Below are positions 1 through 64,000 of a stretch of DNA of 64,000 bases, piece by piece. Numbering within the stretch: the stretch's first letter is position 1; each line of letters begins with the position of its first letter. Made by a program: the position numbers and the translations under genes. Origin of the DNA: Daphnia pulex (Eukaryota > Arthropoda > Branchiopoda > Diplostraca > Daphniidae); assembly GCF_021134715.1 (NCBI RefSeq), contig NC_060017.1:5208001-5272000 (forward strand), read 5' to 3'. The notes beneath the pieces are model-generated. The model searched no databases, had not been told where the DNA came from, and was given only the letters and a program-made list of their open reading frames with translations.

Positions 1-2440
1 AGGGATTAAAAGAAATACACCCCCTAGAACCGAATCGAATTGAGGAGTGAATGCACTTTTCATTGTGCGGATTATTTGTTACCTGTTGGAAAAGAAAGAA
101 AAAGTCGTCGGCATCAGGGAAAAGGAACAGTTGTTTGATCGCTTTGTGTGTCCGGGTTAATCCCGTGCACGGGGGCGTGCAAATCCGATGAAATGATGAC
201 ACTCGGATGGCACCCGCACCACAGTCGAATATGCGCCATTCACGCTCAGATGGAGATGAGGGGAAAAAAAAGAAAAGGAAATCAGTAGCCAATAAGAGAG
301 GGGCCTTGTGTGATATATCTACGCGCCTACCGATAAGGCGACCGACCATATGGGCGAATTGAAGAGAGAAAGGAAGGCGCTGTTTGCGTCCCCGCGGAGC
401 GTGATATGTGCCCACTCTTATTCCGCTACACTTGTCCGTGTAAAAAAAAAAATGGGAAAGGGGAGAGGGAGAGAGTGGGGGGCAATAAGAGCTCCCCACT
501 TGATTCAATTAGTGGGGGCTTTCAATCGACACACAACGTATAGGACCAGACACTCGGGTCAAATTAACCCCGACATCAGGGCCGCTCCAAATAACAACCT
601 AATACGCAGGAGTTGTTACATAACACATCCTCCTCTTTTCATTGTTCCCTATATTCATGAGACTGTGTGTGTAGTATGTCGTGATCGGACGATGCCACTT
701 TTCATCAAATGACGCTCGATGAATAGGTGTGATTAACACCTTGGTATTAAAACAGGAATGATATGTTTACAGTTCACGGAGTGGCTGACGCAGTTGGGAG
801 GGAGAGGAAGCCGGAGGGGAATTGATTCGATGAATCTAGACATGCTGTAGATTAGTATAGCCAAGTGTCGGAACACATTCGTCAATGTTGGAAAATCCCC
901 CCGAAAAAAAAAGGGTGGGATGGATATTGTAGAGACACATATGTCATCGTCTCTAGCTGGCTTCTTTTTCGACGGAACGCGTATACTATAACGCAATAGT
1001 CGAGTGCAGGAAGGACCCCGAAAAGCCACCTGGTTGACGCTGACAAACGAGCAGCTCTTCATCTCCTGTCCGACACCTCCCGTCTGCTCTCCTCTCCTCG
1101 TGCAGACTTGATTTTAGATAGAGACTCCTTCTCTTTTTAAAAACTAGGAAGATAGTCTTGGGTTATTGGACTCTATCCATTTTGTGTAGTGCGCGCATCT
1201 TTTGCGGCTTGGGTTTTGATGGGGACTTTTGATTGATGACGCGCAGTTTGCTCTCGGTCGGGATTTCGGGATTGCGCAGGATGACGTTCTAATTAAGCTG
1301 GGGAATATGTGCGGTGTCTAGGCCTGAGTTAACTGTTGGGCATTCAAGTGAAATAGGTTAGATGGGGGAAAAAAAAGGGCGTTTGCCGACGGTTTGCGTT
1401 GGGCGGTCCCTCGATTATCCCCCCCCCCCCCCCCCGACGTCTTTTGATGATGTCCTTGTCGTCAGGGACTGTGTGGGTCCTGCAGAGAGTTTGACAATGG
1501 GGCGACGAATGATGGTTGATTTTTCAACCATTTTCGAGTATGTGTACTCTGCATCACGTCGGTCACGTGCCGGCCTCGATAGGCACAGCGGCCGATATTC
1601 CCCGTGTGCGACGATCTAGGCCGTTCGTATTTCTTGACTGAAATTAGAATTGGAGAAAACTCTAGTTAACTTTTTAACTATTTCTCGTGTGAATTACCGG
1701 TTTGTAATTTGAAATGCGCTTGTGTGTCGCAAGTCTTTCCTTTTTTTCTTTCTTCTTCTTCCATTTACGGCAGTCTGTCGCGCAGCGCCGCTGTTGCTCG
1801 CTTCTGCGGCCAGTCGGTCGCCCGTTACGCTTGGGCGCCCGACCGTTACACGACTCGGGGAAAACAACAAACCTACCAAAAAACCAAAAAACCAAAAGAA
1901 AAAAAGAATCTAGAGAATGTTGCCACCGCAACCGACTTTTTAAGACTCTCTCTCTTCCTCTTGCACAGCAGCAGCAGCAAACCAAACCAAAAGAGCCAGA
2001 AAATAACATCGCCTTGGAAATGTCGTCTTATATAACTTTCGTCCTTATTCTGTCCGTGATGTGTCTGCTGGTGGTATAGACGTGTAAGGAAGCAGACTTT
2101 GATCTTTTCTTTCTTGGCCACGCTGAGCTATTATTATTATTTGAGACAGCAGTGTCTAGTAGTACAGGTAGTAGTAGTAGTAGTATAGTAGAAGTTATAT
2201 AAATAAATGCGGAATTGGGTAAGTCTTGCGGTTGTGGCACGCCCAAAAAGAAGAGAAGAATATTTAGTAATTTTCTTTGCGCGACGGCAGCCATCGATGC
2301 GTGACTGAACTGCAATGCGATAGCTCCAGACAGACTTTCCCTCGCCCCACTCCTTTGCATGGCAATCAAGGAATTCTATGGCATTAAACATTTTTCGTTC
2401 CGGCTTTTATCTTGAAATATTTTTATTTTTTTGCGCCCAG
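1..2440 (+). other. Probable Pax2/5/8 intron (right part)
   Basis: No coding exon is visible here. The first recognisable Pax2/5/8 exon begins at 2441 after a pyrimidine-rich stretch ending in CCCAG, so this stretch is most simply intron. The paired-domain exons must lie further left because no paired-domain peptide is found in any frame. A 17-base C run lies at 1419-1435. Open frames here are short and low-complexity. Confidence 0.6.
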
Positions 2441-5400
2441 GATTGTGAGGAATAAAGCGGCGGAGAAGGCCAAATCGGTCAGCCACCATGGACATGGTGG
2501 ACACGGTCACGGACACGGAGGTCACGGGGGTCACGGCGGCAACAGCGGAGGAGGCAGCAATAGCGGGCCGGTTAGCCCAGTCTCGTCTCAAACGGCCTCA
2601 GTCATCACTCACGGATCGACGGCCTCGACTGGCAACAACCAACATCAGCAGCAACAACAACAGCAGCAACATGCCATGCAACAACAGCAGCATGTCTTAC
2701 CGCCGCACGACTCGCCTCACCAGCGGCCCGGCTCCTACAGCATCAACGGAATCCTTGGAATCCCGCAGACGGACCCCAACGGCAACATCAAACGGAAGCG
2801 AGACGATCACGGTGAGTCCCGCCCCGTTCATTATCATGTCACCGATTATTGGCCCACAAAACAAACTTGGGAAACACAATCAGACATTTGGGAGAATTTC
2901 ATAAAATATGCGCATTAGACTGGAAAATGATGAGACCGAGCTAAGACCCGATAACCCACAGCAACCGGAATCGCACAAGGACTTTTATGCTAGAGTGTCC
3001 CTGGTGGTTCTTGATTAGATATTTTTGGGTTATATTCTCCATTGGGGGTCGTCCTGGGTTTGTAATAACAATCGGGTTCGGCCTTGTTTGTCTAGTGAAG
3101 GGGAAAGAAAACAAACAAACAAAAATAGCATGCGTGGCATCGATCGAGATAAAAAAAAGGGGGGAAAAAAGAAGAGCGAAATGTTTGTCCATGTAGGATT
3201 CTAGGTATCCAGGAAATCGGAAAGAAAAAGAAATCAACATTTTCAATTCAATGCGGCGCAAGAGTTTTCAATAAAAGATGGCCGTCCACTTCTCGCTGAT
3301 AGCGAATGCATCTTTAAAATCGGACGAATAGTATATATCCAAACTACTCTTGAATGTTGTTGGACGTCGTGTTTTTTGGGTCTTTTAATCATGAAACTTC
3401 TCTCGTCCCCCCCACCTCCTCGATGAATAGTGGAACAGTCCGGAGCGTCCTCCAACTGAATAATTCCGTCCACAAAATCCGGCCCGTCGCTCTCTATTCC
3501 CTTTCATTGACCCTTGTTGCCCTCTTTCTCTTCTAACAACAACTCTGTCATTTACGGAGAACACGGAATTGCGGTCGTGTGTAGAGGCAAGCGTTTGATA
3601 GAGACGTTGACGCAAAACACTCTACGAAATCATTCATGCCGTCGAGTTGGATCGACCCCCCTCTCTAGTTTTTTGTGTGTGTGCGGCCGAGGTTTTTCAT
3701 TAAACATTCACGTCGATACGCAAAGGGACCGAGCTCCCGTGCACTTTTGGGCACCGCAATCGTGTTACACAACTGCAGTCCCCGTTGAATTTATTTTTCT
3801 GGGGGAATTGGGATGTCTCATTAGATTCTTTCTTGCTTTTATTCTACCAGCCAACAAAAAAAGAAATTCACCGAATGCGTTATAGGCATAGGCCATCCAA
3901 GCCAAGCTGGGTTGGTTAGGTCGAACGTGGAGAGATGACTGTAGAAAAGAAAAGCTAGAGGAAGTGCACAGCTCCCCGTCCGTAGAGTAGAGTTAGAGAG
4001 TCTATATAGGCGAGGGTTGGAGAAAAAAAAGAGAGATCCGGAAGCGAAAGGGAAGGAGGGTGGATGATCGGCCGAGCGTGGAGGAGCGGTCGCCGGATGA
4101 GACTTTTCTACGGGGTGTATATATATGTATGTATGTGTGTGGGTGCCCCTGTTTGCCTTGTTGCAACCGAGTCTTTTTGGCTGCCGGTAGAAAAGAGAGA
4201 GAGAGAGAGTCCGTGGGGAAAGAGAGTGTCTTTCCATAATGGAAGCTGCTGCTGGCCTCCTCATGGCTGTGACGTATGAGATTGCTGCTGCTGCTGCTGG
4301 ATACTTGGGAATGGAAAAACCTCCTTGCTTTTTGCCTTGTCCTGCCAACCAGTCAAGTGAGCTCCTGGAAATACAATGTCTCCCTTTTCTCTCTCTCGAC
4401 AACTAGACGCACACTCAGCTGACTGGATGTGTGTGTGTGTGTGTGTGCTGTCATGAAGTCAAACGAGAATGTTCTCTTTTCTTTCTCCATCACACATGAC
4501 GGATGACTTCATCGACCTATTCGACTCCTTTCCTCTTTTTGGGAGAGGGTTTCCGCCTATTTTTCTCTCTCTTTGGCATCGCAATAGCAACGACCCCCAT
4601 CATCACCAACTGATGAGCGGCCGCCGTGAGCGCGCACAATGTCGAGCGATTCATCCCCCCTCTTCGATCTTCTTTTTCTTTTTTTCTTTTCGCCAAAATC
4701 AGCCGATGGACTGATATTTTCGTGTGTTTGTCGCTCAACTACTTCCGCATCCATCCAGGACAGGGATAGGAGAGCTCAGGGGGGAGTAAATGTTGGTGAA
4801 ATGATAGAAGGGGGTGGAATAATATCGATGGGGCACGCACCAGATTGACCCATCAGCAGAAAGAAGAGTCGAATAACAGATGTGCCGTTGTGTTTTTGTG
4901 TTTGTGCAATCAATAGCTCTGTAACAATTGTCATTGATTTTCGTGTGAATTTGAGCAGACGATATCCGCGAGCTCAATGGCCACGCCAACCAAGACGACG
5001 AGATCAAACGCCAGCGGCTGCACTACGGAAGCGATCAACTCTACAGCGTGAGTTTTCATTCTGAACATTTTTAAATTCTTGGATTCATTCTTTGACTTAT
5101 TCAACTGAATTTTAATTGAATTAATTGATATCGCAGATGTGGCCGACCAAGTGGGGCTCAAGTCTCAAGGACGACAAACTCCTGCCGGACATTGGCAGCG
5201 TGACGGGAGTGGTTAGCTCACCGACAGGCAATAACGTCGGCGGATCGCCTTACTCTCTGCCCAGTTTCGTGTCGGATCATCAGCAGCAACAGCAACATCA
5301 ACAGCAACACGGCGGCGTGGGACAGCAGCAGACGGGCAACGTGACTGGCAGCGGCCAAAACCAGAACGGCGCCGGCAATAACGGCGGACCTGGCAACAAC

Positions 5401-7591
5401 CCCAACGCCTTCAACGGCGCCGTGACGTCGAGCAGTTCGGGCGATCCTCTCTATGACACCATCAGCACGATGACGCAAGCTCAGAGCACGTCCATCTACA
5501 CTCCACCGCTGGGCACATCACTCGGTAAGTCGACGGCCATTTCGAGCGCATGTTTATAAGAAAATTAGTTTGTCGTTTCATTTTTTTTTTTTTGTATTTA
5601 TAAAAATAGTTCTGACTGAGTTTTTTGTTTGATTTATTTTTTTCGAACCATTTGTGATGTTGTTGTGCACGATTGACATCGAGTAGGCAGTGGCTCTTTG
5701 ACACCTTTGACGCCCATCAGCATGCAGGACATAAAGGCTCACATGCTGACGCCCAACGGCGTCGACACGTCGCTCCAGTACCAACAAGGTAAGAGTTGTG
5801 TGATTTCTATTTCTCTCTCTCTTCTCTCCATATACCACAAAAGCTTTCCATCTTTTCTCTTCTCTCTGAACTTGGCGTGGTTCTCTCACAAAGTTCTCGC
5901 GCACAAGACACTTTTTTTATTTTGGTTTTACCTGCAACTTGCAATTTGACTGCACCGCAAAACAAAAAAAAAACAAACGCAATCGATCACTTTTTGTTTT
6001 GTTGGCGGGTTTTTTATTTGAATGAGGTCTTTTTATTTTGTTTCAAAAAGAAATTCTTTTTGAAATGATTGCATGATTTCATTTTTGTTTTTTCTGTGTT
6101 TTTTTCAAATTTTGGACTATTTTGTTTTTGATCACTTTTGACCTACTTCCCTGTTTGGTGGACCTATGGCTGAACGTTTTTGTGTATGTTGTTGTTGTTG
6201 TGTTGTTTATTAGACGGCATCGGTGGTCTTTCGGTCTGCACTGCAGGTACTGGCGGGTACGCTAGTTCTGGGCTTGCTGGGCCAGTCGGGCTCGGTGGTG
6301 GCGCTGGGCACCACCACCACCTGCTGGCTCACAACTCTTCCCCGTTGCCGGGCAGCACTTGCCTGATCCAGCATCAACAACAGCACCAATGCACGACGAC
6401 TACGACAGGCTCATCGTCAATGTCGGACGACGGCCACAATGGCCACCATCACATGGACATGGACATGGATCAAGCGGCCTCTCACGGCTTTTGTGCCGCC
6501 GTCTACCGGACGATGGCACAGACGCCGATCGAGTCGCCTCCCCAGCACCACCAACACCATCACCACAACAACAACAATCACCACCACCACCACAACCTGC
6601 AGCAGAGCATCGGCGAGCACGAGGAGCAGGAGAAGGCGGGACGGACTCTCTTGTCCTCGCCTCCTCCGGCTGCCTCCGCCCCGATTGCCTCCTCCCGTTC
6701 CGCCTCCGCTCTCACGCTGCTCCAGCCCATTGCGGCGGCCGTGGCAGCGGCGGCGGCGGCGTCTTACACTTTACCCAGTCTCATGGCACCTTACCCAACC
6801 ACCACAGCTGCAGGCGAGTAAAACAAAACCAACAAAACAACTAACCCCCCCAAAAAAATTAAAAAACGAAACGAAACCAAAAGACGGGACTTTTATATAT
6901 TTTTAAAAAGAACTCGACTCAAAACTAACCTTTTAAAAAATTATCTAAACTATTATTTTTGCTTGCCAATGATTTTTCTCTCTCCATTTTTCCTGCATCG
7001 CTTGATTGACTCATTTTGGCATGGAATTTTGTGGATGTCTTTAGCTTTGAGTATTTGCACCAGCACCATGCTTTTATTTTGGCTTTTCTTCTATTAAAAA
7101 AATATGATCTCGAATTCAAACATGTCGCCGAAAAAAATTGAAGTTGGTCCTTGTCTCTCGTTGTTGTTGCTGTCTTGACTCTCTTTCCTCCGTACACGAC
7201 GGAAGAGCCTGGCAGAACGGTGGTAAGCAAGTTGGATGTTGAATGGGAGGTGCACTCACTCTGCACCCCAGCTGTGAATTAAACCATCAGTCAACCGTCT
7301 TTGGTGGCGATGGAAAGAGAAAGGCAGCAACAACAAAACGAGGAGGAACTGGATTGAATTGGCTACACGGGAAAAAGAAAGAGAGAGAGTGCCGTGCGGG
7401 AATGTGTTTATTGATTCTTTTGTTTTTCGTTTGTCGTTTCAACAGTGGGTGGAGGCGGCGTCGGTGTAGGCGGTGGAGTCATGCCCGGTTCCGAGTATTC
7501 CTACACGTCACATCACTACAGCCAGTACGCTCCGTCGCCCTACGGCAGCTACGGATACAGCGCCGGCACCGGAGGACTCCTCACCAAGTGA
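2441..7591 (+). CDS. sv: Pax2/5/8 transcription factor, 3' part (six coding exons)
   Basis: A DNA-binding developmental regulator of the Pax2/5/8 group (Drosophila shaven/sparkling), acting in the nucleus. Coding exons read 2441-2811, 4959-5047, 5137-5524, 5687-5788, 6214-6813 and 7446-7591; all phases agree and the stop is TGA at 7589-7591. The first exon opens with RIVRNKAAEKAK, the end of the paired domain as in arthropod sv. It then has His/Gly- and Gln-rich stretches, the octapeptide YSINGILGI (about 2736-2762; the Groucho-binding motif of the family) and KRKRDDHD, a likely nuclear signal. Later exons carry KRQRLHYGSDQLYS, LYDTISTMTQAQS, TPLTPISMQ, His/Asn/Ala-rich runs and a C-terminal PGSEYSYTSHHYSQY resembling the family transactivation tail. 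The partial homeodomain of vertebrate Pax2/5/8 is not seen. The visible part is about 564 residues; the start codon and paired domain are off the window. The last intron appears to use a GC donor. Confidence 0.9.
2812..4958 (+). other. Pax2/5/8 intron
   Basis: Donor GTGAGT at 2812 and acceptor TTGAGCAG ending at 4958 keep the frame (H|D join). The interior has simple sequence, including a TG run around 4429-4448. No coding content was recognised on either strand. Confidence 0.8.
5789..6213 (+). other. Pax2/5/8 intron with alternative in-frame acceptor downstream
   Basis: Donor GTAAGA at 5789 and acceptor TTTATTAG ending at 6213. A second acceptor, CTGCAG, ends at 6246. Using it would remove 33 nt (11 codons) and keep the frame. 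The intron is T-rich and holds nothing else recognisable. Confidence 0.7.
6814..7445 (+). other. Pax2/5/8 last intron, probable GC-AG type
   Basis: The exon ends CTGCAG followed by GCGAGT at 6814, and the acceptor is TTTCAACAG at 7445. Only this junction joins the upstream frame (TTTAA) to the Pax-like C-terminal frame (PGSEYSYTSHHYSQY). A GT donor 4 bases downstream (GTAAAA) would put the last exon in a frame with no Pax resemblance. Confidence 0.65.
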
Positions 7592-8069
7592 CCTGACATG
7601 CCGACATACGATCCAACATCCGGACCGTTGTAAGATTGGCCCCCAAGTCCAATCGAATTCAAATCTAGAAGCGGTTGCTTGTTATTTTTGTTCCGACTCG
7701 GGAAAAAAAAGCAAAGCGAAATCTGGCAGTCTAAACCCCAAAGTTCAACTTAAATCACCTAAATCCAGTTACATCCTTAATTGACAAAGAAAGCTCCTGT
7801 ATAACCCCCTCCCCCCAACCACAAAAGCCAATGTCCTTTCCCGTTTTTTCGTTTTTTTTTTGTGCGTGTACAACAAACCCTCTATAAGATAAAGACAAAA
7901 AAAAAGGAATGAAGTGATTGATGGCCTGATGACGTAATTTTCACTGGATCAAGTGAAGTGACAATCACGCGTCGTCAATCACATCTGGAAAAAAAACGGC
8001 GTCGGTTTTGTAGTTTTTCGACGCGTCCCCTAGTCCCCACCGAGCTGAGCCTTAAAATATGATGTCTAT

Positions 8070-8102
<33 letters not shown>
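8070..8102. repeat. (CA)n microsatellite
   Basis: An uninterrupted CA run followed by a short TATACACA interruption and more CA, within the likely Pax2/5/8 3' UTR. Confidence 0.9.
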
Positions 8103-9552
8103 CTGATGATTGTCGTCAATTTCTGATGGAGAAATCACCACGATTTTTTAAATCATGTCATTCATTTCGTGAGATTCGCAACCGCAAATTTCTAAATTCA
8201 TCCACACGATTCAAACCCAACAAATTAGTTTCATTTCAAGTGAATGAGGTCCGGCGATCTCAAAAAATTTAAGCAAAAGAAAGAAAATAAAAACCTCTAG
8301 GAGATTAAATGCTGATGGATTTTTTAAATTGTAAAATGGGGAAAAAGGGATTGGAGCAGGAAAGGGTTTTGATCACGTTCATCGTCATTGAGTTTGTTTT
8401 TATCGGGATCGGAAGAAATCGTCTCTTTGTTTGTGAGCATGCAAAAAAAAATGTGTACGTGTGCGAGTTGTGTTTGTTTCACGGATCGTGCGGGAGATTG
8501 GTGGACGGGATAGTAAAAAAATGTCGTTCAACGGATCTCGAAAATTCAGTTTCTTTTCCCCTTTTAGTTTTATTATGTTATTTGACCCTCCTTCTTTTGA
8601 TTTATTCGTTGAATTGTGGAGATAAGGCATCTCTCTTTCGACACTATTATCACCTTTTCTTTGGGTTTTTTCTTATTTTTCTCGATTGTTTTGATACCAA
8701 AGAGGTCGTTTGCAATATCTCCCCCCCCCTAAATTTTGTATACATCTCTCTAATAGGCTTCAAGTTTTTATATTGTGCATAATCATTTTTTAAACACCTT
8801 TTTTTCATCGGCTCTCCTTTATTTAGATATACATACTATATTATACATAAACATAAGAATTAATTCTAATTTGATGAAAATGACAAAAAAATTACTATAG
8901 AAATCATATTCGGTTTTCTCCTTCTCATTCTTTTGAAGTTTTTTTTTTCTTTTTTTGAGTTTTTGGGCGGAAAAATGTCGCGCGTCTCATTTGAAAATTC
9001 AAGTTGGCGGACGGGTTTGTCTATCTCATCATTATCTCACCTCTCGTTATTTGAAGTTGACTTGCTTCTATTTTTTAGATTCGATTCCTCCTCAAATGCC
9101 GATTTGTTTGTTTTCTCTCTTTATTCGTTTCTCCATACTTGTGCGTGTGAAAGTGAAAAGAATTTTGAGAAATTCCGGTTTTCCCTTTTTATTTTTTATT
9201 TTTTGGGGTTTGTGTGTATTTGTGTCTCCTTTCTCTACATATTCAATTTTATTACATTACTATATACAGTACATATTACAGTATATTATTATTATCATGA
9301 TTTATCCCATCAGCGGCAGGTTGTGTGTATGTGTTGCGTTTATTACATGCCCAGCATCATCACCTTTTCAATTATGCGAAAAGAAAATTTGAAAACGTTT
9401 GCGCGCGTGTAAAACTCGAAAAAATTATGCCTGTGTATTACTATCCCATGATACCGCTGCTGTGTATGTGCGTGCGTGCGTGCGTGTGTGTGTGTGTGTG
9501 AGTTTGTGTAGCTGGCGTAGCCCTCAAATAAAAAACAGTGGAATAACGTGTC

Positions 9553-9558
9553 AATAAA
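9553..9558 (+). terminator. Poly(A) signal AATAAA, candidate for Pax2/5/8
   Basis: AATAAA about 1.96 kb after the Pax2/5/8 stop, followed within 30 bases by GTGAT and a T-rich tract. Assignment to this gene rests on position only. Confidence 0.4.
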
Positions 9559-9575
9559 GTGATATTTATGAAGAA

Positions 9576-12476
9576 ATTTTTTTTGCGCGCGCGGAACTCG
9601 ATGGAGATTTCAAACTTCTTCGCCGGTATATGTCGTCTTCTTTGGGCTTAAAGGATTAGTATTAGTTTCCTTTATAGACCCGGAAACTTGAAAATAATCC
9701 AAACTGAAGACCTATTGTCAGTATTGTGTGGCATTTTTTGAATCAACAATGGGAGAGTGCGCGCCAGTTTGATGCAGCACGAGAGGTTCGTGAACTGAAA
9801 AGGTTCTCGAGTTTTTGAATATTGACTCTTCGACAAACTGTGTAGATAACAACTTAAGGATGCAGTTGCAGCCGAGAAAGAGAGTCGAAACAGAAAGGGG
9901 AAATCGTGAGCCACAGAGTCCGAATCACAATAAACCGGAGCACACGACGCTCCGGTTCTTATTTATATTTGCCGCCTTTTATGATTTTGAAAAAAACTTG
10001 AAAAATAAAAAAACGGAGAATGAGAAGGAAAGAAGGTCTTGTTTGTACTTGGAAGCGCGAGCGGACGGCTCTCTCGTAATCGAACCAAGACGCCTCTTTT
10101 CAAATCACTATGCACAATTCCATATACAGACTTCCGGTGCGTGATATCGCCGAGAGAGCAAACAAAGTGCAAAACACTCACGCGAAACCCGCATTTCTTT
10201 GAATACAGTTAAATGCGAATATTCCAAATGATTCAAAACCTGCCCAAGTTATCATTGTCACACTCGATTACTGTACCTGACGGGTCTATTTTCGTATGCA
10301 CAACACTTGTCCTATTTTGCTACGTCTGCAGAAGTTGTCTAAAGTTCAGCCGGAACGCCTAATTCAATTTCAATCCCATTCAAATGGGTTCTATATTTTT
10401 ATGTGTACGCTGAACAAGGTGCACGTTGTTTGGTTCATTGTTCGAGTTTTACAATAGTCGGATGTGGCGATTGGCAGAGAAGCTATTGATCGCCACCAAG
10501 AAAAAAAGAAAAGCCTTGATATTACTCACGAACTCGGTACTTTTTTTTTCTTTCCTCCCTTCTCCAGAATCAAAAAAAGAAAAAAGGGAAAAGAGTGGCT
10601 AGACTATCCGTCCTTGCCGGTTTCCTATACACGCGCTAGTGCGCCATCGCTTTAACTTTTAAAGGCATCGGCAATGTTCCCCATTGGCTCATATTTATTC
10701 GACTCGTTCTCAGTTTTCCTTTTTCTTTGATCGCGTCGCTGTCTTTTCTTTTTCTCTCCTTTGGGAAAGTAGTGCGTAGGTGAGTACTACCTGGTGGTGG
10801 TCATTAAAACGCCCCTTTCTTTTCAGTGTAGTAGATTCCAACTGCTTTAACACAGTGCAGAGCATTGGACGTATTTTCTTATCAGCTTTTTATTTTTTTC
10901 GTGGGTATACACGTTATATTTTAACAATAAGGCATACACACCTACGCTGGTGTTGGCTGCATCTGTTGGTGGTGCCGTGAATCGTGCTGTGTGCTAGCCG
11001 GTCCTTTGTTATTGGTCGCGGGTGAAGGAAGACTCTAATATACCCAGAGAGTCTATACTCTACTGCTACTGGCTGCCTTCTTTTATTTTTCTTTTCTTTT
11101 CGTCGTTTCCAACCAGACGTCGACCTTCTTGGCTATAGGTACGTACCCACTGAATGCACTGAATTTCTTACTTTTTGATGGTAGCTCTGTGTAGTTGTAA
11201 GCCAGTCCACTAGGTAATTGTGTATTTGTGTATACCTATGCGGTTACCCAGCGAGTCCTTCCGGTATAACGAAAACTGAAAAGGAAAACACGAAGAGAAA
11301 AAAAAAAGAGTTTTACCTTCAAATGAGTTCTCAATCAACTTGAAGGAACGGGCTGGTAATTTAATTCAACCTTCCCTCTCTTTATTTTTAATCAAGATGA
11401 ATCGACACGACAAATACTTTGAGTTTTGGCTTGGTCTTCATTGACGTCGGAATACCGCACTAATATAGATTGGTGCATTTGAATGATGGAGGCGTCTCCG
11501 TCTTTCATCTGGTCTGATGGATATGATGATGAAGTCGACTCTTGTTCTCCTTCATGGAACCTACGCAGACGGAATGCTGTTTCTCGGTTTCAGGGTACAA
11601 TTAGAGCGATATCCAGTAAATTCGAACTTAAAGCGAACAAGGTGCAATGAAGTCGTTGAGCGAGGTTATAGAGAATGAACAGAGACTTTTTCGATTCCCT
11701 CAAGCTCATTCCGATTGTTGTGTTTTTCTTGATTTCTTTTCTTTTCCTCATCTACTTCCCCCGTTCCCCGTCTCATCTTTGGCTCCTTTCCCTCGGCACC
11801 CACGGGGAGACGCGCGGGAGGATCTCACGTGAGTTGGGAGGAGCTCACCCAAGCGAGAAGATGGAAACGGGCACTAGACGCTGCCGAATCCGCTGGAATA
11901 CCGTCCCTGGAACTCGAAGGGGAAAAGTTTTAGACAAATATAACACAGGGGAAATTCCATTTTCGTTTCTCTGCTCCTTCTTTCCTCTTACGAGATGATA
12001 AAAAAGGGAAATCTACTTGAATTGACCACCTTTTTTTGCGTAGCAAAGCGTTTCCATTGAATGCGGGAAAGTTGTGGCTTTGTCGACTATAGCATGTGAA
12101 ATATTTTTTATTGTAATAGCTGTATATAATTGCTCTTCACAATATTACATCGCCATCTCGCGTTGAGAATAAATATTAAAGAATTAGTTGTGAATTAGTG
12201 ATGTATGCAACTTTAAATGCCTTACAAAATTATTTGAGAGTTGAAACATACGAAAAAAAAATTATTAATCCATAAAATTTATATCATCAAAATAATAATA
12301 ATCATACACCTATTTTTCAGTAGATATTTAAAAAAAACGCAGCTATGTAAGCACAGCAGTAAGAACAATATTTCAAATTGTGCTGTGCGACTTGCGTCGC
12401 TAGATTTCCTTCGAGCCTCTGGGAAGAGAGCCCGAAGGGAGGCTATCAACGAATGCATAAGAAATCCAAAGACATA
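9576..12476. other. Intergenic stretch, no gene seen
   Basis: Lies between the Pax2/5/8 3' end and the left arm of the large inverted repeat. All frames are short and of simple composition. At its right end a small direct repeat (AAAGACATAAGAAATCC-like, about 12447-12503) abuts the palindrome boundary. Confidence 0.6.
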
Positions 12477-12530
12477 AGAACTCCAAAGACATAAGAAATC
12501 CTTTTTTAAATATTATTAAAACAAATACCC

Positions 12531-12703
12531 GACAATAGAACTCCAGTGCCCGACAGTAGAACTCCCCTACGCGACAATAGAGTTCTATACTGTCGTTGGA
12601 GTTCTACTGTCGCATAAAAAGAAATTTTTAAGAATTATGTTAAAAATTTTGGAGTTCTATTGTCGGTGGAGTTCTTCTCCTTGGAGTTCTACTGTCAGCA
12701 ACC
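12531..12703. repeat. Foldback-type element fragment at left palindrome end
   Basis: A cluster of the 15-bp motif GGAGTTCTAYTGTCG in both orientations, separated by short AT-rich stretches. It matches one end and the interior of the complete element at 30662-30927, but the second terminal repeat is missing because the palindrome arm stops at 12477. Compared with the right arm it has an extra 19 or so bases (GTTCTATACTGTCGTTGGA-like). Confidence 0.75.
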
Positions 12704-12881
12704 CTTTTTTGAACACTAGTCCGGTCGAATTTTAGCTGCGTGACGATAAAGAAAGTCTAAAACCTAAATCCCAAACAAGTTATCTTTTAACCTGTCTATT
12801 GGTTTGTGATTCTTTTTTTTTTTTGTATAAAGAGTAAACATTAAAAGAAAAATACAGTCTTCCGGAACCGGAGCATTAATA

Positions 12882-13015
12882 AAGATAAGAAGGTGTGCTG
12901 AAGTGTTTTGTTAATCATAGAGATTCTATAGACTTGTCAGTCCATCTCAGGTCTTGAACGGGTTTTTTCTTTATTCAAGATTCTAACACAATTTTATTTT
13001 TAAATTAGTCGTTAA
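12882..13015 (+). repeat. Diverged direct repeat, copy A (left arm)
   Basis: Shares AAGAAGGTGTGCTG, then TTAATCATAGA, TTGTCAGG/TCC, CTTTATTC and TAACACAA in the same order with 16205-16340. This is clear but diverged similarity over roughly 130 bp. The mirror copy in the right arm is near 30300-30440. Origin unknown. Confidence 0.55.
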
Positions 13016-13139
13016 GCCCAGCCGGTTATAATGCTGAACAGTGAACATTTTAAATTCACACTTCCCAGTCTAACTTTTGCCGCTTTGGCTGATTGGCTCT
13101 TAGCAGGGATGCGGACGTTTTAATTGCAAAACCGAAAAT

Positions 13140-14890
13140 GGCAATGTTGCGCTTTGCGCGTTACTTTCAAGATGGCTGCTGACAGTCTGACAGCCTCGGC
13201 GGCCTCGGCGACCTAAGTCAACTCAACTTATTTTCCCTGACATTACTCGTCATAAAAATGGTGACTACTACTTGTATTCTTTAAGGCTATTAAATGTAAT
13301 TATTTTGTGTTGGTGCATTTACACATAACATAGCCTAAAATTTATACTTGGCAAATCCATCTGATAATGTGGCCTGAAACAGCTGTATATTTTCCCAAAA
13401 TGTCTCTTGCTGCAAGCCCCGGCTGTGCGTTTCGTCTCATGTAGAAATACTCCACAACAGTAAAAGTTATCATGTTAGTCTAACCCTAAAGTTACACATT
13501 TATTTATTTGATGACCTTGTTTCTGATAATAATCAAGTTTTTATTTTTCAATTAACAGTGTGGTGAAGTCTGAGCTTCTTCATTGCAGTCCAATGCGCTG
13601 TGCTGTGCAATTTGTTGCAGCCAGCTGGCGAAAGGGGTTCTTCTTGCAGGCTTGCTACCTGTAGCGTTTGTAGCTTTGTCAGATTCAGAAACACTTCCGA
13701 ACAATTTAAAGTAATTGAGTTGATCAACTTTTTTACAGTAAGGCTACACATTTAATTTGTTGATGACTAGCTCTTTGCTTTTTATCTGTTGACTTTTCAG
13801 TTAAGACTGTTTTAAAAGCTTGCCAACTGTTGATTCTTTTTTAAAGTTTGTAAAAATAATTCTTAGAGATTGCTTAGTTTAACTATGCTTCTGTTATTTT
13901 CTTATGTTACACACCACTTTGTTTTCTGATAGAAATTGAGTTTTTTTTCTTTCCCCAGAGTAGGATTAGCAGCCTCTTGAGGTCTGAGTTGCAGTCCAAT
14001 GTGTACATGAATTTTGTGCAGCCAGCTAGTAAACAGTGTGGTGAGCTGTTGCATGCAGACTGCGGTGTTGGTGTCGTTCGTTCATTTAACTTTGGACCGT
14101 TCAGTCGTTCGTTTATCGTAAGAAATCTGTCACTTGTCGTAGGTGTGTAAAATTGTGTCCACCAGGTGTCAAAGTAGGTTAGCATTTAGTTCTTGATGTC
14201 GAAGAAAAGTGACATCTTAGTTTGTGCTTCTAAATAAGTGCTTTTGTGGAAAGTACGTACTTGTAAAGAATTGTAAACTTTTGTTGATGAAACATGACAG
14301 AAATTCCCTTGCTTTTTAAAAAGGTGAAATGAAATCTTGATGATCTTTGATAATCTTCTTGATTTCTTTTTTCTCTAGTCTAGTGTACATTTCAAGTAAA
14401 TCATTTTTGGTATCTATTTTACATTTCAAATTTGTATTGTTCTTTTGCTTTGTAGATCACCGTGGTCAGTTTTATTGTTGAGCTGTTTATGGTGTTGCTG
14501 TTTGGGGTACAGTGGTTTTGCAGTCATTTTCCAGTTGAGAGATGCGCTGAAATGGAGCTTGTGCAGACTTGCAGTTGAACACCATACTTTAATGTGTCAT
14601 TTTCCTATGTTGGTGTCCATGCAGTGGTGATCTGTTGTGGAAAATAGTCGATGTTGCCTGATGGCTGTTGGGCTTATTTTATCGGCAGCATTTTGTCGAT
14701 CTGTCGTCGCTTGCCACCTGTACCGCCATTGAGGTAATGCTTGATGTACAGTCTCATTTAATTATTGACTTTAAGCTAATATCTCCGTTTTCATTACAGT
14801 TGATTCGTTTGCCGCCGAACTGTTGAAACTAAGAAGACGTTGCTGAAATTCAAGATTGATCAATTAATAATGTTTATAAATTAAAAGTGC
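13140..14890 (+). ncRNA. Possible spliced noncoding transcript (left arm copy)
   Basis: Several blocks look like exons on the + strand. About 13559-13709 follows TTCAATTAACAG and ends before GTAATT. About 13961-14142 follows CTTTCCCCAG and ends before GTGTGT. About 14456-14732 follows TTTGCTTTGTAG and ends before GTAATG. About 14801-14890 follows TTTCATTACAG. The second and third share a diverged core (GCAGTCCAATG then GCAGCCAGCT), as if one exon was duplicated. No long ORF joins them. A 14-codon ORF beginning MAADSL in a good start context lies at 13172-13216. This is splice-signal reading only, with no family match. Confidence 0.25.
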
Positions 14891-15209
14891 ATATCTGGGC
14901 TCCCTTCTTCAGTGGCCCCGTTTCCCTAAATAACCACTTACCAACGCCCGCCGGTGGTCACTCACTCGCTGCGACTACCAGGAGGAAGGGAGATGTTTGA
15001 TCGAACGGGGACTTGCAAGGCGCTTGATTCGATGAAATCTGTTGGAGGGTCATGAGTCTAAGCCGGAAGCCTACTAATATGATGCATTGATTTCATAATA
15101 ACTGCTCCTCAGCTCTCTTCGCTCTTTTTCCGGTTTCTCTTAACCACGGCCGGGTAATCCTCCCTGGTAGAGTCAGTTGGGCAGTGTCTTCTCCTGCTTG
15201 ACTGGCTGC

Positions 15210-15376
15210 AGTTTGTACCGGACGGTTTGTTTAATAAATAAAACAAGTATAAAAAAACATATAATGTTTTCATTTTATAAATTGTTATTAATTAATTAAA
15301 TATAAATAGGTAACAACTTGATTAGCAAGTATATTTATGTAACGTTGTTTATTAAACAGACCGTCCGATACAAACT
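15210..15376. mobile_element. MITE-like hairpin, 167 bp (left arm)
   Basis: Terminal inverted repeats of about 32 bp. The left one starts AGTTTGTACCGGACGGTTTG; the right one is the reverse complement of AGTTTGTATCGGACGGTCTG and its continuation. The roughly 100-bp interior is very AT-rich with no ORF. No unambiguous target-site duplication was seen, so the superfamily is not called. Confidence 0.6.
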
Positions 15377-16204
15377 CTTAGTTAGTACTATTGCTCAAAA
15401 ACTGATTCTCTTGAATCAGCAGACTCGAGTGTTTATAGCGCCGCCAAGGTAGATATTTCTGAATGGTACCCGTCTTGTCAACTGCTAATGATTCGTGTTC
15501 TTGGTTTGACAGAAGCTGTGTTGTGTGTGTTGATCGTCTCCACCATGCACGCGATAATCAAGACCAGCAACGTCTTGATCAAGAAGAAGAAAAGAACGGA
15601 GAAGCAAAGAACGACGATGTAAATAGCGGGGTGGGTACCGCTAAATTCATTCTTAGTTGAATGTCGAATCGCTAATATCATTGTTGGTTATGGTAGAACA
15701 GTTTTCCATACTGGTACGCTGTATGACGTCGAGCATTGCCAAAATGGAAGTGCTCTTTGAAGAACTGAGCGTCTAAATCTTCTTCAGTCAGATGAAGCTA
15801 ACGGATTCGGAAATCGTCGAAGAAGCAGAGGACATCACAGCTAAAAAAAAAACGTGAGTCAAACTCCTGTGGTTAAGTTCTGCAGCTACTCTCAAAATAT
15901 TTTGTCTTGTTTGCTCGTGTTGATTGTAGACTGCTTTTAAATTATCTATCAGGGAAGCCCTAATAAGAGGTCCAAGAGAAATTTATTCGGGTTAACTGAT
16001 ACCATGCCACGTACTAAATCGTTAATGGTTTTCAGGTAAAAAATAACCATGGGAATATGGGGTCGCAGAAATAGATGTCACTGGTGGAAAATAAGAAGGT
16101 GATATGGTATTTTTCTTTTCTACTGTCTGATTTTTAAAGATTTGGTGAGGAACATCCAATCTGTCGATCGCGGTCGCTAACCAATTGTTAGAAAAACAGC
16201 ACCA

Positions 16205-16340
16205 ATAATGGTAAGAAGGTGTGCTGTGAAGTGGAGTGATAATTTTAATCATAGACATTCAGGTTTCATTTCGTGATTTGTCAGGTCGAACTCGGATGTG
16301 CTTTATTCGAGATTTTAACACAAATTGCATTTTATACATA
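16205..16340 (+). repeat. Diverged direct repeat, copy B (left arm)
   Basis: Second copy of the repeat at 12882-13015, about 3.3 kb away in the same orientation; mirror copy near 27000-27134. The pair could be remnants of a segmental duplication or of element ends. Nothing between them looks like a transposase. Confidence 0.55.
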
Positions 16341-16651
16341 AAAAAATTTATCATAAAGCTACAATGTTACAGCATTACCCGTACTATGGCTCGTCCCGGT
16401 TTGTATTGCTTTGTATAATCTTTAGTTGAACGCTAAATTAATTAGAGGCTAGCTAAGAGAATTTGGCTAGATCTTTACAAGATTAGTGAATGTGATTTTT
16501 TAAAGAAATTGTGCCTGTTGCACATCATCGATATTATTGGCCTTGATTCTTAAAGGTGGCTTGGCTAAACTTTCGACGGTTAAACTCTATTTAATAAAGA
16601 GATAATATAACATTTAGCTAATGATCTTGCATTCTTGACTAAATATTTTCA

Positions 16652-16787
16652 GGCAACTTTTGAAGTTTTTGTGGGCACTGATTTGCAGAGTGCTCGTGAC
16701 CAACAGATAAAATGGCCCAATCCATATTGCAAATTTGCAAGCTGTCTTCCAAAACCATCCAAAACCAAGGAATTTCTATTTGCAAGG
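16652..16787 (+). CDS. Possible orphan coding exon, 45 codons (left arm)
   Basis: Open throughout in one frame, with ATATTTTCAG before it and GTAATT after it. The peptide begins ATFEVFVGTDLQSARDQQIK and ends KTKEFLFAR. I recognise no family. A second candidate exon (15787-15852, acceptor TCTTCTTCAG, donor GTGAGT, peptide MKLTDSEIVEEAEDI) lies upstream, but its phase does not match. The mirror copy is at 26552-26687 on the - strand. It could be chance or a relic of a degraded gene. Confidence 0.25.
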
Positions 16788-16953
16788 TAATTATTTCAAC
16801 CAGCAATGTTTCTTTTAATTACTGTGGTAATAATTCAAGATGATGAAGTCTAATTAGGTAGAAAACCTTTCTGAAAAGTTTAGGAGCCATTGTTAATTTC
16901 AATTGGTGTAAAGTGAGTTTTAAGCCATAATCATTTGGTATTAATTTTTATAT

Positions 16954-17600
16954 TGGTTGTTGTAGACCCATTCCAATCCCCAGCAACGTAAACCTGCAAA
17001 AGGAAAGGCGCATAAAACTTGTCATGCAGTGGTGTAGAGGTTGGGTGAGAACGGGATGTGTTACATAACCATTTGGTATTCATTTTGATATTGGTTGTTG
17101 TAGACCCATCCCCAGCAACAACAACCTGCAAAAGGAAAGGCACGTAAAACTTGTCAAAAAGAGGTTGGGTGAGAACGGGATGTGTTAGATAACCATTTTC
17201 ATTTTGATATTGGTTGTTGTAGACCCATCCCCAGCAACAACAACCTGCAAAAGGAAAGGCACGTAAAACTTGTCAAAAAGAGGTTGGGTGAGAACGGGAT
17301 GTGTTAGATAACCATTTTCATTTTGATATTGGTTGTTGTAGACCCATCCCCAGCAACAACAACCTGCAAAAGGAAAGGCACGTAAAACTTGTCAAAAAGA
17401 GGTTGGGTGAGAACGGGATGTGTTAGATAACCATTTTCATTTTGATATTGGTTGTTGTAGACCCATCCCCAGCAACAACAACCTGCAAAAGGAAAGGCAC
17501 GTAAAACTTGTCAAAAAGAGGTTGGGTGAGAACGGGATGTGTTAGATAACCATTTTCATTTTGATATTGGTTGTTGTAGACCCATCCCTAGAAACTTCAA
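16954..17600 (+). repeat. 119-bp tandem repeat array (left arm)
   Basis: The anchor TAGACCC falls at 16963, 17101, 17220, 17339, 17458 and 17577, giving one 138-bp and four 119-bp spacings. The four central units look identical or nearly so. Each unit contains CCCCAGCAACAACAACCTGC, GGCACGTAAAACTTGTC and GAGAACGGGATGTGTTAGA. The array ends about 150 bp upstream of the TATA box of the tyrosine-rich gene. Confidence 0.95.
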
Positions 17601-17752
17601 CCTGCAAAGGGACATTCGAAGGTCACGGAGATCATTACATAAAACGTGTCATGCAGTGGTGTAGAGGTTGGGTGAGAACGGGACGTGTTTCATCATTTTC
17701 AAGCTGCTACAATAGCCGCAAGGCTTAAGAGGAGGGGGTGATCAAAAAATCG

Positions 17753-17759
17753 TATAAAA
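17753..17759 (+). promoter_or_regulatory. TATA box of tyrosine-rich protein gene (left arm)
   Basis: TATAAAA about 94 bases upstream of the ATG at 17847, at a normal distance for a start site near 17785 and a short 5' UTR. ACGTG occurs twice just upstream (near 17644 and 17685). Confidence 0.6.
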
Positions 17760-17846
17760 CGAGAGAGAAAAGGCGAAGGTAAGTCAGTTGAGGGAGCATC
17801 TCCGACACGGCAACAACTGCAGCGCTCTATCTGTCAGTTCGCATCC

Positions 17847-19098
17847 ATGGGTAAATATTCTGCCATTTACATAGAGTTTGGTATCAATCCTTCTTTTTGT
17901 TTATGTATGCCTGTTATTATGTAATATCTAAGTCAAATTTGTAATTGCCTAGCAAACTATGGCGTAGTGCTGCTGTTGTGTGTTGAATCATTGATGGCTG
18001 TGTCGACCACTGGTGTACCGATGTCTTCTTGGTATGGCGAATACCAAACCGCAACTCCGCCGCCATACTACCCAAAAGCAACTTACGCAACGGCCAGTTA
18101 CTGCACCGAGGTCTTCAAGTACTACACCACTAAAGCACCGGACTTTAATAGCACAACTTACGCTGCCCCGAGCCACTACACTGACGCCCTGAAGTATTAC
18201 TCTGCCCGGAGTTACTACACCACCAAGGCGACGGAGGATGACTACGCATGCTGCCCTATCCTACTACACCGAGGCTCCTAAGTATTACTCTGTTCTCATC
18301 TATTTATTGCACCGATTTTCCTAAATACTACTCTGTTCCCAGCTGCTACACCGAGGCTCCAGCTGCTACACCGAGGCTCCAGCTGCTACACCGAGGCTCC
18401 AGCTGCTACACCGAGGCTCCAGCTGCTACACCGAGGCTCCAGCTGCTACACCGAGGCTCCAGCTGCTACACCGAGGCTCCAGCTGCTACACCGAGGCTCC
18501 AGCTGCTACACCGAGGCTCCAGCTGCTACACCGAGGCTCCAGCTGCTACACCGAGGCTCCAGCTGCTACACCGAGGCTCCAGCTGCTACACCGAGGCTCC
18601 AGCTGCTACACCGAGGCTCCAGCTGCTACACCGAGGCTCCAGCTGCTACACCGAGGCTCCAGCTGCTTACTACACCGAGGCTCCAGCTGCTTACTACACC
18701 GAAGCGGCAAAGTACTACTCTGCCCCGATCTACACAACCATATCTGTGGCGTCCAAGTATTACGCTCTCCCGACTTACTGCACAGCAGCTGCTCTTTCGT
18801 ACTACGTTGAACAGAAATACTACACTGATGCTCCAGTTCACTACACCACGACTTACGCTACACCGCAGCCCCCAAGTACTACACCAAAGAAGGCGCCTTC
18901 AACAACGTATGCTGACTAGTTTATTACACCGAGGCTCCCAAGTACTTCATCACTAAGGCACCGGAATTCTACACGTCTATGTATGCTGCCCCTGCCTACT
19001 ACACCGAGGCCCCGCATTACTTCAACACTGAAACGCCCAAGTACTACACTACAACCTGTGCTTCCCACACCTACGTACCGAAATATTATTGTGCGTAA
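17847..19098 (+). pseudogene. Tyrosine-rich secreted repeat protein, broken copy 1 (left arm)
   Basis: Exon 1 is just ATGG (17847-17850). The intron is 17851-17952 (GTAAAT...CCTAG) and exon 2 starts at 17953. The protein begins MANYGVVLLLCVESLMAVST, a good signal peptide, then Tyr-rich repeats of the YYTTKAP, YAAPSHYTDALKYYSA type. This suggests an extracellular structural or cuticle-associated protein; the function is inferred. The frame breaks near 18240-18250 and stops at 18279-18281 (about 110 residues). Repeat-type sequence continues in other frames through a 20-bp minisatellite to a plausible original stop, TAA at 19096-19098, with several more frame changes. A short product could still be made. 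Confidence 0.7.
18341..18684 (+). repeat. 20-bp minisatellite, 16 copies plus one 24-bp unit (left arm)
   Basis: Sixteen perfect copies of AGCTGCTACACCGAGGCTCC (18341-18660) followed by a 24-bp variant with TTAC inserted. The unit encodes CYTEAPA-type sequence in one frame. Because 20 is not a multiple of 3, the array cycles through all three frames with no stop. Confidence 0.97.
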
Positions 19099-19187
19099 AA
19101 GGAGTCTTCCACAAAAAAAGAAGTGCCCGAACTGCAGTGCCCTATCTGTCACCAACCGATTCCTCATCGTGTAACCGATTCGCAATT

Positions 19188-19965
19188 ATGGGTAAATATT
19201 CTTATTTTTACATAGAGTTTTGTATCAATTATATTTTTTTCTATTTGTTAATATGCCTTTTAATATTTAATATTAATGTTTCAATTTATTTACTGTCTAG
19301 TGAACTATGGTGTCGTGCTCCTGTTGGGTGTTGTATCGTTGATGGCTGGGTCGACTGCTGGTGCAGCGATGTCTCCTTGGTATGGCGGAAACCAAACCGC
19401 AACGCCGCCGCTTTCCAACACAACTTACGCAACGACTAGTTCCTGCACTGATGTCTTCCAGTACTACACCACCAAAGCACCGGAGTTTTATACCACAACT
19501 TACGCTGCCCCGAGCCACTACACTGATGCCCTGAAGTATTACTCTGCCCTGAGTTACTACACCATCTAGGCGACGGAGTACTACACGTATACTGCCTATC
19601 CTACTACACCGAGGCTTCTAAGTATTACTCTGTTCTCAGCTACTTATTGCACCGATTTTCCTAAATACTACTCTGTTCCCAGCTGTTACACCGAGGCTCC
19701 CGCTGATTTCTCCACCAAGACGGTCGAATACTACACCGAAGCGGCGAAGTACTTCTCTGCCCCGATCCACAACCGAGGCGGCCAAGTATTACGCAGTCCC
19801 GACTTGCTACTCGAAAGCTGTCTTTCGTGCTACGTTGAACAGAAATACTACACTGATGCTCCAATCTACTACACCACGACCTACGCTACACCTAGCTACA
19901 ACACCGCAGCCCACAAGTACTACACCGAAGAAGCCGCCTATTACACAACTACGTACGCTGCCTAG
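19188..19965 (+). pseudogene. Tyrosine-rich secreted repeat protein, broken copy 2 (left arm)
   Basis: Tandem paralogue of copy 1, starting about 90 bp after it. Exon 1 is ATGG (19188-19191), the intron ends with GTCTAG at 19300, and exon 2 starts at 19301. The protein begins MVNYGVVLLLGVVSLMAGST (signal peptide) and continues with YYTTKAPEFYTT-type repeats. A TAG at 19567-19569 replaces the lysine codon expected after YYTT and ends a 90-residue product. Matching repeat sequence continues with frame changes to TAG at 19963-19965. No TATA box lies in the short gap, so its own promoter is doubtful. Confidence 0.7.
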
Positions 19966-21519
19966 TTTAGTACATCGACGAAATTAAGTATTGCCCTGCT
20001 CGAAACTTCTACCAAACTTAGGTTCATATTTATTGCAATTTTCACGACTAAACTATGTCACCTGAAGTATTTCTCTGTATGTGTTGAAAGATTGTTGGAA
20101 TACAAGATTGATTGATAAATCACGATGTCATGTCTATTTTCTCTAAGTACCTTTCCTCCTGCTGATTATGCATGATGTGAGAAAATATTTTTGAATGCTA
20201 TGTAAACTTAAAAATTGATCTTGCAAAATACAACAATAAAAATTCAAACTCCTGTTTTACATTTCAATAATATTTTAACTCTTTTCTTTCTATAAATTTT
20301 TTTCTATCATTAAATTTCAAAGTCCAACAACCAATAATTTTCTGAAAAATTCAAAGTCCACCACACCTATTTTTCTGCTAAGTCCAGACTTTTGTTTTTG
20401 AAAAAAAATTTAAAAAAATTCCCCTTACACGAGATTTTAAAAAATTTATCGCGAAAAAGATTGATACGAATATTTTATTGCATACCAAATTTATTTTTAT
20501 AACATTTTACATACATCATATTCATTTTTCCTGTGGCCCCCAAGGGGGGGGGGGCCTGTCGCTTTCTCTACCGCGATAATAACATGATGCAAGTTATATG
20601 CAAGTTATTATTTGTTTGGTGCAGAAAGCTTGTTTTATCTAGCAGTTATCGACTGTTTCAAACCTGACATTGATCAGGTTGCCTCAGTCGTATACTGCAT
20701 GATTGAATGAAAACTCAAGACAACAGATCAAAATTTTAAAGCAGCATCACAAAATATCACTGGCAGAGCAATTTCATATGGCATGGATGAAAACGACAAC
20801 ACAAAATTTTTGAAGTCAGGAACCCAGATGGAACAGCTCAGCTACAACAGCACAGCAACTTCTGGATTACACTGCAACTGCATGGTACTTCAATGGTTCA
20901 ATCCGTCTTGGTCACACCTTTCACCATTTGGCTGCATTCCGCTGCAACAAGGTAACCACCAGCATTAGAAGTTTTTTATACCTGTTTAAGAAAAGAAAAT
21001 TATTGTCGAGAAACACAACTTTGTACACACACATACTCTTTATAACAAAAGAATACAAAGAGTAACAGAAAACTACGCAGACCAACAGAATAACTTAGAT
21101 GTCTGATTCAAATTTTCTATAGCAGCAGAGCAAATCATTCTACTCTCTAGTCATGTTAACTAAATCTGTAGTACTCTTGTAAGACATTTGATCACAATAA
21201 TTACTTTTTGCTGTTGCATGGGATAAGACGTACGCCTAAGAACAGGCAGCGAGATACACGAGGCACGCCATTTCGGAAATGTACAGGCACTTCCCAAGTC
21301 TGAGTTGAATGATTTGGCAAATTGGTTTCTACGTGCTAAATCACCTGTAAATTTTCACATCAACATTTTACATTCAATAACAATAGGAAATTTAACAATA
21401 AATACCTTTTAATTTTCATCGTGAGGGAGACGTGACAACCAACAACCCACTTCTGCTGCGTCTGGGAACAAAATGGCCGCTAAGCATTCCTGAAGACACT
21501 CGCGCTACCTGGTGGACAT

Positions 21520-21702
21520 CATTCAGCCACCTATTGACAGCCATTAGACTCCTGTTCCAGAGTGCCCGACAGTAGAACTCCACTACGCGACAATAATAAT
21601 TAGGCACGCAAATAATTAAGAATTAAGAATAACAATTATTGGAGTTCTATTGTATTGTATTGTTGTCATTTGTAACAGGAACAAGTGGCTGTATCTGTAT
21701 GA
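21520..21702. other. Central spacer of the palindrome
   Basis: A 183-bp loop between the two arms, where exact mirror identity stops. It contains GTGCCCGACAGTAGAACTCC with ACTACGCGACAATA (21562-21595), almost identical to the left outer end (12547-12580), and an oppositely oriented GGAGTTCTATTGT at 21641-21653. Weak, gapped mirror similarity continues for a few dozen bases inside each edge. Confidence 0.9.
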
Positions 21703-23256
21703 ATGTCCACCAGGTAGCGCGAGTGTCTTCAGGAATGCTTAGCGGCCATTTTGTTCCCAGACGCAGCAGAAGTGGGTTGTTGGTTGTCACGTCTCCCTCA
21801 CGATGAAAATTAAAAGGTATTTATTGTTAAATTTCCTATTGTTATTGAATGTAAAATGTTGATGTGAAAATTTACAGGTGATTTAGCACGTAGAAACCAA
21901 TTTGCCAAATCATTCAACTCAGACTTGGGAAGTGCCTGTACATTTCCGAAATGGCGTGCCTCGTGTATCTCGCTGCCTGTTCTTAGGCGTACGTCTTATC
22001 CCATGCAACAGCAAAAAGTAATTATTGTGATCAAATGTCTTACAAGAGTACTACAGATTTAGTTAACATGACTAGAGAGTAGAATGATTTGCTCTGCTGC
22101 TATAGAAAATTTGAATCAGACATCTAAGTTATTCTGTTGGTCTGCGTAGTTTTCTGTTACTCTTTGTATTCTTTTGTTATAAAGAGTATGTGTGTGTACA
22201 AAGTTGTGTTTCTCGACAATAATTTTCTTTTCTTAAACAGGTATAAAAAACTTCTAATGCTGGTGGTTACCTTGTTGCAGCGGAATGCAGCCAAATGGTG
22301 AAAGGTGTGACCAAGACGGATTGAACCATTGAAGTACCATGCAGTTGCAGTGTAATCCAGAAGTTGCTGTGCTGTTGTAGCTGAGCTGTTCCATCTGGGT
22401 TCCTGACTTCAAAAATTTTGTGTTGTCGTTTTCATCCATGCCATATGAAATTGCTCTGCCAGTGATATTTTGTGATGCTGCTTTAAAATTTTGATCTGTT
22501 GTCTTGAGTTTTCATTCAATCATGCAGTATACGACTGAGGCAACCTGATCAATGTCAGGTTTGAAACAGTCGATAACTGCTAGATAAAACAAGCTTTCTG
22601 CACCAAACAAATAATAACTTGCATATAACTTGCATCATGTTATTATCGCGGTAGAGAAAGCGACAGGCCCCCCCCCCCTTGGGGGCCACAGGAAAAATGA
22701 ATATGATGTATGTAAAATGTTATAAAAATAAATTTGGTATGCAATAAAATATTCGTATCAATCTTTTTCGCGATAAATTTTTTAAAATCTCGTGTAAGGG
22801 GAATTTTTTTAAATTTTTTTTCAAAAACAAAAGTCTGGACTTAGCAGAAAAATAGGTGTGGTGGACTTTGAATTTTTCAGAAAATTATTGGTTGTTGGAC
22901 TTTGAAATTTAATGATAGAAAAAAATTTATAGAAAGAAAAGAGTTAAAATATTATTGAAATGTAAAACAGGAGTTTGAATTTTTATTGTTGTATTTTGCA
23001 AGATCAATTTTTAAGTTTACATAGCATTCAAAAATATTTTCTCACATCATGCATAATCAGCAGGAGGAAAGGTACTTAGAGAAAATAGACATGACATCGT
23101 GATTTATCAATCAATCTTGTATTCCAACAATCTTTCAACACATACAGAGAAATACTTCAGGTGACATAGTTTAGTCGTGAAAATTGCAATAAATATGAAC
23201 CTAAGTTTGGTAGAAGTTTCGAGCAGGGCAATACTTAATTTCGTCGATGTACTAAA

Positions 23257-24034
23257 CTAGGCAGCGTACGTAGTTGTGTAATAGGCGGCTTCTTCGGTGT
23301 AGTACTTGTGGGCTGCGGTGTTGTAGCTAGGTGTAGCGTAGGTCGTGGTGTAGTAGATTGGAGCATCAGTGTAGTATTTCTGTTCAACGTAGCACGAAAG
23401 ACAGCTTTCGAGTAGCAAGTCGGGACTGCGTAATACTTGGCCGCCTCGGTTGTGGATCGGGGCAGAGAAGTACTTCGCCGCTTCGGTGTAGTATTCGACC
23501 GTCTTGGTGGAGAAATCAGCGGGAGCCTCGGTGTAACAGCTGGGAACAGAGTAGTATTTAGGAAAATCGGTGCAATAAGTAGCTGAGAACAGAGTAATAC
23601 TTAGAAGCCTCGGTGTAGTAGGATAGGCAGTATACGTGTAGTACTCCGTCGCCTAGATGGTGTAGTAACTCAGGGCAGAGTAATACTTCAGGGCATCAGT
23701 GTAGTGGCTCGGGGCAGCGTAAGTTGTGGTATAAAACTCCGGTGCTTTGGTGGTGTAGTACTGGAAGACATCAGTGCAGGAACTAGTCGTTGCGTAAGTT
23801 GTGTTGGAAAGCGGCGGCGTTGCGGTTTGGTTTCCGCCATACCAAGGAGACATCGCTGCACCAGCAGTCGACCCAGCCATCAACGATACAACACCCAACA
23901 GGAGCACGACACCATAGTTCACTAGACAGTAAATAAATTGAAACATTAATATTAAATATTAAAAGGCATATTAACAAATAGAAAAAAATATAATTGATAC
24001 AAAACTCTATGTAAAAATAAGAATATTTACCCAT
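23257..24034 (-). pseudogene. Tyrosine-rich secreted repeat protein, broken copy 2 (right arm)
   Basis: Mirror of 19188-19965, with the same two-exon structure and the same early TAG (complement of 23653-23655). The shared lesion shows that the break came before the arm duplication or was spread between arms by gene conversion. Confidence 0.7.
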
Positions 24035-24123
24035 AATTGCGAATCGGTTACACGATGAGGAATCGGTTGGTGACAGATAGGGCACTGCAGTTCGGGCACT
24101 TCTTTTTTTGTGGAAGACTCCTT

Positions 24124-25611
24124 TTACGCACAATAATATTTCGGTACGTAGGTGTGGGAAGCACAGGTTGTAGTGTAGTACTTGGGCGTTTCAGTGTTGA
24201 AGTAATGCGGGGCCTCGGTGTAGTAGGCAGGGGCAGCATACATAGACGTGTAGAATTCCGGTGCCTTAGTGATGAAGTACTTGGGAGCCTCGGTGTAATA
24301 AACTAGTCAGCATACGTTGTTGAAGGCGCCTTCTTTGGTGTAGTACTTGGGGGCTGCGGTGTAGCGTAAGTCGTGGTGTAGTGAACTGGAGCATCAGTGT
24401 AGTATTTCTGTTCAACGTAGTACGAAAGAGCAGCTGCTGTGCAGTAAGTCGGGAGAGCGTAATACTTGGACGCCACAGATATGGTTGTGTAGATCGGGGC
24501 AGAGTAGTACTTTGCCGCTTCGGTGTAGTAAGCAGCTGGAGCCTCGGTGTAGCAGCTGGAGCCTCGGTGTAGCAGCTGGAGCCTCGGTGTAGCAGCTGGA
24601 GCCTCGGTGTAGCAGCTGGAGCCTCGGTGTAGCAGCTGGAGCCTCGGTGTAGCAGCTGGAGCCTCGGTGTAGCAGCTGGAGCCTCGGTGTAGCAGCTGGA
24701 GCCTCGGTGTAGCAGCTGGAGCCTCGGTGTAGCAGCTGGAGCCTCGGTGTAGCAGCTGGAGCCTCGGTGTAGCAGCTGGAGCCTCGGTGTAGCAGCTGGA
24801 GCCTCGGTGTAGCAGCTGGAGCCTCGGTGTAGCAGCTGGAGCCTCGGTGTAGCAGCTGGAGCCTCGGTGTAGCAGCTGGAGCCTCGGTGTAGCAGCTGGA
24901 GCCTCGGTGTAGCAGCTGGAGCCTCGGTGTAGCAGCTGGAGCCTCGGTGTAGCAGCTGGAGCCTCGGTGTAGCAGCTGGAGCCTCGGTGTAGCAGCTGGA
25001 GCCTCGGTGTAGCAGCTGGAGCCTCGGTGTAGCAGCTGGAGCCTCGGTGTAGCAGCTGGAGCCTCGGTGTAGCAGCTGGAGCCTCGGTGTAGCAGCTGGA
25101 GCCTCGGTGTAGCAGCTGGGAACAGAGTAGTATTTAGGAAAATCGGTGCAATAAATAGATGAGAACAGAGTAATACTTAGGAGCCTCGGTGTAGTAGGAT
25201 AGGGCAGCATGCGTAGTCATCCTCCGTCGCCTTGGTGGTGTAGTAACTCCGGGCAGAGTAATACTTCAGGGCGTCAGTGTAGTGGCTCGGGGCAGCGTAA
25301 GTTGTGCTATTAAAGTCCGGTGCTTTAGTGGTGTAGTACTTGAAGACCTCGGTGCAGTAACTGGCCGTTGCGTAAGTTGCTTTTGGGTAGTATGGCGGCG
25401 GAGTTGCGGTTTGGTATTCGCCATACCAAGAAGACATCGGTACACCAGTGGTCGACACAGCCATCAATGATTCAACACACAACAGCAGCACTACGCCATA
25501 GTTTGCTAGGCAATTACAAATTTGACTTAGATATTACATAATAACAGGCATACATAAACAAAAAGAAGGATTGATACCAAACTCTATGTAAATGACAGAA
25601 TATTTACCCAT
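24124..25611 (-). pseudogene. Tyrosine-rich secreted repeat protein, broken copy 1 (right arm)
   Basis: Mirror of 17847-19098: ATG at 25609-25611, exon 2 from 25505 down, and the same frame break and early stop at 25177-25179. The minisatellite is longer (29 copies). Downstream of the array the frame differs from the left arm, because the array length modulo 3 is different. Confidence 0.7.
24541..25120 (-). repeat. 20-bp minisatellite, 29 copies (right arm)
   Basis: Twenty-nine perfect tandem copies of the complement of AGCTGCTACACCGAGGCTCC, against 16 in the left arm, and without the 24-bp variant unit. The net difference is 13 x 20 - 24 = 236 bp, exactly the shift in matching-position sums (43458 - 43222). 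Confidence 0.97.
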
Positions 25612-25698
25612 GGATGCGAACTGACAGATAGAGCGCTGCAGTTGTTGCCGTGTCGGAGATGCTCCCTCGACTGACTTACCTTCGCCTTTTCTCTCTCG

Positions 25699-25705
25699 TT
25701 TTATA
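25699..25705 (-). promoter_or_regulatory. TATA box of tyrosine-rich protein gene (right arm)
   Basis: Mirror of the left-arm TATA box: TTTTATA on the + strand, read as TATAAAA on the - strand, 88-94 bases upstream of the ATG at 25611. Confidence 0.6.
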
Positions 25706-25857
25706 CGATTTTTTGATCACCCCCTCCTCTTAAGCCTTGCGGCTATTGTAGCAGCTTGAAAATGATGAAACACGTCCCGTTCTCACCCAACCTCTACACC
25801 ACTGCATGACACGTTTTATGTAATGATCTCCGTGACCTTCGAATGTCCCTTTGCAGG

Positions 25858-26385
25858 TTGAAGTTTCTAGGGATGGGTCTACAACAACCAATATCAAAAT
25901 GAAAATGGTTATCTAACACATCCCGTTCTCACCCAACCTCTTTTTGACAAGTTTTACGTGCCTTTCCTTTTGCAGGTTGTTGTTGCTGGGGATGGGTCTA
26001 CAACAACCAATATCAAAATGAAAATGGTTATCTAACACATCCCGTTCTCACCCAACCTCTTTTTGACAAGTTTTACGTGCCTTTCCTTTTGCAGGTTGTT
26101 GTTGCTGGGGATGGGTCTACAACAACCAATATCAAAATGAAAATGGTTATCTAACACATCCCGTTCTCACCCAACCTCTTTTTGACAAGTTTTACGTGCC
26201 TTTCCTTTTGCAGGTTGTTGTTGCTGGGGATGGGTCTACAACAACCAATATCAAAATGAATACCAAATGGTTATGTAACACATCCCGTTCTCACCCAACC
26301 TCTACACCACTGCATGACAAGTTTTATGCGCCTTTCCTTTTGCAGGTTTACGTTGCTGGGGATTGGAATGGGTCTACAACAACCA
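25858..26385 (-). repeat. 119-bp tandem repeat array (right arm)
   Basis: Mirror of the left array with one unit fewer. The anchor GGGTCTA lies at 25875, 25994, 26113, 26232 and 26370, giving three 119-bp and one 138-bp spacings. The one-unit difference explains the shift of the matching-position sum from 43458 to 43339. Confidence 0.95.
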
Positions 26386-27962
26386 ATATAAAAATTAATA
26401 CCAAATGATTATGGCTTAAAACTCACTTTACACCAATTGAAATTAACAATGGCTCCTAAACTTTTCAGAAAGGTTTTCTACCTAATTAGACTTCATCATC
26501 TTGAATTATTACCACAGTAATTAAAAGAAACATTGCTGGTTGAAATAATTACCTTGCAAATAGAAATTCCTTGGTTTTGGATGGTTTTGGAAGACAGCTT
26601 GCAAATTTGCAATATGGATTGGGCCATTTTATCTGTTGGTCACGAGCACTCTGCAAATCAGTGCCCACAAAAACTTCAAAAGTTGCCTGAAAATATTTAG
26701 TCAAGAATGCAAGATCATTAGCTAAATGTTATATTATCTCTTTATTAAATAGAGTTTAACCGTCGAAAGTTTAGCCAAGCCACCTTTAAGAATCAAGGCC
26801 AATAATATCGATGATGTGCAACAGGCACAATTTCTTTAAAAAATCACATTCACTAATCTTGTAAAGATCTAGCCAAATTCTCTTAGCTAGCCTCTAATTA
26901 ATTTAGCGTTCAACTAAAGATTATACAAAGCAATACAAACCGGGACGAGCCATAGTACGGGTAATGCTGTAACATTGTAGCTTTATGATAATTTTTTTTA
27001 TGTATAAAATGCAATTTGTGTTAAAATCTCGAATAAAGCACATCCGAGTTCGACCTGACAAATCACGAAATGAAACCTGAATGTCTATGATTAAAATTAT
27101 CACTCCACTTCACAGCACACCTTCTTACCATTATTGGTGCTGTTTTTCTAACAATTGGTTAGCGACCGCGATCGACAGATTGGATGTTCCTCACCAAATC
27201 TTTAAAAATCAGACAGTAGAAAAGAAAAATACCATATCACCTTCTTATTTTCCACCAGTGACATCTATTTCTGCGACCCCATATTCCCATGGTTATTTTT
27301 TACCTGAAAACCATTAACGATTTAGTACGTGGCATGGTATCAGTTAACCCGAATAAATTTCTCTTGGACCTCTTATTAGGGCTTCCCTGATAGATAATTT
27401 AAAAGCAGTCTACAATCAACACGAGCAAACAAGACAAAATATTTTGAGAGTAGCTGCAGAACTTAACCACAGGAGTTTGACTCACGTTTTTTTTTTAGCT
27501 GTGATGTCCTCTGCTTCTTCGACGATTTCCGAATCCGTTAGCTTCATCTGACTGAAGAAGATTTAGACGCTCAGTTCTTCAAAGAGCACTTCCATTTTGG
27601 CAATGCTCGACGTCATACAGCGTACCAGTATGGAAAACTGTTCTACCATAACCAACAATGATATTAGCGATTCGACATTCAACTAAGAATGAATTTAGCG
27701 GTACCCACCCCGCTATTTACATCGTCGTTCTTTGCTTCTCCGTTCTTTTCTTCTTCTTGATCAAGACGTTGCTGGTCTTGATTATCGCGTGCATGGTGGA
27801 GACGATCAACACACACAACACAGCTTCTGTCAAACCAAGAACACGAATCATTAGCAGTTGACAAGACGGGTACCATTCAGAAATATCTACCTTGGCGGCG
27901 CTATAAACACTCGAGTCTGCTGATTCAAGAGAATCAGTTTTTGAGCAATAGTACTAACTAAG

Positions 27963-28129
27963 AGTTTGTATCGGACGGTCTGTTTAATAAACAACGTTAC
28001 ATAAATATACTTGTTAATCAAGTTGTTACCTATTTATATTTAATTAATTAATAACAATTTATAAAATGAAAACATTATATGTTTTTTTATACTTGTTTTA
28101 TTTATTAAACAAACCGTCCGGTACAAACT
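27963..28129. mobile_element. MITE-like hairpin, 167 bp (right arm)
   Basis: Mirror copy of the hairpin at 15210-15376, at the exactly corresponding position. It was therefore duplicated with the arm rather than inserted independently. Confidence 0.6.
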
Positions 28130-28448
28130 GCAGCCAGTCAAGCAGGAGAAGACACTGCCCAACTGACTCTACCAGGGAGGATTACCCGGCCGTGGTTAAG
28201 AGAAACCGGAAAAAGAGCGAAGAGAGCTGAGGAGCAGTTATTATGAAATCAATGCATCATATTAGTAGGCTTCCGGCTTAGACTCATGACCCTCCAACAG
28301 ATTTCATCGAATCATGCGCCTTGCAAGTCCCCGTTCGATCAAACATCTCCCTTCCTCCTGGTAGTCGCAGCGAGTGAGTGACCACCGGCGGGCGTTGGTT
28401 AGTGGTTATTTAGGGAAACGGGGCCACTGAAGAAGGGAGCCCAGATAT

Positions 28449-30199
28449 GCACTTTTAATTTATAAACATTATTAATTGATCAATCTTGAATTTCAGCAAC
28501 GTCTTCTTAGTTTCAACAGTTCGGCGGCAAACGAATCAACTGTAATGAAAACGGAGATATTAGCTTAAAGTCAATAATTAAATGAGACTGTACATCAAGC
28601 ATTACCTCAATGGCGGTACAGGTGGCAAGCGACGACAGATCGACAAAATGCTGCCGATAAAATAAGCCCAACAGCCATCAGGCAACATCGACTATTTTCC
28701 ACAACAGATCACCACTGCATGGACACATGCATAGGAAAATGACACATTAAAGTATGGTGTTCAACTGCAAGTCTGCACAAGCTCCATTTCAGCGCATCTC
28801 TCAACTGGAAAATGACTGCAAAACCACTGTACCCCAAACAGCAACACCATAAACAGCTCAACAATAAAACTGACCACGGTGATCTACAAAGCAAAAGAAC
28901 AATACAAATTTGAAATGTAAAATAGATACCAAAAATGATTTACTTGAAATGTACACTAGACTAGAGAAAAAAGAAATCAAGAAGATTATCAAAGATCATC
29001 AAGATTTCATTTCACCTTTTTAAAAAGCAAGGGAATTTCTGTCATGTTTCATCAACAAAAGTTTACAATTCTTTACAAGTACGTACTTTCCACAAAAGCA
29101 CTTATTTAGAAGCACAAACTAAGATGTCACTTTTCTTCGACATCAAGAACTAAATGCTAACCTACTTTGACACCTGGTGGACACAATTTTACACACCTAC
29201 GACAAGTGACAGATTTCTTACGATAAACGAACGACTGAACGGTCCAAAGTTAAATGAACGAACGACACCAACACCGCAGTCTGCATGCAACAGCTCACCA
29301 CACTGTTTACTAGCTGGCTGCACAAAATTCATGTACACATTGGACTGCAACTCAGACCTCAAGAGGCTGCTAATCCTACTCTGGGGAAAGAAAAAAAACT
29401 CAATTTCTATCAGAAAACAAAGTGGTGTGTAACATAAGAAAATAACAGAAGCATAGTTAAACTAAGCAATCTCTAAGAATTATTTTTACAAACTTTAAAA
29501 AAGAATCAACAGTTGGCAAGCTTTTAAAACAGTCTTAACTGAAAAGTCAACAGATAAAAAGCAAAGAGCTAGTCATCAACAAATTAAATGTGTAGCCTTA
29601 CTGTAAAAAAGTTGATCAACTCAATTACTTTAAATTGTTCGGAAGTGTTTCTGAATCTGACAAAGCTACAAACGCTACAGGTAGCAAGCCTGCAAGAAGA
29701 ACCCCTTTCGCCAGCTGGCTGCAACAAATTGCACAGCACAGCGCATTGGACTGCAATGAAGAAGCTCAGACTTCACCACACTGTTAATTGAAAAATAAAA
29801 ACTTGATTATTATCAGAAACAAGGTCATCAAATAAATAAATGTGTAACTTTAGGGTTAGACTAACATGATAACTTTTACTGTTGTGGAGTATTTCTACAT
29901 GAGACGAAACGCACAGCCGGGGCTTGCAGCAAGAGACATTTTGGGAAAATATACAGCTGTTTCAGGCCACATTATCAGATGGATTTGCCAAGTATAAATT
30001 TTAGGCTATGTTATGTGTAAATGCACCAACACAAAATAATTACATTTAATAGCCTTAAAGAATACAAGTAGTAGTCACCATTTTTATGACGAGTAATGTC
30101 AGGGAAAATAAGTTGAGTTGACTTAGGTCGCCGAGGCCGCCGAGGCTGTCAGACTGTCAGCAGCCATCTTGAAAGTAACGCGCAAAGCGCAACATTGCC
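28449..30199 (-). ncRNA. Possible spliced noncoding transcript (right arm copy)
   Basis: Mirror copy of the exon-like blocks described for 13140-14890, with the same splice-like signals on the - strand and only a few base differences. If the left copy is transcribed, this one probably can be too. Confidence 0.25.
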
Positions 30200-30661
30200 A
30201 TTTTCGGTTTTGCAATTAAAACGTCCGCATCCCTGCTAAGAGCCAATCAGCCAAAGCGGCAAAAGTTAGACTGGGAAGTGTGAATTTAAAATGTTCACTG
30301 TTCAGCATTATAACCGGCTGGGCTTAACGACTAATTTAAAAATAAAATTGTGTTAGAATCTTGAATAAAGAAAAAACCCGTTCAAGACCTGAGATGGACT
30401 GACAAGTCTATAGAATCTCTATGATTAACAAAACACTTCAGCACACCTTCTTATCTTTATTAATGCTCCGGTTCCGGAAGACTGTATTTTTCTTTTAATG
30501 TTTACTCTTTATACAAAAAAAAAAAAGAATCACAAACCAATAGACAGGTTAAAAGATAACTTGTTTGGGATTTAGGTTTTAGACTTTCTTTATCGTCACG
30601 CAGCTAAAATTCGACCGGACTAGTGTTCAAAAAAGGGTTGCTGACAGTAGAACTCCAAGGA

Positions 30662-30927
30662 GAAGAACTCCACCGACAATAGAACTCCAAAATTTTTAAC
30701 ATAATTCTTAAAAATTTCTTTTTATGCGACAGTAGAAATCTATTGTCGCGTAGGGGAGTTCTACTGTCGGGCACTGGAGTTCTATTGTCGGGTATTTTTA
30801 ATAATATTTAAAAAAGGATTTCTTATGTCTTTGGAGTTCTACTGTCGTTGGAGTTCTACTGTCGCATACAAAGAAATTTTTAAAAATTATTTTAAACATT
30901 GGGGTTCTATTGTCGGTGGAGTTCTTC
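30662..30927. mobile_element. MITE/foldback-like element spanning right palindrome junction
   Basis: A 266-bp imperfect palindrome. The left terminal repeat (30662-30735) starts GAAGAACTCCACCGACAATA. The right one (30854-30927) is its reverse complement with scattered changes and ends CGGTGGAGTTCTTC. The interior repeats the same GGAGTTCTAYTGTCG core. It encodes no protein. The arm boundary at 30840 falls 14 bases before the right terminal repeat. No clear target-site duplication is visible, so the class is uncertain. Confidence 0.65.
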
Positions 30928-31468
30928 GGTCGCCATACCGTGAACAATCACAATGTATCCAAATAAAGGAACGTGTGGTAGGGAACGTACCGGCGAGTCA
31001 TCAGAGACCAGGTTGCGATCTTTTTGGTATCGACATGCCGTGTAATTAATTTAATTTAAACTTACCTAGGCAACTACTATTTAAGAATGACACTTGAAAC
31101 CTTGGTGATGTCGCCAATTAAATCCAGCAGTCCATGAAAGCCGTTATTAAGAAGTTTCGCTTTCCTTGCCCGCAGCACACAACATTAAATTTTTGAATTC
31201 TAGTGATATTATAGATCTTAAAAAACATTACTGATTTGCATTAAAAATATTACATATACTGGTACCGAAAATATCGGACTGCAGTTAACACTGTACACTG
31301 CACTTAACGCATTCCGTTTTTTAGCTACTTGTATAACTTGAACAGTCTTTGTCGTCTCCGTTTTACTAGATCCTCAAGCTGGATCTTATTTAATTTGATA
31401 GGAAAGCATTCGAGACTCGTAATTTGAGGACGTTTAAAAATGACAAATAATAGTTAACAACAAATTAT
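30928..31468. other. Short intergenic stretch, no gene seen
   Basis: Between the junction element and the METTL13 poly(A) signal. Unlike the sequence to its left it has no mirror copy. No ORF or RNA gene was recognised. Confidence 0.6.
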
Positions 31469-31474
31469 TTTATT
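31469..31474 (-). terminator. Poly(A) signal AATAAA for the METTL13-type gene
   Basis: TTTATT on the + strand reads AATAAA on the - strand, about 110 bases after the stop codon. It is well placed for 3' end formation of the methyltransferase mRNA. Confidence 0.5.
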
Positions 31475-31581
31475 ATTATATAGAACCACTTTCCTGTTCA
31501 TTTCTGTTACACTTCTCCAACACACAATGTTAGGCAGCAACACCATCTGAAAGTCCCTTTCTTTATACAATCCCCAAAAAT

Positions 31582-34136
31582 TCATTTCTTTGACGACTTT
31601 CTTCCGCCACTTGCCTTGGATAGAGACGGAGAAGAAGGGTGACATGTGATAATTTCATTTACCTCGCCTTTGATTTTTTTAATTTGCACTGAGGCGAAAG
31701 ATTCACGGAGCATCTCTGTGACACCATTACGTCTCGCTTCGTCTCGGCAAACCAAATTCATAAAGAAGATTCCTGTGAAAAGTATTTATAGAGAATCATG
31801 AAATCAAATAGAAACAATAATGATCGATGCTCTTACCTTGAGGATTCAGACACTGTTTAACAGATTGAATAAAATTAGGTTCCAAAAAACTTGGAGGGGG
31901 GCAGCTGATCTCCAAGCTGCGGTCTTTACAATCAACATCGAGCATGATACAACCATAGCGTTCCCTTGATTCTGTTCGGAAACAGTACATATTGTGTTTT
32001 AAAATATCTAGATTGTACATGTGTGTAGATTTTGCTTACCTGAAGCCGCTGCGTCTTGAACAAAAGACAAACCATCGGCAATATGAGGCCTAAGATTTTC
32101 ACTGGGTTTGAATCCAAAATATTTTCGGGCTAAATCTACCATAGTTGGATCGATCTCAACGCCGTCAACTTTAAATTGTGGGTACGCTTGATGCAAGTAC
32201 GTGCACAATGCTCCGCCACCAAGACCAAGGACTAGGATGCTTTTTAGCCCATGATTTGTCATGTCAAGATTTTGACGTAATTCTTCTACCATGACGAGAT
32301 GATGCTGACAAGCTAAATACTTCAGATCAACCTTTCCTAGTTGAAAAAAAAAAATTATTACTTGAATCATTTGCTGAAACTATTCTAGGACGCTTACCAT
32401 TCTTCATTCGAGCTTCAGACTGAATGACATTGGGGTTTGAAAGAAAAATGAGCCGACGTAAAATTACTGGTTTTCCGTCATCTTCTTCCTCGACTTCTTC
32501 CACGACATATTCACCCGTTGAATCGCTCACTCCTCTGTGAATCTCTTTCCGCTGATTAACTTGAGCACCCAGAGACAGGAACGGGATCTACAAGAATTGC
32601 CAAACAAAACTACGTGAGTGAATAAGCATGTTTCTTTTGCATCGAGAATTCAAGAGTTGGTCAAAAACAAACCTGAGTATTGGGTGGTAATCCTTGGGGT
32701 TGTAAACTGGACACAATGCCAGCCAATTCGGTTTGCACGCAATCCAGACTAGCGAATTGGTGATCGCGGCCTAAATGGATTACAAGTAATCGCTGGAATT
32801 TGGCATTGTCAGCAAGTTGCCGCCGTCCTTCGTTTGAACCAAACAGCCAATCTGTCTCTCTGAGTAAAGATAATAAGGTTACTGATCAAATAGTCTGTTA
32901 AAGAACTTGAAAAGCTCTTACCTTCCTTGCGGAACGACAAACGCAGCAAACTTTTGATTCGATTTACATGGGCGATCCACGATGAAAAGCGTATATTTTG
33001 GGGTTTTCTTGGTCGACTTGGGGTCCATTAATTCAATGAAAACATCTTGCGAGGCTTTCTCGTCATGACTGATTTGATGGCACAATGTAGCGAAATGTTG
33101 AACGGATTGAACTCGTTCCTTTAACTGACCCACACTTGATAATCTCTCTATGTTTTTTTCATCGGGACAAAATTCGAGCAACGGCGTCATGCGTTCCATT
33201 TTTTTGAATTTAGTGCACACAACAGTGAACACGGGAAACGGAAAACGACCGCTACCTGATGTTTTCTTTTGTTTTAAATCAGTGGGATCTTCCTGACTTT
33301 CAGCTTCTTCACACCGGCATATACGAATCATCCATCCTGTAGCAACGAAAAATTTTATGTAAAATATGGTGATGAGTGGTGATGAGTAACCTCCGAAACA
33401 AAATCACCTAAATTGTGAAAGTATGCAATGAGACAGTGAAGAATGTGTTCTTGGAGCAACGAGATACAGACATATCTTCCTCCAACTTTAAGTATTCTAT
33501 CAATTTCCTGAAATAAACCCACACTAAATAATTGCTTTCATTGTATCAGATTCAATAAATATACCTTAAACATGTTTTCAGCTCTTTCTCTAGATTCTTG
33601 GTCAGTATCAGACATAAGGGCATCTAACGTTCCTTTATCCAAGAAACATGTGAATGTTTCAGCATCAAAGCTCATTTGAAGCAAATCCATAGCTACAAAT
33701 TTCATCAAAGGATGAGTTTTTTCATATTGCTTGATCATTTGTTCAATTACAGTTTCACTAATATCAACATTTGTCATGGAGCTGCAACATCAAAATCAGT
33801 TGGGTTAGGACACACATATTTTGTAAACAACGCTGTAAATTTGTCTTACGTAAACCCGGCATTGTACAAGTCAGCACTAAGTGTTGAATTTCCACATCCT
33901 CCTACAAGAATGTTATCTCGTGGGTTGATGTATTTATGAAGCACACCATAAAGTTGGTTATATGTGCCATACCTGGGGAAGTAAAAATACTGTGAGAATA
34001 CAAAACAAAAACAATGAAATGCAGGTTATGTAAATATACTATACCACTCGAAAGCTTTTTTCCCTCTTGTTTTGAAAAATTTGTCCCAGTAATCTTGCTG
34101 ACTAAATTCGGAACTAGATTTTGGTAATAGATTCAT
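31582..34136 (-). CDS. METTL13: METTL13/eEF1A-KNMT-type double methyltransferase
   Basis: Complete ten-exon gene: 34136-34045, 33972-33850, 33781-33565, 33507-33408, 33336-32922, 32859-32673, 32587-32398, 32336-32040, 31971-31837 and 31772-31582. All introns are GT-AG and all phases fit, giving 648 residues (human METTL13 has 699). The start [20 protein letters not shown] matches the family N terminus. The N-terminal methyltransferase has the SAM loop ILVGGCGNS (52-60) and DKGT (120-123). The C-terminal one has ILVLGLGGG (475-483), EIDP (502-505), IADGL and [24 protein letters not shown] before it is also family-typical. In human METTL13 the N domain methylates eEF1A Lys55 and the C domain its N terminus; the same role is inferred here, in the cytoplasm. 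The lysine-rich tail is short. No lesions were seen. Confidence 0.95.
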
Positions 34137-37100
34137 TGCTGTCTTTAGGTTTTTCAAATTACTTTAATATAGTTTGAGCGATCATGCACGTGTCTTTAAA
34201 TTCATTAGCAGACGACGTGAAGAAGCTGTCAAGATAAGTAGTTAACGGTGGTTAACTGCCAAGTCTAAATGGATAATTTCAAGTTAACTTGATGTTTATA
34301 TACCTGTTAACTAATAAATGAATTGAAATTTGCAAATAAAAAAAGGAAAAATTACTTTGTTTCACATTTTTGTCCGGGTGGAAAAATGAATAAAGCTACA
34401 TTTTCTTACCACAAGATGGCGCGTTTGTTCCCTGAGTTTGGAGGGAAAAACAAAAACAAAATACTAAAAATAGCTCGTCGGAAAAAAGGGTTCATCGCTG
34501 ACGACTAAGAGGAGAAAAAAATCTTGATGGGAAAACTATTACGAGCTATAAATCAATTACAAAAAAAACTCTCGTGTTAACCCATGACAAATTGCCGAGA
34601 GAATTTCTTTCCAGACACAATCAAATGTGTTCTAGTCGTGAACTTAGCCATTCCATCAGTTCCAGACATGATGCAGTGCTGTGAAAACGTGCCAGAAAAA
34701 TAATAACGAAATAAAAATATAATATAATAATAAATTAAATAAAAAAATACTGTCTAGTCATGTTGGACACTGAAAAACTGAACCGGAACTTCGAACGAAA
34801 AATCATTGAACCATTCAAGGAGCCTGTGGAAGAAGAAAAGTTTGTCTGAAGAAAAAAAAGTGTTCATGGATATCGTCGGATCACTCTGGAATGCCAAGAT
34901 AAATGATGATAAAGTAAAAAATAAAATCAAAAAATTTGAAAGAACATTTGCGAGCAGAGATTTGGTCTGCACACGCTTTTGTCGGACGATTTAGTTTCTT
35001 TTTATTATTATTATTATTAAATTGTGTAGTTTCTCGTTGGACGGACGTCAATTTCACATTCGGGTTATAAATTTGAGTGAAAAAAGGTTTTTTTAAAAAA
35101 CCAGTTTTTGAGAAGGAGAAAAAAAAAACTGAGGAATGACGCATAAATTAGCACTTTCCAATCTCGTTGGCTATTGTATAACAGCGGTCGGCCCTACACA
35201 CTTATTACACCATGTATTGTGTGTGTGTGTGCGTCTTTTTTTCTTCCCTTCTCTCTTCATTGCGCCTGTGTCTACACCAGACGGAAATAAAAATTCCGGC
35301 GAAAAAAGCAGCTCGACCGTTGTGGAAGAGTTGGAATGAAAACAAGAAGGGATACGTCTAAAAGGGAAAAAAAAGAAGAAGAAGAAGGGCCTTGGACGCG
35401 CGTGATGGACCCGTCGTTAAATTCGGTGGGGAATTCTCGTAAAATGTGTCATTGTGTGTGTGTCTGAGGAGGAGCCTTGTGCAGGTGGTGATGGCCGAGA
35501 GAAGTAAGGAAAGAAGAAGAAAAAAGACGAGCTGAGTCACCATCGTCAGCAGCAGCAGCAGGAGCGTCTACCACTTATCTGTTCATTATATTGCAGCTGC
35601 AACCGTGTTCATTGACAATAACGATAATAAGGCGCAGTGCAACAACACACAGAGCGTTTCACTCTGACAAAATGATGACGTTGATTACGTCTCGCCTATA
35701 CCACCGAGTGATTGAATGCGCCTTGTGAGCAGCCAACAACCCAGAAAGATAGAAAAGAAAAAAGAAATAAAAAGATATCGGCTAAAGGAAAGAAAAAAGA
35801 AAACGGTCAATCAATTCAATCGATAGTAAATAGTCCATTACTATATTACATTTCATTAAACGAATCTCCTCTTTATTTTATTTTCTTTTGGGAGGCTCTC
35901 GAGGTTAAGTTTCTTTTGGTATTATTATTCCTGTATGTGTTGTATAAGCTCTTTTTTCTTTAATAGAAACAACCACACACCTGCTGGATTGCGTACAGCT
36001 TATAAGATAAGACCCTTACCTTATTCCTGCGTTTCGGTCGACCAACGGTACTTATCAATGTCGACGATCTCGGGGGTTGATATATACAAGAGGAAGAATA
36101 TCCCAAATTCCCGAGGAACAATAACACGACAAGCCAAGAGAGAAGAAGAAACAAAAATCTTTCCTGGGACCTTTTTTCTTCTTCTTCTTTTTTCAATAAT
36201 GTCCTTATGCTTGTATATACCTGGGTCCGGTCCAGATTTACGACTTACCGTGTCGTTGTTGCTGTTACGCACACCTGGGCTCATCATGGCTAGTAGCAGT
36301 CAGGGCTGAAGAGAAAGGTAGGAATTGAATATACACAGAGAGTGAGGGAGAGAGAAAGAGTATAGACATAAATATACGCGTGCATATAGGATCTAATATA
36401 TAAAAGGAGCTATAGAACTGCCACCGATGCCAACGTGAGATAATTCTTCTTCAATAATCTCGCCACAGCCATCTCGCTAGCAACCAAATAAAATAAGGAA
36501 CAGAACAGCACGGGGCAGCAACAACTACTCGAAATGAGAGAAGGAAAATAAATAACGCTCGTTCATCAGTATACATACTAACTAGTATATAGTGCCCTAT
36601 ACTTTGAAAGGGGTTAGTTGCTGTGTGCTGGCAATCAAGATGGACCGGCCCACGTCAGCTCATTGACGGCACATAACGAACAGTTCCCAAAAATTGAATT
36701 TCTCAAATAAATAAGAAAAACAACATTTTCGAGTTGGATTCGTTATAAGAGTTCAGATGCTGGGAGCAAAACCGGTCACGAAACTGATTTTCCGCGGGTT
36801 TTTATTTGAATCGTTCCTTTTTTTGTATGTTTTTCCTTCCTTTCCCCGGTATTAGAGTTTTTAAAAAACTAATGAAAAATATGAAAGACGTCCGCGTTGA
36901 CTTTTTTATTTGTTGGTTTTCCCTCTCACTCTCTCTGGCTGGCTGGCTCTAGAGATGCGCACATATATACAAGTCTGATCTCTATTGGACTCTTGAAGCC
37001 GGCGAGTCGAGTGTCGAGTCAAATAATAATAACCTGAATGGAATGTGCCAGTCGACGATAAGAGAAAAGAGAGTCGCGGGGATCCTACTAGCTAGCTAGT

Positions 37101-40100
37101 GAGTGAGTGTATGCATGTATGTATATTCCGGCTACTAGCTGCTGCTGGCTGCTGCTGCCACCGCCGCCGCCGCCCGGTTATCACAAACACACGGCGGGAG
37201 AGATGTCAGCGCGCACACATGTCACTCTGCGGCGCGTCCCTAATTAAAAATCCAATCTGTGTGCCCAGAGAGAGTCCCTAGCTCTCTGTGTGTGTAAAAC
37301 ATTTCGTGGGGCCAACTCGGAATGATTGCAGCAGCAGCAGCAGCAGCAGCGGGAGCTAATGATATCCCAGTCGACGACGTAGGGATTTTCCAATCATCAT
37401 TCGATGGGAGGGACCGAGGTTTTTTGGCTGGATGGCCTAGTTGTTTGCTATAAATCTATCGGCGATGATGATGATCCTTTGCTGCTGGCTCAGACACAAG
37501 GGCAAACACTAAAGTCGCAATAGGGAAACGAAGTGGCTGGCGCGAAAAAGACCCGGAATGGCGCGCGCGTGATGGAATCGACCCGCACAAATTCGCGCCG
37601 TGCAGAAAAGAAGAATTTTTCGTTTCGTTTTGCATGTGTCCATAGGAAAATAAATAAATAAAAAAAAAGGGCAAGAATTAATAATAATAAAACAGGAGGA
37701 GGTGGTGCTGTGGAAATCCACTCGTCGAATGGCGAATTGTGAGGGGAAAAAAAGCTTTTATTTTATTTTTTTCGTTATATATTGCTCATGGGTTCTCTCC
37801 TTGACTGGCGGATCCATTATGCATCCGCATACCATCGGCCTCCTTTGAAAGAAAAAAAGTAAAAAAGTTTCGCCTTCCATTTCGACGACGACGGGATCCC
37901 ACCCACCGAGAGAGGCACTTAAAGTATGTTTTTCGGCTCTTTAATTCGTGATGGACTTTTTCGCTTTTTTTTTTGTGAACGATCAGGTTGAAATTGATCA
38001 ATTGTGGATGAGATCCTCCCATGTCTGGTAGAGATATTAGATCGAGACAGGACACAAATCGGACCATGGCAAAAGTGATTTTTTTATATTATTATTTTGC
38101 TCTGCTTTTATTCCTCTCTCTCTCGCTAACCTTCCCTTGGTTACAACATCACGCTCACGTAGTACATGTAGACGCTTGTGGTGGTGATCGATCGAGCTCC
38201 ACTCTGCACATATGACCGACTTGTACACACACAAGGCTCTCTCTCTCTCACTGAACTGTGTGCAAATCTTTTTCGATATCCCAAAAGGCTTGTTTATACA
38301 AAGAATCCCATTTCGATCTAATAATGTGACCCGTTCGCCATTTAAAACCATTTTTCAAATTTCCGCGCCATTTCTGGTTCTTGTGTTATTTTTTAAATTT
38401 CAAATTGATTGGCTTCGACTGTTTGTGCGATTGGTTTCACGATTGGTTGAAAACGGCGATGAAATGAAAACAGCCGAGAGGTCGCCACAGCAGCAGCTCA
38501 TGGCCGTCCGTGAGGTAAAACGGAACATTATTTGTCGGCCAGACGAGATGAGTAGGTCGAGTCATCATTGGGGGTGGTGGACGGATCGGGATTGCGTTGT
38601 ATGTGCAGAGAAGACGCACGACGAGCATAGAAATTGCAACAGCAGCATCAGGAGGAGGAGGAGGAGCAGAGGGATAGGGGATATTTGAGGAGTTTATTGC
38701 TCCTTTGTGGAGGAGTTGCGGGATAAAGAGGGTGGACTACGGGAGGAAGAGGAGGCGGGAGGCGGGAGGATGAGCTCAATTCAAAAGAGATGCAATCAAG
38801 TCGATACACACACACACACTGCGAGACTATATACAGCGGTGGTGGTGGTGGGATGTCGTGGAGTGGGTGGGCAGGAGAGAGAATAAGGAAAGAGGAAATG
38901 GCGTAACATGAAGGTTGATCTATCAAGAGAGCCATTCGACAACAAACGCGTCGACGAGATGCTATATACCCACCGAGAGACTAGTGCGTGAGATAGAGCC
39001 AAGCAATCCGGCCCGGAGTCCCCCCACACTCCACCCCACTCGTCCAATAGAATCATAAAAAAAAGGGGGCCAAGGAAGAACAGCACCTTGATAAGAACAC
39101 AAAACAATTCACTTCAATCATAGCTCCGGAATAGATTCCCCCCCACCCAACACGGCGCAAGCGCATCAGAGATCACCCTCTGCCGACAAGATTCCCCCAC
39201 CCAAAACGTTTCCAAACTCTAATTGCTGCGCGCGTTATTTGATTGAAAATGTGTCCGCGGATGGAAATTGAACGCGCAGCACTCTTTTTAAAAAAATGTA
39301 ATCAACGAAACGAGTTATGAGTATTAAGATACTCAGTTGATCAACTAATCTGCCCGGCATATTTAATCTGTCGACACAAAATCCATTTAACGTTGGCCGA
39401 CTGTACATATCTACCCAGGCGGGTCTGTCTGTCTGTCTGTGCTCACTTTTAGAGCAGCAGATTGTTCTTGCTGCTTCGCCTTGTTTCTTTTCTTCTTCGC
39501 CATCAGGCTACTGCTATACTGCTGCTGCTCTAATATCGGTCGGCTCCTGCTGCTGTGTGTTATAAGCTTGTTCCGCCACACTTGCCCGCTCAATCACGCG
39601 AGGGAATCTTCTTCTTCTCTCCCCGTCCCGTCCCTTATTCCTGGGTGTAATCCGTTTTCGTGTAATTGCGCGCTGTCATCAGTCGACGACACACGAGCGC
39701 GGCAATGGACGAGAGATGATGAGTTGATGATGGCCCAACCGTGCGGATTCCTTTCGCTCCTCCTCCCCTATACCATCAAAAGATTTTCCTTTATTATTTT
39801 TCCTGCGCTTCCGTAACGAAGAATTTACAAAAAAACAAAACAACCACAAGCATTTACCAAATCTATTTAGATTGACCCGATATTTTACGCGCCCTCGAAT
39901 TCTTGTAATACACTTTGTCATTTTAATTTATAGACGGTGCTGTAATCTATATTTGCTAATAAAATATAGAAAAATAAAAGGAATAAGAATGTTTCCATAG
40001 ACTTTTGTTTTGTTTCCGTGGGGGTAAAAGTTATATAGCGAGGGCCGGCGAAACTTTTATTTGCTTTCCGGGCTGGGGGGGAAGGAGAGTTACAGAGATG

Positions 40101-40890
40101 TTGGGTGTCTCCAAAATAGCGTTTTATTTTTCTCCATTTTGTTAGTCCCGTTTGAGTTGTTGTCCTTATAGGAGGATGGATGCTTCTGCCCCAAACAGGA
40201 GCATCGTCGAGCACCCTGCGGCCACATCAGCTCACGGTCCAGTCTGTCGGTTTAAAAATAACCGTCGGCCTTCGGTAAAATAAAATGAGAAAAAAAAGGA
40301 AACTTGTACGCAACAGAAAGAACAGAGAGACGCAACGCGGGATATAGTCGAGCATAATGATGGGAAAAGCGGTAATAGAGCGCCGCCACTGTTTCGAAAT
40401 ATATTTTTCTTCTGTTGTGTGCAACAGCTAAATAAACATTTTTTCTTCTCTCTCTCTCCCCTTTTAACTGGCAACCTTTTCAAAAGACAATAAACAAGTG
40501 GAGAGAAGAGTGTAGTATATAGCGTGCTATAGTGCCTTTCAGTTCTATTATATCGTCACTATATAACACAGCCAGCCAGACCAGCAGCAGGCCGTATGGC
40601 ACATCAACTTGCTCGTTTGTTATACGAGTGCATTACTGGGCTTTTAAATTTGCCGCCCGATATGTGGGAAAGAGATTTGGGAGCTCACCATTAAAGACGA
40701 CAACATTATCAATTTGGATGCCATTTATACAAAGCGAATGAAGAGGCCGATTGTCGTAGGTTGTAATGTAGACATTAAATAGAGGAAATAAACTGGGGGC
40801 CTATTGAAAGTTCCAACATATTTTGCGTGGGAAATTCGAATTGTAAATGCAATCCATGACGTGAGCGGATATTTTTTTATTCGATCCGGA
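34137..40890. other. Gene-poor stretch, no gene seen
   Basis: Upstream of the METTL13-type gene, so the first few hundred bases probably include its promoter and 5' UTR; no TATA box stands out. The rest is rich in purine/pyrimidine tracts and short repeats (for example CAG near 37329-37349 and GCC near 37160-37172). Open frames are low-complexity and match nothing I recognise. Confidence 0.55.
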
Positions 40891-41915
40891 TATATAAAAA
40901 TGGAGCCAACATGACAGAAATACGCCTGAAAATTCCCACGTAAGAAATTTTGTGAAAAAATTTAGTAATTCATGTTACTGGGATATTAATCTAATTAACA
41001 AAGTTTATAAAAATAAAAAGTCTCGGGAGGGGTCGACCGTCAGTTTCCCAACGGTTTCACCTCCAGGTTTCAAATTTCAATTGTTTGGTAGTGAGCTACG
41101 AGACTATACCTTAAACTGACTTGAAAAATGATATATTTTTGTTAAAAAATAATGTTGAAATACTATTTACGTTTGAAAAGGGAATCGTAAAATTCATTTT
41201 GAGATATAATAAAAGGGGACAGTCAATCATAAAATGGAGGATACATAAAAATGGAGCCAATATGGCAGAAATACGCCTGAAAAATCCCACGTCAGAAATT
41301 TTGTGCAAAAATTTAGTAATTCAAATTACTGGAAAATTAATCTAATTAACAAAGTTTATAAAAATAAAAAGTCTCGGGAGGGGTCGACCGTCAGTTTCCC
41401 AACAGTGTCACCTCCAAGTTTCAAATTTCAATTGTTTGGTAGTGAGCTACGAGACTATACCGATATCAGACTTGAAAAGCCTTTTATCTTTGTTAAAAAA
41501 TAATGTTGAAATGCTCTTCACGTTTGAAAAGGGAATCGTCAAATTCATTTTGAGATATAATAAAAGGGGACAGTCAATCATATAATGAAAGATACATAAA
41601 AATGGAGCCAACATGACAAAAATACGCCTGAAAAATCTCACGTAAGGAATTTTGTGAAAAAAAATAGTAATTTAAGTTACTGGGAAATTAACTAATTAAC
41701 AAAATTTATAAAAATAAAAAGTCTCGGGAGGGGTCGACCGTCAGTTTCCCAACGGTGTCGCCTCCGAGTTTCACTTGTTTGGTTGTGAGCTACGAGACTA
41801 TGTTTAATGAAGACTTGAAAAACCTTATATCTTTGTTAAAAAAGTAATGTTGAAATACTTTTCACGTTTGAAAAGGAAATCGTAAGATTAATTTTGAGAT
41901 ACAATAAAAGGGGAA
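40891..41915 (+). repeat. 350-bp tandem satellite, about 2.9 copies
   Basis: Three head-to-tail copies starting near 40891, 41241 and 41592 (period 350-351). Each contains AAAAATGGAGCCAAYATG, GTCTCGGGAGGGGTCGACCG, GTGAGCTACGAGACTAT and TAAAAGGGGACAGTCAATCA. Copies differ by scattered substitutions; the last is shortened (about 20 bp lost near 41770) and degrades after 41910. No protein is encoded consistently across copies. Confidence 0.9.
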
Positions 41916-44900
41916 CGATTGTAGTCAATCAGTCCATTAAATCATATCGATGAGATATGAAACAAATCGACAAAAGTACTACACGACGTTTAGTCGACGT
42001 ATAGACGTATAGCAGTGGGAAGTTTTCAGTCAAATCAATTTCCACTTGTTCATTTGTTAGAGTACATTACAGGGGGCTTTTAGATATGCGGGAAAAGAGA
42101 TTGGGTTGAAAAAGGCCGCCCGGCTCACGATTAGAAACGAAAATATTTTTTTTTTTTTCCTTTTTAAAGGGAAGGAAATAAAAAAAAAAACAATTGAGAG
42201 GGGCAAAAAAAAAAGAGACAGATGGATAGGCAGTACATATCAAACAGATAAAAGGCCCGGTAAGAAAAAAGAGAGAGAATGGGAAAAAAAGGCCAATTTG
42301 TGAAATGAGATGGTGATGTTGAAGAGGGTCGTCATGTAGCTATAGAAACTCCCTCGCTCTTGGCGGAATGAAGATGCTACATCTACCAAGCAAAGCAGCA
42401 GCCTACTATACATCAGACACACACTGCACTGCCACTTGGCAGAATTGGACGACCATCCACTTCGCCATATTTTTCTTTTTTTTCAAAATAAAAATTTAAA
42501 AAAAAGGAAGGCTTTGATTCGGTTTCCACAAAGTTATTCCAAGGCGTTAAAGAAACAAGTGCGAAAGATTGTCCGGGGAAAAAACAAAAAAGAAAAGTTG
42601 ATAAGTTGCCGAACCCTTTTTTGCAGTAGTAGTCGACATTCAACTCATATATTCCGTCTGCAGTGTCTGCAAGAAAAAGAGAGAGAGAGACACACTCTAG
42701 GTAATCGAAGAAGAAGAGTTGCCATGGGGGCGAGAAAGAAAAAAGAAGAGCTGCATCTTCAAATGCGCTGGCAAGTTGCGTGTGCAAGTTTTTTTTTTTC
42801 TGTTCTGGCGGGAACGCGGGAGAGCAATAGGGAGAGTTGGTACGTTCGTTCGTTGGTTCCAATCAGCCGAAGTAGATCATAATGGCACCCTTATGGCTGC
42901 CTATCTCCTTCTTTCTCTTATATCTCTTTCCCTCTTCTTCTTCTTCTTCTTCTTCTCCTACTCGGTCCGTCTCGGGATTGACCTATCCTCGTGATGTTTC
43001 CCAGGACGTTGCTATTGCTCCCCCTCCTCATATCCCCGGGAGTTTGACTGCTCCTACCCCGACGACATCTACATCAGTAAATGGAACCCAGGAGCGAAAA
43101 ATACGAATACAAATAAAAAGAAGAACCCGGCAGTCAATTTCCTATACTTGTTCCGTTCGAAAAAAAGACTCCCAACGTCCTGTTAAATTTGTCAATTAAA
43201 CAAAATCTTGTTAGCGCATTTGGCCAACAGGTTTTTTATTCCCCAAATTTATTTGCTTTTAAAAAAAAAATGGCGCGAATTTCAATTACGGCCGCCATAC
43301 GAATATGATGTCATCGTCGTCGGCTAATATTCAGACATTTTCATCGACAGCGGACAAATGAAATGGTGGCCTATTCTTCGAGAGACACACAGCACACACA
43401 CGACTGGTGATAAATTTCTTCCATATCCCTATACGTCCACAAAAGGGAATTATTATTTTCATTTCATTTTTCTGCCCTTTCGCCCAGAGGCTACCAATAT
43501 ACTTCTTCTTCTTCTTCTTGTCCGTTGATAATAGGAAGAAGAAGGAGCGATAGGAATTCAATTGGATGCCTTCGAAAAAGAGAGAGAAAAAAATGAGTGG
43601 GCCGCTGCTGTGTGTGTGTGTGGGGGCCGGCCCGGGCGAGAGAGCTCGCACATTCAATCGACTCGACGAGGCACTTGAGTATTGAATTGATATGATATGA
43701 TGCAACTACTCTCTTTTTCTATCATCTTTCAACACACACACTCTCCGTCTTTTTTTTCTCCTCCTCCCGCTCCTTTGCCAGCAGACTGCAGGCCAGCAGC
43801 TCCCAGCTTGCCATGTGTATACCCTAGTCTATATACTGTAGTGGTAGTAGTAGCACTTTATCCGACAAACACGACCAACAAGGAAAAGATAGAGAGACAC
43901 TCTGCCGAGAAAAGAGATGGAATTGGATTGAATTTTCATGTCGCCCAGGCGTCCTGTACATCACTGCGTTTCTTTCAAATAATAATATCACACACACACA
44001 CACACAGAAAAAAGGACGAAAAAAAGAAGAAAATAGGCAAAGAAAAGAAATCGATTGGCTGTTGAGAAATAGAATATACGTGATAAAAGAAATATTTTAT
44101 ATAAATAAGAGCTGTAGGAGCCACTATCTATTATTATTAATACGGAAGAAAAGTAGATATATGTTTTTATCCAAAGAGGGTGCTGATATCTGTTGCCGGA
44201 CAGCGTTGGAAATAATTGATTTGGCCCAAAAAAAAGTAAAATAAAATAAAGCCTTTAAGTTGGACAAGAGCTCGGATTGAAATCTATTTGTGATGACGAT
44301 GATCTGTCATTGGGAAAATGTAGCCAACGACACGACTAATTCGTTTACAGTGTCGCGCTCGGACGGCCTGGCTGGAGGATGGTGTGAGCATCAGCAGTCA
44401 ATCCTCTTTTCTTCTTCTTCAAATGGATGACCCCTCGTTGATAGGGGCAGACAACGAGAGACTCTTCAATCTCCTCTTCTACTACTTCTATACTACAGAT
44501 AAATATAACGACATGCAGCCTGGTGGACGGTGGCAGCAAGGGCGGCGGCAGCCTCGAAAACTCTCTACCAATGGGACGCGCATGGAGGGAGCAGGGAGCT
44601 GTTGGTTAGCGCAAGTTTCACACAAGACCCGACGACGCAAATGGTGATGGACGATACATCTACGATACATTCGGAGAGTCAACGACGTTTGTTGTCCGAC
44701 AGTAGAACAACAACAAACGGCGGGCCACCAGCACAGCGCACCATCCATCAGCTCCCCCCCCCCCCCCCCTCGCTCTCTCCTTGCTGCTGCTGGGTAGTAG
44801 CCTTTATATTTATATATCCCATTGTATATATGTGTTTATCTATATAAATAGAACTCTTTTTAACACTATATACACTGAAAACGAGGTTATCTCTGGGATG

Positions 44901-47900
44901 GAAACGTCTTCGACAAACGGGAAATTATCGACGTGATACAAACAAAATTCCCGGCTCAATGATGATTTATTGTCCGTACCTGGGCAATGCCAACTTGCCA
45001 TCAACTTGGTAATCAGATTCTCAAATCTCGACTCAAAGTTAAATCTAGACTAAAGACATACAACACCTATATCTACACGCCTTGTGTACGAAACGGAGGG
45101 AATATAAGAAAAATCAGGAGCTCCTTATTCCTCTTTTGTTTCAGGAGCCGTAGGGTAGGAGGTTACATAATGCACGCCGAGAGCGCAAAAAAAGAAGGAA
45201 AGTAAAAAAGAGGCTACAACTGGGGATCTAAAACTAGACGAAGAATCCTGTGTGATGTAGTCGCCAGACGTCGCCACTAGATTCGACTCTCATACTCTAC
45301 ATCTCCGTGATGCAGAGTCTAAAGTAGCAGCAGCAAGCACTTTCCTGGCGCTATATCCTATTGCCAATTCAATTAGCTTGTCGTATATATGTATGATAGG
45401 AGCCGCTCCTTGTGTGTGTATGTGGGAGCCCCCTCATACCCTTCTTATCTCCTTATATCGCCTCCCTCTGCTATAGAGCGCCGTAGAGTAGTTGTAGGTC
45501 CCCTCATCCATCCATCCGTCCATCCATCCGCCCCGCATTTCTTTTCCCACGGAAGTACGTCTAGATAGAGTCGCTTTACTTCTGGCATCATCGCCGCATC
45601 AGCTTTTCCATCAACTGAATCAACTCCGCCAATCAATTTCCCATATCCATTCCCCCCTCCTGTACCCAGCAATCCTTCTTTGTGTTTCTTATCCCCCCCC
45701 CTTTTTTGGTTGTTGCAAAAATGTTGTCAAGGATTTCAAAGCAATAAAATAAACAGCAACAACGGAATTTGACCATTTCCGTCCATGTTGGACAACCGGA
45801 AGGCAAAAGTTTGAACTGCAGATTCCGTGAATCAATACCACAACAACATTAACTACATCTACAACCCTTATATAGGATCGACATTTTCAAGTGATGTTCA
45901 GTTATACTGGGAAAAACATTTCAATCCCTTTCGACAAAATTCACCTGAACAAATTGACTTGGAGGTTTGAACTTACCGAATATAAAATAAGCGAAATTGA
46001 TCCAGGAACTGTGATTGGCCACAAAATTATCTTTCACTACAATTTGGCACTTTAGTTTAAACACGGACAACACCTTGCAGAGAAATAAACTTGAGACACC
46101 TGAACACGAGGCAAACTGCCAACTGATACTGAAAACTGCCACAATTTTTGGTTACGTAATGATAGAACAAAAGAAAAGAGGAAGGGCCAGGAAAGGTCGA
46201 CCCAGAGGGGAATGGGATTGGAAACGAAAAAAACCTTTTGGTAGGAAAACCTGCCGGAGGTGCAACGACCATATTGACATTTACACGGAATCGGAGGAGG
46301 AGGAGGGGAGACATCGTGAAATTTAATTCGCGTCATTGGAGGGAAACGAGGGGCGTTTAATGTGGAATTGTATAGTTGAATGGATAAGAGAGAATACAGA
46401 CAAACAAGGAGGTCAAGGGATGTACATATATACGCATCCCTCCCTCCACCTTTTGATGGCCTTCATTAAGTTAGATTGAGCTCCTTCCTCTTAATACGAT
46501 ATCCGTCGGTTGGCGCATATCAAACGGGAGCGGACAGACTCCTCTCGTCTGCTCCCGTCCGAGCTATTACAGCCATCAGCGCAATTCAATCGCATTCCTC
46601 GGCTGCTTCGCATACCCCTTGCACATCTACAACAAGACACACAGGGGGCAAGGGGGAGAGACACGCAATTTCGGCCAATAAGTTGAAAACGTGCGTGTAC
46701 ACAAGAGGCGGGAGATTATATTGCCAGACAAGTCAGCAGCCAGCACAACAGTCCATTTTTATTTTTACTTGTTTTGTTGTTGTTGTTCATCTTGTCCCCA
46801 GTGGACAGACTTAATTCCCCCGGCATCCAATTAAAATATATTTACCAGAAATGAAAATAGAAAAAAAAGCGGAAGGATTTTTAAAAAATAAAAATAAAAG
46901 AGAATCGGAGACCAGCTGTGCTCTTCCGAGTTGCTAACCGGGTTCCACTTATAAGTGAACTATAAAAAGCATTCCATCTTCTTTTTTCTTTTCTTTTTTT
47001 CGTTTCTTTTGGGACTCGGCGACGGAAAATATCGTGACGATAAACCTGTCGTTCACCGGCATTCATTCGATTCTTCTTTTTGGAGCTTCTCTCTTAAGCT
47101 TTTGATATCTTACAAATGGCATTTCCTGTTTCTCCCCATTTCCGATTCTAAACCACAACACCCCCTCTCCAAAAAGTTAGGTCAATATCGAAATGACCAG
47201 AGCCATTTATTACACACAATTTCCTTGTGCCAACGGTTAGATTGTCCCCCGATAAGAAAAAAAAAACCAACTAAAAAAAGGAAAAGTAGAAGAAGATGAT
47301 GTCATCATCACCGACAGACAAGTGGCTGCGCCTCATTCCGACGTGCTTCGCTTGACATTATTCATTAATGACAGCTTCTTCTTCTAAGAGTGTCGTCTTT
47401 CTGGCTAGGTTCTATCTTATTGTTTCCTATACCGATGTATAGAAAAGAGTCACTCGTTAAAAACACAAGGGGATCCCACAGCCCCACACAGTCTAACACA
47501 AAAGGACCTATACCTCGTTAGTGACTGGTGTGGCGTGAATCCATCAGTCCCGACACCAACGCCATTTTTTGGTATATCTCCTAAATATTAGAAGATTCTA
47601 TAAAATAAAAATAAAAAAATTCCGGAAATGTTTTTACTAAAAATAGAAAATCCCAACAAGAGTTCGTCGTGTATAGCAAAGAGGATCAAAAGTGTAACAC
47701 ACGAAATCTAAAAAAAAAGAATTCGTGAAAATAAAAAGGGCGAAAGTGACGTCTCGTTTTTTTTCGGGAGAGGGGTCGGGTACATAGTCGGATATAGTGA
47801 AGATCCGGTTTCCTCTCACTCGGCAAAGTGGATGTGAATAAATGTTGAAAGTGGAAGAGTGCATCTCTCTCTCTCCCGACGACGACGACCCTCTTTACTC

Positions 47901-50562
47901 CCATCAGCTGGGCTTGGCCGGGGCCCGGGCCGGGAGCTAAAGCAGTTGGCGCTTTCGGTGCTGTGTCTAGTCCGTCCGTCTCTTTCTCTCTTTGTCTCTC
48001 GAGTTCTCGAGTGCATCTCCTCTCATCAATTATCTGTATTAAGTAGAGAGGAGGCAATGTGTGGGGGTGAGTAGGAGGGAAGACGGGCGGGCAGGAGACT
48101 GGCGGCCCAAGGGCTTGGGTGTTGAAAGAGATGAGATGGGACACACTCTCTTATTCCCTTTTCTCTCTGCTCTGCTCTGCTCTCTCGTCGGCAGCATCAG
48201 AAAACTATATCTGCAGACGGACGGACGCCATTTCGAAATTGGCAATTTCTTAAAAAAGAAATATATAGTCGAAAGACTTAACATTTTATTCAGATTCGAG
48301 ACTCTTGGTAATCCAATTCTCCTATTTTGATCGCCTACGATAAAAGAGGGGGGGCCTAGTATTTTCTTCAACTCCCACGTTGATAGTATACACCCACCGT
48401 CTCTCTCTCTTTTCAATTGTGCATGTCTACTATAAACTATATAATATGTAAGTGATGAGAGAAGTCAAAACTAATCCATCAGCCGGGCCCCCCTTAAAAA
48501 AAGAAACTGGCCATCAATGGAGCTTTTCTCTACATTAGTACTTTGCTGCTGGGTCTGGTAATACATTAGATGATATTACACATGCAGAGGTCTCTCAGGA
48601 AATCATTATCCAATTTGACTCTGGCCAGCTATACACACTTTTCTATATATATACATATATCTCTTGTTTTATAATGTAACAAAAACCTGGAAGAGGTGGA
48701 AGGAAAAAACAACACAGAGGAGACGGCCCCCTCCCAATTCCATGATTAGTTTGGGTTGAAGTGGCGGCGGTGTAACAAGAGCAGCTGTACAGAGCTCTCG
48801 AGCAAATTGAAACTGGCCAATGAGAGTGAAGCAAAAGGGAATTACATTGTGCATCATGAATGAGGGATTCAAAAAACAAAAAAAAGTTAAAAAAGGAAAT
48901 TCGAGTTGGATATAGTCGCTCTCATCAACCATTTATATATCCCCCCCTCACCCAACCCAACCCCAGTCCCCCTTTGTTTTCAATTAATGACAATCCACTA
49001 ATTGCCTAATGCATATCCTATCCATCTCATTTTCCTCCGTTTCCAGAATCAGTAGTAGTAAGGGGGGGACGATGATGATGAGATTATATTATTTTGTGTG
49101 ACTTGTGTTTCTATCTTATTGGATATCGGGAGCGGTGGAGGGGTGGGGGGAAAGGGTGCGCGGGCGAAAAACCACTCGGACTTGATTGCCGGGCGACGCG
49201 ACCGCTTTTTGATTTGATTAATAATCAAATAAAAGCTTCCTCTTCCTTTTTTTTTTCACCCGGGCTGCGCTGCTCTATAACCGTCCAATCACTTTTCTTG
49301 CCTCCTATTTCATCCAACTAACTCCGTCTTTTGACTGAGCCATTATAGTGATATGATGCCCAGAGACTCGGCAATAGTAGCAGCTACTACTACCTCCGAG
49401 CTGTGTGTGTACACTTTGACTGTTTGCGCTAATAACACACGACCGCCACCCATCCATTGCTACTGCTATGTAAAAAGTCTACTCGATCCAATTTCGGGTA
49501 GTGGCGGGGGTCGTGCAATCCCCCATTGACACCAGTAGGAGACGCCGTAATTGAATCAATACCACACACACACACAGACATCCAGTTCGTCTGTACATCA
49601 ATAGAAATAGCTGCACACACACACAGACGGAGTACATCTTTTGTCGAAATAGGAAAAAAAGAAAAATAAACAATTAACCGATTAACTCTCGTCGTCATCC
49701 ATCAAAAACTCGGTCGAATGAATAATAATAACAATTTCGTGTCATTTTTTTGTCTTCTTTTTATTGATCAAATGGAGAGGGGGGCGGGAGTGCGATGGGT
49801 GGTTGAGGAAAGAGCAGTTTTTCAAGGGAGGGAATGGTACAATCGTGTGTGAGGGTGGGGGGAGAGAAAGGAGGGAGGATCAAATGCGCGGCCATCTCTC
49901 AAATCTTTTTGCCAGACCCAATCGTGTGTGTGGGATGGGGTTGCACGATAAAAGGGAGGAAATCGTCATCATCATTAAACAAAAAAACGGAGCAATTTTC
50001 AAATGAAAAAAAAGGGAGGGAAAAAATTGACGGACGCTCTTGATCGCGTAACAAAACGAGTTAATAATAATAATAATAATATTTCACAAAAAATCGAGAG
50101 AGAAAAAGTTGAGACAGAATTTTTGCGAGAAATCAAATCAAATGAACCCCAGAAGGAGAAAGAAAAAATTTGTTTTTGTTTTGTCATTTGTGATTTTTTT
50201 TTTGTTCATGTTCGTCCGGTTCCGGTTGTATAAGCCGGAAACGCAGGGCGGAAATGGAGGGAAGTGGAGAGGGGGGCGGGTAGGGGAGGTTATAAAGGGA
50301 CTGTACAAGACGCGATCGGGTTTGGAGCGCGAGAGATCTCCCAATATTCTCACAAATATTTTTGTTTTGTTTTCCGTCTCCACAATCAAACAAAAACCAA
50401 AAATAAAAATACAAAAGAGGAGAAGGTAGTGTTGTATATCGAAATCACACACACACACATGACCGAGCAAAGGGGGGCGGGAGGAAAAACAGGGAGAGAG
50501 AATTACAAACAATTGTCATCATAATAATTAATTATTAGCATCATTATCTCTTTTTTTGTTTG
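41916..50562. other. Gene-poor stretch, no gene seen
   Basis: Dominated by microsatellites and homopurine/homopyrimidine tracts, such as CTT at about 42932-42957 and a 16-base C run at 44754-44769. Several 100-150 codon open frames exist on both strands, but they are low-complexity, lack family similarity and are not supported by splice structure. The right end may include LMO4 3' UTR. Confidence 0.5.
44754..44769. repeat. Poly(C) run, 16 bases
   Basis: An uninterrupted C homopolymer in noncoding sequence. Its length is prone to sequencing error. Confidence 0.9.
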
Positions 50563-50568
50563 TTTATT
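50563..50568 (-). terminator. Candidate poly(A) signal for the LMO4-type gene
   Basis: TTTATT on the + strand (AATAAA on the - strand), about 225 bases after the LMO4-type stop codon. Assigned by position only. Confidence 0.4.
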
Positions 50569-50792
50569 TCATTTTTCACGTCGAGAGTTGATTTCTTTTT
50601 TGGGAGACCCCAAAAGTTCAATTTTTAAAAATTTTTCTGTCAAAAAAATTTGTTTTTTTCCAAATTTGTTGTATCATTTTGTCTTATTATTTTGTTAACA
50701 TACAATTTTTGTTGTTGTTGTTACCGTCACGAAAATAACAAAATGGGTGGGACGGGTTTTAAAAAAATTCAGAAAAAAAAGGGGGGGGGGGA

Positions 50793-53700
50793 TCAATCTC
50801 GACTCCGTCTGGGTCGGCCAACTTTGCCTTTCCGGACGGGTCCCCCACCTCCCCCCGCACCACCACCTCCTCCACCCGTTGTGACATTGGTTCCCGTCGC
50901 TCCGGGACCTCCGGCTCCGGGTTGTTGGTTGACGCCTCCTCCTCCACCGCCACCACCGCCGCCGCCACCGGGACCGGCGTGATTGTTGTTGTTGGCGTTG
51001 TTGTTATTATTGTTGTTATTGTTGTTGTTCTTCATCATCTTGTGGCAGTCTTGTTCGCACAGCAAACTCCCGCCGATGAGGGCGTACCGGTCGCCGGGCA
51101 TCAACTGCGTTTGGCATTTGGTACAGGCGAAACATTTCACGTGGTAAACGCCTCCGCCACCTGCGGATGGCGGAGGCGGATGGATTCCGTTGGGTCCTCC
51201 GCCAGGACCGCCGGCCGGACCCGCTCCGCCGACTCGCATCACCAACTCGTTGGCCGGAATTCCTTGACCGCACGCTGAACACGCTCCCGAACTTCCGAAT
51301 AACCTGCAAATCAAATGCAAATCAATTGGAAATCAGTTTGCCGTTTTTTATAAAATTCGTTCAATTTAATAAATAAAAGGGCCAATTTGGAGCGAAACAA
51401 AATCTTTTTCCGGTCGTGAAAAAAAAAAGGACAAGTGACGTGACTACGCGCCTGTCAGAGTATAGCAGCAGTCGGCGTAAGAGCCTTTTTAAAGACTTAC
51501 GCACGCAACTGGCAGACAGTACTCTCTCTCACACACACTCTAATAATCAGCGAGAAATTGTTTCAGGCCTTATGCAATCGCCCTGAAAGCTTTTCCCCTC
51601 CGTCCATCCGTCCGTCCGTCTGGAGGCGTATTTATTTATTACCCAACTACACCAAGAGCTTCTCCTGCTGCTTCTTCTTCTTCTTCTTCTTCTGCTGGTG
51701 GTGGTGGTAGTGGTGAAAGTGTTGCTCGTAGACGAGGGCTCAGCGAGAAAGACTATATATAGTGGATGGATGTAATCCAGTAAAGAACTCTGATGGATCG
51801 CTATTGCTGTGTAGTAACAACAACAACAACAACAGTAGTATAGTAGTAGATATCTGGGATAGATATGTCAGAGTGGGTGGCGCGGGGGGCTAGCTGGATT
51901 ACAGCCTGTTCCAATCAAATCGGACCCCGAGTAGTAGGGAAAAAAGCCAAAACAAAACAAACTGGAACAAAACACTGTCGTAACTTTGATAAGATGAGAT
52001 TGCCCTCCCCCCTTTTTCTTTTTTTGGGCTACGGGGCTGGACTTGATTGGATTACTAACCTCCTCCTCTTTCGCCTCATGGGGTGCAAAAAAAAAGGGAA
52101 AAACACACGCACAGAAAAGAAAAAAGATATGCAGTTTCGATGTGCATGGCGGCCATTTTGAATGAGCTAATCAAGCAGAGTGAAAGGAGAGGGGTTTGGT
52201 CGGGTGGGGGGGGGGATACGATCTCTCACTGTTCATCATCTAGTAACGAGTAAGGTGATGGTATATGGTATTGATCTATCACCCACCACCCTCAACTCCC
52301 CCCCCCTTCCTAACACACCGACATGTATATATATACACACATTACACAAAGCTGCTGGACTTTAATTAACTCGCAGCCATTTTCCATGCAGAGACGCAGC
52401 GATAGCTTTCTCTCTCTCTCCTTCTCAGTGTGAGTGCGCGTTTAATTAGCTACTCCTCCTCCTCCTCCTTATATATATAGACTCCTACACCCACCCACCC
52501 ACCGACCCACTCTTCAAGAACACTGAGATCACGGCCAGCCAGTTGGCATAATAATAATGAGTGTATACGCGCGACGCAGGGATAGTGGAGAGAGAAAGGC
52601 TGGAAGAAGATTCATTTGGCAGGTGATGGATATATTTATATATACAACCTCATCGTTAGTTAGTTAGCTAGTTCTCCTTCTCCCGACTGCTTACATTAAA
52701 TTAAATTGGGGACAAGAGAAGAAATGGAATTACAATTTTTTGTGTGGTGGTGGTGGTGGAGAAAAGTTGGCTGATCCATCAATAACTTTCAGCGTCACGT
52801 AGACCGCGCGGGTTGGGAGCGAAAGAAAAAATAAAATAAAAATTTCGTGTTTGTCGGAGTTGACCCACTGGATGGCGTAATGTAAAGAAGAAAAAAAGGA
52901 GGTTGGGTGGGAGTGAAGAGAGTCTGAATCCAGATGGACGGAATGGATCACAGCCAGACATATGACAGACTGTGTGTGTGTGTGAGAAACGTTGGGAGGG
53001 GAAAAGGTTTAAAAAAGTAAATCCGGAATCACTCTCCTTTTTGATCCAGCTAGTGGAAAAAAAAGAAGGAGCTTCTTATATTTTCGAGTGAAAATCTTGG
53101 TGAGAGATGTCGCCATCCGTGCGCATACATAATCACGCTAGACGGAAGCAACGGATGAGTCTGAGCTCTGAAAAATAGAGTGGCCATTCGACTACCACCA
53201 CCACCACTGTAGTAGTCGTAGTAATAGTATTCTACATGTACTACAGCTAGCGGGAGGGAAGCGGTGGGGTTGTCTCAAGACGTCGTCAAGGCAACGAGTT
53301 GGTAGAAGGGAGAGAGAGAGAGTAGAGGGGAAATGGCCAATTACTTAAGAGAGTGGTGCCTCGTTAAATCGAGTGGAGAGTCGCTAAATAATGTATGGAA
53401 CAGCCAATGGCATTATAGCTCCCATCCAGCTCTCTCTCTCTGCTATCCCCCCATGCACATACTAAATCGTCATTGCCTCCCCCTTGAGCTTGGAAATGAA
53501 CCAAAGAGTAAAAAAAAGGAGAGCGAAATAGAAAATGAAAAACTTTCATTTTTGCATCGTCGAAAAAGTAAGAGAAAGGCCGTGACTAACGAGAGTCATG
53601 AATCGATGGACGAAATGGGGGGAGGAGAGACTTACCGGACGTAGTCGGCTCGGCAAAGGATCATTCCGGCTTTGGTGTAGCAGGAGACGCCAATGTCGGC

Positions 53701-54423
53701 CAGCCGGGCGCCGCAACAGGAGCACTTGAGGCATCCGTGGTGCCAGAAACGATCCAGGGCGTGGAAGAGGAAACGCTCGAGGATCTTGCCGCCACATCCG
53801 GCGCAGGCTCTGACTCCTTGGCCGTTGCCGCCTTGTTGTTGACCTCCGACCACCACACCGGGACCACCGGGACCACCACCACCACCAACCATGTTGCTGC
53901 CATCCATGTGGACGCCCATGTGTTGTTGTTGTTGTTGTGGCGGCTGCTGCTGTTGTTGCATCATGTGCTGCTGCTGCATGACGCCAGGACCGAGTTGTTG
54001 TTGCGGTTGTTGTTGCTGTTGGGGAGGCATTTGCATGTTCATCATTCCGTTCATAGGACCCGGGCCGAGAGACATGGAAGAGCCGTTCATCATGTTATTT
54101 GTCACCACTTGACCGCCGGCCATATGAGCATTGCTTCCCATCATCGACCTCTGCTGTTGTTGCTGAGATTCCATCGGTGGTCCCTGAGGCTGAAACATGG
54201 GATTCCCAACTGGACCAGTTGGCTGCTGTTGTTGTTGTTGTTGCATACCACGGAACCCGTTCATACCGTCGACCGGTCCTCCTGGCCCTCCGTGCTGTGG
54301 CTGTTGTTGTTGTTGTTGCTGTTGTTGGGCCGGTGAACCCGGTCCGGGGCCCGTGTGATGTTGTCCGTAGCCACCCATATCACCTGGAAAATGGGTGGCC
54401 ATGTGATTCATTGGGTTCATCAT
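50793..54423 (-). CDS. LMO4: LMO4-type LIM-only protein, two exons
   Basis: Exons 54423-53636 and 51303-50793 join in phase (CG|G, Arg263) for 432 residues; human LMO4 has 165. The LIM-only family are nuclear adaptors that bind partners such as LDB/Chip and transcription factors through two LIM zinc fingers. Residues 1-205 are a Met/Gln/Gly-rich tail. LIM1 is 207-262 (CAGC ... HHGCLKCSCC ... CYTKAGMILCRAD). LIM2 starts at Cys271 (CSAC), continues HVKCFACTKC (317-326) and ends CEQD (345-348). A glycine/proline-rich insertion of about 25 residues lies between the CSAC pair and the HVKC pair. After LIM2 come Asn and Gly runs and a basic end, KGKVGRPRRSRD, with an AT-hook-like GRP core. LIM1 and the LFGSSGACSACG stretch resemble LMO4 more than LMO1-3/Beadex. 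ATG 54423 is the first of two adjacent in-frame ATGs. Confidence 0.85.
51304..53635 (-). other. Intron of the LMO4-type gene
   Basis: Donor GTAAGT (complement of 53635 downwards) and acceptor TTTGCAG ending at 51304. The 2.3-kb intron falls exactly between LIM1 and LIM2 (DYVR|LFG), as expected for the family. It contains GGAAAGAG, TCC and trinucleotide repeats but no recognisable gene. Confidence 0.85.
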
Positions 54424-55088
54424 TTTCTTTTTTTATATTTCTTTTTTATCCTTGTCTGGAGGTTCTGGCGTCGATCAATCAACCAATCAGTCAAATGTAA
54501 TTTATCTGTCAAAAGCGAACAAGAAAAGAGAAACGAAGGCATTAATAATCAATTCGTACGAAAAACGGCATGACGTCACTTTCCTTAACGAATCAAATTA
54601 TCGGCAGAACAAGTTCGTCTTCCCCCCCTTAAAAAAAATGTCAAACGAGTCAAATTTGAAAAAGAAAAAGACGGAAACGAGAGAGAAAATCCTCTCGTCG
54701 AAAATCCTCTTGTCCTTCCACCGAAATAAAAAGAAAGAAGTAACGAACCGGAATATCACACATAATGAGGCGAAAGATTGTCAAGCTGACAGATTCGAAC
54801 AAGATAAAAGGGCGGGGGGTGCCCCAATTATAAAAAAAATAAAATAAAAATAAAAATATTAGAATACAAAAATAAAAACTATTCCCGTTTTCTTCCATTT
54901 CTTTTGTTCACACACCTCACAATAGGAAACAGACGACAGGCTGTCTGTCTTGGTCCTTTTTTCCAAATACATTTGGTCCCAGACCGAAAGGTATTCGAGG
55001 AGAGCCAGTCCCCCCCAACGTTTATTTATAGCCGACAGACATTTCTGATGTTAATCAGTCGGTTCTTTCCTCCCAAGAAAAAAAATCT

Positions 55089-55106
55089 GGGGGGGGGGGG
55101 GGGGGG
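55089..55106. repeat. Poly(G) run, 18 bases
   Basis: Uninterrupted G homopolymer flanked by A-rich sequence, upstream of the LMO4-type gene. It could form unusual structure; its length may be misread. Confidence 0.9.
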
Positions 55107-58100
55107 ACATTTTGGGGTTGGAGGGACCCAAGAACCCCAGGAATCACGAGGGAGAAAAAAACTAAAGATAAGAAAAAAGAGATAAGATGCAAAAGAGGGG
55201 AGAGAAGAAGATGAGAGAGAAAAGAAAGCGCAGATTCATTCTCAGTAATTGCAGACACACGCAGTGAGTTAGTTAAGTCAACTTGGCTAGTCGACTACTA
55301 GATTATAAATACATATATACAAGGAGAGGGGGGAACAGAGTATATTATTGTCGTCATTAGCGCCGAGCAGGAGGATGAATGTACAGAAAAACCTGTTGTT
55401 GCTGCACACACCCTGCGTGTTGGCTACAAACATTTAGTGGAATGACTCGGAACATTTCTTCCGCCAATGTCACTTTTTTTCAGGAGGGGGGGAGAGTTGG
55501 CGGATTCTTTTTCCGGTCTATTGTTCCACCTCGTCAACATTCCTCGATTATCCGCATTTTTGCGTTGGACCAGCTTTGATCTTTCATTTCGAAACGATCG
55601 AACGTAATAATGATCGCCGTAATAACAGTAACAACCCGAAATCTCTGGGCATCTCGTGGAAAATTGGCAATCAAGCAAATGACGCAACAAGGCACTGTCA
55701 CACACACACACAAATAACAAAAGAGAGTTGAAGCTTCAAGGGATGCAAGGAGGTTCATTAGAGCTAGGCAACTTCTCTCTCTGTTGGTGTATCCCTTTCA
55801 CGAACGAGGATATTTATTCTACTTAGTTAGTTACTTGGATGATGTGCGTCCGCGAGTAAATTATAATGAAGAGGAAAATCCGTTCAATGTGCCTAGCTCG
55901 TCTTTCATCCTCGCTTTTTATTTTTTAAACTCTCTCCCTATCATATTCTCTCCAGTTGTCCGTTCCACGACTACATAGAAAAATTAAAAAACCCTTTTTT
56001 ATTTTTTAAAAATGTTCTTCCCTGTCATTTTTGTGTGTGTGTGTGATCCTTTTAATTGGCGAAAACGCAGCAGCCATCCATCCATCGTGGACTTGGGCAA
56101 CTTCATCTAACGCTCCCGCCCGAGCTTCTCCTGCTGCTGGCTTCTGCCTCTTGCCATCCTCGTGCAAACAACAAGCCCAAGCGACTTAATGAGCTAATTA
56201 GCGCTATAGTGAGTGAGTGAGGGGGAAGCACACACTCGCTCGCTCACACACACAGGCTTCACATCTCTCTCTAAAACTCGTATCTGTATTATAAGACTAC
56301 CAGAGAGAGAGACTCTATACATTTCGTTCCGACTAAAGTCAAACTCAACTTTGATATATCCCGGGGTCTCCGTTGTCTGTGTGTTTCAGTTTGCCTAATT
56401 GTCGTCTAATTAGATCCTTCACTCTCTCCTTCATTTCAAGTCGACAGAGAAATTTCAAACGGAAAATGCTCCAACCTTTTTGTAAATTTTCAATCAAATA
56501 AAGACGAACCAGTTTGGACTTATTAACCCACTCCTGATTATCGGGATGGACTCTCTTTTTTCTGGGTAGATGGGGTAGAGGGGAGCAGCTTTGTTGCTTG
56601 ACATTTAGGGAATGATACCGGTGAACCGTCGTCGAGAATTTCCGGTCTCTTATTTGACCTTCGTTCGGTTGATGTAATCAAAAACGAGACCAATCACCAG
56701 AGAGGAGGAGGAGTAGAGGGGAGAGAAGAGCTCCTCGTCGAGTTAATGAGCCAATTAACAAATTGAGGACATTGGACACTTGATTGTAACATAACAGTTA
56801 AGTTGGTTAGCATTCAAATCTTTTTTTTTCCTCCCTTTTTTTATATTAACATTTTAGCGGGCTGTTAAATTCAAAAAATACAAACGAACGAGACTTTTTT
56901 TCGGCTGGTAGGAGCGACGGTCGAGTGAGAAATGGTCCTCTAATGAAGGGGGATTATCAGTCCCCCCCCCTCCTCGTATAGTGGGGTACTAGTCAGCCCA
57001 GTACTAACACAAGGTTTGCAAGAAAAGTCACACACACAAAAAGAGGAGGAAGAAGAGAATTGGTGTTCGTTAGCAGCGCGAGCGCTAGTCGGGAGTCCTC
57101 TGACGAGAAGAAAAACCGTCGGCTTCAACTTTTTCTTTCCCCCCTTTTTTCTTTCTTTTTTCGCCGACAACAAAATTCCGAAAAAAATAAATAAATTCTC
57201 TTCTTCTTCTTCTTGCCGAGAAGAGGAGAGAAAGAAGAATTTCAAAAGCCCTAATTACGTAGACGCCCGTCTTCTTCTTCTTCTTCCCTTGATTGTTGAT
57301 GACGGTTCGATTCGATTGCGCGCGCCCCAATGATCGATATGACAATGCACTGATGAGTAGCGACACACGGCACGGGGGCTGAATCCTTAAAAATGTTCTC
57401 AAAATGTTCTGCTGGTGCCTCTGCCGTCCATCCACCAATTTTTTTTGTCTTTTTCTTTTTCCCTTTTTTGGCTACTGACTAATGAACGGGGTGGGCCTAG
57501 TTATCCCTTCGTTAACCTCCAGGATCGAACCCAAAAACCCCACCGATGGTTTATCTTTTTTTTGTTTGACGAATCGATTCATTTTGGCGGCCTTTATAAC
57601 GAACAAAGTTTAATCGCTCGTCTGGCTATTGAGCCAATCACGAAAAGAAAACTTCTCTTTTTTCTACAAGATGAAATCAACTGATGATTTTGTGAAGGGA
57701 TGAAAAATCAAAAAAGTTTACCTTCATCTTAAAAAAAAAAAAGAGAAATTCGGTAGGTAGAGTAGGGACACGTCGAGTGTATTCATAACAATGGCAAACA
57801 AATTGCGTCTGAATCGTGCTTCAAATGAACGACCCGGACTCCTATAAAGTCCTGCAGCCCCTTTTTTCCTTCTTCTTCTTCTTCTTTAGCTGTGCCGAAT
57901 GCCGACCAATTGCTGGCCCCTTTCCTCTTAGTCACCTTTTTAGATGTACGACACAAAGCAAAACGTAACTACACAGTTTTGATTCATATACCGGCCCAGC
58001 ACCACCACCACCACCTTCATCGAAAAACGGTTTGAGACACTCGAACGTGTATATACAGCCGGACCTTAAAAGGCCAGCTGGCTCTGAACTTGTAGAGCAA

Positions 58101-61100
58101 CTATTCCAAGAGAAAAATAAGATATGCCAAGAAAAAATGGAAGAACCAACCCATCGGTTCTTTCTTCAAAAGTCTTATCCACTTTGGAGAAACGTCAACA
58201 AACCCAACGCATTTTTCCAACCGCCGGAATCTCAAAGGTGTGATGACAAGACCGTGCCCGAAGAGAGAAAAAATAAGAGGGGCCCTTCCTCGGGGCTAAA
58301 TCATTATTTTGAATGTGTAAGTGGGGTCCATTGAAAATTCAATCAAAAATTGGAGGGGAGAAACCAAATTCAATTTGCTCAATCGCATTTTAAACAGTTA
58401 TAGTCTAGTCGAACCAATTAAGGTAAATGATGGGGACATTCGATCGCTTCACCAAGAAAAGAAAAGAAAAGAAAAAAGAGTTGATGATGATGCGATGCAG
58501 CACCACCAACGGGAGCATCAGCTTGTTACCATGGGGTCGGTCGGTCGGTCGGGACAAGTCCTGAGCTCCTAACGGGATGGGATGGACGACTGTGCACGAC
58601 CACAGAGAGCCGCAGGGGTTAAAAAGAAGAAGAAGAAGGGAAAGGAATAAGGAGGAGTTAGGGACCGACCGATTGGTCGATTGTGTGTCGAGTCTCTCCT
58701 GGCTGGCTATGTGCGCGCGGACAGGTCGACGGACCCGGGGCCCGTCATCATCAATAAGTTGTGGGACCCAGGCAAAAATAAAATACAAAAGAAGGAAATG
58801 ATGGTCTAGTCACGGCCGGTTGAAATCAAAAAAGAAAAAAATCGTCAAAAATCGATCGATTCGACGGGTGGTTGTATGGAAGAGGGGGGTTCACGCCCAG
58901 GCCCAAAAAGAGAAGAAGAAAAAAGCCTTTAACAAGCTTGTCCCTTGTAAATCTCGATTATCCAACTGTCAGTCAATACGAGCGCGGGGGGCTCTCTCTC
59001 CTCGGTGATTATTGAGATTCAGATAAGACGACGCAATCAAACGCCCTTTTTTCTACTTCTAAATGGGGTAAAAAAGGTGGAATCAAGTTCGGACTCGATG
59101 ACCAAGTGGCTGAAAGGTTTATTAAAGACTCTTTTTGTTATAAATGTGTGTTCTCTCTTTTTTTTTATTCAGAGTTTTTCTGGGCCACGAAAGAAAATGA
59201 CTGATGATGGAAGGGGGGCAAGGAGCTACAGCAAGGAGCTCATTTAAAGGTCTGACGCTGGTATATTATAATAGTGGCGGTAGTTGGCTGCTCATATGCC
59301 TCGCAGCCAAACTTCATTCCATGCATATTTCACAATGAGCTAACGAGCTCTTATTGGATGACGGAGGGCGGCTTATATTCCGGTCCGATCGTCAGCTGTG
59401 CGCAGAGTCTGCAAACGAGTCTCTCTTCATTTTCTTTTTTTCCCTTTTGGCTCGTTTTCTTTTGGGAAGCTAAGAAGAACCAACTCTTTGGCCACAAATC
59501 GTTGCTTGATTAACGAGCCAACGCGCTTCGAATGCAAATCAATGTCGACATCCCTTCCCCCAGTTGAAGAATTTTTCCAACCAACCAACCAACCCCACTC
59601 GGAAGAAACAGTTTGGGTTGCATTTTTTGGTCGGGTGTGAATATACATAAAAGGAATCGAAAATGAGATTGAATTTTAAGTGGAAAAAAGAAGAAAAAGA
59701 AGAAGAAAAATTTCTCGTGTTGTTGTTGCCCGTAGTGAGGATTTATGATCTCAGAGCGGCCGGGACCCGGGACACACAGGGGCGGCCTCTTGACTCGAGG
59801 CCAGCCGCGCCATTGGTGGTGTAAAATTTCCAATTAAGGAAAGAACCTCTTTTTTCTTATTTTCTTCCTTCTTCTTCTCTTTCTTCTTTTTCTTTTTTTA
59901 CTTTGTCTTCTTTTCCACTTTCGGAAGGATCGTTAATTTCTTCTTCTTGAATCAATGCGATTGGCCTCCAGGTTAGTCTCGCAGTGCGTCTCTGTGTGTG
60001 TGTGTGTGTGTGTGTAGAGAGTAGACGGGAGTGGATGGAGAACGGGGGGATAAGAAGAAGAAGTGAAATGAGGCGCGTGATGAGGACGAGCCCCGTTTAA
60101 TTAGTCCGCCCTTGCCACACTAATGAATATGAAAAAGGGGGAGGGGGAAAACCTCTATCCCAATCTTCTCTCTACCAATCTCGTCTGTGTGTGTGTGTGT
60201 ATAAATACGGAATGTAAAATGGCGCGCCAAGGCGGATCGAATCCATCCCGAGTTGATGAGATTTTCGCCGTGTTTTCTCTCTAACGCGCCACCCTATGAA
60301 ATGTTTTTTCCTTTTGGCCAATATCCTTTTTCGAATTATTATAACTATATAATAATATTCACACACAAGAGTGGAGGGGGGACATCTTTCTTGGCTGGAA
60401 AAACGGCTGGGAACACATTGAGGCCGTTCACATCACAATTCAATAGAGAGAGGGGGGAATCGATTCTTGTGCACTTATAAAAAAAGCCCCTTCTTTATTA
60501 TTATTATCAAAAGTATTTAACAGAAAAATGTTGTCCAGGTGGGAGACACACCTGGTCACCGGATGGCCCTCCTCCAATTTCTTTTTTCTTCTTTTTAGCC
60601 AATGGAGTTAAAGAAGAAAATGGCTAAAATATTTTAAACAAGGGAAGATTTCTTTTAAGTGCGCGGCGCGGTGTGTGCAAGTTAATAGAGTTTCGACTTT
60701 GTCGGCGAAAATACATATAAAAAAACCGGTACTTAAAAATATGAGGAGAGAGAGAGAGAGAGAAGTTTCACACACACAATAAAAAAAAAGTCGTTCAATA
60801 GTCATTTCCGGTGGACCGGATACGACGTCATAATAATCCAAAAAGGAACCAACCAAATCGAAGCCGCTCAACGAAACAAATTTTGATGGTTTTTTTAAAC
60901 AAAAAAGGCAAGAAAATAAACTAAATTGTTCGGAGGAAATGAGAACCTTGGGGGGACACACCTTCACCCTCCTTGTGTGCCGCAACAACATGAATGAATA
61001 CAACTCCAAAAGAGATGACGTGTGATGGATGACGTCATCTTGAGCAGCTTTTCTTTCACAGAAAACGAAAAACAAACAAAGAAAAAGGAGGCGTTCACAT

Positions 61101-61718
61101 CCTGTGTCGGTTGAAACCCCCCCGAAAAAATTCTTACATGTTGTTTGCCCTCCCACCCTTAAACAACGAATCGAAAACGGAAATTCAATCAAAATCGAGA
61201 TGTTTTTATCCCCCTCAGAAAAACAGGTATGCGCAATAATAATCATCATAATAATAACGTATACGTGCGGTTGATATTTTTTTTAGCGACAACCTGACCA
61301 CCCCATAACTTCCCTTTCTAAACAGCCCACATCCGTACACACAGGGAATTAGCCGGAAGGGTGTCGGTGGTCACATAAGAGGATTTTTTCCCCCCAATTT
61401 TTTTAAAAAAGAAATTCTATTTTAAAAAAAACAAAAACCGAACGACATAATGGTTAACAGATGGCCCACCCTTAATTCTTTTTTAAAAAATAAAGTTTTT
61501 GTTTTTGAAAGATTTTTGTTCTTTTAGACAGGGATTTGCTAACAGCCTCTCCTTGGCCGCCGTAGGTCTAATAATATTGACATGACAAATATGGCGCGGA
61601 TGGAGACAGCAGAGAGAGCTATAATGTGAACAACTTATTTTTCATTCGTGAGAATACGACTCTACACTCTCTGGACGGAGAGCTGCCCCGAAAGCAAATA
61701 AGTCAACAAACAGACACT

Positions 61719-61734
61719 CCCCCCCCCCCCCCCC
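61719..61734. repeat. Poly(C) run, 16 bases
   Basis: Uninterrupted C homopolymer in noncoding sequence right of the LMO4-type gene. Confidence 0.9.
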
Positions 61735-64000
61735 ACATCCAGGAAAAGAGAAAAAAGGTGGGGGGTTCCAGCAGCAAAGAGAGTGAGTAGAGACGTATGT
61801 GTGTAATGTGGGGAAGGATGTCAGTGAGAGCAAAAGCTGTGGAGCTACTACTGCTGCTGCTGCTAATGGAGGTAAACAACACAACGCTCTTAGCTGCCAT
61901 CACCCCCACTTTTTTCTCTTTTTCTTCCAAAGGCTTTTAAGTGCTGTGTGCCGATGCTGAGGCTCAGTGCTCCTCCTGATTAGATGAACAACGACTGTTT
62001 AATGCTCTTCCACATTTTTATATTACCCACAAAGAGGTCTGTCACTCACACTTTTATTTTACTTAAGCTTTTACCCCCGCGCTCTATTATTTACCTTGGC
62101 AATTTCTCATCTGGCTAAATGGGGAATTTCGTTTTTTTTTCTCCCGAATCACTCACGCAGTCGGCGGTCATACAAGGGAGGGGATAGATTGTTTGATCAA
62201 TGCCAAACTCTCTCTCTCTCCGGTAGTTACAGAACTGGAGGAACAAATCCGTTTTCTCTTGTTGTTGTTGTGACTCGATCGATGGTCGCAGACAGAGCCG
62301 TCAAAACTCTCTTACCCTAATGGCTACTACTACTGCCCATCTCCATTGCGAAAACGGGTTGTTACGAAACGGCCATTTCCTTGCCAAGAAACTCACGTAC
62401 GCAGAGCACACACATGTACCTGCGGATGAGGGGCGTGTGCAGAGAATCCGAAATAAGAGAACCCATTTTCTCGACTGGTGAATTTAAAATTCAAACGGGA
62501 ATTTAAGCCCCTTCCAAAGGGTGGGAGGAATGCTCTTCAACGCCGCCAGGTAACAGCCTTGAAATTTAACAATACACTAAATATATTATTTAATACAAAA
62601 AACCCCCCTCTACTTCTTCTTCTTCTTCGTATTCCAAACTTTCTTTCTTAAACAAGACTCGTGTAATCATCATCATCACCATAAAGGCAAACCCCCCCTT
62701 CACATAAACCCAAAAAGGCTCCCCCCCTGTGAGTATAAAGAAGATGAAGGAGAATTAATGAAATGAAGCTAAACATACACCTGGGCGCCCGGTGAAATTA
62801 CACACCTTGAAAGAAAAAAAAAAACCTTATTTTTTTTCTTTCTTTAATAAGAAATTCTTTGACGGAGGGTAAGGAAAAAACGAACGTAAACTGAGATGGG
62901 ATTCATTCAAGTGTGATTTGAACATGAAAAAGACGGTCCAAACTTAAGTTACAATCTCTACTAATAATCGAATTCGTTTGCGTGTGAGTTGACGATTTCC
63001 GATTTTTAAAAAACAAGCCCGAGGGTTATATATCTGTTATCAGGTAAGATGAGGCCTACCACACATGGCGATTTCAATCAATTTGGGCAGCAGCTGAAAT
63101 GGCAATAGATATCCATCAGTCCCGCAAGGTGGACGACATTTTCGGAGCCTCTAGGCGAAATGTTTTCCTTTTCCCAAAAAAACTATTCGCCTTGTTGCGA
63201 TGATGACGTAGAAGAAAGAAAGTTCATTGTGTGTCGGGGAGTTTCCACATAGAAAAAGAAAAAACAGACCGCTCGTCATGCCAAACTGCACCAGCAGACC
63301 TCAAGACGCCATCTGCACTCGCTTCATTCTTCGGCCCCCCTCTCAACCGTCAAAGATATAGACGTAAAATACATAAAGCCCTTAAAGTTCCTGATACACA
63401 CACACAAAAAAAAACCTTTGGCACTTGACTCCGACGTTCAAGTCACTCGGCAAATTCACAAGCGGAGAGGGGGAAAAAAATAACCATCAAAACTCATCCG
63501 TCTTGATGAAATTCGACTTTGCTGACTTGTTGGCCGACCCACAATCCATCAACTTTGATCACCTAGATGAATTGAGTGTGTTTGCCATATATAACGTCGA
63601 CTGATAGATTTCTCTCTCTCTCCAATCAACCTTTTTCTCAATTCTTCCTTGATGGAATTAACCAGAAAATAGAAGGGGGGACAAACGTTCCTCAAGAAAA
63701 CCAGCGGGGTATGTAGAAGAGGGGGGATGACCGTTTTTCTGAAACACAAAAAGTTAAAAAAGAACTAAAAAAGATGAAACCTGAAGAGGGAGGAACCCGA
63801 GATGGGTTCAGGGTTTTTATTCTTCTTCTTCTTCCCTCGGAGGAATGTTTTGTTGGAGGAATACACAAAGAAGTATAGAGTAGGGGGGGGGGGCTAAAAT
63901 ACTTTTTTTCTGGGGGGGAATCTTCCTACCACCCCGAAAACAAAAAGGAGAAAAAATGTTGTGTGTGCCTAGTTTAAACGAAAAAAAAAAACATGGAAAA

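Follow-up and report, generated by a model that had tools for sequence, protein, structure and literature searches.

We analysed a window of 64,000 nucleotides (positions 5,208,001-5,272,000 of contig C1) together with the arthropod genome from which it comes (probably Daphnia pulex; 133,188,837 bases in 13 contigs). The earlier note had reported an 18.4-kb near-perfect palindrome in this window, and both self-BLAST and a global alignment of the two arms confirmed it at that place and size (Table 1). The arms measure 9,043 and 9,139 bp, and the spacer between them is present as described, with a length of 182 rather than 183 bp. By self-BLAST, positions 18339-24879 match their own reverse complement at 98.6% and positions 25757-30857 match 17558-12460 at 98.5%, gaps being counted in both cases. 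For the global alignment the arms were trimmed to 12501-21519 and 21702-30820, yielding 11 substitutions among 8,878 aligned bases (99.88% identity) and no difference at all over 18669-21520. Five length differences separate the arms: three, of 119, 120 and 116 bp, fall within two tandem arrays, and two, of 3 and 19 bp, at the outer edge. The window thereby shows the near-identical inverted arms and short spacer by which a gene-converting palindrome is recognised. Each arm carries two copies of a Tyr-rich gene, with in-frame stops or frame changes, and downstream of these a block of ~205 bp that is the best conserved part of the arm. The 20-bp tandem array, with 17.5 copies in the left arm and 29.5 in the other (24531-25119), is related to a Tyr-rich coding repeat.

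Table 1. Features of the palindrome and its borders, in window coordinates.
Feature	Position	Strand	Basis or remark
Possible left-side remnant of the family outer end	12379..12455	-	Alignment of eight ends, judged by eye, no E-value
Foldback-like passenger repeat (GGAGTTCTAYTGTCG motif), outer edge of left arm	12460..12713	.	Mirrored at ~30604-30930
Left palindrome arm	12477..21519	+	Self-BLAST, global alignment; homology as far as 12460
119-bp tandem array region	16926..17701	+	Self-BLAST, alignment; arms differ by one unit
Tyr-rich (YYT-repeat) gene copy 1, left arm, broken	17838..18934	+	Holds 20-bp array at 18339-18691; mirrored at ~24266-25620
Tyr-rich gene copy 2, left arm, in-frame stop at 19567-19569	19179..19978	+	Mirrored at 23244-24043
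~205-bp conserved block, left arm	20528..20735	+	Contains the core 40-mer (103 genomic copies)
Spacer between the arms	21520..21701	.	Global arm alignment
~205-bp conserved block, right arm	22487..22694	-	40-mer at 22629-22668
Right palindrome arm (left arm reverse-complemented)	21702..30840	-	Self-BLAST, global alignment; homology as far as 30857
Family sequence outside the right arm	30940..31142	+	Genome matches, end alignment

The palindrome is one member of a dispersed family. A genome search with 501 bp of inner-arm sequence returned 41 matches, two of them the window's own arms and many in plus/minus pairs, and a 4-kb query from the outer arm returned 70, again including both window arms and often paired; the other outer-arm matches are mostly 80-98% identical, with some pieces of up to ~330 bp at 77-79%. 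Using the Tyr-rich open reading frame P0001 as a query, the 150 matches listed of 157 fell into 70 clusters, of which 28 are convergent and 42 confined to one strand, with no divergent case. Because these searches score the best candidates only, all three counts are minimum values. When up to 3 mismatches are allowed, the genome contains 103 copies of a 40-mer taken from where the arm is most conserved (0 for a control), and the 100 copies listed define 76 loci, namely 24 convergent pairs and 52 singles, with 0 divergent and 0 tandem arrangements. The pairs occupy nine chromosomes, to which outer-arm sequence adds a tenth, C8. At least two dozen related palindromic loci are scattered over the chromosomes. 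A 24-mer occurs at 166 places, and among the 100 listed a partner was found for one single on C11. On C4, all 27 loci are single by the 40-mer among the listed copies (p = 2e-6 against the rest), and three clusters spanning 6.7-14.8 kb are convergent by matches to the open reading frame. The 76 listed loci always lie at least 57 kb apart, which was matched by 0 of 20,000 random placements on six chromosomes; the gaps between them could hold more diverged, unlisted copies.

The spacers of 13 two-armed loci fall into related groups. Positions 21501-21721 of the window align over 224 columns, at 93.8% identity, with the spacer region of a palindrome at C5:8300.7 kb (L009), and a part of this window-type spacer is common to L010. 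Another group, of ~1.2-1.3 kb, comprises L013, L015, L020 and L025 as well as the shorter spacer of L024, and parts of this class are shared by the shorter spacers of L017, L021 (with a long insertion), L022, L027 and L028. Such relatedness between loci, within groups, indicates that the palindromes predate their present divergence; as the window group is linked to the 1.2-kb class by no more than short matches at the edges (up to ~75 bp), all spacers may or may not share a single origin. Since the inner boundary and the spacers are shared, we suggest that the palindromes stem from one ancestral palindrome or a few, and that copying would have taken place mostly within chromosomes. A tree of 21 loci shows 5 changes of chromosome label, compared with 10.5 after shuffling (0/2000 shuffles), implying either that copies mostly remain on their own chromosome or that loci on the same chromosome convert each other.

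These data bear on the proposal, raised in the earlier note, that the assembly had joined two haplotypes head to head. A join of this kind, or one made through a missed-adapter read, predicts matching flanks, but the only genomic match to the left flank (10400-12470) is the flank itself, and nothing longer than 60 bp matches between left and right flank. Convergent pairs occur at 24 loci, the compared spacers are related between loci, and tandem-repeat copy number differs between the arms, all of which argues against an artefact, including one in which polishing copied one arm onto the other. The arm length does equal that of many long reads, and the likeness of the arms is known here from the assembly alone and could have been raised by polishing. 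Weighing both sides, we find an artefact highly improbable and the haplotype join unsupported: the window palindrome is a real and old member of a dispersed family.

To compare arms within and between loci, we used a 1.3-kb segment of the inner arm from the window and 20 loci at the top of the 501-bp search (34 arms), the sampled loci being the best matches to the window and not a random set. In 11 of the 13 two-armed loci the arms are 98.8-100% identical and nearest to each other, the closest other sampled locus being at 94.4-98.3%, so that these arms are more alike than the age of the palindromes predicts. L013 (95.7%) and L020 (93.9%) do not fit this pattern: their arms are not homogenised, and one arm of each is nearest to another locus. 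These affinities suggest exchange between loci. We aligned longer arms for 11 palindromes, of which ten are 99.3-100% identical by substitutions (C1, 38/6,438; C2, 12/8,294; C3, 10/5,485; L028, 0/2,718). The eleventh, on C8, has arms ~70% alike to those of the window over 0.75 kb; over their outer 2.1 kb the two C8 arms are 98.7% identical to each other by substitutions and 96.7% with gaps.

Substitutions between arms pile up at arm edges in several palindromes. The window has 5 in 120 bp at the outer edge versus 10 in the rest (p = 1e-6), with 5 substitutions and 2 gaps falling within 12460-12601. At C1:4669k, the outermost 435 bp hold 32 of the 38 (p = 2e-32) and four more are found at the inner edge, while 16 of 17 in L015 fall within 180 bp of the spacer and 6 of 6 in L009 within 75 bp of it. 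In these four palindromes the edges concerned, outer or inner, are ~4-9% diverged and the interiors near identical. Divergence rising toward the edges is absent from the palindrome at C2:4055k, where 7 of 12 substitutions lie 1.3-2.8 kb from the spacer. We left C3:9731k uncounted as edge evidence (9 of 10 substitutions in the outer ~30 bp), since the alignment may overrun the true arm end.

Taken as comparisons of sequence, these results make it probable that the window holds an old palindrome of a dispersed family whose arms are kept uniform by arm-to-arm gene conversion. The arms of each locus would overwrite each other by intrachromosomal conversion, and this would weaken toward the ends of the arms, as homology in the flanks gives out. 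Continuing gene conversion, one of the explanations first put forward, is supported by the likeness of arms within loci, the related spacers and the edge decay. Very recent duplication, offered beside it, is insufficient alone, given that spacers are common to loci whose arms stand several percent apart and that some edges are far more diverged than the interiors. A version in which each locus arose by its own recent inverted duplication, the arms being alike through youth, could draw on the single-arm loci (52 of 76 among listed copies) as starting material, and the spacers may have more than one origin; set against the spacers related between loci within groups and the diverged edges of the window, C1, L009 and L015, it seems to us improbable.

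At eight loci the 2.0-2.4 kb retrieved beyond the arm contain no second arm, and the listed census contains no second 40-mer within 8 kb of them. In L011, L014, L016 and L019 the spacer is present to within tens of bases of the expected start of a second arm; it is present in part in L012 and L026, as a short piece in L018 and hardly at all in L023. The spacer is likewise partial at C4:5279k and rearranged at C4:1442k, the two C4 loci that were fetched. L011 and L016 probably lost an arm, as they are nested among palindromes with the same short spacer; single-arm loci in general may be older or may have lost an arm. L018, L019, L026 and C4:5279k share sequence beyond the spacer, which might have been the flank of an ancestral single-arm unit later replaced by an inverted arm. 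This argument was dropped, as the shared sequence is a repeat dispersed widely in the genome (40 scored of 654 candidates gave 79 matches, and most of the 40 are away from listed arms) and so carries no information on origin. In L019 this repeat occupies positions 156-888 (0.73 kb) and is 87-100% identical in the 40 best of 654 candidates. We also discarded spacer inversion between loci as evidence for recombination of the arms, because orientation is meaningless between symmetrical palindromes at different sites.

Foldback (FB) and other long-inverted-repeat transposons such as Galileo have long inverted arms with internal tandem repeats and are dispersed, and the present family resembles them in each of these respects. 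We therefore considered a giant foldback-like transposon, with the arms as terminal inverted repeats and the transposase supplied elsewhere. Dispersal on many chromosomes would agree with this, as would the 8 matches that end exactly at 31142 among the 40 listed for the outer sequence; in the C2 palindrome, a relative of 30940-31142 lies immediately next to the outer arm on either side. The arms run past the shared outer end by ~1.1 kb in C2 and at least 0.3 kb in C8, on each side, so that the arm ends show no fixed terminus of the kind that a foldback or long terminal-inverted-repeat element has, and a simple transposon with giant inverted repeats fits poorly. No clear target-site duplication was seen in the aligned outer ends of 8 sequences, and no transposase-like open reading frame was found by eye in the window arm (at least 60 aa) or in parts of L021, L013 and L051 (at least 75 aa); among palindrome proteins the Pfam search covered P0001 and one open reading frame of the window palindrome. 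The placing of the C2 and C8 arm ends sets the family apart from FB and Galileo, as may these two negative results, and its relatives cluster by chromosome on the tree. We judge the transposon unlikely; foldback-like transposition could also be how a gene-converting palindrome spreads.

The foldback sequence noticed earlier at the outer ends and centre is indeed there, but it is a small dispersed passenger repeat. Scoring 40 of 221 candidates for this small inverted repeat, marked by the GGAGTTCTAYTGTCG motif, yielded 118 matches; copies of it also lie within the C2:4055k spacer and outside the arms of L018, L023 and C4:5279k, and we call it a passenger because it is dispersed through the genome.

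Concerning the cargo, the Tyr-rich genes in the arms look mostly broken. Genome-wide, 29 of the 150 listed matches are free of stops, a count that is a rough guide only because, over its first ~55 residues, P0001 seems to be read in a different frame from the signal-peptide-like one of the window copies. P0001 had no match in Pfam or PDB. The apparent decay of these protein genes speaks against the palindromes persisting to rescue them.

The ~205-bp block stands out from its surroundings. Across the arms of 21 loci the share of the majority base is 0.94-0.97 over ~20533-20706 and mostly 0.76-0.93 in the rest of the segment. Within the block, a set of 34 sequences has a mean pairwise identity of 94-97%, compared with 50-68% in the adjoining columns; 20 of the sequences come from C4 and were chosen for holding the 40-mer, which favours the core, and ragged ends and gaps depress the identity outside. 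At 16 of the 27 C4 loci, the same-strand sequence up to 2 kb upstream includes a listed Tyr-rich match. The block folds strongly (z of -4.75 and -6.26). With an alignment-derived structure, which itself favours invariant columns, 6 of 90 paired columns vary against 18 of 65 unpaired ones (p = 5e-4); with a single-sequence structure the difference is gone (13/101 paired versus 11/54 unpaired, p = 0.25). A compensatory change occurs at one pair only, in 2 of 27 distinct sequences, and the same pair is broken in 3 more. A search of Rfam gave nothing at the gathering score and two weak matches within 20100-21500, and the block was not found in viral contigs (exact 32-mer) or plasmids. From its conservation and predicted folding, an RNA gene or RNA-processing element is possible. 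A bolder and decidedly tentative reading is that the palindromes spread and stay uniform around this block as their functional cargo, perhaps as a structured RNA gene or RNA-processing element in more than 100 copies. If so, arm conversion would maintain a multicopy element in a partly asexual animal while neighbouring protein genes decay.

Sex chromosomes supply the best-known cases of palindromes evolving in concert, a process said to protect genes there. Sex determination in Daphnia is mostly environmental. The conversion process is already known, on sex chromosomes, and what is new is a set of dispersed related palindromes on ordinary chromosomes. The likeness to sex-chromosome palindromes drawn in the earlier note holds for the mechanism and fails for the chromosomal setting, with paired 40-mer copies on nine chromosomes plus the C8 palindrome. 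Primate Y and X gene-converting palindromes (Rozen 2003 as cited in PMC7953838 and PMC5490193; PMC8981503) likewise have arms above 99% identity, short unrelated spacers and concerted arms; unlike them, the present family spans about ten chromosomes and the Tyr-rich genes of its arms look mostly broken. Palindromic gene blocks are also described from animals that reproduce asexually always or at times, namely Folsomia candida (PMC5490193) and Adineta vaga (as cited in PMC7953838 and PMC5490193); for the F. candida blocks the Ks range was wide and the authors did not take concerted evolution to be the explanation (PMC5490193). The palindrome literature that we found is mainly sex-chromosome work, including PMC8981503, and among the papers listed none dealt with Daphnia palindromes, with such a Tyr-rich family or with the conserved block. 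The palindrome screen of PMC7953838 left out D. pulex for lack of annotation; the accessible parts of a paper on D. pulex DNA transposons mention palindromes for Helitrons only (PMC2884549), and those of PMC12102780 hold nothing on the present family. Dozens of related palindromes on ordinary chromosomes offer many replicates of one process, with single-arm loci for comparison. Mutation-accumulation lines of Daphnia exist (PMC12926508), so that conversion rates could be measured directly.

Elsewhere in the window, a tRNA scan found none. Directly to the right of the palindrome, an open reading frame on the minus strand (32008-32379) is methyltransferase- or spermidine-synthase-like, and the locus therefore seems to lie in gene-bearing DNA. 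Further on, self-BLAST revealed a tandem repeat at 40888-41914 with a period of ~0.35 kb and copies 87-89% identical.
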